Assembly (NCBI GenBank): GCA_030062745.1
Contig: CP099848.1
Location: forward strand, 23,252,378 to 23,316,377
DNA length: 64,000 bases
Source: Capitulum mitella
Lineage: Eukaryota; Arthropoda; Thecostraca; Pollicipedomorpha; Pollicipedidae
Direction: 5' to 3'
In this document: piece after piece, positions 1 to 64,000 of the stretch
Position numbering within the stretch: the first letter of the stretch is position 1
Layout: every line of letters begins with the position of its first letter
Notes under the pieces: generated by a model
Told to the model about the DNA's origin: nothing
Databases searched by the model: none
Seen by the model: only the letters and a program-made list of their open reading frames with translations
Position numbers and translations under genes: made by a program

Positions 1-3000
1 CCCGCTCGCATCTGGATTCGACCGGTTCGTGCAAGTAACAAGCGGGCAGGTGAAAGCCGCCTGCAGAAGCCAGATGGACGGCCCCAGATACGCCGTACGA
101 ACGAGCCACGGCATCTTAAGTACCCTTTGTGAAATCTGTCAGTTCGGACGAAACTGAAGTAATGGAAATAACTTACGCAAACGTTTTTTTGTGCTTTAAT
201 AGACCCGACCTGCAGAACAGCTTTGCAGAGATGTAGACGCTGTATAATTTTTTCGATTTGGCTACGATGGTAAAACTTAACCTGTCACGGCATGGCCACG
301 TGGTATAACTAGCGCTGAACGATAACGATGACACGGAAGATTAATCGGAAATTAGAATGCATAATGTGGCGTTGTGGAAACCAGCAGCCAATTCGAGATA
401 ACAGCTTTGCCGGAGAAAATGCCTCCGTAATACCAGCTTGGAACTGCCGAGTCCAGTAATGTTCAAATGCACCGCTGTCGCCGAGCGTCCTGTACCTGGT
501 ACCGTCTGGCGTGTCTTTGCACCCGCGGCCGCCTGGGGTATCGAAAAGGCACCCCTTTTATCTCAGGACATAACCGTCGAATCTGAAGTGGCATGCCACC
601 CATAGATATCCCAGAGTCTTGCGATTCAAAAAATACTGTTAGCTCTGGTCACGTGACTGATGACGTCACGGGTCACATAAGACACATAGCACAACGTCGG
701 AAAAACCGACGTCGGTTTGTACCTCATATCATCGGCAACCCTGGTCTTGAGCCTTCAGCTGGGCATCAAAATAAAGGCCATGATCTCCTCCATCAGAAGC
801 ATGCCAGAATGTTAAAAAGTGAAGTCAAGGTCAAACTAAGTCAGGTTAGATGTTGGTGTTACTTTATATGTCGAAGATCGATACTTACTCGCAACCGTTT
901 TGATCCACGTGACAAAGAGAGAAGTAAAACCTTCTGATGAAACCTTCCAGTTCTACATTACCTGCGTTTTATCCATTCAACGCGAGTCTAGGTCAGGTCA
1001 GATAAGGTTGCATTTCTCTTCCTGACAAAGAACAATAATTACTGTCTGGGATTCTTAACTGCATCAAATACAGAACTGAAATGGCATCTCGTGATAATTA
1101 AATGTGTCTTGTCTGTTCTTTATCGGGTCGGGATCAAACCAGATCACGACAGATAATCATTTTTCTTTTGCTGACTAGGAACAATAATTTCTCTTTGCTG
1201 CTACTGAACGATCTTCCACAGAAAATGTTGTATTTTATTTCGTTTTGACATCTGCCTATGGCGTGACTTGGCCTGGTCTCGCATTTCGTTTGGTGAACCT
1301 TGTTGAGAGGCGCCTGTAGATTTGCTTGTCTTGCTGGGATGATGACGAAGGTCAACGGCAGCCACTTCAATGCGTTACAATGCATCATCATGCTTGTGAC
1401 CTAGCATGACCTCTAATGTTGGCGTGTCTCGGTTGTACATCCTTTTGAGGATCGTTTCCTACGTAATTCTAAATAATCAATGCATTATATTCATGAATGT
1501 TATCGAAAAAACGACCCATGTTCGCGCCACCGATCGAAGAGGCAAAAACTTGCATGCGGGATTTAACTTATGGCATCACATCTCCATGACCTGACCTAGC
1601 ATGGAGATGGCTGTGATGTCAAAATATGTAAAATTAATTGGTGGACAGGTCTGAAAATTTGGTTGGGATAGATCTAACAGTTCAGAAATTATTCACGAAA
1701 ACGTAGTCGGAAAGTATTTTTCATGAGTATCCTTCCAACCGGAAACAGCCGCTTGCAGTGCTTGGTTATGCGCTGATTAATCCGCCCCGTCATGGATGGA
1801 GAGTAATTTGACCACCCTCAGTTGGGTTTTCTTGAATACCTTAAGAACAATTTTACTTACGTTTCTGGAGCTCACAGTGCCTTTCCAAAAATGACCGGCA
1901 GCTCTAAACCCATTTTATTTCTTAAAATCAGACAGAGTAAATTTATGGGATCGTAACTAGCTGCCATTGATGAGATGGCTTAACTACAGTGGTGACCTCT
2001 GCGCCTTGCGTTGAGAGATGCAAAACTACCAGCGAGAACCGTGACCTGACGTGACTTTGGATGACCTTCGGACGTCTTTCACTTGGCATTGTGTCCCGTA
2101 CCTATGAAGAGAATATCTGAACCGTATTCAAGTTTCTAAGATATTCAAAGACACCAAAACGGAAAAAAATGACTGCCGCCAAACCTACAACAGGTGCCGT
2201 AACATACTCCCATTTGACCTGATTTGATCGAAGATGAAACGCGCAAAGTAAGCCAGATGGGATAGTTTTAGGAAGACCAGAAACGAAGCCATCCAATGGC
2301 GCCTTTTTCAGTCCTTAATCACCACAAGGCTGGATTCTAGGAGATCAAACTGCCCCCCCTCCCCATGATGGCGTATTCGGACTAGAACGCCATGACGGGC
2401 CGGTTGCAAATAACGCAAATGATGCAAATAATACACAAAAAACATTTCCTGCGATTGGTGGTCCAGCCTCCCCTTCCTGACAAGACGGAATCGAGTTCTG
2501 AACAAGAGAATCTGTGTTCGACATTTGAGCGGCATGCTAACTGGCGTTGGGCGATTAGAGGGCTGTGCTGGCTACAAAGTTCGTGTCGCACCACTGACGG
2601 CACGTTTATTTTCGCCTCGACACCAGCCGTTACCTGGAAGTGCACAAAAGGGAGAGGGAGTCGGAGTCCTTACAACAAGCTCTGCTTAGCACGTTGATGC
2701 ACAAGTGAAAGTATAATGCGCCTTTCCTCCAAATTTCGTGACGCATTTTCTCCAAATTTTTCACGGGAAGGGGATAATAAAATTGCTTTGCAAACTAGGA
2801 TTCCTTTTACACTTTTTGTCTGAGATCCTAGTTTTTGTTCCGCACATTTCACAAAACACATATGAACTACGGAGGAGCTGATTGACATCTTGGCATACCC
2901 CTGGTGCAGCTCTTCAACACGAACACCCTCACGCACGCACACATAGAAACACATTGGAAGACTTTCTCCACTTCTCTTAAAGTCCCGGTCCCAGAAGCCT

Positions 3001-3040
3001 GAGCAAAATCCCTCGGCTTTGAAGTCCCCATCAATCAATC
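1..3040. other. Intergenic DNA, no gene recognised
   Basis: The open frames here are short, several start only at non-ATG codons, and none resembles a known protein. A perfect CRE octamer TGACGTCA lies at 661-668. An imperfect inverted repeat lies at 1574-1618, with arms CATCACATCTCCATG and CATGGAGATGGCTGTGATG. Nothing else stands out. Confidence 0.6.
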
Positions 3041-3209
3041 CCAGTGACGTCACGGTGTGTCTTCGAACTAATCCTGGCTTCGGTGTACAACCGCTGCAAA
3101 ATCGTATCTTTTCAACATTTCAAATGAAGACAGCGTTGAAGAATGACAAACGACACCCCTGAAAACCCAGGCAGTTGTGGTGAACAACTGCAGCCAGACG
3201 CAAGACGTT

Positions 3210-3343
3210 ATGGACGAAGAACGGCCACGTAAATCAAGCCCAAATGACGTCATTCATTTAATAATGGAATCACGTTATGGAAGAAGAATGGCCACGTAAA
3301 TCAAATCCAAATGACGTCACTCAGTTAATAATCGAATCACATC
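3210..3343 (+). promoter_or_regulatory. Tandem 67-bp units, each with a perfect CRE
   Basis: Two adjacent 67-bp units (3210-3276 and 3277-3343) share most positions. Each contains the palindromic octamer TGACGTCA, at 3245-3252 and 3312-3319. A third perfect octamer is at 3045-3052. TGACGTCA is the full cAMP response element bound by CREB/ATF bZIP proteins. The array ends about 33 bases before a TATA box, which fits a proximal promoter. That role is inferred, because the octamer also occurs elsewhere in this GC-rich window. Confidence 0.5.
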
Positions 3344-3375
3344 ATCTTTGAACGGTTGTGCGTCGAACAGAATGC

Positions 3376-3383
3376 TATAAAAA
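3376..3383 (+). promoter_or_regulatory. TATA box
   Basis: TATAAAAA lies just downstream of the tandem CRE units. It is followed about 30 bases later by a GC-rich leader and then a consensus splice donor. The spacing predicts a transcription start near 3405. The orientation is inferred from the TATA-to-donor order. Confidence 0.45.
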
Positions 3384-3405
3384 CAACGAGCAACGCTCCT
3401 GATAT

Positions 3406-3587
3406 TTTGCGACCTTCCCACTCGCCGTGGCCTTTACACAGCACCCGACCGTGCCAGACCGAACACTCTCTCCTTAATTGCGCCGGCCGACTGGCTTCTA
3501 ACGGCGCGTCGGCGCGTGCTTCGCCGTTGCGTGCGAATGACGCCGGAGTGGTTCCTCCATTAGCGCGATCCGTTCGTCGGAGGGCCG
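3406..3587 (+). other. Putative non-coding first exon
   Basis: This GC-rich leader ends in a strong splice donor, CCG/GTGAGT, with GT at 3588-3589. The only ATG inside it opens a frame that stops within eight codons, so the exon would be 5' UTR. The transcript it belongs to is not known. The nearest + strand coding exon recognised is the K2P channel exon at 8849, and this could be its 5' end, but the linking exons were not found. The exon is predicted from TATA position and donor alone. Confidence 0.3.
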
Positions 3588-4336
3588 GTGAGTGCCGTGA
3601 TTTTCCCCCGCCGTACCACTTCCTGCAGCGCCGAGTGCCCCACTGCGTGTGCTGCCACAGTTGCGGGCACACCGTGAAAGGACTGCCGGGCATGCTGGAA
3701 TGAGGAGGTGCTCGCGCGGATGGAGCTCAAGCGCAGAAAAACTGCGCAGACCGTAAACTCGATAGAATCACTGGCCTAGAGTCTTCAGCCATCTGTCTTA
3801 GCACTTACTTCGACATATGTCAACCTCCCGCGCTTATGAAGCGCTGTTAGCTGGGCTGAATTGAACTGTTTAGCAATGATGTTCAGTGTTGTTAGTTTTA
3901 CCACTCACGAACCTAGCTGCATTCGATTTGCATTTGCTCTCTCTTTGGGAAGGGCCTTTGCCACCATTACGCGTGCCGAATAGGCAGAGCTTGGTTTTAT
4001 GACTGAGGTATAGGTAAGTGACGTATCCGGTTTGCCCCAGAAGTCTACTCATTGTAATACCAACAATACGGTAAGCCCAGCGCTTCACTGGAAACTCATT
4101 TGCACAGCAGAATGAGTTGCTGGAACTGCTCCGCCGCGGCGCCACTCAGGCTGAGTTCTCACCAGGAAACTCGTTGACTGTCCTAGCTGAGTTCCTGCGG
4201 GGGTAATTCGCTGCAGCCCCGCTGACGAGTGCGATGCACGACGCGGGGCGAGGCGGCGCTGAAGTGGCACGGTGAAGGAGGACGTGTCCCCAGCGAGACC
4301 GGACGCAGGCCGCCCGCGAACCGCCGTCTGCCGGAG
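3588..4336. other. No gene recognised
   Basis: The stretch after the putative donor holds unremarkable single-copy-looking DNA and no recognisable coding frame. Confidence 0.5.
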
Positions 4337-4560
4337 ACGTCAGGAGGTCTGCTCCCGGCCTGATCTGTCAGGTCTGCCCGACCTGGTGTGACAAGAGACA
4401 GGCCTACGTTCGGCCTGGTTTGTCAGATCTGCTGTCGGCTCAGTCTGCCAGGAGGTCTGCCCCAGGCTTGGGTTGTCAGGAGTTCCACCCGACCTGGTCC
4501 GGCAGGCGGTCTGCCCATGACGCGAGTTGTGAGCAAACATGACCCGGCCCGGTTTGTCCA
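4337..4560. repeat. Degenerate minisatellite
   Basis: Variants of a unit of about 30-35 bases recur here, built around GTCAGGAGGTCTGC and CGGCCTGGTTTGTCAG. Open frames across it are by-products of the repeat and of high GC content. Confidence 0.5.
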
Positions 4561-7051
4561 GTCGGTGCACCTTTCGCCGCCGTCCGGGCCCTGCGGGTCG
4601 AATGGTCATCAAAAGCCGGGCAGGTCCGGCTCTTCTCCGAGCGACCGTGACGTCCGCGGCTTCCGCATCTCCGCTCCCGGCGGAGCGGAGCGGCGCTGTT
4701 CCAACAGCGCCTGCGTTGTTGTCTCGACGTCTGGCCTCCGGCGGCGCGTGTGTGGAGCAAACAAGGTGCCGTCGCCGTCCCGGCTGGAAATTCCGGCCCT
4801 GCGGCCGGCGGAGGCGGGCGACAGGCGTCGCTGACCCGCCCGCCGTCCACCCGTGACGTCAGACGCGATGTCGATGTCGTGACCGGACGCTGCCGACTTG
4901 GAGAGCCCGGTTGTCACTGGCGGATCCCGGAGGGGGGAGGGAGGGGGAAGGGCGTGGGGCCTTGGCACCACTTTCTTTGGAAAAGTTAGAGGTAACGTGC
5001 CTTTGCCTCTTCCCCTCCCCCTCGGACGGAGTTGTAAATACAATACTTTCGAGATAAACGTTTGCTCTTGATTTTTGAAAACGGTGGAACAAAGTCGAGA
5101 AAATCCGAGGCAAAATCAACGTTCCTGGGTAAGTGACGTCGCACGAATGGATCTTTGCATTCCCGCCCTCCGTACCTACAGCACATGGTCTGGACCCGAC
5201 CTTGCGGGTTGGTATCGTGATAAGAAACCTGAGTGGCAGAGAATGAGCGAGATGAATTAACCGAATCGTTAATCCACTTGCTTTTTGGTTGCTTTAATAA
5301 GCTGGAAATCCCGGTGCTGCGCAGTTGTCGGTTGGGGACTCGACCGTTATCGTTATCCTCTTGCATCTCGACATTCTGCTGAAGGTACAATGCGAATAAT
5401 GCGACAGAAGCTCTGAAGGTTGAACATTTTACCATGAAGTTTTCCTTCGCAAACTTCGACAACTTTTTCAATACTCCGTGCATTTTGTGGCTTCCCGTTA
5501 AACAGTTCCTGGACATGCAAGAATACACTTTTCCAAAACATGGATCGACCTTCATAACTAATGGTACAAAACTTCCTTAATGCTTCCCATATCTCGTACT
5601 CTTTCTAAGAACGGAGTACAAATTAAATAATCGTGCTGGTGGTGCTTACTTGGTGGTGTTTCGTGTAGGCATTGTTTGCAAGGTTGACTCTGTGACTCGT
5701 CATGGCTGTAGTTAATTCAACGTTTCGTGTAATGCAACTCCAGCCGTCTTCAGGAAGATGTTACATAAAAAGAGCCTCAAGTAGAACTGGACTGGAAACG
5801 TTAAGTAACCAATGGCGGCTTAAAATGCAAAAAATCTACGACAAATGAACTAATGAGCGTTAAGTTTGATATTAACATGAACAGGGAGAGACGAACGGGG
5901 TACAATGGAAAATCTGGGCAACGGTAATGCATTACTGTGTCATGGATCTAACGTTACCTAACTCAACCCAACAACAGATTAGTATGGAGGCGAATTAGTA
6001 AGCCTGTCGCTGTTCGCATTTAGACGATGAGTTGGTTTGCTCGACGTATTGCCGAAATTGTACGGACGACAGACGTATGCGAATTTGGAATGCACAGCTG
6101 GGAAAATGGATATAAAATGTGGAGCCGACGGTATGCGCAGCGGTGAATGAGAAATTCGAAGCCGCGCAGTGAAATCTGTGTGCTGCAGACGTCGATAGTC
6201 CCATAATGACCGCCAGCGGTTGACCGGAGGCCGCGAGATTCCGTCGATGACAGGCCGGCCACGTCGCGGAGTTGCGGCCCGACGATGATCCTCCAGCGCC
6301 GTCCGCTCAGCTCATCTGTCGGACACGACGGCCCGGCCGACGTCAGCCGCCTCGCCTGCGCACCCCATCGGCGAGCGTGGCCCGCGAGGATGACGAGCAC
6401 TGGTCCTCCGAGCATGACCACCATCATGACCACCATCTCGGCCTGCCCGACTCGGCGGCGAGCGCCGCGGTTCCTGGTACCGCAACCCACCCGGCCCGAG
6501 CCCGCCGTACCTGGCGACCTTCCCTGCTTGTGGACACTGTAAACAAGCGCCGCAGGGACGGCCTGCTTTCGCGTGACGTCGCTGGTTACGTCAGAGATGG
6601 CCGAAGATGCAGAGTCGGCGTCAGGGGGATTTATGTATCGATTAGTGTCCGGTCGGGCTGTAGCGTAATAAGCGTGCAGGTGTTGTTCGGAGAATATTTT
6701 CATGTAAATTTTATGCTGCCGTCTACTCAAATCACACTCGTAATTTATGCAGGTATGTGTATGCCTCATGAAACAGGCAAAGCATTGCTGGCATTGCCAG
6801 GCTTATGTATATATTCCGGATAACTTGCTGAACGACAGACAGAGTAATTCCGAAGTCCACGCGCTTGACAATATTCCTTTATGTGGAACTAGTCCCTTTA
6901 GGATAAATGCCATTTGTGCTCTTTGCAGGCAGTTCGGCTAACGGCAAGGTCTAAAAATGAGAACCAAATAGTGCGATAAAATACGTCTCTGATGTATGGT
7001 CTGTAGTGCGTACGGGTCGTTTCATTGCAGATTTCAATGTTTTCTGTTTGC
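4561..7051. other. GC-rich patches, no gene recognised
   Basis: Two GC- and CpG-rich patches (about 4560-4990 and 6230-6560) hold overlapping open frames on both strands with no domain I can recognise. The longest, 6020-6769 on the - strand, has a short hydrophobic run but no family resemblance. A consensus-like donor (GG/GTAAGTGA) occurs near 5128. Either patch could hide a short exon, including the missing first transmembrane exon of the K2P channel, but I could not find one. Confidence 0.4.
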
Positions 7052-7660
7052 GTGTTCTCTTATTTGCCTTCAAAAGAATAAAGGGACATGATTACAGGGA
7101 TTCAAATAGAAGAGGCTGCTATTTTCTGGCACATTCTTCTGGTAAGAATGACTGAAGGTGTTCTGCACCATCTCTCCTAAATACCTTGACCAACATCCCT
7201 CATACAGCACTTCGCAGAATGTGTCATTTATCTTTCAAACCACAATCTGGGACGCTGGCTATCTCCAATACGAGTTACATAAGCAGACAACTCATCTGTC
7301 TGTCTTTTCCAGAATCTGCGACGCATCGGTACGACAGTAACGAGAATTATTGTCTTGGTCTGTTCTTAGCCGTCAAAAGAATAAAAGGGCATAAACACTG
7401 GAGTTGAAACAAAAGAAGTTGCTGTTCTCCGAAACCTTCGTCTTGCGGGAATGACTGGAGTTCTGTACCATCTCCAGATCACGACCGACACCCCTGATAA
7501 AGCCCTTCGCAGCATGTGTCGCTTACCGTTAAAACCATACCGGAACGGCAGCTGTCTGCATCATGAGTTATGTAAGCTAATGTAAGTTACAACATGTTAG
7601 TTCCTCTTTCGAGTATCTTCGACGCATCGGTACAACAGTAGCCAGAATTACCTGTCTCTA
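7052..7660. repeat. Two-unit diverged tandem repeat, period ~304 bp
   Basis: Two units of about 304 bases (about 7052-7355 and 7356-7660) align along their length. Shared anchors include TCAAAAGAATAAA near the start and GACGCATCGGTAC near the end. Divergence is clear but the order of blocks is kept, so this is an old tandem duplication or a short satellite remnant. Confidence 0.65.
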
Positions 7661-8212
7661 AATTAAGCTCCTTTTCCCACATGTGCAGAGCGATAATCGC
7701 CAACCGCACTTGCAGTAAACTAGCTCTCTGCTCATGTGATTGACTCGAATATTACCAGCTCACCTGATAAGCATTTAGATTAAAGAGGGGAAAAAACTTC
7801 GCGAAATCATGCAGTCCGGAGCATTCACGTAGTTTCCAGGTTTTCACTCGCAGTTGTGTTTTTATGCTGCGTTACGCCTTCAATGAAATCGCCTCGTATT
7901 CTTCTTATTCTGCAATGTGATCCATGCACAAAAACAAACGTTATTGAAGTGCAAAAGGCAGATATGGAAAAAAAACGATGGCAACTCGTGTTTGACACTG
8001 TATACACATCAGACCATCTGCTTCCGACGCCATACTGCGCGTGCCCGTCACACTACAGCGCGTGCCCGACGTTACCTTCCAGTGCGTGCTCGGCGTCACA
8101 GCACAGCGCGTGCTTGACATTACTCCCGGAACGTCCGACGCGTCTGTCCTGACGCAGCTCCTCCATCGGCAGTGTGCGGCGCGGTCATCCGACAGCCCGT
8201 CCTCTGTCCGCG
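7661..8212. other. Non-coding; short degenerate repeat near the end
   Basis: No coding frame is recognised. From about 8035 to 8130 an irregular unit around CAGCGCGTGC recurs three times. It leads into the 56-bp array that follows. Confidence 0.45.
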
Positions 8213-8848
8213 GGACACGGCCTGTCACCTGCCAGATCTGTCCCCTAACACGGCTGCTCTGTCCGCAGGGTGTGACCTGTCACCTGCCAGTTCAGTGCCT
8301 GCCCGTGCCATTTGCCAGTTCCCTAACACGGCTCCTCTGTTCGCAGGGTACGGCCTAGTGGCTTGCCAGTTCTGTCCCTAGTACGTTCCTCTGTCGGCAG
8401 GGTACGACCCGGTGACCTGCCATTTCTGTCCCCTAACACGGCCCCTCTGTCGGCAGGGTACGGCCCGGTGACCTGCCAGTTCTGCCCCATAACACGGTCC
8501 ATCTGTCGGCAGGGTACGGCCCGGTGACCTGCCAGTTCTGCCCCATAACACGGTCCCTCTGTCCGCAGGGTACGGCCCGGTGACCTGCCAGTTCTGCCCC
8601 ATAACACGTCCCCTCTGTCCGCAGGGTACGGCCCGGTGACCTGCCAGTTCTGCCCCATAACACGGTCCCTCTGTGCACAGGGTACGGCCCGGTGACCTGC
8701 CAGTTCTGCCCCATAACACGGTCCCTCTGTCGGCAGGGTACGGCCCGGTGACCTGCCAGTTCTGCCCCATAACACGGTCCCTCTGTCGGCAGGGTACGGC
8801 CCGGTGACCTGCCAGTTCTGCCCCATAACACGGTCCCTCTGTCCGCAG
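8213..8848 (+). repeat. 56-bp minisatellite repeating a 3' splice site and K2P filter codons
   Basis: The motif CAGGGTAC recurs with CAG at 8344, 8398, 8454, 8510, 8566, 8622, 8678, 8734, 8790 and 8846. The spacing is 56 bases throughout except the first step (54). More decayed units precede it from about 8213. Every unit has a pyrimidine-rich CTCTGTCNG stretch, a CAG, then GGTACGGCCCGGTG. The last unit runs directly into the K2P exon, where those bases encode the filter residues Y-G-P-V. The array therefore duplicates the intron end plus the first 14 exon bases. 56 is not a multiple of three, so units spliced in tandem would shift frame. Confidence 0.9.
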
Positions 8849-9078
8849 GGTACGGCCCGGTGGCGCCGCGGACCGGCGTCGGCAAGCTGGCCACCGTGCT
8901 GTATGCCGTTCTGGGCGTGCCGCTGATGCTGCTCTGGCTGACGGGGCTCGGCCAGCTGATGGCGGACGGCGTTCGCCGCGCGTACGGCCGGTGCGCGCCT
9001 GCCGGGCCGGCCTCCGGAGCGGCGCCGGACCGCCGGCCGCGGCCGGAACGCCGGCCCTCCCGCCTGACGGGCTCTGGC
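8849..9078 (+). CDS. Two-pore-domain K+ channel, exon with filter 1 and TM2 (partial)
   Basis: After a CAG acceptor the exon reads (G)GG TAC GGC, giving G-Y-G, then PVAPRTGVGKL and a hydrophobic stretch VLYAVLGVPLMLLWLTGLG followed by LMADGVRRAYGR. This is the K2P (KCNK) pattern after the first pore loop: GYG, a polar linker, TM2 with the G-x-P motif, and a basic cytosolic segment. An intron splitting the glycine codon of GYG is a known conserved feature of K2P genes and matches the acceptor here. K2P channels carry background K+ current in the plasma membrane. Homology is clear to about 8990. The exon end is uncertain: 9078 is an in-phase GT, 8991 another candidate. The exon with TM1 and the first pore helix was not found. 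Confidence 0.75.
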
Positions 9079-9764
9079 GTGCCCGGGACACGGTGCGGAG
9101 ACTTGGCCGCCCCTTTAGCGACCCCTGCAGGTCCCTGCGACCTGGAGTGCAGACCCCGGCGCTCTTGTAGTGACCCCTTCAGCTCTCGGGACACGGCATG
9201 GAGGCTCTGGAGTCCTTGGGAAGGTGCCTTCAGATCCCAGGACACAGCTCGGGGATCCCGGCATCAAAGCGGCATCCGCGACTGTGCGGGAGGCCCTGTG
9301 GCCCGATTCTGCTGACATAGAGAGCTCTGACTACGTTTGTCGCGTGCCGCGTGCCCGCCGGCCGAGCAGCGTTGGCTCGCGGGCTGAACGTGGCGACATC
9401 GCTGAAGAAATCGTCCAGCACTCTTCTGCCGGAGTAAGCGCTGACGATGCGGAGCCCAGCCGGCCTACCGCCGGCGAACTCGCGATCAGCGGCGTCAGCG
9501 GAGGGGCTGAAATATGTCGCAGAGCAGGCAGTGCTCCCGATGAGCCTCGCCAGCAGCCCGACAAGCCCGCCGCGTCATCCCGCAGCCAGGTGACGTTCTG
9601 CGCGCTGCGGGCCGAGCGCAGGCCGGCGCGGCCGCAGCCCCCGAGGCGGCAGAGCAGTCTGCCGGCCGGGTCCCAGACCGGCCGGCGTCCGGCCGAGCTG
9701 TCGGCGGCCGGCCGGCGGCGGTCGTCAGGCCGCGGCGCTCTCTGGCGAGGCGCCGCTCCTGCAG
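9079..9764 (+). other. Probable K2P intron, GC-rich
   Basis: The reading frame changes between the two K2P exons, so an intron is required. The stretch is GC-rich, contains irregular repeats around GGGACACGG and CCTGCGACCTGGAG, and ends in a pyrimidine-rich GCTCCTGCAG acceptor. Open frames across it on both strands have arginine- and alanine-rich translations typical of non-coding GC-rich DNA. Confidence 0.45.
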
Positions 9765-10274
9765 GGCGTCTCCTCCTCGCTGGCGATGGCGAGCACGGCG
9801 GCGGCGGCGGCTGCGGCGGCGGCGCCCCTCTCGGCCTCCTCCAGCGGCGACTCGGGCGTCTGCTCGGCCTCGCAGCCAGGGCCGGCGCTGAGCCGGCCGG
9901 CGGCGTCGCCGCGCGCCGCCACGCCGCGCCTGGACGGCGGCGTGCCCGCCTCGCTGCCGCTGGCCGTGCTGGCCGGCTACGTGTGCGCCGGCGCTGCCGG
10001 CTGCAGCTGGTGGGCCGGCTGGCGGCTTGTCGACGGCGCCTTCTTCTGGCTGCTGACGCTGGCGACAATCGGCGGTGGCGACGCGTGGCCGGGCGCGCCG
10101 GCGCCGCAGCTGCCGCTGCTCTGCGGCTGCCTCTACTTGCTGCTCGGCCTGGCGCTGGCCGCCATGTGCTTCAGCCTGCTGCAGGAGCGGCTGGTTGCCG
10201 CCTGCCGGCAGCTGGGCAGCTGCAGGGCGGAACCTGGCGACGGCCACTTGGACTGGCACCGACCGCAGGTGTAG
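9765..10274 (+). CDS. Two-pore-domain K+ channel, last exon with TM3, pore 2, TM4
   Basis: From the acceptor CTGCAG/GGC the frame runs 169 codons to TAG at 10272-10274. It opens with an alanine run (GCG repeats at about 9789-9830) and a Ser/Ala/Pro linker. TM3 follows (LPLAVLAGYVCAGAAG), then the pore helix (WRLVDGAFFWLLTLATIG), TM4 (LYLLLGLALAAMCFSLLQE) and a short basic tail. The segment order and the GLALAAMCF core are typical of K2P channels. The second filter reads T-I-G-G-G-D instead of the usual T-I-G-F/L/Y-G-D, a departure at a pore-lining position. The C-terminal tail is short. Several acceptors upstream are all phase 0, so the exon start is a best guess. Confidence 0.75.
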   Translation, partial: GVSSSLAMASTAAAAAAAAAPLSASSSGDSGVCSASQPGPALSRPAASPRAATPRLDGGVPASLPLAVLAGYVCAGAAGCSWWAGWRLVDGAFFWLLTLATIGGGDAWPGAPAPQLPLLCGCLYLLLGLALAAMCFSLLQERLVAACRQLGSCRAEPGDGHLDWHRPQV

Positions 10275-11100
10275 ACGTGCAGCGGCGCAGTCCACGAACT
10301 GTTCTGTGATGTCGCGCACCCGCACTGCTGACTGACGTCATGAGCACCTTTTGAGTCAGTCAGCGCGAAGATCTGTCAGATGGTCTGTGTTCAGTATTAC
10401 GCACCCACGCTAACCAATGTTTAGCTTCCCATTTTTGTACTTGTACTCATTCGAAAACACAACAAAAGGAGCAAGTGTGAGGGCAAAACGAGGGACTGTC
10501 ACCCATTCACGATCTGAAATGTAATATGTTGTGTCGGATGACAAAAATTGTATGAAAACCTGCTAGTACCCCTCCACGCTTACCACTGGGTAAATTTGCT
10601 GTACATGTACGTCGTATAAATAGAGTATTTGATTTTATTTGAGGACCATCAAAAATGCAGCGTAGAGATGCACATGTATGGCTTCGTTGGCCCCATTTTA
10701 TAGTCCTCGTTATCCAAAAAAGGATTTAGAAGAATTTCCGATCGGTTATCAGGTTAAGAAAAAAACAAATTGCCGCAACGACGTTATTCAGGTTTAAGTT
10801 AAGACCAGTTTGTGCCCTTTTGATCTCGTGCAGTAGCTTCATTCTGTAATCATTTCTCGCAGTTGCAGACGTGGCTGCATGAGCAGCAGGGCCAGCAGGA
10901 ATAGATTTTTCTCATAACGGGGATAGTTTGTTTTTATTGACGATCTTGCTTGTGCCGAAATCCTTCGTTCAGTCTTAGGAGCGCATAGACTTATCGTGCA
11001 CAGCTATGTTCCTCCTTTGCTCTTCGCACCAGTCATCCAGCACTCGCACACCATCGCAGTCGTCAGTCCAGGAGCTGGAGAGTCAGAGAAAGCAAGTGCG

Positions 11101-11152
<52 letters not shown>

Positions 11153-11589
11153 CTGGAATGTGGAGGCTTTATATACAGCCTGCGGACGGGGTCGGGAGGG
11201 AAAAATGCCATTCCGATCTCTGAGACGCAAATTGACACCGCTCCCCGATTCTCAGGACTGACTGATATAAAGCTGGGGCAAAGCTACAGACATTTCGTCT
11301 GGCGTATCTAAAGAATGGAAAACTTGAACCTTTGTACGTACTCTATGAGCAGCTGAAGTCAATACTTAGACAGACCACCAGCCTATGGCCTCTTTCTCGA
11401 GAACATGGCATGCAGACATCATGATACCACTACGGTCGTCATCATACAGCAAACGATTAAACTGTGTTACGGTGCGCAGTCTGACTCAGTTTTATGCATC
11501 GGTGTCACTTGTGCTGACAGTAGCATTATTTGGATATTTATTTGGGTTAAGGACCAAGGCTATCTTAGTCCCAAATCATGAAGTGATAC
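10275..11589. other. Downstream region of the K2P gene; no further gene seen
   Basis: The composition drops to AT-rich after the stop codon. No coding frame is recognised. A (GA)n microsatellite occupies 11104-11151 and produces an artificial Arg-Glu open frame. Confidence 0.5.
11104..11151. repeat. (GA)n microsatellite
   Basis: This is an uninterrupted AG dinucleotide run of about 48 bases. Confidence 0.95.
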
Positions 11590-11762
11590 CGCAGGCGTAG
11601 CCAAGGAGGCCGAGTGGCCCGGGCCTCCCAAGGCCAGCAGTTTTTGCGAAAACTATTGCCATCGTCTTCCCGGCAGGAGGTTTTCGTATGATTTCAGTCC
11701 ACACTGAGCTCCGCACACCTCCCCCCACCCGTTTAAGAAAATCCTGCCTGCGCTCCTGACTG
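11590..11762. mobile_element. Degraded short element with GCGTAGCCA end
   Basis: The left end, CGCAGGCGTAGCCAAGG, is faintly matched in inverse by GCCTGCGCTCCTGACT at the right end. The same end motif bounds elements at 14091-14347 and 30870-31082, so this is probably a decayed member of that short non-autonomous family. Confidence 0.4.
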
Positions 11763-12475
11763 ATACCACGGAATTATTCTCCCTTCATTGACCTCGCACG
11801 GGCCATGAAGTATTCAACAGCTTTGATGTGCATCATGACAGTAGTTTCCGTCCTCATCCATCGTCAAAAATCGATCTGGCCCGCTGGTTACCTCTCATAA
11901 GATCCAATGGAAACCAGAGTCCTCCGAGGCGACCTCTTTTGAGGCCGTGTATAAGGCCACCGTGTGATGAAAAAGAGCCGCATTGGTACCACAGTACTGC
12001 TAAAAGACTACGTTACACTTTCGTTTAAGTTTCTTTACTTTACCACGTCAGGTTTGTAAATGGTTCAGTGTTCGCCCCTCCCGCTGCACTGTTGACTGCG
12101 ACCATACCACGAATGTTGGCGAAGGTTAACGTTTTGTTAAGGCAATTTAAAATAGCTGTGTATGGAATTGTCACGCTATTCCCAAGATCATCGCGTCTCG
12201 TCTTGATTTAGGATTATTGCATAATACTGAAGAATGTTTGGCGACGACAATAGCATTAAACTCGTCCGATTTTGTGGTCTGGTACAAGACGGCGGATTAA
12301 TTGTGATTGTGTTTATAGAATTCCATGCACAAGAGCCAAAAATCCAAGTTGCTAGTGGGACAGATTTCTTTGCCATGTGCTTTTCTCCGTTTCCACCACA
12401 CTCGGCACATGGGCCATTCAAAATCGTGGGGACTGGAAGCGTACTTTGCACGTTTTTAACTGGTGAGATTTCATT
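11763..12475. other. No gene recognised
   Basis: This is non-coding, moderately AT-rich DNA. I see no structure apart from the start of an open frame that continues into the palindrome and has no family resemblance. Confidence 0.5.
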
Positions 12476-13451
12476 CAGGGAGTTAAAAAAAACGGCACCC
12501 GGGTTTTCGTTAATAACTTTTGCCGTAGTTCTTCCAAATACACCAAACTTTGACAGTAGTATCTCCATTGTGTGTGTGATAGTTTGGCCAAGTTTCAAAG
12601 GCGTAGATCAAATGGTTCTAAAATGACTGGTGATTATTAAAATGGCGTTTTTTTCTAGTTTGTCTTAATATTTCATCAATCTTATGCGCGTTAAAAACGC
12701 CAAAAAAAGTTTGTTTTTGGTCGCAAGTCTGTTTTTTTTTCGCAGCCATCACCGTAGTTAGTGTTGTGGAAGCAGCCAACCCTTTGTAAACTGAATGACT
12801 TTCTTCTTATTGCCCTGCGTTGGATACTATGGTCAATCCGCGAGAAGTCATTTGTATAGAGCTTTATGTGAAAACCGGATCCTTCAAACACACCAAAAGA
12901 TATAAAATCCGGAGATTTTGCCTTCAGGTGACGCAAAGAAGCGTGATTCCTGAATTTGTTGATCCCGTCCGGTGTTCTGGTCTTCAGTGGAGCTTCTCCA
13001 CAGTGGAATGAATTTGGCATTGTCTTTGGTATGTTTGAATCCGATTTTCACTTAAAGCTCTGAGTAAAATGCCTTCTCCCGAATCGACCAAGGCATACTT
13101 GGTGTCCGACACAGCGCAAGAATGGTGCCATTCAACTTTGCAAACGATTTGCTGCTTCCACAACAGTAACGACAGAAACGACTGCGAAAAAGATGGCAAC
13201 TAAAAATGAAATCTTGGTTTTTGACATTGTGACGTCACATTGCGCGTCAGATTTATGAATCACAAGGACAAGTGAAAAAACGCTCTTTAATAATCAACTG
13301 TCATTTGAGAACTATTTGATCTATGTTGTTCAAACATGCCAAACCCATGATACACAGAAAGAGATACTTCTGTGAAACTTTGGTGTATTTAGAAGAATTA
13401 CAACAGTAATTATTAACAAAAACTCGGGTGCCTTTTTTTAGAAACACCCTG
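12476..13451. mobile_element. ~1-kb imperfect palindrome (fold-back element)
   Basis: The left arm starts CAGGGAGTTAAAAAAAACGG at 12476. The right arm ends in the complement of CAGGGTGTTTCTAAAAAAAG at 13451. The arms match in inverse order over about 420 bases: GGCACCCG, then a block around AATACACCAAA, then GTTGTGGAAGCAG, then AAGTGAAAA with its counterpart ATGTGAAAA. The unmatched centre is about 12905-13010. The arms carry scattered substitutions and indels. This fits a fold-back transposon or two copies of one short element inserted head to head. No transposase was recognised inside. Confidence 0.7.
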
Positions 13452-14090
13452 TACAAGCGGTCGTTCGGAGAGGCTTAGATCGAGGTGTCTGTAAGTGTGT
13501 TCAAGCTTCGTGTATTCGGAGCATCTGGCGCCCTAATGCGGCAGGCGATCGCGTCATAAGTGGCACTATCGGTTGCGCCGACTCGCTGGACAGATTGTGG
13601 TGTAGGTTTCGAGGCGATTCGTTGCGTGCGGTACGTGCTACGTGGCGCGAACCAGACCTCCGCAAAATTCTATTAATCACGGGTACAGGTCAAACGGCGG
13701 GTGCTGTTTTCTTTCCAACCATCACCCAAGATTAGGCAACCAGGAGTCTGTCGACTCAATACTTGGTGACTACATGCGAGTACTCGCTTTTGTGGTCAGC
13801 ACCCACGTGCGGTCTCCGTGACGATCCACAGGCATGCATTTTGATTTGGAGTCTGAAACCTCCCAGTGCCAGAAACAGTGATCTAGGCGGCTGAAATTTG
13901 GTGGGCATCTAGAATAGCACTAGGACTATCCAGCAGTATCCCGTATGATGGGCAGGGTGTAACAGGGCACGTACAGCGCGCGAGCGACTCTTTTTTATGG
14001 ATCCGTCACTAGGCGCGAGCAGCGCAGTAAACTTGTGTGATCTCATCCCAGACAGTCCGCTAACGCTGTGGAAGCGTGGTTTGTCGTAAT
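13452..14090. other. No gene recognised
   Basis: I see no coding sequence or repeat structure in this stretch. Confidence 0.5.
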
Positions 14091-14347
14091 CAGGGACGTA
14101 GCCAAGGGAAGGGGGGCATGGGGACCATACCCCTCGAGCCAAGCGGTCTACACTAGACATATGGCGACTTTGCAGGAATGCGTAATAGTGATCATAGATA
14201 TGTTGCAAAGCAAACATCGTATGTTTTCCTGTGCGTTAAGTACGAGGTAAATTATGTAAAATTGCCACTTTTTCTCGTAAATTTCGTCATATGGCGAGAT
14301 TTGACATTTGCCCCCCCCCCCCAGGAAGATCCTGGCTACGTGCCTGG
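14091..14347. mobile_element. Short non-autonomous element (MITE-like) with CGTAGCCA ends
   Basis: The left end CAGGGACGTAGCCAAGGG pairs with the right end, whose complement is CCAGGCACGTAGCCAGGA. A poly-C/poly-G stretch lies just inside each end. At 257 bp with terminal inverted repeats and no coding capacity, it fits a MITE-like element. The same ends recur at 30870-31082. Confidence 0.6.
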
Positions 14348-16604
14348 TTGTAATAGTGTCTGAAGTGAAAAAAAAAAACAGTTGAGCACCAGGTGGGTGA
14401 CCGTGCGTTTGTTCCATAGCCCACAGTGCGCCGCTGTCATTCAGGTTTCTTTCAGCGTGCAGAGTGCCGTTGCATGAATGCGAACATGACTTACTGCTGT
14501 ACCACCTTGCTTACGAGTATCATTTACTTCCCAGTGGGGGTAATGCTGGTACTAGGCGGGTGCACAGGCCTGCGTACTACACAGGCTTCGATTTAGACCC
14601 CAAACCAAGCGCGCAAGGCGTTGGTTCGCATGCAGTCAAAGAGTTCAGTGAACTCATAATGACTTAATTTAATAAATTACTTTTCGCCATAACTGAAGAT
14701 GCCTGCAAAATTAGTTAGGTTCGCATAGGATTTCAGACCGTTTCTTTCTAGTCACTGACATAGCACCATGTTAAAATCCCTGAATATAAGGGGGTCCAGA
14801 AGCCCATCCCTCCTCCCCGATCGCCAGACACGCTGTCCTCAAACTGGTCTTCATAAGCATTCACATGGTAGGCAGTTGCTTACCAGGAACAGAAATTTTT
14901 CGGAATTATTGGGGATGCAAAGGCCATTTTGAAACCTGTTCTTTCCATTCAGTGGCATGGAAAGAATTCCATAGGTATAATGTTTCTGACACCCAAGTGC
15001 CTTTCAAATTCCAAACCGGCAATGTCTTGTATTTCTCCGACCGACTTGCAGCTGTTAAGGAGCATTGGTTTTGCCTTGATTACGGCGTGATTTTGCATGG
15101 TTTTGATCCACTCCTTTCAGCAGACCCAGGCCCCGAAAACAAGATGCTCTTCACGGCTGAATAATACCGTGGCTGGCCGCGTCAGGCCGACCATGTGGCG
15201 ACCTGGTCGTTGCGTTTCTGAGTGGCATAGTGGGCTTCGCCTGCTCTGCACTTCGGTGGAACTATTTTGCTCTATTTCCCATCTTATTCGAGTTTCATCC
15301 CCAGAAAATTAAGGAACGTCATCAGCCCAGCCGCACCGTCCGTGCGTGAACTGCATCAGCGAAGCAATTTAACTTTAACTGCGTATTCAATCCATGTCTC
15401 ACAAGCACACTTCTCCGCTTGGTGAGATTTTCGTCAACGTGAATCGGCTTCCGTCCTCACTGTCAGAAGCTCCAGTTTCGGTGTCTTCTTCGAAGCAATC
15501 GTCGAAGTTTGCGAGGCTGCTCACCGCCGCTCTAACGTTTCGCTAATGGGCCCTTAAAAGGTCTGATGCTTCTGAAAGGCATATTCCGCCTTCGTCAATG
15601 ATTCATGGGTACGTGTCTTTCCGTTTCATTAGGGGATTGCATACTCTGACATTCCTGACCTTCATGAGGCTGGGCATGAGCTCACAAAATGTGAAAGGTA
15701 ACATCTCCGAACTGTCACATGTGGCGCAGCTGTGACGTTGACTTAATATCGCGCATACCTCCACTCAGAACACACACAGCGGAGCTTACATCAGTCAGCA
15801 GGCGTGCTGAAGTCACAATCGTACTGTGATGTTTTGACGGAATCCGTCAGACGAGTTCCATCAGTCTAATTATCGGCAACACCGCTGCGGATAGCGATCA
15901 CGAACAGGACGGAAGAGCGAACTTGCCCACCAGACCCGCTCTAATTCGGGACCCAGCCGCGGCTGGTCTGCGGTTCCGAGTAGAGGCAAACAGGGGCCGC
16001 CGGAACCAGGACTTCTGCAGGCCGCCTGGGCCGGCCACCGGGCGCCCCCGCCCCCGCGCCACTCACGGTCGGCTCCTGTCTCCACCGCAGCGCGAAGCTC
16101 ACGGGGCATCGTGGCGAACGGCCGATCGTGGCTTCGATACGCGGCGCTTTCCTCACCACTCTGGCTGGTGGGCCGTTGGCCAGCAGCATGTCGTGTGGCG
16201 TCAGCGAACGGCGTAGTACCAAAACATGGCTGCGGTGTCCGCGCCATGCTAAGAAGCTGGCATTAGCATATCGGAGGCGTGCTGCAGCTCGCCGGCGAAA
16301 AATAGCTATATCTATTCCATGGTAATGCTCTGGAGACTGTTCGCGGGCAGAGGTTGGCGTCCGCAGGCCAGGCCGTACGTCAAATGGCTCTGGCGTCGTA
16401 GGACCCAGCGGGCGGCCCAGACATGGCTGGCGCCCGATTAACATGATTACTTCCCGGAGCCAGTTTTTATGTGTTCTCGTTTCTTACTGGCGGTTGCCTT
16501 TGACAGACCTGACTTGACCAGTTGTGGACTGACTGCTTTGTTCCAGCATTACACAGACATTTCCATTGTGGGTGTCGCCTCCTGCTTCGGGAAAATTCTT
16601 GGAT
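14348..16604. other. No gene recognised; GC-rich patch at 15900-16440
   Basis: Most of this stretch is featureless. A GC-rich patch at about 15900-16440 has open frames on both strands and an acceptor-like CTCCTGTCTCCACCGCAG near 16090, but no frame gives a convincing protein. Confidence 0.45.
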
Positions 16605-17912
16605 TTTTAACCCTTTTCTCGGAGGACTAGCGGTACGGCCGATTCCCGGCGGAGGGGGGGCGGATTCAGCCCTCCCTGGGATCTCGAGAACTGCTCGTCC
16701 GATTTCACCGCGACAAACGGCATTCGATTTGCCATGATGTAAACTACATTTTTGTAAAAAGAAGTTTTCAAAATTTTGGAGAGGGTAGATAAAGGGATGA
16801 AAAAAAGTCAAAATTGGGGATATTTTTGGACTTCTGATAACTCCGTTATTTATAGACCGATTTTGATGAAACTGGCATGAATTGAGAGAATATGAATGGG
16901 ACTTTTACCATTGGTCCAAACATTTCAAATTTTGAGGACATTCATTGACGTTTACAGCATTTCAAAAATAGGAGAATTAATTTTTCAACAACTGAATGAA
17001 CAAAAAAAGGCGAAACCCTTTTTGGCTTCTGCTAGTCATGTTATACTAAAGAAATACAAATCGTATCACACTGTTTGTATAATGTTAGCATAGGCGGTGC
17101 CAGGGACATGACAAAAGGGAACTGTCATAGTCACATGTTCTTCAGATGAACTCTTGACTTTTGACCTTAAATGACCTCCAGTGACCTTGGAGTCACTTAT
17201 GATGATCTCATGTGCATCTGATATTGTCTGAGAACGTTTTCAGTCATTCGAATTCACTCTATTTCAAAAATTCCATTTTACGACTATTGTGATATAGGGA
17301 ACGCGCACTGACATTTTAGGTCATAGCTCCGTGACCCGACCTGATGTCAAGCTTGAAACTTGATACACAAGTATCAAGTTTCAATGATGCCGTTATCAGT
17401 TTATTAGTATCAAGTATCAAATTATTTCAATGTCAAGTTATCAATGATGCCCACAGGTAGAGGGCATCATTCTACGTCATACATATTCCGGGTTTAGCAT
17501 TTCAAAAAGTAGCGCCGAAATTATTACTACAAAACCAAATTTTGACCTTGACCTTGACCTGACCATGGAAAGTGACCTCAGGTGAACAAAATTGTATTTG
17601 CACGTTTCCCAACCATTAAGCTATACATCCATATAACGTTTAAGGTTCTGTCTTAAAAACGCTAGTTTTGGCAGTAATTTTCCTTTGACCCTGAACAGGG
17701 CCAAAAATGACCTGAGGTGCCTCCCAAAAACGTTGCCTAGCTTGGCCCCTGAACAAAATAGGATTTTGAAATTTGGTCAGAGTACGTAGGAAGAATATCT
17801 AGGAAAAGTGACCAAAGTTCGTGAAGCTGCGTCAAAAAGCCTGGAATTGGCAAGGAAAAATCCCAGGGGGGCGGATTCAGCCCCCCCCCCTGCCGGGAAT
17901 AGGGTTAAGGGA
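16605..17912. mobile_element. Non-autonomous DNA element with G/C-rich inverted ends (family A)
   Basis: The left end contains TTTAACCC, GATTCCCGGC, a G-run and CCTCCCTGGGAT. The right end, read on the opposite strand, contains TTAACCCTATTCCCGGC, a G-run and CCCCCCTGGGAT. The interior is AT-rich with many GACCTGACC-type motifs and no coding frame. A perfect 14-bp-stem hairpin lies at 17353-17384. Both the end design and the interior motifs resemble the element at 46706-48576, suggesting one family. Exact termini and target-site duplication are not defined. Confidence 0.55.
17353..17384. repeat. Perfect hairpin, 14-bp stem, 4-nt loop
   Basis: The arms TTGAAACTTGATAC and GTATCAAGTTTCAA flank the loop ACAA. 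It lies inside the 16605-17912 element, so it is probably part of that element's structure. Confidence 0.85.
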
Positions 17913-18360
17913 AATACTGGTGTCTCGGAGCCTGAGATCATAGACCTGGGGTGTTTCGCTTAGACTTTGAATTACGTTGAGAAACGGGTTCAGGTTTTGT
18001 ATACATGTAAGGTTCCGATGGGACGGGATCAGGCGCAACGAAAACGCTTTTTTCTGAAGTGTCGTGCTGGACGGTGGACGAAAACACAAATAGACCAGTC
18101 AAGACAAAAATAACATGTCAGTGTAAACCGCGAGCCACTAAGTCACGAAAGCTGACATTCCAAGCCGACGGGAGTTAAATACAGTTTGTCAAAAATACAA
18201 ATGCAAATACAAATACCAATAACATGTGATACTTGCTTTTTTGATAACAGACGTAGTTTGAGATATATGCATGTGATTTTTTCACATAACAATGCACATG
18301 CATGCCACGTGCCACTGTCCTTGAAATGACCATTAGTGAAGGAGTTATGACGTGATCAAA
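17913..18360. other. No gene recognised
   Basis: This is AT-rich non-coding DNA between the TIR element and the transposase relic. Confidence 0.5.
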
Positions 18361-19040
18361 ATGGGGCTCACAGTCGAGGAAAAGTCATTTTGTGTTGAAG
18401 AAAAAATGCGCAACAAACAAACCTTCCCAACAGACCCGCTTGGAGTTTGCACACCGTTCTAGTCTTAAAAATCACGATGCCCCAAACAGACAATCAGTTG
18501 TCGTTGGATGCACAAATTCAGAGTTCATGGAACGGTGCACAATCTGAACGCTTTAGTCCCGGGCGAGGCTACTCATTTGGGAAGACCAAAATCTCAAAGA
18601 AATCCAACCAGCATAGCGCGTCATCGTCGCACCCCTTCGTCGTCGCTGCCAAGAGCTCGAGTTGTCCAAGCATGGATTGTCTGACATTCCAATGAAGAAC
18701 TTGAAACTACACCCGTATCATACAGGTGTGTTCCATCCCAAGACATGGAGAAACGAATGGCGCTGTGCCAGTGGTTGACTGACAAACTCAAGCCGGAACC
18801 AGTTTTCTTTGACGACCACTAGTCCAATGATGAAGCACACGCTTTGCTCATTGGCTATGACAATTCAAAGAACATTGTATACTGAGGATCGTACTTCACA
18901 GTGAAGCCATGATCCGAGCGATCCCCATCGCTCAGTGCGTGAACGTTATGAAAAATCTCGCAAAACGCATTCGGATGTGTTTCAACCGCCGAGGTCAACA
19001 TTTAAAGCATGTTATAAAAGCAGTCATAAAATCAATACGA
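18361..19040 (+). pseudogene. Decayed DDE (mariner/IS630-like) transposase
   Basis: Piecing the three + frames together shows the order expected of an arthropod mariner/IS630-type transposase. First comes an N-terminal MGLTVEEKSFCVEEK segment. Next is a helix-turn-helix-like region with KFRVHGTVHNLNA and the linker GRPKSQRNP, then the LKLHPYHTGV motif and a stretch ending in CQWLTDKLKPEPVFFDD. A C-terminal piece around MKNLAKRIRMCFNRRGQH follows. Stops and frame changes break it repeatedly. Most of the catalytic core between about 18890 and 18905 is missing, so the relic is both internally deleted and decayed. It cannot encode an active enzyme. A poly-T/poly-G tract followed by AACGCCCTGTAC near 19180 may mark the element end. 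Confidence 0.65.
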
Positions 19041-19751
19041 AACGTCTTATGAAAGCTGGTGGGCTAAACCTGCAGAGCGTTGCAAATGCTGCGAGAAAGT
19101 GTGACGCTCTTTACGCAACAAACAAAGAAGCTATTGCCGAAGATATCCTTCACATTTTTTTTTGGGGGGGGGGGAGGAACGCCCTGTACTGGCAACAGAA
19201 ACTGCATACATATTAACCCTATTGTTCATGCTGTAATTTGACATTTTATTATTACCATTCCACGCCATTTTGAACATGTCAGGATTTCAGCCCAAACCAA
19301 CGAGTTCGATTCGAGCTATGAGACCGGCTCCTTTGGGTCCGAGTCTGGGTTCAATTTGGCGTCTCCCAGATCTGGAGATTCTGAGTCCAAGTACGGGCCA
19401 TGCCTGCAAAATTTAATTCCGGGTGCGAGTCTGGTACAAAAAAAGAGGCAAGCCTGAGTCCGACTACGAGTCACGACGAAGAAGTTTATTTCGAAGCCGA
19501 GTGCGGCACGAGAAAACCTAAGAATGAGTCCGAAACACCACCATCCCCAAAAAACAAGTAGAAGGGAAACAACCAATCGTTTCCAACGAAAGGGCTTCAA
19601 GCCCTGGCACGGCATCCAGGATGTGCCAGGGTGATGTGACTGTTGCGGCCGTGCTGTATTGTGGCGGCACCTGCGGTTATTTCGCGTCCGCGTCTCTGGT
19701 ATTGGCCACGGTTATGCATGCCTCTATGATTTGGGCTGTTCTGCGTCATGT

Positions 19752-19826
19752 TTTGTAATCGGTACGGTGGTCTGGTGAGCTACCGCGTTGTGCAGTATCA
19801 CAGTCACTTAAAGGTCATGGGATCGA
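19752..19826 (+). other. tRNA-like segment, possible SINE head
   Basis: TGGTCTGGTGAGCTACCG resembles a tRNA internal A box. GGGATCGAGGCC about 40 bases later resembles a degraded B box. No clean cloverleaf folds from it, so a tRNA-derived SINE remnant is more likely than a working tRNA, and chance similarity cannot be excluded. Confidence 0.25.
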
Positions 19827-20727
19827 GGCCGTCTCAGGACAAATCTTTATGATCTCGGCCGCGGTGGAATATTCTGCATAACAGCTCTCCGCGTGTGCGC
19901 GCAGTGGCGTGCGTGCCGCTGTTTGATTGGCTGGTGGTGGCGACCGAGGAGAGGTCAGGGGCGGCTCGGGGGCGATGGGTCAGTCCAGGCCGGGACAGAC
20001 GACCGACTGCCGCCTGACGAGACACACGACTCGACACAAGACTAGTCGACTTCCGACTATGACGCTTATGGTCAGTCCTGACTGGTGCGTCCAAAAAGAA
20101 GTCAGAAAATAGACGAAAATCCAGACCGCGACTGCCTGTTAGGGATAAGTCAGGTGCGGGACGCTCCTCTTCATTTCGACCCTGCCCCTCTTGTCGTGAG
20201 TTGATTGCAATGACTTGTTATGGAGCTTTTCATACCAAAGGAAAGTATCAACATGGAACTCCATGCCAATATCTTGACTCCTTCATGCGCTTATTTTTTG
20301 TTTTAGAAAACAAAGTGATGGAAACTACGTTATAAATGCCACATTTTAGGGTTCAAAAAATTAATTTTTCCATACCAAAACTCGGCCCATTTCTACAGCA
20401 ATGTTTGTGAGTCTAAGTATCTGAGTTCAGTCATTGCTGGAGAGTTTTGAATCTATTCCCATGAGTCCATTTTCAGAAGAAAAACTTGTGAGGCCCAGGC
20501 TTGCGCCTAATTTTAAATCGAATCGAATCAACAATGAATTGGTTCATGACTAACATTTATGCCGTGAATCGGAATCTGAATCGATTCAGTTAAAACCGAC
20601 AGCGAATCAGAAATGAATCGCGTACTTGTCCGAAGAATCACCAAATTGATTCACCAAGAAGTTCACAGATGACAATGAGAAATTACGCAGGTTACATTTT
20701 GACATTTTGACACTTTTTAAACATTTT

Positions 20728-20730
<3 letters not shown>

Positions 20731-20762
<32 letters not shown>
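20731..20762. repeat. (TA)n microsatellite
   Basis: This is an uninterrupted TA dinucleotide run. Confidence 0.95.
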
Positions 20763-20765
<3 letters not shown>

Positions 20766-22039
20766 ATATGCTTCTAAAATGAATCTGAGTCATTAACTCC
20801 CGCCTTGGAAACCCGAAAGTGAACTGACTCACTTCGGGTAAATGAGACAAAAGTGTGGTGAGACCGGAGACGAGACCGAGTCGAATCAAGCTCAAACCCG
20901 CGGGTGTGATTTTGATACGATCAGGCACTTGCTGCTGTCGCCCTGGGAGCGGCAACGTTGTTCTATGAAACGCATGGTTCCATTCATCGGGAACAAAGAG
21001 GACTAGTCGGTCAGAAGCAGAAGAAGCATGCGTAATATAAGGAACATGACATACGGTAGAAAAAAGCATAACATGAGAAGAAACATAGGTAACGAACTTC
21101 CGGCGGGAAGGAGAGAACTCTCCAGATTAAGGACGAAGGTCCTGGTTGCGCAGCCAGTGATCGCGCCGTCTCTCCGTCCGGAGCAGAATGACACCGCAAC
21201 GGCGGCACCGCAGAGCTTTCGCCACCGCCGTGGTGGGGAAGAAAACCGAAGCAAAGTAGCGCGTGACCGACGGGCACCGCTCACCGCCGAGCTATCGGCC
21301 ACATTACCGAGCGACAGGACGCCGCCAGCGCGGAACCGGTCCTCAGAGCCGGGCCTGCGCGGGTTTGCAATTCAAGTCTTCGCGAAACGGGCGCTGTTCA
21401 GCAAGTCAGACAGACCGGCGTGCATTTGCCGCCAAAATTTTATTCAAGAACTTTGACTGTCGTCTCGCCAGCAGGCGACTGAAATTCAAATGGCGTCAGC
21501 AGATCGCCGGGAAGTGTGCGCCGCGCATATCATGGCTGGCAATGCCGGGGGGCTTGGGGTCCTGACCCCCCCATATTCAGGGACTTTAACATTACGCCCA
21601 TGGCAGTTACTGTAAAGAAGCAGCCTGAATTTTCGGAAATCTCCAGCTGTGACACATATGAATCATCTTGCTTCGGTGAGGCAATGTTGTGCTAACGCAA
21701 ACCAAAGTTTTCCCATTTTGTCTGCTCCTGGGGACAGGATGATGAGGCAGGCGCGCACAGACAATGGCGGGTGAGCAACCAGTTGCATCCATTCAACAAC
21801 CATGGGAATCGCTCACTCGATAGCATCATATCCAAGAGTGGTTGACGAACTTGATTCGCTTTACCAGCTCAAAGCGAGCTCGATGATGGAAGTGGATTCA
21901 GGTCATATGCTTATTGCTAGCCCAGCATCCAAATTTTTGTCCCAACCGAACTGCAGTTTGCAGACGTGCGTGCTTCCGTCAACCTCCCTCCCCCTCCCCG
22001 CTCCAGGTGTAGCCGGCACTAGCCAACTTCTACCCGGCA

Positions 22040-22412
22040 ATGCGTCATCACTGACAGTACCTCAGCATCGGCGTCACCCGACCACCGGCAGCACCCCACC
22101 ACAGGCGGGACCTCATCGCTGACCGCCGACAGTACATAAACACCAACAGTACCCAGTACCGGCATTACCCCAGCACAGGCAAGACCTCACCGCTGACCGC
22201 CGACAGTACCTGACCATTTCTTGTACCTCACCATCAACAGAAACGCACCATCGACAGTACATAAACACCAACAGTACCCAGTACCGGCAGTACCCATCCC
22301 TCGCAGTACCTCGCCATTGGCAGTACATGTACACCGACAGCATCTCACGATCAACAGTACCACACCACCGACGGTACATCAACACCGGCAGCATTTCAAC
22401 AACGGCAGTATC
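22040..22412. repeat. Degenerate GGCAGTACC minisatellite
   Basis: Short units built on CAGTACC, CACCGACAG and ACATAAACACCAACAGTACC recur irregularly. One block of about 30 bases (ACATAAACACCAACAGTACC plus CAGTACCGGCA) appears twice, at about 22135 and 22260. Open frames here are repeat artefacts. Confidence 0.7.
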
Positions 22413-24172
22413 TCCTCCCCGCCATTGCCTCACAACCGCCCGACCCTACTACCGACCGCGCTCAGCTCTCTGCCGTGATGCTGCCCCCTCCCCTTCCCTG
22501 TCGTCATCTCGGTTGGTAGCGTTTATGCAGTGTCGGTGGCCGGCAGAGCCGGCTATTGAGCGCCAGCTGATGGCTTCCTGCCCCGGACGCACCACTTGAG
22601 AACGGTCCGACGTCAAACCCACCCGGATGTCGCTTGGGGCTGGGACGACATTACGGGAGCTGGCCTGACCGTGTCAGACATAGTGATGCCGCCCAATCAC
22701 GCGCGGTGGCGTACTTTGATCCTGCCGTCTCTCGGAAAATTCAGGCATGCGCTGTTGCCAGGCGGTGGCGACATGCACACGAACGAAGCGGAAGTTACGT
22801 TGGTAATTTCCTGCGCGCACAAAAACTAACAGCGCGATTGCAGCCGCCAGTCGGAACGGCAGAACGTCGATTGCGCCGGACAGTCGGCATCAGCAAGCGC
22901 CGCCCTGTCGTTCGTCACTTGTCACGTCGTGCGAGGCAGCAAGCTCTGCGGAATTCTCAGTGTGATCGATTTCACAGAGCCCTGCAGACACAAAAAATGC
23001 CGGAATGCGTCAATTAAAAGATTGACAGCAACAACACATCAAGGTCAAAATGCGTACTATTATTACTGCACGTAAATCACTTAAATTTATTACGATAAGG
23101 CTGACATATTAAAGCGTACAAAGCGGTATACCGATTTTCCACATGTTCCACTCGTTACTGTGTTGCAGCTGCAATGGTATGTCCTTGATTTCCATCGATT
23201 AATCGTTATCATTACGACAGACATGACATTAAATCGTTATGTCCGTTTTGTGTCTGACATGCTATGCTCACTTCCAAAGCGTTTTCGTGCTCTTTTGAAC
23301 AAAGATAAACTGGCCGTGAATTCGCTAAAATCTTGAATATCATGATTAAGTCAAACATGTGCCCTTGAATCGCGTCATGGACGCATCTGCTGCACATAAG
23401 GCAGCAAGGGAACAAGAACTAAAATTCCAGACAAACGTCCATTAATGAAACACTTATGACGATTGGGAGCAACAGGTATAAGACCAATGTACGGAAAACT
23501 GCGTCTGAGACTGCGTTTTGGTACACTTCAATATTCCAGAAATTGATGACTCAGACGAAGTCTTTCGTATTCCGGCCATCATTCACGAAGAGGCACTTCA
23601 GGTTTGATGCGTTGAATCACTTGCGGTAAAAAACGACTGCAATGATTGAAAACGGGCACAAAATGTGCATTACAGATACAGGCATCGTTAGGTATGCTGA
23701 ATACCATTTAAATGGTAACACAAATGTGGTACTTTGGTATAGCATGTGACATTACTAATGCCGAAACATGTCTCAAATACAAGCTGTTTTTACTGGCAAG
23801 GTATATCACATAACTGAATGGGAAATCCAAATAAACCAGCAGCTGAATGCTCAGTTACGACACGACAATGATATCTACCCGTGGTCTGTTCAACGTTCAC
23901 AGGAAGCAGTAACACAGCAGTTCCTTATTGTTCTGCCCCAGGTGAGATGTCGTTTGAACTTGACGTGTGACCTCCAGAGGGCGGGAATCAAGCCCACCCG
24001 GCTGGAAACGCCAGTCGCGTATCGGGCGCCGATTTCCGGAACGAGCCAAGGTCTGACGTTTAACGAGCCCCCACCGCTCGCCGCGCCGCCGCCGTCGGCT
24101 GTAGGAGGGTGCCTCTTCCCGTCCTGACCGCGCGTCATCAGGGGCCGTGACCCGACCCGGACCGGGCCTCCG
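22413..24172. other. No gene recognised
   Basis: No coding frame could be assigned. A segment around 23960-24060 has a weak tRNA-like B-box on the - strand but folds poorly. Confidence 0.45.
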
Positions 24173-24253
24173 TGACGTCACAGACGCTGACGCCGCAGCC
24201 GGGTGTGTGACGTCACGGACGGTGATGTCACCACGTCACAGACGATGACGTCA
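24173..24253. promoter_or_regulatory. Cluster of three perfect CRE octamers
   Basis: TGACGTCA occurs at 24173-24180, 24208-24215 and 24246-24253, with near-matches (TGATGTCA, CACGTCACAG) between them. The cluster lies just left of the first base of the segmental duplication. Three perfect octamers in 81 bases suggest a CREB/ATF-bound element or a short tandem repeat that happens to contain it. No adjacent TATA box or gene start was found. Confidence 0.4.
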
Positions 24254-25140
24254 TCACGTCCCAAGGGTAAGGCCGCCAGTTGGAAAGCGCTGTTGCGCTT
24301 AATGTCATAGCCAGCACACGGACCAGTCAGCTGACGGTGGTCGGCCGGCGGGGTCTGGATCTGCGGCCATCCCCCCCCCCAGCCCGCCGCTCTCCGGCTG
24401 TCGCGATCCTGCGGGATGGAGTCGGGCAAAACTGCGCATTAAAGTCGCACGTAAACAGTGGTTCTGATTCAACTCATTTGCAGCCACGGACAAATTTACC
24501 GTGAAACGTGAGAGGCGTGACATCATCTCCATTCCCGCTAACCTGCGGCACGTCCAGGTTCTTACATAACACGGCAAAACCCTGCCAATGCACCATTACG
24601 TGTCGGCATCACCGGCGGTCTCCGGATGTTGGTGCACGCCGCACGCTGACGTGCCTCAATTTGGCCGCTCGTGAGCCCGACACAGTTCGACTGCGGCCCG
24701 GATCGGGGCCGTCAGGCCGGCCGGCCCGGTGTCACTCTCACGGCTGCAGCCACGCGTTGCCAAGCCGCCTCGCTGGCGCTGCCGGGCCGTTTCCGCTCAC
24801 GCCCCGGACCTGACGGTACAATGCCGTCCACTGGGCGCTCCGGCCGTGAACGGAACCAGGGCGGCACGCGGCCACGGCTTCCATCCCGTCGGGCCGTGCT
24901 GTAGTCGGTCTCACCGAATCGACCTAAAGCTAGTCCCACCAAACAGCCAGTGGCGCTTGGCGAAGATAAATGGCGCGGTTTGATGACCATTCTTTCCCTG
25001 CATTGGCATATGTATGCGAGCCATATGTAGGCCTAACGTTAAATTACGGGCTCATTGGTGATGAAATGGCAACACCGAAGTGCAGGCGGTTTCACCCTTG
25101 CTGCGCTGTCCTGTGGCTGGCCCCAACACGCTGTTCTGCA

Positions 25141-25572
25141 TGCGGTCTTGTCAGTCTGTCGTGTAGTCGGTCCCGTGATTCCGCCCTATAGTCGGTCCCA
25201 TTGGTCTGTCGTGTCGTCGGTCCCGTCAGTCTGTCGTTTAGTCGGTTCCGTCAGTTTGTCGTGTGGTCGGTCTCACCAGTTTGTCGTGTAGTCGGTCTCG
25301 TCAGTCTGCCGTGTAGTCGATTCCGTCAGGCTGTCGTGTACTCGGTCCCGTCAGGCTGTCCTATAGTCAATCCTGTGAATCCGCCCTATAATCGGTCCCG
25401 TCAGTCTGTCCTGTACCCAGTTCCGTCAGTCTGCCCTGCAGTCGGTCCCATCAGTCCGTCCTGCAGACGGTCTCATCAGACTGTCTTGCACTCGGTCCCG
25501 TTAGACTATGCTGCACTCGGTCCCACCAGACTGCCCTGCAGTGGGCCCCGTTAGACTGCCCTGTAGCCGGGC
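25141..25572. repeat. 25-bp minisatellite (copy 1)
   Basis: The unit is GTCAGTCTGTCGTGTAGTCGGTCCC with many variants. Copy 1 has two more units (50 bp) than its counterpart at 51547-51928, showing active unit-number change since the copies separated. Confidence 0.85.
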
Positions 25573-26102
25573 GACTCAGGCTGACAGGTCGGCCGTCAAC
25601 ACGACTCCCGCCTGCCAACCCCCTCCCCCTGACGGCTGGCTGCCCCGCCGCCGGCTGGGGAGGGGAAGGCTGACACCTGTCGCCTGTGCCGGCCGCGGCA
25701 GCACCCGGCCGCGTCTGTGCAGACGTGAATTAAACGCCCGCTGCCGTGACGCGGCGCAACAAGCCTGACCTGTCAGCGCCGCTGCCGCCTGCGGCTCTTC
25801 AAAATTGTCCTGCCAGAATCAGAGGAAGCTCCGCTGCCCGACTGCCGCGTTCCGCCGTCTGCCGCCGCCATAATTGCCATTCGCACCAGGCCGACCTCCA
25901 GCGCTACGCAGCCGCCCGCAGTACCACCACGCCTGATTTAGACATAACCCTATGACCTGTCCCTTGCAGCGTCACTACATCCGCTTCATATGTCACAACG
26001 GCAGGGCACTAATCGGGATTACTCGCCATACTTCTCTCTGGCTCATCGCGATCCTGCGAGATAGAATCAGGCAAAACTATAGCTATATGTATAGTAATCT
26101 TA

Positions 26103-26138
<36 letters not shown>

Positions 26139-26141
26139 TTT

Positions 26142-27170
26142 AAGATTACGACATAATGTGCACGTACCAGCTTCTTCTCGTTTTTTTCTCCACATCTCAT
26201 CTAAACTTTGGATTTCGAGAGGTAAATTATAAATTAAGCTTCCAAGGTTCGTCATTCATAATGAGAATATTAGGTTCAAAAACATCTGTTTGAAAGTACC
26301 GCGTTTTGGAGATTTTTTCTCCAGCGTCAGGAAAATATAAAATGCGCAGCGAAACGACAAATAGCCGCTTACAAGACAAACAATTAATTGCGCGTGCGAA
26401 AACCATAACTGATCTCACACTGAGAGGAAAGAACTGTCAATTCCAATACAGGGAAAGTGTCTCACATGATCTCTGTGGTTTGTTGAGGCTCAGGTTACGA
26501 TCGCGACTGTACAGGGCCTCGAGAACGGCTAAGCGACGATGATCATCACAAGAGTGAATGGCGGTGGTGTGTCGGGCCCAGGGTGCACCGTCTCTTAGGT
26601 GCGTGGTTAACAGTCTAGGCGGTCTAGACAAGTGCACGGTTAACCGTCTACACGGTTAACTGCGCACCTGAGGGACGGCGCACCCAGGGAGCACATGGCA
26701 GAAAAACACAAGACATCACCAGACAGGTCATCGCCGACACCATTGACCGTCATTTAGTCATGAAATGATCGCCGTCGTTTAGTTATTCTCGAGATCCAGT
26801 ACATTCGTGGCCGCAACCCGAGTCTCAACAAACAACGAAAATCATGTCTGACACTTTCCCTGTATTAGGTCTCTTCTTTTCTCTCAGCGAGAGATCAGTT
26901 ATGGTTTTTGCAAGCGCATTGAATTGTTGGTCTTGTAAGCGTCGATTTGTCGTTTCGCTGCGCATATTATATTTATCTGACGATGGAGAAACAGTCGCCG
27001 AAACGTTGTAATTCCAAATAGATGTTTTTGAACCCAATATTCGCATCATGCATGAACAACCTTGGAACCATTATTTATAACTTACGTCTGAAACCAAAAA
27101 TCCGATCAGAGATGTGGAGAAAAACGAGAAGGTGGTACGTGCACGTTATGCCGTGATCTTTAATCAACGT
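26142..27170. mobile_element. ~1-kb imperfect palindrome (copy 1)
   Basis: Read on the - strand, the right half reproduces the left half from end to end. The left end AAGATTACGACATAATGTGC matches the complement of the right end, AAAGATCACGGCATAACGTG. The match continues through GGTTCAAAAACATCT, GCGCAGCGAAACGAC and TACAGGGAAAGTGTC to the centre near 26635, which holds nested GGTTAAC inverted repeats. The arms are about 500 bases with many substitutions, and there is no unique interior. (TA)n tracts flank both ends, consistent with insertion into TA-rich DNA. The arms have similar ORF-like peptides on opposite strands, which follows from the palindrome and is not evidence of coding. Confidence 0.85.
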
Positions 27171-27598
27171 TGCAAGAAAAGTCGTACCTAAGTCCACGAA
27201 TAGATATGTATATATATACATGTATATACATATATGCGTAATACTACATATTTCTCAAGTTTGGCTTTACCACGTAGCGCGGACGGGACTGGCCGACAGT
27301 CTCCTGCTCCCTCGCGTTTTTTCCCGGAGTTCCCACGCCTACGCCGGACGCCCGATCGGTCCTGTGTTTCGTCTCTGGGGCTGTTCTGGGCCGCCGCCAG
27401 GCGCAGCCTGACAGCCACCCCGTCCAGTGCCGCCGCCGACGGCCAGCTGGCCGCCGAGTGGGCCCGTCGCCGCCGACGATCGACGGCCGGTCGACAGCTG
27501 CCGCCGGGAGCGCGCGGCCCGAGCGGGCGGCACAGCTGGTCTGAAGACCTCGCGCAGCTGGTCCGCAGACCGAACCGAATTGGTCTGAGACCTGACAG

Positions 27599-27626
27599 AG
27601 CCGTATCCTGAAGACAGGATACGGCT
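27599..27626. repeat. Perfect hairpin, 12-bp stem (copy 1)
   Basis: The arms AGCCGTATCCTG and CAGGATACGGCT flank the loop AAGA. It is unchanged in copy 2 at 54010-54037. Confidence 0.9.
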
Positions 27627-28483
27627 GGTCCAAAGACCTGACGCAGCTGGTGTAAAGATCCCATGCAGCTTGTCTGAATACCCGGCTCGGCGGGTCTGAA
27701 AAGCCAGCACAGCGATCCCGAAAATTACCTCTAGCCAAGCACGGCTCTAGGTGGAAACTTTACGGCGTGGGATCCGACCTCCCATAGCCGTGTGCCCCCA
27801 CGCAGCCTCGGTCTCTGAGTCACCGACCCAGAGCCACGCATTCCCAGAAGCCTGATCCCACGTGCCTGGACAGGCTCGAAATCGTTACGCTCAGCTCACT
27901 TGTGAGCGAATCAGTAATCAGTCTGATGGCATTTCTATGTCATATAAACGTCGTACGGATTCAGAGCGTAATACTGGCTTCACGGTTCACTGCGAGCGCT
28001 GGAAGTCGAAGTTGATTTAGGCGATTCGCGTTTACCGTTCACAGTTTGCTAATGAGCTTGACGAGAAGGGCAGTTGCCTTTCAGATGATAATGTGCGCGG
28101 GATGCAGGAAGAAGCACATTAAAGATCGCATGTTATATTTTCACCAGCGCACACCGTGGTTAACAGCAGAGCAGCTCTACGAACACAGGCAGCCGCCGAG
28201 TGGCAGTGACTTGTTACGCCTGCTCCCGCGACACCGCAATTCGCCCGCAGAACACGGCCGACTCCGAAGCGGACAGCCTTCTCCGCGACGACACGGCACA
28301 CACTCACAAAAACCTGAGCATCACTCAGACCTCTCGACCGGAATCAGATCTCCGCACGCGCCACTGCAGAACAGCCCCGGTGCCGTAACACCAGGGGCCG
28401 CCGTCCCGGCCTCGGGCCCGGTCGGGCCGGCCTCAGCGTCTGACGCGGTCGGCACGGGACGCCGCGGCCGGCGCCGGCGGCCG

Positions 28484-28804
28484 TCAGTCGGCCGCCTCCT
28501 CGGCCCAGGAGCCGCGCGCCAGCTGGTCCAGCGCGTCCGACATGAGGCACAGCTCGGCGTCGATGGACGAGCCGTTCGACGAGGCCGCGCGCTTCACGTC
28601 TTCGCAGCTGGCCGACGCGCTGCTGGCGCTGCTGGCGCTGCTCAGCTCCAGCTCCAGCTCGGCGTCGTCCAGCCGCAGCTGCGCCACCAGCGCGCGCACG
28701 TGCGCCAGCAGGGCGCGGTTGTGCGAGAGCAGCTGGTTGGTGCGCGCCTCCGCCTCCTCGCGCGCGGTCGTTTCGGCCTCCAGCTGTTCCCGCAGCAGGT
28801 GCAC
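28484..28804 (-). CDS. NOS1AP: NOS1AP/CAPON-like, C-terminal exon (copy 1)
   Basis: After the acceptor CCATTCCAG the exon encodes 106 residues and a TGA stop, starting VHLLREQLEAETTAREEAEA. That helical stretch matches the coiled coil that follows the PTB domain in NOS1AP/CAPON, the adaptor that links neuronal nitric oxide synthase and Scribble-type scaffolds to other partners. It is in phase 0 with the PTB exon at 33149-33979, across an intron of 4344 bp. The joined product would be about 371 residues from the first good ATG. A Ser/Ala-rich tail ends in EEAAD, not the EIAV-type PDZ ligand that binds nNOS in vertebrate CAPON. The exon is very GC- and CpG-rich, unlike its partner exon. Copy 2 differs at three positions, all synonymous. 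Confidence 0.85.
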   Translation of the reverse strand: MHLLREQLEAETTAREEAEARTNQLLSHNRALLAHVRALVAQLRLDDAELELELSSASSASSASASCEDVKRAASSNGSSIDAELCLMSDALDQLARGSWAEEAAD

Positions 28805-29602
28805 CTGGAATGGAGGGCGTCGGTCAGCACGGGGACGCTGGACACCGGCCACCTCACCCGCTCCCGGCTGGACGAAACCGTCCGCCGGCAGGGTTTCTAG
28901 GCAAAAACCGACACGAGTGATTTCTTTTCTTAGCCAACCGGCGAAGGGTGCATTTGAGACAGGCCCTACTGCTACAGCCTACGTGCATTCTGACGGCAGG
29001 AGACTGGAGACGGCCATGCAGAGGTTTACAGGCTGGCGGCGCGCCGCCTGCGACGCAGCGGACACCTTTCCCCAATGGCACACAAAAGCAACGACTCCGA
29101 TCGGGTCACACCTTTACGTCGTCATCACAACTTTGCCACGGAACCCTGTGCACTGGTCAATCGACAGACATACTGACGTCACGAAGCAAAAACCAAGGAC
29201 CGCCACTGACATGACACATTCGCTACCTGGCAACGGTAACAAACAATGGAGCAGACACCAGGGAACGGGCCTGCCGTTTTTTGGCTCTTGACGCCACTTT
29301 TTCTCCGTTGCATGCAACCAATGCCTCCCGGTCTGCCAGTTCCAACCCTCTTCACCTACTTTTTCATGGGTTGCTGCGCTTTTGAAAGCCAACGAAAGGT
29401 TCCCGTTAACTATGACAAAAAGAGACAAGGACCATATCGATGTGTATATGCAGGGACATATGAATGGTAAAACGCCAGTGGATTCACCGGCCGTACTGAG
29501 AATCGAGACCCTATGTTAGTGACTGCGTTCACAAGCTCAAGTCGACTTGAACACGAAAAAGCAAACGGAAAACAAGAAGGCAAAGCTTTTTAGGTTTAAG
29601 CC

Positions 29603-29603
29603 A

Positions 29604-29660
<57 letters not shown>
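29603..29660. repeat. (TA)n microsatellite (copy 1)
   Basis: This is a long TA/TATG run in the NOS1AP intron. The copy 2 counterpart at about 56028-56115 differs in length and contains a TG run. Confidence 0.95.
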
Positions 29661-29662
<2 letters not shown>

Positions 29663-29746
29663 GTGTGTCGTGTGTATATACATGATTTTGACATGAGTTG
29701 TTGAACACACAAGCTGTTGAAGATTAAGTTATTTCGGAACAGACAT

Positions 29747-29864
29747 GAGTAAAACGGGTTTCATTCCATAAAACCCCAAATATGACGGCTTGACATGCCT
29801 TCGTCAGTGGGATCAAGCAATACCGTAATATTTGGGTTTTTACAACATCAAACCCGTTTTGCTG
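29747..29864. repeat. Short inverted repeat in the NOS1AP intron (copy 1)
   Basis: Arms of about 36 bases (GAGTAAAACGGGTTTCATTC at the left, and the complement of AACATCAAACCCGTTTTGC at the right) flank a spacer with TGACGGCTTGACATGCC. It follows a TA microsatellite and fits the end of a small DNA transposon. Confidence 0.6.
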
Positions 29865-30869
29865 ACGTGTACTCCAAAATAACCTCCCAGTTTAAGATTA
29901 ACATGCGTAAAAAAACCACTAGTTTCAATGAAACAAGATTAAATCACAGCAAACATGGAACGTCGAAATCAACATCCAGTTTTCTCTTTTCTGTTTCCTT
30001 CCAGTTGCGCTCAAAATAATTTCCTGTCCCGGATACTAAACTCTTTGATGACCTAGGTAGCAAACTACTCAGAGTTTATCTCGGCAGCAAATTACTCAAC
30101 GTTCAAAGGCATGTTAAAACCATAAGCAGATTCCAGCCACGTCTGTGTGCGAAGAAACGACTCTGAATCGACTCGGCTCTCACTTTCTCGGACTCGGGCT
30201 CGGTCACAAGTCTAGATCAATGTCGATCGAGCCAATCTCCGGCAGGCGTCCGGGTGTGAGCGTCACAAACCGACGAGGCCGACCGATCGCCGCTCAGGCG
30301 TAACGTCACGCAGCGGACGCCAACGCCCGCCACGGCCTCGCCCGGCGGTGACTCACACGCCGGGGGGAGGGTGCGCTCCACCGCGGACGGGACAAATCAG
30401 GGCCATTCCGGCGGCGGCGGGACGGGCCAAAAACAGAGGCCGAGACCCGGGACTCCGCCCCGGGGTACGGCCTCGGTCTCGGGCCGCCGCCGCCGCGGCG
30501 CACCCGGTACGCACGTGCAGCCTGGGAGCGGCCGGACCTCCGCTCCGGCACTGGCGGTCCGGTGACTAAGTCCGTGTGGAAATCCAGTTCCGGTGCGCCC
30601 CCGCTAGGGCCGCCCAGGCCGGTGACGTCTCCCCGTCCGGGCGCCGCCGGCCGCCGGCAGCGGCCCGCCGACCACCTTATCCGGATTCACCTCGCGACGG
30701 CGGCCGCGAGCCGGCGCTGCGCCGCCGATCGCGATCAATTGTTGCCCATGAAGGCGCCATCGGCGCCGTTTCTCGGGGCAGCCGCCGTGCCAACGTCACA
30801 ACACGTGCTGACCAAGCCCACTTCCACCGTTCCCGGGCGGTACCGAGAATGAGACGCACCAACCCGGAC

Positions 30870-31082
30870 CATGGGCGTAGCCAGGATTTCGCCGAGGAGG
30901 GGACCAGGACAACCCTAACCCTCCTTATACTCGAAATTCCTGGGATTTCGGCCACTTTATTTTCGAGTCCCTGAAACTTTCACTCATTTCCACTTTTAGG
31001 GTAAAAAGAAACGTTCCATTTTCAACTCCAAGAGGGGGGGGGGAGGGTGGGGCGGGCCATGACCCCCTTGGCTACAATGCCA
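30870..31082. mobile_element. MITE-like element with GGGCGTAGCCAGG end (copy 1)
   Basis: GGGCGTAGCCAGGATTTCG at the left pairs loosely with the complement of CCCCCTTGGCTAC at the right. Poly-G/C lies inside the right end. It is non-coding, about 213 bp, and resembles the element at 14091-14347. Confidence 0.55.
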
Positions 31083-31597
31083 TGACTCAGAGGCCGCCAA
31101 TCTTGACTCAACCCTGACGCCCGTTCTTGCCGCAAGCTCCCTCGTGACAAGGCCGATATCGGCAGGTGCTGCAACACCAAACTGGGCCGTGGGAACGACG
31201 CCAATTGACGAAAAATGAGAGCGTTTTTGGTACAAGGAAAAAACGACTTTTTGCCGGGCAGTTCCAGACGAATTCCGCAGCAAGTTGCTGAGTGGCCAGC
31301 GGAGCAGGCGTCCACTTTCCTTTCAGGCAAATGAAATTCCTTTCAGGCAATATTGTGATCTATGAGCAATCCCGTCCAGTTTTATATTCCCGAACGCTGT
31401 CAGTTCCGTTATTCCAAACAACCTTCGATTCCAACCCGATACACATCGATAAGAGACAATGGACACAGAACCGGCCGATTCCCGGCACACACCAACTGAA
31501 CGTCCAGGCTGCGCTCAGGACACACCGACTCAACGTCCAGCCTGCGCTCAGCGCACAATGCCTGAAAGTCCCGTCTGCGCCAGGCACACAATGACAA

Positions 31598-32063
31598 GGT
31601 CCAGCCTATCACATCTCACTGTAGGGCTGTTCCCGGGTAGCCAACAGAAGGTCCAGCCTATCACATCTCACTGTAGGGCTGTTCCCGGATAGCCAACAGG
31701 AGGTCCAACCTATTACATCTCACTGTAGGACTGTTCCCGGATAGCCAACAGAAGGTCCAGCCTATTACATCTCACTATAGGACTGTTTCCGGGCAGCAAA
31801 CAGAAAGTCCAGCCTATCACATCTCACTGTAGGACTGTTTCCGGGTAGCGAACAGAAGGTCCAGCCTATGACATCTCACTGTAGGACTGTTTCCAGGTAG
31901 CCAACAGAAGGTCCAGTCTATTACATCTCACTGCAGGACTGTTTTCGGGTAGCCAACAGAAGGTCCAGCCTATCACATCTCACTGTAGGGCTATTCCCGG
32001 ATAGCCAACAGAAGGTCCAGCCTACCACATCTCACTGTGGGGCTGTCGCCGGGTCGCCAATCA
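31598..32063. repeat. 52-bp minisatellite (copy 1)
   Basis: Nine units start at 31598 and then every 52 bases. The consensus begins GGTCCAGCCTATCACATCTC and continues through GTAGGGCTGTTCCCGG to TAGCCAACAGAA. The copy 2 array is 84 bp shorter and scrambled at its start. Confidence 0.95.
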
Positions 32064-32359
32064 TATCTAAACGAAGCACCGGCCGTGGTAACCCGCTACA
32101 CCTGGCCAGAGCACAGCTTCGGGCCAGTCGGCGATACCAAGGCCGAGCACCGTCCAGCGCGGAGCGGCCACGTCTGCATAGGGCCGTCAACTCGGGCCGG
32201 CCGGAAATCGCCGACCGGAGCACGTAACGACCGGGGCCGCAGCCGGACGGCGCCGCGCCGCGCGGGCCGCCGGCCGGGGCAACGGCCTCCGCCGGGCGGA
32301 GCACGAAAAACGCCGGAGAACGCACCAGCTTCCCTGGGACCGACTTTGCTAAGTTGACG

Positions 32360-33273
32360 TTTGTATGCTTTTCTGTCCTTGGGTAATCCTTTTCTGTTCT
32401 GTCCTTGGGTAATGAATGATGTGTTAAAAATAATTTTACCCAGTTCACCAGGCTGACAAGTAACTAATAATTTTTTGGGATAGTCTACCAAATCAAACTG
32501 TGAAGGGAACAATACAAAACTGGCCCATGATGGGCTATGAGCATGGATCTATCATGGGAGATGCAACAACTGATCTCACTTGATGCAGTCTTCTGGACAC
32601 AGTAAACCCATTTAACTGGGCCAATGGATATGGTCCATCCTGATATCTGGACAAATGGACATGGTCCATCCCTTTGACTAGACCACTGTCTACACCCCAT
32701 CCCTTTATGCAGACCACTGTACAGTGCAGAGCCCATCACTTTATCCAGACCACTGGGCATAGTCTACACTTTTATCCAAACCACTGGCCCTACACATGGA
32801 CCCCTGGACCCTACATATCTCACAGGGGCCCAGTCCACATTGTACCACAGACAAGCCACACTGTATTGTTACTGGTCTGGTCTGGTCTAGTCTCTTGTTG
32901 GCATATCCCACCAGAATCTGACACTCTGCCCTAGTATCAGACTTGGAGTTCAGAGCACAGACAGGGCCACTGGTGGCTGATGCTGAAACCCCTCTAGGAC
33001 TATGTCAAGGATGCCTGGTTGAAGGCTTTTCCATATTTGCAAATGCTTGTGGAGAATGATAACAGTTCATGCCAAAGCAAGTCTTCCTTTTCATGGATGC
33101 CAACACTGCTTGCTACAGATATCTGGACTAAATTAAAATAGATCTCACCTGTGACATTGCAACTTGTGTCTGATGCTGCTGCTGGCTGAGTTGCTCCTTC
33201 AGTAGCTGCCACTCATGGTGGGAGGAAAGAGGAGCACCAGCTTCTGGCAGTGTCATGACAGATCCCAGAGGAT
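32360..33273. other. 914-bp stretch with no CpG
   Basis: Reading every base, the last CpG on the left is at 32358-32359 and the next is at 33274-33275. The stretch covers the 5' end of the NOS1AP intron and the 3' part of the PTB exon. TG and CA are abundant, as after long-term deamination of methylated CpG. The flanking DNA to the left is among the most CpG-rich in the window. Confidence 0.9.
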
Positions 33274-33979
33274 CGGCCAGTGGAGATGTCAACATGCCAG
33301 ATGGTGCCGAGACATCACTGTCTCCTAGTGGAGGAGACAGTGGCTCCAGATGCAGAGGCCGCTGCAGGGTAGTGTCTATGACCTCGTCCACATCTGACGC
33401 ACCCTCAGGATCATCCTCATAATTCATCTTATGACACACTTCAAAAGCTTGACCAATGGTTCTCACCATCTTCAAGGCTTTGTTTGTTTTTGAGGCTTTG
33501 AAGACAGTGCACTTGAACACACTGGAGTTTCCATCTCTGGCAATGTAACTGAAGATCTTCATATCTTGAGAATCATGAGACACATAAAATATTCTATAAA
33601 TAGGGTGGTGTGCCAGAAGAAACTTACTTTCATCAGGAGATTTACTCCTTTTCCTTCTTTTCGTTTTGTGCACAACCTTGACACCACCTGTGCTCACTGT
33701 GATGGCCACTTTCTTCTTCTTTATTCCTCTCGCTTTGAACTCATATCGAATCCTCCTCATTGCTGAAACAATTTCCAGCCTGGTAGTAGGTCTTGGCAAA
33801 TCCAGCGTCCCTATACACTTTGCCTGGAATGTTATACCTTCTTCAAAGGCATCTTCAGGATACAGAGGAACCCGACAATCATTTTCAGCATCATCTTGGA
33901 CTAGATCGTATTGCTTTTTCGTCATTTTGCTGACAACAGTCATTTGCTTAACTGGTATCTGGCTTTTGAAGATATTCAA
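33149..33979 (-). CDS. NOS1AP: NOS1AP/CAPON-like, PTB-domain exon (copy 1)
   Basis: This exon encodes an N-terminal PTB domain matching NOS1AP/CAPON. Landmarks include [44 protein letters not shown], the basic [43 protein letters not shown] and [16 protein letters not shown] domains of this family bind partner proteins such as Dexras1 and synapsins. The first in-frame ATGs are at 33943 and 33925. The frame extends upstream to a possible acceptor (CTATTCAG) at 33980. The exon ends ATGTCACAG/GTGAGA at 33149, phase 0, leading to the coiled-coil exon at 28804. The region is one exon here although the vertebrate gene is split into many. A Leu at 33799 replaces the Val that copy 2 and the wider family carry. 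Confidence 0.9.
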
Positions 33980-34722
33980 CTGAATAGCAGAGCACTATAA
34001 GAACGTTTCATTTTCCTTGTATTACACTATCTTCGCATTCCAAAGGAGCGATGAGCACCAACAGATTCCCTTTTGTTGACCAAGACGGTTGGGTCGATCG
34101 ATATATTATAAGCACCTGGTGTACCACGTTCACAAAAAAAGTCCAAAATCAAACCGTCCACCCACAACTTCAAGACAACGGCCAATGAGGCAAACGAAGT
34201 TGCATCACTGAAGAATTGCGGACAGCAACACCCCCGTGCACCCGCCGTCGCTTCCGCGCACAACGGCAGCCGGATCAACAATGCGCTCAAACCACGCACC
34301 GTGGCGAATCCATACATGTTCATTGAAAAAAAAAACACTCAAGGCTTCAGTACAGCGTCGTATAAAATTATATTTGAGACATCATTATGACGATTAATAA
34401 AGAAATTAATAAAATCATAATCGAAGTTATACATTTAATGATGTCAAAAATTTATTTCATATACTTCGGTTCGCCGTATCACAGTACCTAAAACAATACG
34501 ATAGTGAAGCAAAGATAAATTTTATTAGCGACATTTCTGCCTTCCCAAGTTAGTTTATTTCATGAGAGCTGACTTTTATTACCGTTTTGTATTTCCAACA
34601 AATTTTTCTGGTAATAAACAAACGTTCATATTTGCTAAATGAGACAATTTCGGAGGTATCATTTCAATTGTGGTGCCTTTCACCGGCGCGCTCGCAGCAA
34701 TGCTGAAAAGTGGGGAGAGTAC
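33980..34722 (-). promoter_or_regulatory. Upstream region of NOS1AP copy 1
   Basis: Upstream of the PTB exon, normal CpG frequency returns and a GC-rich patch lies at about 34220-34310. That is where a promoter or 5' UTR exon would be expected. An open frame on the - strand (34027-34338) is interrupted by a TAA in copy 2, so it is not coding. No TATA box was seen in the right place. Confidence 0.35.
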
Positions 34723-36130
34723 ACTTTGCTGACGAGAGCTGCTGACCAGCCCATACTCTAAGCTTAGGCCTTCTTACAAAATTCTGAAAAGACAGATCGA
34801 TAGCTTTGCGTTTTTAACTGTGGGGTTTTGAGTTTCAAGCTTTTTCGTTTAGTAACGGCTTCAAAATAAAGCTGTAACTGGCCAGTGCATTCATCAATGA
34901 CCAATCAGCTGTTGCTACCATCCCATACTCCGAAACGACTCGGTACAACATAATTTAACCTACTTTAATCGACAGCCAGTGTTCGGAAACGTGGGGGTTT
35001 TGAGGTTTCCGAACACTGGCTGTCGATTGGGCATAGTTTTATACTTTGCTGACGAGAGCTGCTGACCAGCCCATACTCTAAGCTTAGGCCTTCTTACAAA
35101 ATTCTGAAAAGACAGATCGATAGCTTTGCGTTTTTAACTGTGGGGTTTTGAGTTTCAAGCTTTTTCGTTTAGTAACGGCTTCAAAATAAAGCTGTAACTG
35201 GCCAGTGCATTCATCAATGACCAATCAGCTGTTGCTACCATCCCATACTCCGAAACGACTCGGTACAACATAATTTAACCTACTTTAATCGACAGCCAGT
35301 GTTCGGAAACGTGGGGGTTTTGAGTTTCATAGCTCTGCATGCATTTTTTACACAGATATCCGTGAAAACCCAAAACCGGTTTGCTGACGAGCCCATGCTC
35401 AGAAACCGCTCATCCAATGTCTCCAAAACCATCACCAATCGACTGGAAATGTCTCAAAACGGTGGGGTTTCAAATTTCTTCCCAAAAGATTCCATATCAC
35501 GAGAGAAAAGTACACTAACGTGAAATTCGGGACTTTCGCTTGCAGCCATTCACCAATTACGAAACGCAACTCTGCTGACGAAACCATGCTCAGAACGTGC
35601 TACGATAGTGCCAATAAAACTATGCCCAATCGACAGCCAGTGTTCGGAAACGTGGGGGTTTTGAGTTTCATAGCTCTGCATGCATTTTTTACACAGATAT
35701 CCGTGAAAACCCAAAACCGGTTTGCTGACGAGCCCATGCTCAGAAACCGCTCAACCAATTTCTGCAAAACCATCGCCAATCGACTGGAAATGTCTCAAAA
35801 CGGTGGGGTTTCAAATTTCTTCTCAAAAGATTCCATATCACGAGAGAAAAGTACACTAACGTGAAATTCGGGAGTTTCGCTTGCAGCCATTCACCAATGA
35901 CGAAACCCAACTCGGCTGGCGAAACCATACTTAAAACCTGCAAAATGAATGCCAATGAAACTATGGTTAATCGACAGCCAGTGTCTGAAAACGTGGGGGG
36001 TTTCAGTTTTATAGATATGTATTGATACAGATATGCGCGAAAACCCGAAGGTACGGTTTGTTGACGAAACCATGTCCGGAAATCCTTACTTTAATTTCTA
36101 CAAAATCATCGCTAGTCGACTGGGAATGCG
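34723..36130. repeat. Satellite array (~341-bp and 320-bp units)
   Basis: The motif GACAGCCAGTGTTCGGAAAC recurs at 35291, 35632 and 35973 (diverged), a period of 341 bases. Each 341-base unit contains a second, diverged half starting CAATCGACTGG about 150 bases later, so the unit is a dimer of related monomers. To the left, 34723-35006 and 35043-35326 appear identical over 284 bases (offset 320). Between them, 35005-35042 is an inverted copy of about 38 bases found at 35614-35652, which creates a perfect 24-bp hairpin (34967-34990 with 35005-35028). Copy 2 of the duplication has no satellite at this point. Confidence 0.85.
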
Positions 36131-36240
36131 CCAAAAGTGTGGGAATCCTGACTTTATAGACACCTGTTGGCATTTATTAAATCAACTTTTACACCTACGC
36201 GTATGAATACCAGAAACATGCCATACTTTGTGAACGAGGC
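36131..36240. other. Decayed edge of the satellite
   Basis: The sequence still loosely follows the satellite to about 36170, then becomes unique. Confidence 0.4.
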
Positions 36241-36545
36241 TACACTAGCAGAAATAACTGAGAGTGACGTTTCGAAATGACGCGCATGCGCATTGTGTCG
36301 CATATGTGGAATGTTCCAGACGCTCCATGAGGTAGGTGGTGTGTGGTCGTGTTTGCGATGTTGGCTTTATATCGGGTGGCTTTCGTCTTCTTGTTGCTCC
36401 CTGCGTTTTGCGTACATTGGTAAGCTTTATAATGAGCAAAATTAGATCGTTGTGTGCAGTTTTTGTCTTCTTCGCAAATTCCAAAGCTGGATGTCATGTC
36501 GTGCCATTGTCTGTATGCTAGGCGCAATCTCCCACGTGTGATAAC
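36241..36545 (+). promoter_or_regulatory. CpG-normal promoter-like patch with an NRF1-type site
   Basis: GCGCATGCGC, the palindromic NRF1 (Drosophila EWG) core, is at 36282-36291 inside a patch with ordinary CpG content. The next 2.5 kb are CpG-poor. In genomes with gene-body methylation a CpG-normal promoter followed by a CpG-poor transcribed region is the expected pattern. The transcript it might serve could lead to the SGNH exon at 39210. That link is inference. Confidence 0.35.
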
Positions 36546-36784
36546 CCCAGGAAATCCGCGTAGTTATGAAGCCACATTGGCATCAAAAATGCAAAATTAG
36601 AAGTGGCCCAATCGCAGGTGTTTAGTGCCTTGCCATCACCACGATTTCTTCAAAATAATCCGAAGTGATAAGTTAAATTATAAGTGATTTAGCCACCCAC
36701 CCCAACAACTACAGCAGTTTGAAACTGGTGTGCAAGACAAATCAACACTGCCTCTTAGTAGTGATAGTTGACAGTCGTGCCATG

Positions 36785-37700
36785 AATTATGACTTCACTG
36801 AAAGATCCATCAAAATACAACCACCTCGGAACTCAAAACAAGTTGAGATGGCATTGAAATGGGATGGGGATGGGCTGGGACTGGACAAGGACAGACATAA
36901 GCTGCTGGAAGGGAACAGGGACAGACAAGGGGTACTGGGACAGTGCAGAGAAAATGGACAGCAGGGATGGATCTAGTGGTTATGTTTGGGGAGGGGCTAA
37001 CCAGTATCCCGGGTCTGCATGGTAAGTCAGCGGAGTTGTTGACCGGAGGTGGCTGTGGGTTCGGAGAGTGTATGGTAGCAACTGAATATGGATGGTAAAC
37101 CATCAACCAGGGAGTAGGGAATGCTGGGCATTTTTAAACTGTGGTTGACTAGGAATACCCATGTATTTTGGGGGAATGGCTGCTTTGGAGTACGAAGTTT
37201 TTCATGGAGTATAAATTTTTTGGTGCTCCTTAACACCAGAAGACAGCAGTTTTTCCAACACTGTCTGGCACTGACTGGGGCATTTTGTCACCTTCCACAG
37301 ACTGGGGGCCTGAAACATCCTGGCCCTGTTCATCTCTAGAACCAATTGCATAATTCAGCTCATTCAAACAGTAACTGCTGGCCCCATCCTTTTGCATGTT
37401 CCTATCCCATCCACATCCCCTTGCTTATCCCTTTCCAAGCCCAGACTTGTCACCATTCTGCCCTGACACCCTTCCATGCCTGTTCCATTAGTCCTCATCT
37501 CTCTCCTAACCTCTTCCAGGTCCTCCATATCTCTGTACTGTCCCAGTTTTCCTTGTGTGTCTCAGTTCCTTCCCAAGCACTCATGTCCTTGTTCAGTCCC
37601 AGTCTACCTCCCTGTCCCATTTCAGTACTGTCTCAGCTTATTTCAAGTTTTGAGATAGGATTTGATAGGTCTTTTAATGATGCCATATTTTGCAGCACTC
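36785..37700. repeat. Diverged imperfect palindrome (~0.9 kb)
   Basis: On the - strand 36795-36965 reads ACTGTCCCAGTACCCCTTGT, CCTTGTCCAGTCCCAG and CCATTTCAATGCCATCTC. On the + strand 37537-37660 reads ACTGTCCCAGTTTTCCTTGT, CCTTGTTCAGTCCCAG and CCATTTCAGTACTGTCTC in the same order. The two arms are thus inverted copies about 600 bases apart. The interior is unique or too diverged to align by eye. The whole is CpG-poor. Confidence 0.55.
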
Positions 37701-39209
37701 AATCATCAGTGCTAAAAAGGTGGTGGTGATCTGTCCGGATGCTCAGTGCTTCGAGCTAGTGCTAGTTGTTGAGACTGGGTAGCTGAATCATGTCAGGAGA
37801 TAATTTTGAGGAGGTTGCCATGGTGGCAAGGCACCAAATGCCTGCCATTGGACTACTTTTTTATCATGCATCTTTTGGTGCCAGTATGGCTGAATATCTC
37901 TGTGGATTTCTGGAGTTGTGAGAAGCAGGAGGCCCATGCCTAGAATACCCCAGTTTTGTTTCTGGGGACCAGGAATGTAGGAGCATTCTGTAAAGTGGGG
38001 GGCAGAGATGTTTCCCTGCAGAGGGTTAATTTTAAATTTACCAAAAAGTGGGGAACCATAACCCCCCATTCATATGCCTGTGATGGGGACTGTGCACTAG
38101 TGTTGGACCTTAGCATGTTTTTTAGGTGTGTTTTTGCCCCATTAACTTGCTAAGGTTGAACATAGCACCTGTTGGTAACAACTGGAAAGAATGGGCTAAA
38201 ACACCACAGTTTCCTCACAGTCAATTTGAGACAGTTTTGCTCAAAGCTGTTTAACAATGTTATCAGAGCAGAGCTACTTATTCACATGCTGGGGTTCCAG
38301 TTTGGCAGTGCAGGGCCAAACTGCACCATACCAGAACTGAAAGTGATGCATTGCCGGCCTTGGACAGATCTTTTTTTAATAGACCAATCTGACTTGTGAC
38401 AGAAGACCCTGACCTTCACAGGGCAATGCTTCATTGTCTTGCACATTATTCCCCAAATGTGAATACATTCAAAAAAAACCTGGACAGTCACTGGCTAGGG
38501 TGTCAATTCTAGGCAATGCAACCAAGATAGGTATTCTGATTGCCAGATGCTAGGTAATGAGGAGGCTTGTATGGATGTGTTGAACCTTCCCTGTCTGTAA
38601 CCTGTTGAATTTTTACCTCTAGAGAAAGGCATTGCCCTGAAGCAACATGCTTCCCTGCAAACCATTTTCCTAAAATCTTTGTGACTTGTGGTATGCTTGG
38701 AACAAGATACATTGTAGAAGAGAGCAAATGTCATGTGTAGGACAGAAGTAGTCATGGTACACACAACTTAAATCACAATGTTTGCATACATGTTCTTTGC
38801 TGGCATGCATTTTTAATTAGTAACCTTTGGAATTGGGGGAGGGTGGTAGAAAGGAGGTAAATTGACATCGTGGAAACACTATGGCCGGTGTTGTATTTCA
38901 ACTAAACTCATTCACCACTCTAGTTTGGTATCACTGCACTTCATCATCTCTCACATCTTTGGACCTTGACTCGCAAAGAATGTAAGTGCCTTACAGAGTA
39001 TCGAAGGAATCAAGGATGAATTTTTCATCACATTGCATTCCTACTGTGTCACAAGAGATGTTATGCTAAGAAAGCCCTTCCGGGATCCACACTTACATTC
39101 GTGAAGTATGATGTCATGATGAGCCATATCTCATTCTGTGTTAATTCTGAGACACGTCATGAAAATAGACATCATCTTCAGTAACGTCCCCTCTTTTTTT
39201 CTTTTCCAG
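37701..39209. other. CpG-poor non-coding DNA, probable intron end
   Basis: No protein was recognised. CpG is rare and TG/CA common. The stretch ends in a strong pyrimidine tract and TTTTCCAG (AG at 39208-39209), a good splice acceptor for the following ORF. Confidence 0.45.
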
Positions 39210-39948
39210 GTACCTAATGGCAACCAATCAGAGCGCATCTGGGGGGGAGGGTACTAGCCGGCACTCGCAAAAGAGGCGGGAGGGTGAGGGACGGGTGGAA
39301 AGAGTGCCAGTAGTGCTTGTGGGGGATAGTAAATTTAAGGAGAGTAGGATTAGGTCCCACCTTTCTGTTCTAGACCAGACCGTGAGGAGGAGGTTGGGCC
39401 GGGCCAAAAATGTCCATTTTGTGCCCGAGGAGGTCCTAGCGTTCCCAGGGAAGAGCTGCGGCTCGCCGGGTGTAGCAGAGCAGATAGCGACTAGGCTGGG
39501 GGAGATATGTGGGGCCACCCCGGGAAGGGCCGTGCTGGCTGTTTTTTGTATGGGTGGGAACGGGGTTTTCCGCTGGGAAGGGATGGGGTCGGACGAAGAG
39601 GTCACCCGGGAGTTGGGGGCACACAAGGAGCTGCTGCGGCAGCTTCTTGTGTGCATCCCCAACCTCCGTTTGCTGGTGGTGGGCATCCCGCCACGTCCAA
39701 AAATCCCCTGTCACACTGTCTTTTTGGGTAGGGTTAATGGGCACCTGCGTGCCAGCGTGTTAGATCTTGCTCGGGCCCACCCTGGGAGGTTAGTTTTTGA
39801 GGAGGTAGGGAAAATTTTCAGGGAGAACCCTGCACTGTTTCACAGTGACGGGGTTCACTTTAACTCCGCAGGGACCCGGGCCTTCTTGACTGCCGTGGCA
39901 TCGTACTACAGTACGGTGCCCCTGCAGCGTAATAACCTTTTGAAGTAG
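39210..39948 (+). CDS. SGNH/GDSL-hydrolase-like protein
   Basis: A 243-residue frame runs from the ATG at 39217, seven bases after a strong splice acceptor, to a TAG stop. It carries the spaced blocks of SGNH hydrolases: VVLVGDSKF (block I, Ser in GDS), a glycine in FPGKSCGSP (block II), MGGNG (block III, Asn) and HSDGVHFNSAG near the C-terminus (block V, Asp and His). All four name residues are present, so the active site may work on an ester or acetyl group of unknown type. The first 27 residues are polar and basic with no signal peptide. SGNH domains of this kind occur in host genes and also in ORFs of some retroelements (for example CR1-type and certain tyrosine-recombinase elements), so this may be a domesticated or resident transposon ORF. 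No reverse transcriptase was found next to it. Confidence 0.6.
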
Positions 39949-42079
39949 GCACGCTGATAGGAATACGTTTCTATATACACATGAAAGGAGAAGTTATTTT
40001 TAGTATTTCTCATTCTTTCACGAATTCAAGTTGCTCCTTAGCGTCATGTGCCCTTTGCATGTTTGGGTAAAACCAGTAAGTCGTCTTGTGCAGTGCATGG
40101 CGAGCGAAACTACTTCGTTGCTCCCTGCATCATTACTTTTTCCTTGTACCTTGTACATTACACGGATGTTGATCAGTCTTCAGTACTGTGCATCCCAAGA
40201 ATTTCAAGTTTACGCGTCATCTGCCCACGATATTGTTTGCTCTTATTTCCGAGTGGTTCAGTTTCACGCGTGTGGTTCTTGATCTCACGGATTCTCCCTC
40301 CATGGAATATAGAACTGCTTGACTGCTGCGCACTGGTTTGCTTGGTCTTTGGGTTTGCTGCTGTGGAACTGGTATGCATCTTTGGCGATTTCATTTGTAT
40401 TCTGTCTCGGACTCTTCTTGAACGTTTAAATTGGAGTTCCATCGCTGCAGCCCTCTGCATAAAGCGAAGCCAAAGAAGTAGCAGTGGGTGGTTTTAGGCT
40501 GTCATAGCTACAATGACTTGCTAATCATGTCATGTAAGACCCCCATTTGCGTTTCCCCCCCCCATCCCCACCTCCACTTTCACACGGCGCAAGGATGGCT
40601 GGGAGGTACATGTAAGGTTAGGTATCTCGATGCACCAAAATGGTGCTCATTTGAAGTCGGCCGCAGCTCAGGATAATATAAGGGGATAAGCGGTTTGCAT
40701 GGCCGCAGGCAAAATTTATGGGGGCGGACTACTTCCTATCCAGCCTTCAGGCTATGGATGGCGGTAGCGGGATTCCTCCACGTGGAGCCCCCGGGGAAAT
40801 GCACGGAATATATTTCACTGTATCTCGTTTGTCTCGTCGCCTGTTCGTGAATGTTTGCAGGATGAAACCTGTTTGTTATTGCCTACGGTTTTCCTAAATG
40901 AAGTTGCTGTGATGTCATTATTGCTTTAAGATTCCTCGTCCTTGGTATGCGTTTTTGGGCATCTGGTTTATCTTTTCAGGGTTTTAACCTTTCGCTTATC
41001 CCGTGCATTTCGCTAAACGTATCCCAAATGTTGGATGTACATCTGTTCGTCGGTAATTGTGACTTGTGATGGCCAGTATGATGCCGAATCCTATAAAATT
41101 TTCACGCTCCTTTCCGGACAGAGAGAAAATAGCATTAATGAAGTGATTCCAAGCCTTGTGTCCCGAGAAATACTTGATTTCACTGCAGCACCATCTTATC
41201 ACCCAGCTAGCAACACCATCTTTTCACCCAGCTATTTTCATTGACCACAAAGAAGGATTCATGGTTCCTCCTGCGTCCCGCAGTCTTCCCTACCATCGGA
41301 TCCATCTGCCATTTTTGCTGGCTGGTACATGTGTCATTTAAACGTGCAGTGATGCAGTGACAAAAGGGCAGTGATATATTGCACATGTATCACTGTTTCG
41401 TGGTGGGTCGACTCATGCAACCCCATGAAATGAGCACTGAACACGAATATAGTGCACGGACAGACCTGCGTGGATCCGTGTAGTGACCAGCTCTTGATGA
41501 GCTCCCGCGTCATCAGTGCTTGAGCCCACCCCTGCTATGTATTGGTGTGACGTAGCACGCGCCGCCGGCGATGACCTGACTGTGGTCGCGGTCGGGCCGG
41601 GCCGGGCCGGGCCGACGGGAGGAGAAGCGCTTGGGCAGTTTGGCGATGCTATGTCAGACTGTGTGTCACGACTGTGTCAGCTCTGATTGGCTCAGAAGAC
41701 CAACTGCCTGCCATGTCTGTGGGGTCGGCCCATAGACATAGACATATATTTGCTCAGCTTTTCCTCGATAACATGGCCATGACAACTTGTTAGTGAGGAT
41801 TGCAAAACAGCAAGTCCGAAAATAAAGGCGCAGGTACAAAAAAAACAAAAACACATGCATTCGGTCCTCACGATACAGTGCCATACGCATTCAGTCCTGG
41901 CCCATCTCTGCCAACATCATCTCGGTCAAGCGGGCGTCAAGTTGGCTTAGTCCCATATTATAGAACTTTGCATGTAACTTGCAAGTATCCGCGCCGCTAA
42001 AACCCAGTCCACGCGCACCTGCGTTGGTTTTTCACGATTGGCCGCTGCATTTGACCTTTGTACCGCATGCAATTTACCC
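39949..42079. other. No gene recognised
   Basis: The stretch holds unassigned single-copy-looking DNA. A short GGGCC tandem run (four units) lies near 41600. Confidence 0.5.
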
Positions 42080-42560
42080 GCCATTTTGGTCGGGTCGCTA
42101 AGGTCACAAGATTTAGGCAAAAGTGCCACTAAAACATGATTCCGTGTGGTCTGTACAAGCGCGGTGAGTAGACTAGAGTGGATGATTCCCCAATTGGAAA
42201 AAACATGCCCAATAGAAAAGAAACATCTCTGCAGGACCTTGACGCAAACACCATCACCACATGAGTTAGACGCATTCATGTTGCGTAGGATACTCCAAAG
42301 CAGGTCAGCTGTAGCCGGCTGCACTTTGAACGAGCGGGTGGTAAACCAGCGGAAATCTAACCGGTATAGCGTTCTTGGCTCCTGTGACGCTGTCGGCTGT
42401 TGTCAAGCCAACGCTGACAAAGTATCGGTTCAGCACATCGGGATGAATTTCGGGAGTGGCAGTGAACGTCACGTTACCCCCGATCACCGATTTCAAGCAC
42501 CGCCAAAGTCCAGGTCGCCCGACTTCACGAACGGCAGCTGCCGTTCTGTCTAACCGTGAT
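42080..42560 (-). pseudogene. LINE ORF2 fragment: EN-RT linker and start of reverse transcriptase
   Basis: On the - strand the first part reads GRPGLWRCLKSVIGG and then HPDVLNRYFVSVGLTTAD, the linker typical between endonuclease and reverse transcriptase in Jockey/CR1-type LINEs. A frameshift near 42324 then leads to FKVQPATADLLWSILRNMN, a degraded NSCGDGVCVKVLQ (usual form S-x-G-x-DGI) and SSLLTALVQTTRNHVLVALL with SDPTK, the beginning of the RT domain. The match ends there, before the catalytic YxDD region. This is a dead, 5'- and 3'-truncated fragment. It is not contiguous with the endonuclease ORF at 45443-46420, which is on the other strand, although both could come from one family. Confidence 0.75.
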
Positions 42561-45442
42561 ACCTCTCTGCAGCAGGAAGTTGGCAGCCGACACCCGAACA
42601 AGTAACGATACCAGGGGAATACGCCACAGTGGGAGGAAGGGTCTGGTATCGTCTGGAGCCGTGGACACGGAAGGGACGCCCTCGGTTTTCTGAGCCGAAG
42701 CAGATGGTGGCCTGCCAAAGACCGTCCAGCTACATGTTGGTGGCGGCACAAGGCTGGTCTGGAGATGTTCAGTATGGCACGGCACTGGTCTGGCGGAGCT
42801 GCCGCTGGACGGGTTTCAGTTTCAGAGCTGTGTAGCGTCGGAACCGCCGCTGCATCCGTCTGGTGCACCACGGCTGCCTGGCGACGTGGTGCCGGCTGGG
42901 GTCTGACGCCAGCCACTTGGCTTTGTGTCGGACTAGCCGTCGGACGACTCCGGAGACGACACTTTGAACCGCCGGATGTCGTTGTTCCGGATGACCGGTC
43001 GTTAGAGCAGCGTCTGATCGAGGTGGCTAGTGCGATGCATCATGACGTGGCGTCACATGGGAATCTGGCTTCTGATGTTTCTTGTGGCCAGCAGCGTGTT
43101 CCAGCTCAGCCGAGTGACCGTAGTCGTCTAGCTAACGAACGTGGACGCTACACCGATCATGGGTGCCTATTGCAAGCACTAGTCAGGTATGATCAGCCCC
43201 CATGATTGCTTGCAGTGCAAGAACGTGTGACCTTTTTAGAGGCCTTTCGTCTCTGAGATCGTCTTTCGTTTCGCCGCTGATTGTCGCATGATGCTCACGG
43301 TATCCGAGCTCACGACTCTAGACCTCTGACGATTCCTGGCCCCATGACCATATCCGTGGCCCACTGACCGTCCCAGGACCTTCGACGACTTAGAGCTCAT
43401 GGCCTTCCCAGGATCGCAAACTGACAGCCATGACAGCGTCAAGTTCCAAGGCCCTTGAAAACCTGGGGGTCTTTGATCATCCCAGGGCCCTTATCATCCA
43501 TCATCCAACGGCCCCTCGTTGTGTTGTAACCTCTGACCAGCCCAGGGTCCCTTATGTCTCGGGGCGCCTCTGGGACCCTGGTCGACCTCCAAGAGGGGGC
43601 GGTCACTCCAGTTGCCGCGCCCCTGGCCACGCCTGGGGAGAAGCGTCAATCCTTGAAGGAAGCAGGGTATTGAGGACAGTGCTTTGGGATCCCCGTCGTC
43701 ATCCACGCCACCAACAGAGGCGTGCTGGTGACGCGTTTTGAGGACTGCCTTGTCCCGTGACCCCTGAGGAATGATAACGTCTTTGTCTGTAACTTGTTGC
43801 GTATGATGACGGTTTCTGTTGTCTTGTTCTTTTGCATTATTGTATGTCATTGGTTGCTATGTTATTTTAGTCTAAAGGCCGTTCCGTTCTCCGGGCTCCT
43901 GTGTTTTCTCGCGCGATTTCTTCTTCGATCGACTTAGCGTCGGCGCTGGAGACGCTTTTCGCAAGTTAATACTGCTCTGGTGATCTCATTGGCCGCCAGC
44001 GTGTAATTGACTACTTTGTACATACATACAAAGTTATCTGTGGCGCCATGAGACACTTGATCAAAGCTGACATAGTATTTTCTGAATCGCAGGACTCGGG
44101 ATATCGATTGGTGGTAGACCAATTCACTTCCGATGGTTTGATCATAAGATAGTAGGGGAACCCCTTTTTGACACCTTCAGGCGGTGCCGGGTTAAGAAGT
44201 AGGTGACGACTGCAAAAGAGCATTGTGTGGCTTTCTTACTAGTGTTAACGTGCCGTGTATTGACGATATTCTTGTTGCCACGAGGATGATATAGTACTGT
44301 GATGTGTCTTTTTCGCGCTCTTACCTTTGCATGACGAATGATTTTCGAGGTGATTTTCTGGGATGAAGTGTGTCCTTGAGAATACAAATGGGATGAAAAC
44401 AGCTTTGCGAATGAACAACGCAAACAACGGGGTCGGACCCTGTCGGGAAGGCCGGCGTCGGAGCGATGCCCGGTGCAGTGTGCGCGCACCGATACCGCAG
44501 GTGTCAACAGTTGCGGGCAAAGATGCGGACACAACTGTATTAGCCAGCATACGGTCTACGGCTGCCTTGGTTGTGGTGCCATCTAATACCATACACACAA
44601 CCATAATTGCGCCTGCTCCATAAGCACGTAACGCACGTCTACCATGCATATTCCGAAAGAAGAACCGGTGTCGAATAAAGGAACTTCGAAAAACCAATTG
44701 GACATATTGGACATGGGAGACAATGCGACCTTCGTCACGAACTTCCCGAGCATATGGAGGCCTTTTTCATAAACCCAACTCAAGATAAATCAGTCATCGA
44801 TAACTTACCTACAAAACTGTCTCCTACGGCGAGGCAAATACCTCGCCAGTGCAAAAGCAGCAGTCAGTGAACCAGTCCGGCGATCCATCAACCACACCGT
44901 AATGAACGGCTACGAACAATGCCTTACTCTCGATCTATGTCGTCTGACCATATGGCAACCTGCTAACATTTTGTTCATAAAATCGGCGGTGGTGCGCGGT
45001 CACATTGCCAGTTACAATTCACATCCAGGTTTCTTGTTTTCAAGCACATGCTCGAATAAACCAAAGCGAGTGCGACAAAACTTCTGGTTTCGAAGCTTTA
45101 AATTGTCATGCATCGGAATCAGTATTCAGTGGGGTGCGAGCCGCAAGAATCTACGACAGCGTGCGGACGCTCGCCGCGGCCAGTCACAGCAGCGTCTACG
45201 CGACACCTGCTAATCCTACGTCCAGCGTGCCGAGCGCACGGGACCGGACGCTCGCCGCAACCGGCCGCACAGATAACCGAAACAGTGGTCCGCAGTCCCT
45301 GTTTTTATTTGACCTCTGCGAAGCTGCTGACGCGATGGGAGCTCGACCGCAGATGGCCCGCAGACATTAGCCGGCGCACGATGAGGGGAATGAACATACT
45401 GAATGAACATACACATCATACTGCCGACGCCCGTGTGAGGGG
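42561..45442. other. No gene recognised
   Basis: GC-rich open frames at 42560-43200 and low-complexity GACCCTGG-type sequence at 43400-43700 show no family resemblance. The stretch from about 44900 may include the 5' part of the LINE that follows. Confidence 0.45.
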
Positions 45443-46420
45443 ATGATGCCAACCTCTCGGGTGCGGCCGCGTTGCGGGCCGCTGACGCGATCCCGGACGC
45501 TCACCGTACCAGCTCGCAAAATCATCAGGCAGTCTCAGCAGTTAAACTACGCGACGCCGACCAAGTCTATTGGGCCGGTACGGAAACTGGTCATTGGTCA
45601 CTCCAACGTCCAGTCTCTGGTACCGAAGATGAACTGTGTACTCCGGACTCTGCAGGACCATAACCTCGATGTGTTGTGCGTTACCGAGACATGGCTCTCC
45701 GATCCAACCGCGGACAGGATTCTTGTGTTCCCCGGCTCTAGGGTGGCGCGCCGAGACCGGCTGGCTCAGCCCGGCCGTGGCCGCGCCGCTGCGACCCGTG
45801 GCGGCGGTGTGGCCATTCTATGCCGGGACGGCCTGAGCATAAACGTTCTACCGATTACCAGCGCAGGGTCATCCTGCGAGTCGCTGTGGGTCTCGATTGC
45901 CGGTGGTGGGCGTCGCTCGGTTTTCGTTGGCGTGGTGTACCGTCCACCATCCGAGCAGATGTCAGTCGGCCTTGATGATCCGTACGACCAACTGCATGCC
46001 GCCGTGAGCCTGGATAAACCAATCTTTTGCTTAGGCGATTTGAACATTCATCTCTTGCGTCCGGACGGTCCTGGTGTACGCCGATACAAGTCGGTTTTAA
46101 ATGACCTCAGCCTGTTTCAGCTCATTCGAACACCGACGCACCTCTCACCGACGGAGTCGCTCTTAGATCACAAAATCACGAACGTGCCACATTTGGAGTC
46201 GGCCATCCGGGTGCTCTCGGAGCCGATCGCTGACCACTTGGCCACCATTGTTAGCGCACCTTTCTGCCGTCCTCGCTGTCGTCCGACGCCCTTTACTGTT
46301 CGTCCGTGGCGTAAGGTGAATTGGGACGCGCTCTGTCTGCAGCTTCTGCAGTCGGACTGGGACCAGGTTTACCGTGAAACGCTGATTGACCGTAGGCTGG
46401 AGGAGTTTATGCGTGTGTGA
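45443..46420 (+). CDS. LINE ORF2 remnant: AP-like endonuclease domain only
   Basis: The 325-residue frame from the ATG at 45443 encodes the apurinic-like endonuclease domain of a non-LTR retrotransposon. Motifs in order are LVIGHSNVQSLVPK (Asn motif), LCVTETWLSD (Glu motif), GGGVAILCRDG, FVGVVYRPPS, FCLGDLNIHLL (GD-x-N motif), SLLDHKITN and IADHLATI (usually S-D-H; here the Ser is Ala). The frame runs on through DRRLEEFMRV and stops, about where the linker to the reverse transcriptase should begin. The RT domain is absent: the next 260 bases look like a LINE 3' end. The element seems to have lost everything between the endonuclease and the tail. The uninterrupted frame suggests a fairly recent insertion. 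Confidence 0.8.
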   Translation: MMPTSRVRPRCGPLTRSRTLTVPARKIIRQSQQLNYATPTKSIGPVRKLVIGHSNVQSLVPKMNCVLRTLQDHNLDVLCVTETWLSDPTADRILVFPGSRVARRDRLAQPGRGRAAATRGGGVAILCRDGLSINVLPITSAGSSCESLWVSIAGGGRRSVFVGVVYRPPSEQMSVGLDDPYDQLHAAVSLDKPIFCLGDLNIHLLRPDGPGVRRYKSVLNDLSLFQLIRTPTHLSPTESLLDHKITNVPHLESAIRVLSEPIADHLATIVSAPFCRPRCRPTPFTVRPWRKVNWDALCLQLLQSDWDQVYRETLIDRRLEEFMRV

Positions 46421-46682
46421 CGGAGTTCGGTTGATGTGCATTGTCCTCCCAGAACGGTGACCCCTCGCCTCTCGAATCCGCCTCACCGCCTCTTGAATCC
46501 GTGCAGAGCTTTCGCATAAACCTGACCAACTTTCTCTTATAGTTTGACGTGTCTGACTGCCTAGTTTTATCTGTATGACTATTGCAAATGTACTGTACTG
46601 TACTGACTTGAATCACGCAATAATCCACGCGGTGGAAAGATTCGAAATAAACTGAATATGAACATGAACATGAACATGAACG
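46421..46682 (+). mobile_element. LINE 3' end with (ATGAAC)n tail
   Basis: After the endonuclease stop the sequence runs through TGTACTGTACTGTACTG and AAATAAACTGAATATGAAC into three to four ATGAAC repeats ending at 46682. Short tandem repeats at the 3' end instead of poly-A are typical of CR1/L2-like and related LINEs. Confidence 0.6.
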
Positions 46683-46866
46683 ATCGTTAATCGGTTACGA
46701 TCATGCCCGACTGGGGGAGGGCAGTTGGCCGCCCCCCTCTAACGCATGAACGGTTGGTCGCACGATAGAAATAAGCACACCGTAGGAAAGCTCGTGACGA
46801 GTAGAGCTCGAAACTGGTATCATTTTTAGTTTTAGGCTAGAGGCAGCAGCCGGCCTGTCGGCCGGC

Positions 46867-47208
46867 ATGGCTCCCCCTAGTCCACCCGCTTCGCGCTCGT
46901 CCTGTACCCCCATACCCCCTGAGTTCCCCAAGTACGCCACACGGCGCGTCCGGAACGTCCGTTTGGGACGTTTGCCGCACCGAGCATTTGAAGCTCTGCG
47001 TGTTCCAATTTTGGAGTCAAATCAAGTTTCGGCTGAAGAGGTGACCGAACTGATCTTGGGTCCGTCCCAGGACCGCACTGCACACTTCATCGCCAAGAAA
47101 CGGCTTCTCTTTGATGGTCCAAACGTCCGCAGTCTCATTCCTACCCCAGCATTCAAGCACCGTTCGACAAACGCGCTGCGCGCGATTCATTCCAACCCTA
47201 TGGAGTGA
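46867..47208 (+). CDS. Hypothetical 113-aa ORF inside the TIR element
   Basis: An ATG-started frame of 113 codons begins with a Pro/Ser-rich stretch and continues with EEVTELILGPSQDRTAHFIA and KKRLLFDGPNVRSLIP. I do not recognise it. It lies wholly inside the 46706-48576 element, near its left end. It may be chance, an exon fragment captured by the element, or an element-encoded peptide. Confidence 0.2.
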   Translation: MAPPSPPASRSSCTPIPPEFPKYATRRVRNVRLGRLPHRAFEALRVPILESNQVSAEEVTELILGPSQDRTAHFIAKKRLLFDGPNVRSLIPTPAFKHRSTNALRAIHSNPME

Positions 47209-47717
47209 TATGTAATAGGTACCTAGCGGCTTAAGACTGTTAGGTCGCCGTGGCGTCATGATTGAGGGCTGAATTTACACGCACCCCATTTCGTAAAGCT
47301 TGCAAAACGGCTCTTTTTTGCATTCCGGTGGCCAGCACGCGCCACTGTTCCCCAATCGCGGTGTTTTGCACGATATTGTTCTCCAATCGATTTTCTGTCG
47401 AATGGACCAGGTTTCGTCTCGGTACGACACACGGTTGGTGAGATTAGGCTCCTGGAAGGCTGCCGTGTCGGCACCCGGCAAGTGCCCAAAACGCACTTGA
47501 AACGGGGCTAAATTGCGACCCGCATCGCATCACGTGGCGTCGCATGGCCGGGACGGCCGCGCCACACCTTCTCAGTGCATGTCCCCATCGGAACGGCAAA
47601 AGAACGGGCTTTCTGTCGGTACGAGTTTTGTGTCGGAAATCTACACCGCTGTGTTCGACATTTCAGTAGAAACAGAAACGACGCAAACGTCACAAATAAG
47701 CCCGCTTTGAGCGTGCG

Positions 47718-47754
47718 CCACGGCTACCCCGTCCGGCGGACGGGGTAGCCGTGG
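47718..47754. repeat. Perfect hairpin, 17-bp stem, 3-nt loop
   Basis: The arms CCACGGCTACCCCGTCC and GGACGGGGTAGCCGTGG flank the loop GGC. The stem is unusually GC-rich and perfect. It lacks the CTRR sequence that follows a Helitron 3' hairpin. Confidence 0.95.
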
Positions 47755-48576
47755 TAGCGTTGTCGACTCCGCCAGACGATTTTGAGTTGGTACCTTATTC
47801 TGCTGGGTAGTGCCGGCCCCTTCTCAGTGTTGTTAACGGTTTTTGAGATTACGACCCCATTTTGAAACCTTACAAAACGGGCATTCATTAGTTAGAAATT
47901 CATTAGTTACCAATCCATGCAATTGGCGGAGCTTTATTCGCAAGAGCCTGTTTGTCTCCAAACTATGCAATTTTTTACAACTTTCTGAGGTTCCTGGTAT
48001 TACTTACGTCTGTGCAAGCCAATTCTGCCATTCTCTACCCATTCTGAGTAATTTATCGCTGATTTTCACGGTGGTACATTTTGACTCACAACAGTTATTC
48101 GTGACCTGACCTCAGGTCAATGGCTGGAAGTCATTGATACTTTGCCCAATGACGGTCGCTAGATGTCTGCTTCATTCCACACTAAAAATGTTATGAAGAA
48201 CTCAGTCAATTTCCGAAAAAAACGGCGACATGTGTTAAAAATGGGCCTGACCTTAGGTCAATTACCCTGAAATTCCAAAAAATCTGAGATAGTCCATTTG
48301 TTGCATCTATCAAGATCACTAATCCCAGAAAGTATTGTTGTGATATCTTGTTTTGCGAAAAAAGTTACAGGGCGCTAAACTTTTTTGGACATCGGTCCGT
48401 TTGTCCTGACCTAGGCCAGGCACCTGACCTGACTTGAGGTCAAAACTTTGACACAAGGTGTAAAAATGATCAAGCAAAAGGTGCACAGAGTTTCGTGGCG
48501 CTGTATTTGTTCGTTCTCTCGCAGTCCCAGAAAAACCTCAGGGGGGGACGGTCAACTGCCCCTCCCCAGTCCGGGG

Positions 48577-50423
48577 TGGGTTAAGAACGGGACGACACCA
48601 GTCGCCGGAACTAAGGTGGAAAGCCGTCTACCGTCGCTCCAAGATGTGCAGCCACCTCCGACCAACGGCACACACCGTCGCAGAACACCAACTTGTCCAG
48701 ACACGTTATCAGCTACATCTGTCGAGGAATACGTCAGCACATTCAACATCCTCCAACCTGGGACACATCATCGTTCACACGCCATGCAAGACATACATAT
48801 CCATGGCAGCATTCATTTGGTTGGGACTACGAAGGTTTGACAGCACACAAAGATATGGAACTGAATTAAGAACATGGCAAACACGTAGCGAAGGAATACA
48901 CAGAAATGAATTACGAGCCTCACAAACGCGGGAGTTTTAAGACACTGCATAAACAAACTGCGAGCACAAATACCCACATACGCTTTAGAACCCCTGACAT
49001 ACTCCAGAGACTCCCTCTCCTCACTACAAAAAGCTTTCGTCAGGATGTCATCCAAAAATGCATACCATGTCATGCAACACCCGGACAAGGGCGGGTGCAG
49101 GGAACGTGAAACGCGAACGGGGCAGGGGGCCAGGGCCACGTAGAAAGAATCTGGAACGAGGACTGGTCCGGTGCTAGCGTTGCAGATGCACTTTTGGCCT
49201 CAGCGGATAACCATACATGAATAGTTTGGCCCGTATAACCTTGCAAAGAACAAGGAACATTTGTGGCTGAAAAACGCTGCAAAAATAATTTAATACCAAA
49301 GGCGCATGATAGTCTGCTTTACTTGCGGTTCCAGGCCATCCCAATTTATCATGTTCGCGTATCCCCACCCAAACAAAACCCTCTGTCCCTCCCCCTGCTG
49401 CGCCTCTCCATGCACGGACACCAGACACTGACAAGAACATCTGGCTAAGGGTCAAACACTGAACGTCGACACTGCGGAAGTCGGACCGATGGAGCAAGGC
49501 CCTGGCAGGGGGTTTGACCTCTAGCGCCGACATGAGGGCCTATTACCACTGAGGCCGCCACCTTGATCCCACCAGGAACACCTGGCGTCTACTATAACAA
49601 GCATCAGGCCTCTGGCAGGAACAGGAAATATGACTATCATATCACCAGAATCCCGTTTGAGCCCCGCAAAGGCAGCTATCGTAGAGCCCCAAAATATTGG
49701 TTGTGCCACAACCCGCATCCTCATCCTTGTACGCTGACGACGAATAACATTTAAAGTACTCAATTCGAAGACATCTACCGAGATCCCGATCGAATGCTGA
49801 TTTCTCTCGTTATGCATCAGGATTCTAAGCTGACCAGGGTAAATGTGGCGTCACCTGGACGCCGCTTTGTTCCAGAGACGCACGGTCTTTCCTACATGAC
49901 GCAGTGACCCACCCCAGTTAACTGGGGGCGAATACAACACAGGGATAACCTCCATTTCATCGGGATCCAGGCACATATCTCGTGTCATTAGTATGACCAT
50001 CGTTTATCTTAGTCTTAAAAATTGTTTCACAGACCAAATGGTCACCCTGGAACAGAAAAAACATCAGTACCTATTGGCTTTATATCCGAAATAATCCGCT
50101 ATCCATTATCGGACGGCCAGAAGTGCTCCTCACCCTGCGTCCCGAACTCAGGGAATATATTTTGGAATGGAAGCACGGATTCAGGGGATGGGAATCGGAA
50201 ACGCTTGCAGTCTTTTTATTGCGCTATTATTCACATGGTTCCAGTATGTCTATTGCACTTGGAATTTCTCGTTCAAGTTTGCAGTTTCCTTCTGCCATTT
50301 CCATCCAGGACTGCTTTGTGGCGTTGTTGGGACAAACCATTGTTTAAAGTGCGCTCCACCATAGAAGCCATTCTGGTTGCCATTTCAAACCTTTAAGAAG
50401 ACTCTTTGTATTCTTTTATCTGA
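48577..50423. other. No gene recognised
   Basis: Only short frames without resemblance to known proteins are present up to the assembly gap. Confidence 0.5.
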
Positions 50424-50923
50424 NNNNNNNNNNNNNNNNNNNNNNNNNNNNNNNNNNNNNNNNNNNNNNNNNNNNNNNNNNNNNNNNNNNNNNNNNNNNN
50501 NNNNNNNNNNNNNNNNNNNNNNNNNNNNNNNNNNNNNNNNNNNNNNNNNNNNNNNNNNNNNNNNNNNNNNNNNNNNNNNNNNNNNNNNNNNNNNNNNNNN
50601 NNNNNNNNNNNNNNNNNNNNNNNNNNNNNNNNNNNNNNNNNNNNNNNNNNNNNNNNNNNNNNNNNNNNNNNNNNNNNNNNNNNNNNNNNNNNNNNNNNNN
50701 NNNNNNNNNNNNNNNNNNNNNNNNNNNNNNNNNNNNNNNNNNNNNNNNNNNNNNNNNNNNNNNNNNNNNNNNNNNNNNNNNNNNNNNNNNNNNNNNNNNN
50801 NNNNNNNNNNNNNNNNNNNNNNNNNNNNNNNNNNNNNNNNNNNNNNNNNNNNNNNNNNNNNNNNNNNNNNNNNNNNNNNNNNNNNNNNNNNNNNNNNNNN
50901 NNNNNNNNNNNNNNNNNNNNNNN
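50424..50923. other. Assembly gap of 500 N
   Basis: The run of N is exactly 500 bases, a conventional scaffold-gap size. The second copy of the duplication starts at the first base after it. Confidence 1.
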
Positions 50924-51546
50924 ATGACATCATCTCCATTCCCGCTAACCGCGGCACGTCCAGGTTCTTACATAACACGGCAAAACCCTGCCAATGCATT
51001 ATTACGTGTCGGCATCGCCGGCGGTCTCCGGATGTTGGTGCACGCCACACGCTGACGTGCCTCAATTCGGCCGCTCGTGAGCCCGACACAGTTCGACTGC
51101 GGCCCGGATCGGGGCCGTCAGGCCGGCCGGCCCGGTGTCACTCTCACGGCTGCAGCCACGCGTTGCCAAGCCGCCTCGCTGGCGCTGCCGGGCCGTTTCC
51201 GCTCACGCCCCGGACCTGACGGTACAATGCCGCCCACTGGGCTCTCCGGCCGTGAACGGAACCAGGGCGGCACGCGGCCACGGCTTCCATCCCGTCGGGC
51301 CGTGCTGTAGTCGGTCTCACCGAATCGACCTAAAGCTAGTCCCACCAAACAGCCAGTGGCGCTTGGCGAAGATAAATGGCGCGGTTTGATGACCATTCTT
51401 TCCCTGCATTGGCGCCATGGTGTGCGAGCCATATGTAGGCCTAACGTTAAATTACGGGCTCATTGGTGATGAAATGGCAACACCGAAGTGCAGGCGGTTT
51501 CACCCTTGCTGTGCTGTCCTGTGGCTGGCCCCAACACGCTGTTCTG

Positions 51547-51928
51547 CATGCGGTCTCGTCAGTCTGTCGTGTAGTCGGTCCCGTGATTCCACCCTATAGT
51601 CGGTCCCATTGGTTTGTCGTGTCGTCGGTCCCGTCAGTCTGTCGTTTAGTCGGTTCCGTCAGTTTGTCGTGTAGTCGGTCTCGTCAGTCTGCCGTGTAGT
51701 CGATCCCGTCAGGCTGTCGTGTACTCGGTCCCGTCAGGCTGTCCTATAGTCAATCGTGTGAATCTGCCCTATAATCGGTCCCGTCAGTCTGTCCTGTACC
51801 CAGTTCCGTCAGTCTGTCCTGCAGTCGGTCCCATCAGTCCGACCTGCAGACGGTCTCATCAGACTGTCTTGCACTCGGTCCCGCCAGACTGCCCTGCAGT
51901 GGGCCCCGTTAGACTGCCCTGTAGCCGG
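51547..51928. repeat. 25-bp minisatellite (copy 2)
   Basis: This is the same unit as at 25141-25572 with two fewer units. Confidence 0.85.
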
Positions 51929-52442
51929 GCGACTCAGGCTGACAGGTCGGCCGCCAACACTACTCCCGCCTGCCGACCCCCTCCCCCCTGACGGCTGGCT
52001 GCCCCGCCGCCGGCTGGGGAGGGGAAGGCTGACACCCGTCGCCTGTGCCGACCGCGGCAGCACCCGGCCGCGTCTGTGCAGACGTCAGTTAAACGCCCGC
52101 TGCCGTAACGCGGCGCAACAAGCCTGACCTATCAGCGCCGCTGCCGCCTGCGGCTCTTCAAAACTGTCCTGCCAGAATCAGAGGAAGCTCCGCTGCCCGA
52201 CTGCCGCGTTCCCCGTCTGCCGCCGCCGTAATTGTCATTCGTACCAGGCCGACCTCCAGCGCTACGCAGCCGCCCGCAGTACCAGCACGCCTGATTTAGA
52301 CATAACCCTGTGATCTGTCCCTTGCAGCGCCACCACATCCGCTACATATGTCACAAAGGCAGGGCAGTAATGGGGATTACTCGACATACTTCTCTCTGGC
52401 TCATCGCGATCCTGCGAGATAGAATCAGGCAAAACTACAGCT

Positions 52443-52482
52443 ATATATGAATATATATATATATATCGCTCATTTAAGATTA

Positions 52483-52532
<50 letters not shown>
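52443..52532. repeat. (TA)n microsatellite flanking the palindrome (copy 2)
   Basis: Two TA runs are separated by a duplicated CATTTAAGATTACGA segment. In copy 1 the site has a single shorter run, so the palindrome's end sequence has been partly duplicated within the microsatellite here. Confidence 0.85.
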
Positions 52533-52534
<2 letters not shown>

Positions 52535-52541
52535 CTCATTT

Positions 52542-53554
52542 AAGATTACGACATAAAGTGTACGTACCAGCTTCTTCTCGTTTTTCCCCACATCTCATCT
52601 AAACTTTGGATTTCAAAAGGTAAGTTATAAATTAAGCTTCCAAGGTTTGTCATTCATAATGAGAATATTAGGTTCGAGAACATCTGTTTGAAAGTACAGC
52701 GTTTTGGAGATTCTTTCTCCATCGTCAGCAAAATATAAAATGCGCAGCGAAACGACAAATAGCCGCTTACAAGACAAGCAATTAATTGCGCGTGCAAAAA
52801 CCATAACTGATCTCACACTGAGAGGAAAGAACTTCAGTTCCAATACAGGGAAAGTGTCTCACATGATTTCCGTGGTTTGTTGAGGCTCAGGTTACGATCG
52901 CGACTGTACAGGGCCTCGAGAACGGCTAAGCGACGATGATCATCACATGACTGAATGGCGGTGGTGTGTCAGGCCCAGGGTGCGCCGTCTCTTAGGTGCG
53001 TGGTTAACAGTCCAGACGGTCTAGACAAGTGCACGGTTAACCGTCTACGCGGTTAACTGCGCACCTGAGGGACGGCGCACCCAGGGAGCACATGGCAGAA
53101 AAACACAAGACATCACCAGACAGATCATCGCCGACACCATTCACCGTCATTTAGTCATGAAATGATCGCCGTCGTTTAGTTATTCTCGAGCTCCAGTACA
53201 TTCGTGGCCGCAACCCGCGTCTCAACAAACAACGAAAATCATGTCTGACACTTTCCCTGTATTAGATCTCTTTTTTTCTCTCAGCGTGAGATCAGTTATG
53301 GTTTTTGCATGTGCACTGAATTGTTGGTCCTGTAAGCGTTGATTTGTCGTTTCGCTGCGCATATTATATTTATCTGAAGATGGAGCAACATTCGCCGAAA
53401 CGTTGCAATTTCAAATAGATGTTTTTGAACCCAATATTCGCATCATGCATGAACAACCTTGGAACCATTATTTATAACTTACTTGTCAAACCAAAAATCT
53501 GATCAGAGATGTGGAGAAAAACGAGGTGATACGTGCACGTTATGCCGTGATCTT
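52542..53554. mobile_element. ~1-kb imperfect palindrome (copy 2)
   Basis: This is the counterpart of 26142-27170 with the same arms and centre. The central GCGCCGTCTCTTAGGTGCG is one base closer to perfect pairing than in copy 1. Confidence 0.85.
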
Positions 53555-53592
53555 TAATCAACGTTGCAAAAAATGTCGTACCTAAGGCCACG

Positions 53593-53624
<32 letters not shown>

Positions 53625-54009
53625 TATATGTATATACATATATGCGTAATACTATATATTTCTCAAGTTTGGCTTTACCGCGTTGCGCGGACGGGACTGG
53701 CCGACAGTCTCCTGCTCCCTCGCGTTTTTTTCCGGAGTTCCCACGCCTACGCCGGACGCCCGATCAGTCCTGTGTTTCGTCTCGGGGGCTGTTCTGGGCC
53801 GCCGCCAGGCGCAGCCTGACAGCCACCCCGTCCAGTGCCGCCGCCGCCGACGGCCAGCTGGCCGCCGAGTGGGCCCGTCGCCGCCGACGATCGACGGCCG
53901 GTCGACAGCTGCCGCCGGGAGCGCGCGGCCCGAGCGGGCGGCACAGCTGGTCTGAAGACCTCGCGCAGCTGGTCCGCAGACCGGACCGAATTGGTCTGAG
54001 ACCCGACAG

Positions 54010-54037
54010 AGCCGTATCCTGAAGACAGGATACGGCT
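54010..54037. repeat. Perfect hairpin, 12-bp stem (copy 2)
   Basis: This is identical to the hairpin at 27599-27626. Confidence 0.9.
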
Positions 54038-54902
54038 GGTCCAAAGACCTGACGCAGCTGGTGTAAAGATCCCACGCAGCTTGTCTGAATACCCGGCTCG
54101 GCGGGTCTGAAAAGCCAGCACAGCGATCCCGAAAATTACCTCTAGCCAAGCACGGCTCTAGGTGGAAACTTTACGGCGTGGGATCCGACCTCCCATAGCC
54201 GTGTGCCCCCACGCAGCCTCGGTCTCTGAGTCACCGACCCAGAGCCACGCATTCCCAGAAGCCTGATCCCACGTGCCTGGACAGGCTCGAAATCGTTACG
54301 CTCAGCTCACTTGTGAGCGAATCAGTAATCAGTCTGATGGCATTTCTATGTCATATAAACGTCGTACGGATTCAGAGCGTAATACTGGCTTCACGGTTCA
54401 CTGCGAGCGCTGGAAGTCGAAGCTGATTTAGGCGATTCGCTTTTACCGTTCACAGTTTGCTAATGAGCTTGGCGAGAAGAGCAGTTGCCTTTCAGATGTG
54501 CGCAGGATGCAGGAAGAAGCACATTAAAGATCGCATGTTATATTTTCACCAGCGCACACCTTGGTTAACAGCAGAGCAGCTCTACGAACACAGGCAGCCG
54601 CCGAGTGGCAGTGACTTGTTACGCCTGCTCCCGCGACACCGCAATTCGCCCGCAGAACACGGCCGACTCCGAAGCGGACAGCCTTCTCCGCGACGACACG
54701 GCACACACTCACAAAAACCTGAGCATCACTCAGACCTCTCGACCGGAATCAGATCTCCGCACGCGCCACTGCAGAACAGCCCCGGTGCCGTAACACCAGG
54801 GGCCGCCGTCCCGGCCTCGGGCCCGGTCGGGCCGGCCTCAGCGTCTGACGCGGTCGGCACGGGACGCCGCGGGCGCGCCGCCGCGGCCGGCGCCGGCGGC
54901 CG

Positions 54903-55223
54903 TCAGTCGGCCGCCTCCTCCGCCCAGGAGCCGCGCGCCAGCTGGTCGAGCGCGTCCGACATGAGGCACAGCTCGGCGTCGATGGACGAGCCGTTCGACG
55001 AGGCCGCGCGCTTCACGTCCTCGCAGCTGGCCGACGCGCTGCTGGCGCTGCTGGCGCTGCTCAGCTCCAGCTCCAGCTCGGCGTCGTCCAGCCGCAGCTG
55101 CGCCACCAGCGCGCGCACGTGCGCCAGCAGGGCGCGGTTGTGCGAGAGCAGCTGGTTGGTGCGCGCCTCCGCCTCCTCGCGCGCGGTCGTTTCGGCCTCC
55201 AGCTGTTCCCGCAGCAGGTGCAC
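54903..55223 (-). CDS. NOS1AP: NOS1AP/CAPON-like, C-terminal exon (copy 2)
   Basis: This is the same 106-residue coiled-coil exon as 28484-28804 with three synonymous differences, the same acceptor and the same EEAAD end. It is in phase 0 with the PTB exon at 59512-60342 across a 4288-bp intron. A long open frame on the opposite strand (54457-55710) exists only because of a 14-bp insertion downstream of the stop and is broken in copy 1, so it is not a gene. Confidence 0.85.
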   Translation of the reverse strand: MHLLREQLEAETTAREEAEARTNQLLSHNRALLAHVRALVAQLRLDDAELELELSSASSASSASASCEDVKRAASSNGSSIDAELCLMSDALDQLARGSWAEEAAD

Positions 55224-56027
55224 CTGGAATGGAGGGCGTCGGTCAGCACGGGGACGCTGGACACCGGCCACCTCACCCGCTCCCGGCTGGACGAAACCGT
55301 CCGCCGGCAGGGCTTCTAGGCAAAAACCGACACGAGTGATTTCTTTTCTTAGCCAACCGGCGAAGGGTGCATTTGAGACAGGCCCTGCTGCTACAGCCTA
55401 CGTGCATTCTGACGGCAGGAGACTGGAGACGGCCATGCAGAGGTTTACAGGCTGGCGGCGCGCCGCCTGCGATGCAGCGGACACCTTTCCCCAATGGCAC
55501 ACAAAAGCAACGACTCCGATCGGGTCACGCCTTTACGTCGTCATCACAACTTTGCCACGGAACCCTGTGCACTGGTCAATCGACAGACATACTGGCGTCA
55601 CGAAGCAAAAACCAAGGACCGCCACTGACATGACACATTCGCTACCTGGCAACGGTAACAAACAATGGAGCAGACACCAGGGAACGGGCCTGCCGTTTTT
55701 TGGCTCTTGACGTCACTTTTTCTTCGTTGCATGCAACCAATTGCCTCCCGGTCTGCCAGTTCCAACCCTCTTCACCTACTTTTTCATGGGTTGCTGCGCT
55801 TTTGAAAGCCAACGAAAGGTTCCCGTTAACTATGACAAAACGAGACACGGACCATATCGATGTGTATATGCAGGGACATATGAATGGTAAAACGCCAGTG
55901 GATTTACCGGCCGTACTGAGAATCGAGACCCTATGTTAGTGACTGCGTTCACAAGCTCAAGTCGACTTGAACACGAAAAAGCAAACGGAAAACAAGAAGG
56001 CAAAGCTTTTTAGGTTTAAGCCATATA

Positions 56028-56029
56028 TG

Positions 56030-56102
<73 letters not shown>

Positions 56103-56115
56103 ATATATATATATT
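56028..56115. repeat. (TA)n(TG)n microsatellite (copy 2)
   Basis: This is the counterpart of 29603-29660 with a longer, rearranged TA/TG run. Confidence 0.9.
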
Positions 56116-57316
56116 GACATGAGTTCGTAACACGATTTTACTCAGTTGTTGAACACACAAGTTGTTGAAGATTAAGTTATTTCGGAACAGACATGAGTAA
56201 AACGGGTTTCATTCCATAAAACCCCAAATATGACGGCTTGACATGCCTTCGTCAGTGGGATCAAGCAGTACCGAAACATTTGGGTTTTTACAACATCAAA
56301 CCCGTTTTGCTCACGTGTACTCCAAAATAACCTCCCAGTTTAAGATTAACATGCGTAAAAAAATCACTAGTTTCAATGAAACAAGATTAAATCACAGCAA
56401 ACACGGAACGTCGAAATTAACATCCAGTTTTCTCTTTTCTATTTCCTTCCAGTTGCGCTCAAAATAATTTCCTGTCCCGGATACCAAACTCTTTAATGAC
56501 CTAGGTAGCAAACTACTCAGCGTTTATCTCGGTAGCAAATTACTCAACGTTCACGGGCATGTTAAAACCATACGCAGATTCCAGCCACGTCTGAGTGCAA
56601 AGAAACGACTCTGAATCGACTCGGCTCTCACTTTCTCGGACTCGGGCTCGGTCACAAGTCTAGAACAATGCCGATCGAGCCAATCTGCGGCAGGCGTCCG
56701 GGTGTGAGCGTCACAAACCGACGAGGCCGACCGATCGCCGCTCAGGCGTAACGTCACGCAGCGGACGCCAACGCCCGCCACGGCCTCGCCCGGCGGTGAC
56801 TCACACGCCGGGGGAGGGTGCGCTCCACCGCGGACGGGACAAATCAGGGCCATTCCGGCGGCGGCGGGACGGGCCAAAAACAGAGGCCGAGACCCGGGAC
56901 TCCGCCCCGGGGTACGGCCTCGGACTCGGGCCGCCGCCGCCGCGGCGCACCCGGTACGCACGTGCAGCCTGGGAGCGGCCGGACCTCCGCTCCGGCACTG
57001 GCCGTCCGGTGACTAAGTCCGTGTGGAAATCCAGTTCCGGTGTGCCCCCGCGCGGCGCCGACCAGGCCGGTGACGTCTCCCCGTCCGGGCGCCGACGGCC
57101 GCCGGCAGCGGCCCGCCGACCACCTTATCGGGATTCACCTCGCGACGGCGGCCGCGAGCCGGCGCTGCGCCGCCGATCGCGATCAATTGTTGCCCATCAA
57201 GGCGCCATCGGCGCCGTTTCTCGGGGCAGCCGCCGTGCCAACGTCACAACACGTGCTGACCAGGCCCACTTCCACCGTTCCCGGGCGGTACCGAGAATGA
57301 GACGCACCAACCCGGA

Positions 57317-57530
57317 CCATGGGCGTAGCCAGGATTTCGCCGAGGAGGGGACCAGGACAACCCTAACCCTCCTTATACTCGAAATTCCTGGGATTTCGGC
57401 CACTTTATTTTCGAGTCCCTGAAACTTTCACTCATTTCCACTTTTAGGGTAAAAAGAAACGTTCCATTTTCAACTCCAAGAGGGGGGGGGAAGGTGGGGC
57501 GGGCCATGACCCCCTTGGCTACAATGCCAT
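57317..57530. mobile_element. MITE-like element with GGGCGTAGCCAGG end (copy 2)
   Basis: This is the counterpart of 30870-31082, present at the same place in both copies, so it was inserted before the copies separated. Confidence 0.55.
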
Positions 57531-58044
57531 GACTCAGAGGCCGCCAATCTTGACTCAACCCTGACGCCCGTTCTTGCCGCAAGCTCCCTCGTGACAAGGC
57601 CGATATCGGCAGGTGCTGCAACACCAAACTGGGCCGTGGGAACGACGCCAATTGACGAAAAATGAGAGCGTTTTTGGTACAAGGAAAAAACGACTTTTTG
57701 CCGGGCCGTTCCAGACGAATTCCGCAGCAAGTTGCTGAGCGGCCAGCGGAGCAGGCGTCCACTTTCCTTTTAGGCAAATGAAATTCCTTTCAGGCAATAT
57801 TGTGATCTATGAGCAATCCCGTCCAGTTTTATATTCCCGAACGCTGTCAGTCCCGTTATTCCAAACAACCTTCGATTCCAACCCGATACACATCGATAAG
57901 AGACAATGGACACAGAACCGGCCGATTCCTGGCACACACCAACTGAACGTCCAGGCTGCGCTCAGGACACACCGACTCAATGTTCAGCCTGCGCTCAGCG
58001 CACAATGACTGAACGTTCCGTCTGCGCCAGGCACACAATGACAA

Positions 58045-58426
58045 GGTCCAGCCTATCACACCTCACTGTAGAACTGTTCCCGGGTAGCCAACAGAAGGTC
58101 CTATCAGAAGGTCCTAACAGAAGCCTATCACATCTCACTGTAGGGCTGTTCCCGGATAGCCAACAGGAGTTCCAACCTATTACATCTCCCTGTAGGACTG
58201 TTCCCGGGTAGCCAACAGAAGGTCCAGCACATTACATCTCACTGCAGGACTGTTTCCGGGTCGCCAACAGAAAGTCCAGCCTACCACATCTCATTGCAGG
58301 ACTGTTTTCGGGTAGCCATCAGAAGGTCCAGCCTATCACATCTCACTGTAAGGCTGTTCCCGGATAGCCAACAGAAGGTCCAGCCTACCACATCTCACTG
58401 TGGGGCTGTCGCCGGGTCGCCAATCA
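58045..58426. repeat. 52-bp minisatellite (copy 2)
   Basis: This array matches the one at 31598-32063 but is 84 bp shorter, with an irregular segment (GGTCCTATCAGAAGGTCCTA) replacing part of the early units. Confidence 0.9.
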
Positions 58427-59511
58427 TATCTAAACGAAGCACCGGCCGTGGTAACCCGCTACACCTGGCCAGAGCACAGCTTCGGGCCAGTCGGCGATAC
58501 CAAGGCCGAGCACCGTCCAGCGCGGAGCGGCCACGTCTGCATAGGGCCGTCAACTCGGGCCGGCCGGAAATCGCCGACCGGAGCACGTAACGACCGGGGC
58601 CGCAGCCGGACGGCGCCGCGCCGCGCGGGCCGCCGGCCGGGGCAACGGCCTCCGCCGGGCGGAGCACGAAAAACGCCGGAGAACGCACAAGCTGCCCTGG
58701 GACCGACTTTGCTAAGTTGACGTTTGTATGCTTTTCTGTCCTTGGGTAATCCTTTTCTGTTCTGTCCTTGGGTAATGAATGATGTGTTAAAAATAATTTT
58801 ACCCAGTTCACCAGGCTGACAAGTAACTAATAATTTTTTGGGATAGTCTACCAAATCAAACTGTGAAGGGAACAATACAAAACTGGCCCATGATGGGCTA
58901 TGAGCATGGATCTATCATGGGAGATGCAACAACTGATCTCACTTGATGCAGTCTTCTGGACACAGTAAACCCATTTAACTGGGCCAATGGATATGGTCCA
59001 TCCTGATATCTGGACAAATGGACATGGTCCATCCCTTTGACTAGACCACTGTCTACACCCCATCCCTTTATGCAGACCACTGTACAGTGCAGAGCCCATC
59101 ACTTTATCCAGACCACTGGGCATAGTCTACACTTTTATCCAAACCACTGGCCCTACACATGGACCCCTGGACCCTACATATCTCACAGGGGCCCAGTCCA
59201 CATTGTACCACAGACAAGCCACACTGTATTGTTACTGGTCTGGTCTGGTCTAGTCTCTTGTTGGCATATCCCACCAGAATCTGACACTCTGCCCTAGTAT
59301 CAGACTTGGAGTTCAGAGCACAGACAGGGCCACTGGTGGCTGATGCTGAAACCCCTCTAGGACTATGTCAAGGATGCCTGGTTGAAGGCTTTTCCATATT
59401 TGCAAATGCTTGTGGAGAATGATAACAGTTCATGCCAAAGCAAGTCTTCCTTTTCATGGATGCCAACACTGCTTGCTACAGATATCTGGACTAAATTAAA
59501 ATAGATCTCAC

Positions 59512-60342
59512 CTGTGACATTGCAACTTGTGTCTGATGCTGCTGCTGGCTGAGTTGCTCCTTCAGTAGCTGCCACTCATGGTGGGAGGAAAGAGGAGCAC
59601 CAGCTTCTGGCAGTGTCATGACAGATCCCAGAGGATCGGCCAGTGGAGATGTCAACATGCCAGATGGTGCCGAGACATCACTGTCTCCTAGTGGAGGAGA
59701 CAGTGGCTCCAGATGCAGAGGCCGCTGCAGGGTAGTGTCTATGACCTCGTCCACATCTGACGCACCCTCAGGATCATCCTCATAATTCATCTTATGACAC
59801 ACTTCAAAAGCTTGACCAATGGTTCTCACCATCTTCAAGGCTTTGTTTGTTTTTGAGGCTTTGAAGACAGTGCACTTGAACACACTGGAGTTTCCATCTC
59901 TGGCAATGTAACTGAAGATCTTCATATCTTGAGAATCATGAGACACATAAAATATTCTATAAATAGGGTGGTGTGCCAGAAGAAACTTACTTTCATCAGG
60001 AGATTTACTCCTTTTCCTTCTTTTCGTTTTGTGCACAACCTTGACACCACCTGTGCTCACTGTGATGGCCACTTTCTTCTTCTTTATTCCTCTCGCTTTG
60101 AACTCATATCGAATCCTCCTCATTGCTGAAACAATTTCCAGCCTGGTAGTAGGTCTTGGCACATCCAGCGTCCCTATACACTTTGCCTGGAATGTTATAC
60201 CTTCTTCAAAGGCATCTTCAGGATACAGAGGAACCCGACAATCATTTTCAGCATCATCTTGGACTAGATCGTATTGCTTTTTCGTCATTTTGCTGACAAC
60301 AGTCATTTGCTTAACTGGTATCTGGCTTTTGAAGATATTCAA
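59512..60342 (-). CDS. NOS1AP: NOS1AP/CAPON-like, PTB-domain exon (copy 2)
   Basis: This exon is identical to 33149-33979 except one base (60162), giving Val in GTLDVPRP where copy 1 has Leu. Val is the residue usual in the NOS1AP family, so copy 2 is the ancestral-looking form. Donor, phase and frame are the same, with ATGs at 60306 and 60288. The CpG-free stretch is also shared (about 58723-59636). The lack of other changes over 831 bases, while the intron has diverged visibly, points to purifying selection, gene conversion or very recent common ancestry of this part. Confidence 0.9.
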
Positions 60343-61077
60343 CTGATTAGCAGAGCACTATAAGAACGTTTCATTTTCCTTGTATTACACTATCTTCGCA
60401 TTCCAAAGGAGAGATGCGCACCAACAGATTCCCTTTTGTTGACCAAGACGGTTGGGTCGATCGATATATTATAAGCACCTGGTGTACCACGTTCACAAAA
60501 AAAGTCCAAAATCAAACCGTCCACCCACAACTTCAAGACAACGGCCAATGAGGCAAACGAAGTTGCATCACTGAAGAATTACGGACAGCAACACCCCCGT
60601 GCACCCGCCGTCGCTTCCGCGCACAACGGCAGCCGGATCAACAATGCGCTCAAACCACGCACCGTGGCGAATCCATACATGTTCATTGAAAAAAAAAACA
60701 CTCAAGGCTTCAGTACAGCGTCGTATAAAATTATATTTGAGACATCATTATGACGATTAATAAAGAAATTAATTAAATCATAATCGAAGTTATACATTTA
60801 ATGATGTCAAAAATTTATTTCATATACTTCGGTTCGCCGTATCACAGTACCTAAAACAATACGATAGTGAAGCAAAGATAAATTTTATTAGCGACATTTC
60901 TGCCTTCCCAAGTTAGTTTATTTCATGAGAGCTGACTTTTATTACCGTTTTGTATTTCCAACAAATTTTTCTGGTAATAAACAAACGTTCATATTTGCTA
61001 AATGAGACAATTTCGGAGGTATCATTTCAATTGTGGTGCCTTTCACCGGCGCGCTCGCAGCAATGCTGAAAAGTGTG

Positions 61078-61963
61078 ATGCCGGTCAGAGCCTGGGTAAT
61101 AACCAACGGCTAGAAATCTCGGCTAGAACGGCTAGAAATTGGAATTTGTTGGGACGGAATCCCAGGATCACGAAGGTAAGATAGGCGATAGTGATCTTAA
61201 CACTATCTTACCTAGATAAGGTAAGAGTGTTCTAGGGCTTACCACTGACTTTGTTAGGCAATGTTTATGAACACTGAACAACCTGGTTTCCAATGGTGTC
61301 GGTTTTGAACCAATCTGACCCTCATGGCCTTAACGTGTTGCTTGCTGGATACTGTTGTGCAGGATAGGCCCCATTCCCAAATGCACTTAATTTTATTTTG
61401 CATGTCGCTTTGACGATCTAATCTGAGTGACTGTCCCAGTGTCTGCTTGACATACCCACATTTTTTTAAGCACTGTTCTAAGCTAAACTGCAAAACATGG
61501 TGCTGCTATGGATGTGCTGTTCATTATCTTTTGAGAGGATGTTCATGTCAGGTTACATGCACTGTTCATTTCTTTTGTCCACACAATATTTTCACTAGGT
61601 GGTGAAAAACAACATAAATGGCATAAAAGTCATACCGCTGGGCGCTGAATGACCCTGCAGTCGTTGCACCCCTAAGCCCCAATAACCAACCAACAAAAGT
61701 CATGCCACAAATGGTTGTAAGTTAAATAATTGTGATTTGGTTGCTGCATAATATCCTTTCAAGATGAAAAAAGCAAAAAAAATACTGCAAAATATTGCCA
61801 CTCCATTTGTTGCCAACCACTGCGCCACTTCTCTGTTTGACTGCTGCTGCGATCCTACAGTAACAAAGTAAAATAGAGCAGTTCCAAAGGGAAGGTATTT
61901 GGGACCTAATGAAATCATTGGTATAACCTAAGTTAATGAATAATAAAAAAATCATTAATCCAA
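61078..61963. other. Unique DNA beyond the duplication
   Basis: No gene was recognised. An 11-bp-arm inverted repeat (AGGTAAGATAG and CTATCTTACCT) lies at 61174-61213. CpG becomes rare from about 61260. Confidence 0.5.
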
Positions 61964-62129
61964 CCTAACCTCACCTAACCCTAATGCAACCCTAACCCTG
62001 ACCTATCCTAGCCTAACCTAAACTAACCTAACCTAACCTAACCTAACCTAACCTAATGTAACCTAGCCTAGCCTAGCCTAGCCTAGCCTAACCTAACCTA
62101 ACCTAACCTAACCTAACCTAACCTAACCT
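61964..62129. repeat. Interstitial (CCTAA)n telomere-like tract
   Basis: About 165 bases are built of CCTAA repeats, with variants CCTAG, CCTCA and CCTGA, including an inner block of CCTAG units. CCTAA is the complement of TTAGG, the ancestral arthropod telomere repeat. Degenerate units and ordinary DNA on both sides show it is interstitial, not a chromosome end. Confidence 0.85.
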
Positions 62130-64000
62130 GTTTAGTCACATGACCTGACCTCTTTTGGACAGAGCCAAGTCCGATGGCACCTTTTATCGGCCTACCAGTA
62201 TCAGACTGTGGTCTCTTATCATTTAAAATGTCATCAAACCTTATGCAGTACATAAGGGGCTAAGGGGCATTGGAGCAAAAGCAGTGTAAACAAGATGGTG
62301 CCACCAATTCCAGTTGTGTGTGTTTACAGTGAAATATACTTCTATTTCCTTTGGAAACCATACCAGTAGTGTCACCATTTTTTGCTTTCATGGGGAAATT
62401 TGTGAGTTTTTCTGTGTTATATGTTTAGCAAACATGGTCTGTGAAAAGATGAAAAGTATAGTATCACCTTTTATTTGGCAGTGAATGAAGCCAGTAGCTG
62501 CAGCCAGCTTGCCATTCCTTTTTTCCAGTAACTCTGCATGAAGATATGCAGCACCTGACCAAATGCCTATTAGAGGAAAACTACAATGAAACACAACTTT
62601 TTGGGGCTGATATGGAGCAGAAAAGAAGGCATCCAGTCAGTGTGATTTTCATTGGATGGAATGTTGAAGAAGAAGCATTAGAAGGTTTCAAAATAATTGG
62701 ATTGTCTGCTTCCATGTGGCATGATGCCTGAACCATGGGTTGGAGGAGCCAGTGTGCTTTCAGTTGAAACAAAAGGCAGTACATTGGTGCACTGGGCTAC
62801 ACAGTGATGCTTTCTCCACATCCAGCAATCTAGATTGCAAGCAACCCAGCCAGTCTGGAAATTTGCTCAGAAACAGCTTTTTCACATGGCCATCATTTGT
62901 ACATGGGTGATGTGGTCGGCATTGAAACATCCTGTGTGTCATGCAGTTACCCATTCAATATTAATCAGACTGTTAGTCTGGTGGCAATCTGACTGGTGCG
63001 TACCAAGAGGGAACTGAGATGTTTGACACTGTTTGCTTGCCTGTTTTATGTGCTATCCAGATAAAAAATCCCCTTGAAGCTGGGCCAACACAGCACATGA
63101 AAATTGGCAGATGCTCTTGTGGAGCACAATACCTTTCAGTCATGTGTGGCATGTGCTGCCAACCTGTGTAGGTGCAGGGCCAAAGCAAATATTTCTGACT
63201 GACAGGAAGAAAGACAATGACAAAAGGACAAACAGGCATACTTAAATCAGCTGGTATGTAGATGAACTGAAGCTGTGGAAAGGCAGTGTGCCATATAGTT
63301 CAGTCTTTGTGTTGTGGGTATGTAATAGTTGGACAACATTTGTTGTACTTCATTATTTGACACAAGTTCATTGGTTGTGCTTAATTGTCATGTCCGTCTC
63401 TAGTCTAAGGCAGGGGAGGATCCAGGGTTTTGCCAAGGTGGGACAAATGCTCAGAGAGAAGTCCACCTCCTGACCAGGGCCTCCCCCATTTTTGTTCCTC
63501 AGATATGAGGGAACATTGATTTGCTTGGGTTTAGGGAAATATTTGATGTAATTACATGTTTTTTGCCTTGTAAAGTAGCCCAAAAATTCAGGAGCATCAC
63601 CTTATTTGAGAAAGTTCTGATTTTGCTCTCCCTACAAAGTAGCCAAAATATGGCAGCAATGATGGGATTTTAGGTGACTGCATGCCTCCCTCTGTTTGAA
63701 ATGCCATGGATGCCTTTGGTCCAGGAGCCTCTCTCTCCCTCCCCTGTGATTTCTGGAGACATTTTTGCTAACTAAGGTTAGGCTCCTGCTTGCATTTACA
63801 GGGGCACTTTCACTGGTCTCAGGCTGTCTACCATGTCAGGGCCCTCTTGGGGTCTCTGGTTCTTTTTACAGTTTCACATGTCCCTCAGGATGCCTCAAGT
63901 GCTCCTTTGGCAGTTTCAGGGGCAGTTTCATAGACCCATGTGGCAGTTTCAGTGGTACTTAAGCCATCCTGGGCTCCTTGCTGTCATCCCAGAGAAATTT
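62130..64000. other. CpG-poor DNA, no gene recognised
   Basis: CpG is strongly depleted: 63001-63300 contains none. TG and CA are frequent, as in methylated gene bodies. No frame resembles a known protein, so this may be intron of a gene outside the window. A frame at 63765-63962 looks like a small secreted protein but has no ATG. Confidence 0.5.

Follow-up and report, generated by a model that had tools for sequence, protein, structure and literature searches.

A mirage-like minisatellite of duplicated 3' splice sites at a K2P channel exon of the barnacle Capitulum mitella

We found that an intron-exon boundary of a K2P channel gene in the barnacle Capitulum mitella is repeated in a tandem array. 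The array is a minisatellite with a 56-bp unit that extends, decayed units included, over approximately positions 8143-8862 of the window (the whole 64,000-nucleotide stretch of contig CP099848.1 that was analysed) and has about 12-13 units in total. As a preliminary description of this DNA had proposed, each unit copies a 3' splice site together with the first post-intron codons of a genuine K2P filter exon. Judged by its sequence, the array matches a published structure, the "mirage". Probably, it is an acceptor-type mirage minisatellite that was born by duplication of a 56-bp boundary and was then expanded and homogenised. The parts of the array and of its host gene in the window are:

8143..8226, + strand: the oldest units, decayed, at the array's 5' edge, found by local alignment, with a CAG near 8171 and a copy lacking the AG near 8210
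8227..8414, + strand: three diverged, irregular units with CAG acceptors at 8266, 8344 and 8398
8415..8806, + strand: seven near-identical 56-bp units (0-4 mismatches) with CAG at 8454, 8510, 8566, 8622, 8678, 8734 and 8790
8807..8862, + strand: terminal unit with the true intron-exon boundary, CAG at 8846-8848 and exon from 8849; the sole acceptor that keeps the frame
8849..8988 (3' end putative), + strand: K2P exon with the end of the filter and TM2, YGPVAPRTGVGKLATVLYAVLGVPLMLLWLTGLGQLMADGVRRAYG; matches PF07885 and, by phmmer, TASK2 chains
9594..10274, + strand: downstream open frame with TM3, the second pore (TIGGGD) and TM4; PF07885 E 3.8e-07, profile 3-78

The array was confirmed as real and was slightly larger than first claimed. 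TRF reported one array, at 8324-8862, with a period of 56, 9.7 copies, 92% matches and a score of 882. The hexamer CAGGGT starts at eleven positions (8266, 8344, 8398, 8454, 8510, 8566, 8622, 8678, 8734, 8790 and 8846). Successive starts are 78 and 54 bp apart, and the remaining eight intervals are all 56 bp, which makes nine acceptors regular and leaves two older, irregular ones; the regularity claimed for ten units thus holds, but for nine acceptors. The consensus unit consists of TAAC, a pyrimidine tract, CAG and GGTACGGCCCGGTG, the last being 14 exon bases. In 10 of the 11 units the A of TAAC sits at a constant distance, 18 nt 5' of CAG, and TAAC resembles the branch-point consensus.

The units differ in age. 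The final eight differ from the consensus by 0-4 bases, and the first three, compared in the same register, by 14, 21 and 25, a part of which is due to two of them being out of register. An array start at 8213 had been claimed. An array is indeed there, but decayed units reach upstream of that position: a remnant unit at 8143-8195 aligned locally to the consensus with a score of 19.5 (best of 200 mononucleotide shuffles, 15.5), and a further copy of the boundary, with its AG lost, was seen by eye at about 8200-8212. The AG at 8171, in a decayed unit, is still weakly acceptor-like (score 6.4). That is, the centre of the array is homogenised and the units at its intron-side edge have diverged; the exon-side edge has not.

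The exon next to the array encodes part of a K2P channel. Its reading frame from 8851 is YGPVAPRTGVGKLATVLYAVLGVPLMLLWLTGLGQLM; it matched PF07885 with E 6.3e-06 (profile 41-77) and TASK2 chains with a phmmer E of 1.7e-06, TASK2 being the best solved relative. The downstream frame at 9594-10274 also matches TASK chains. The second pore lies in a different frame from the filter/TM2 exon, implying at least one more intron. Within the 64-kb window a pore-helix regular expression found no first-pore helix, and the candidate P1-helix exon sits outside it, at C10:23227854. There, a pattern search of 38 kb upstream on the + strand gave a single match, WTFGSALLYSVSVITTV-G|gtgggt, in the right phase. 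(In paralogs the pore-helix expression also produced false matches, one in L048 and one array copy in L033.) From the coordinates, the intron between the P1 exon and the array acceptor would be 33.4 kb. Two pore domains were found, in the P1 helix, the exon from 8849 and the frame at 9594-10274, and we infer that these pieces are spliced into one gene. A second array (L051 4877-5284, 33 bp x 12.4) lies just 5' of the P1 exon in the same K2P gene; it looks like an acceptor array (score 19.0; maximum of 500 shuffles, 16.5), the start of the P1 exon being putative.

The first filter reads GYG across the intron. The second reads GGG (10071-10079, within TIGGGD), so a canonical filter, which is usual rather than defining, is not present in both pores. 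GYG, GFG or GLG was found in all 30 other channel loci (L002-L031, one filter each). Given the GGG second filter, the channel might not conduct, or the K2P gene might be decaying, in which case the array may be just one symptom of that decay.

That the array sits at an invariant functional motif had been regarded as notable, but the link to the filter appears incidental. PF07885 has 78 matches in this genome, and we compared the 17 other exons whose match starts at profile position 38-40. In all 17 the first Gly codon of GYG is interrupted by a phase-1 intron (AG|GN-TAC), and with the exon in the window the count is 18 of 18. The filter motif is inside the unit because K2P genes carry an intron at this codon. 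The codons for Y-G-P-V had been attributed to every unit; of the 10 upstream copies, 7 have exactly TAC GGC CCG GTG.

We compared the acceptors in the array for their effect on the reading frame and for their strength. When the P1 exon was joined to each of them, all ten upstream copies led to a stop 11-44 residues past the junction. Only the acceptor at 8846-8848 reads through TM2 and keeps the channel frame, that is, the authentic boundary is the one that adjoins the exon. Extensions of 168 and 336 nt, although multiples of three, stop as well because the repeat in the shifted frame contains TGA. Scored with a model built on the 17 native K2P acceptors, the true site had 13.8 and the copies 9.0-15.2, with the copy at 8622 above the true site; among the window's AGs, the true site and the copies all rank above the 98th percentile. 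The copies thus score like the true site, and it is position beside the exon, not sequence strength, that singles out 8846-8848. With copies as strong as the true site, splicing could be leaky, and noisy or allele-dependent splicing from the array is possible.

These properties would also fit an array with a function. The ten upstream acceptors might compete with the true site, divert transcripts to nonsense-mediated decay and so set channel output, the more so in longer alleles. The stops after all ten and the scores like that of the true site speak for this reading, as does the VNTR in intron 18 of human ABCA7 (PMC5954066). Its 25-bp unit carries a donor; a copy that is used shifts the frame, and retention of one unit leads to a premature stop. 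As reported there, longer VNTRs go with lower expression, and length is also strongly correlated with skipping of the following exon. However, the unit-retention isoform amounts to only ~2% and is independent of VNTR length according to the same report, and the published accounts of lancelet mirages report no aberrant mRNAs from them. In addition, L040 is the sole other K2P acceptor, among 17, that adjoins an array, and its sequence is unrelated, so nothing suggests a shared device. We consider such a function unlikely.

We also considered whether each unit could be a microexon, as had been suggested: an 11-nt exon, GGTACGGCCCG, between its own acceptor and a donor GTGACC. Of the 10 upstream copies, 8 do have GGTGACC after the acceptor, which favours the idea, but it is not in every unit as first described; the true exon has GGTGGCG. 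In contrast to GTGACC, which has C at +5, G is at +5 in all nine exon-end donors from this genome (those of seven P1 exons, L038 and L080, each presumed to be a used donor; some later copies in the L080 array lack the +5 G). The intron left between two such exons would span 45 nt, its branch-point-like A lying at ~25 nt from its donor, and an 11-nt exon shifts the frame. We judge the microexon reading very improbable.

The unit appears to be private to this locus. A 26-base pattern for the exon-bearing half of the unit, searched through 477 Mb with up to three mismatches, gave 10 matches, all within the array, and a pattern for the intron-bearing half gave 9, likewise all within the array; the reversed controls gave 0 in both cases. 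A 648-base query matched one place in the genome, in a search mode that skips very common words. The absence of the 26-base pattern outside the array, together with the empty reversed control, excludes a chance origin. Neither half was found outside the array in the barnacle's own 477-Mb genome at up to three mismatches. The idea that a dispersed or centromeric satellite landed at the exon by chance draws on the abundance of minisatellites in this genome, where 177 kb of exon-centred loci contained 52 distinct arrays. Against it stand the confinement of both halves to the array and the fact that the unit includes the gene's own exon start. At up to three mismatches both searches refute a dispersed satellite, and we give this origin almost no credence.

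An assembly artefact that repeated the boundary is hardly more credible. The window does have a 500-N gap with a near-duplicate 10-kb block behind it, which could raise the suspicion, but the gap is more than 40 kb from the array, and the units have private differences and decay in order towards the 5' edge.

Our results are best compared with the mirages of lancelets, described as minisatellite-like tandem duplications of intron-exon boundaries (PMC3087553, PMC3902484). According to these papers, mirages occur in lancelet Adh3 (units of 10-72 bp), in globins (BflGb6/BflGb9, ~150-160 bp) and also in troponin C and PGBD5; many units retain AG/GT signals, unit number varies, there is concerted evolution inside the clusters, the boundaries of which escape homogenisation, and regular splicing is reported to be undisturbed. 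The K2P array has tandem units that contain the intron end and the exon start, retained splice signals, an authentic boundary, a homogenised centre and a diverged edge, like the mirages as described. Unlike them, it is in an arthropod, that is, in another phylum and another gene, and it has ~12-13 units of 56 bp in which the exon share is only 14 bp. The array had been called unusual; in kind it is not, since mirages were already published for lancelets and additional probable arrays, at donors too, were found in the same genome (see below).

Other known systems are less close. The ABCA7 VNTR resembles the K2P array in that its unit carries a splice signal; it differs in being human, on the donor side, and in that its length polymorphism was measured, as was its influence on expression and on exon skipping (PMC5954066). 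In human segmentally duplicated genes, boundary minisatellites are likewise described as able to alter splicing and to form new introns, but these are in recent primate paralogs and half of the detected repeats are in coding sequence (PMC2812944). Minisatellites near alternative exons are reported in C. elegans (PMC4039745). Among the matches listed (titles and abstract openings), the searched literature contained no duplicated splice sites in arthropods; searches for barnacle tandem repeats and for minisatellite with splice acceptor each found nothing. The K2P array is perhaps the first mirage outside lancelets.

We propose a tandem duplication of 56 bp that took in the 3' end of the 33-kb intron together with the first 14 bases of the K2P exon. 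Slippage or unequal exchange would have expanded and homogenised the duplicated units, leaving decayed units behind at the intron-side edge. The duplicated unit is a complete 3' splice-site cassette with the TAAC branch-point-like site, the pyrimidine tract and CAG. Such an array may be tolerated since one intact boundary stays beside the exon. Exon definition, through signals in the exon and the downstream donor, would favour the exon-proximal copy, and transcripts from the ten upstream copies, having early stops, would be removed by nonsense-mediated decay. In our view the array is more probably a side effect of rapid minisatellite turnover, neutral or at a slight cost, than a device for regulation.

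Among loci of this genome that were examined for other reasons, further arrays appear to span splice junctions. Five, listed here, probably do so:

L031, 1274-1440: acceptor array of an ion-channel gene, 57 bp x 2.9, three copies, with an in-frame TGA after both upstream copies
L026, 1147-1391 (reverse-complement coordinates): acceptor array of an ion-channel gene, 71 bp x 3.5 by TRF, three copies listed
L080, 1689-2085: donor array, 23 bp x 17.3, at the end of a myosin-head exon, with the GYPSR codons repeated
L038, 3262-3384 (gene orientation): donor array of an ion-channel gene, 29 bp x 4.1, four CAG|GT copies at 29-30 bp
L033, 613-800 (gene orientation): donor array at a P1 exon of an ion-channel gene, 75 bp x 2.4, three copies spaced 75-79 bp

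The junctions in L026 and L031 were placed by frame and motif. In L080, 17 donor-like sites were listed, 13 of which are CAGGT[GA]. Several candidates were set aside. The copies in L040 (45 bp x 5.2) end at the acceptor without exon bases, and L059 (18 bp x 2.1) was dropped as weak. By eye, the arrays near exons in L067, L015, L017 and L072 span no junction. Arrays in L039 and L033 that end ~40 and ~60 bp before the acceptor were left out of the count.

We tested for a preference of arrays for splice sites in 60 exon-centred loci (30 ion-channel and 30 myosin), comparing array coverage at exon edges with that in the flanks. Edges were taken only if the profile match stopped within the profile. 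The 39 acceptor edges showed no enrichment: coverage was 0.0 from -40 to +40 bp and 0.018-0.040 farther out. At the 43 donor edges coverage was 0.033-0.060 within 40 bp and 0.018-0.070 farther out. Random placement, which allowed at most one unit into the exon, predicted 0.63-1.35 straddling arrays once double-counted arrays were removed (0.63-1.45 before). By eye there were three in the 60 loci (L026, L031 and L080), with a Poisson P of 0.026-0.155 depending on the array threshold. These three were chosen by inspection, and the excess over chance is thus a hint, not proof. We offer only tentatively, as somewhat less probable than its opposite, the notion that splice junctions of this genome, donors and acceptors alike and in genes as unrelated as K2P channels and myosin, are recurrent birthplaces or refuges of minisatellites. 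If that notion is right, mirages, far from being peculiar to lancelets, would be general among certain marine animals with large populations and would constantly supply splice noise and new introns.

Should mirages prove common beyond lancelets, they would provide natural experiments on how the spliceosome selects a single acceptor out of ten equals. They would also point to a testable way of gaining introns, through proto-splice sites duplicated in tandem. In genome annotation, arrays of this kind are expected to give rise to false alternative acceptors and mis-assembled exons.

The window has further repeats. The 10-kb block is present in two copies, at 24518-34712 and 50925-61075, with 94.7% and 98.7% identity in two parts. 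The second copy begins directly 3' of the 500-N gap (50424-50923) and may thus be an unpurged haplotig. Both copies contain a minisatellite with a 25-bp unit (25143-25570 and 51551-51928) and one with a 52-bp unit (31596-32060 and 58122-58423). In addition, an array of AACCT (TTAGG-type), the arthropod telomere repeat, lies within the chromosome at 61962-62129 of the window.
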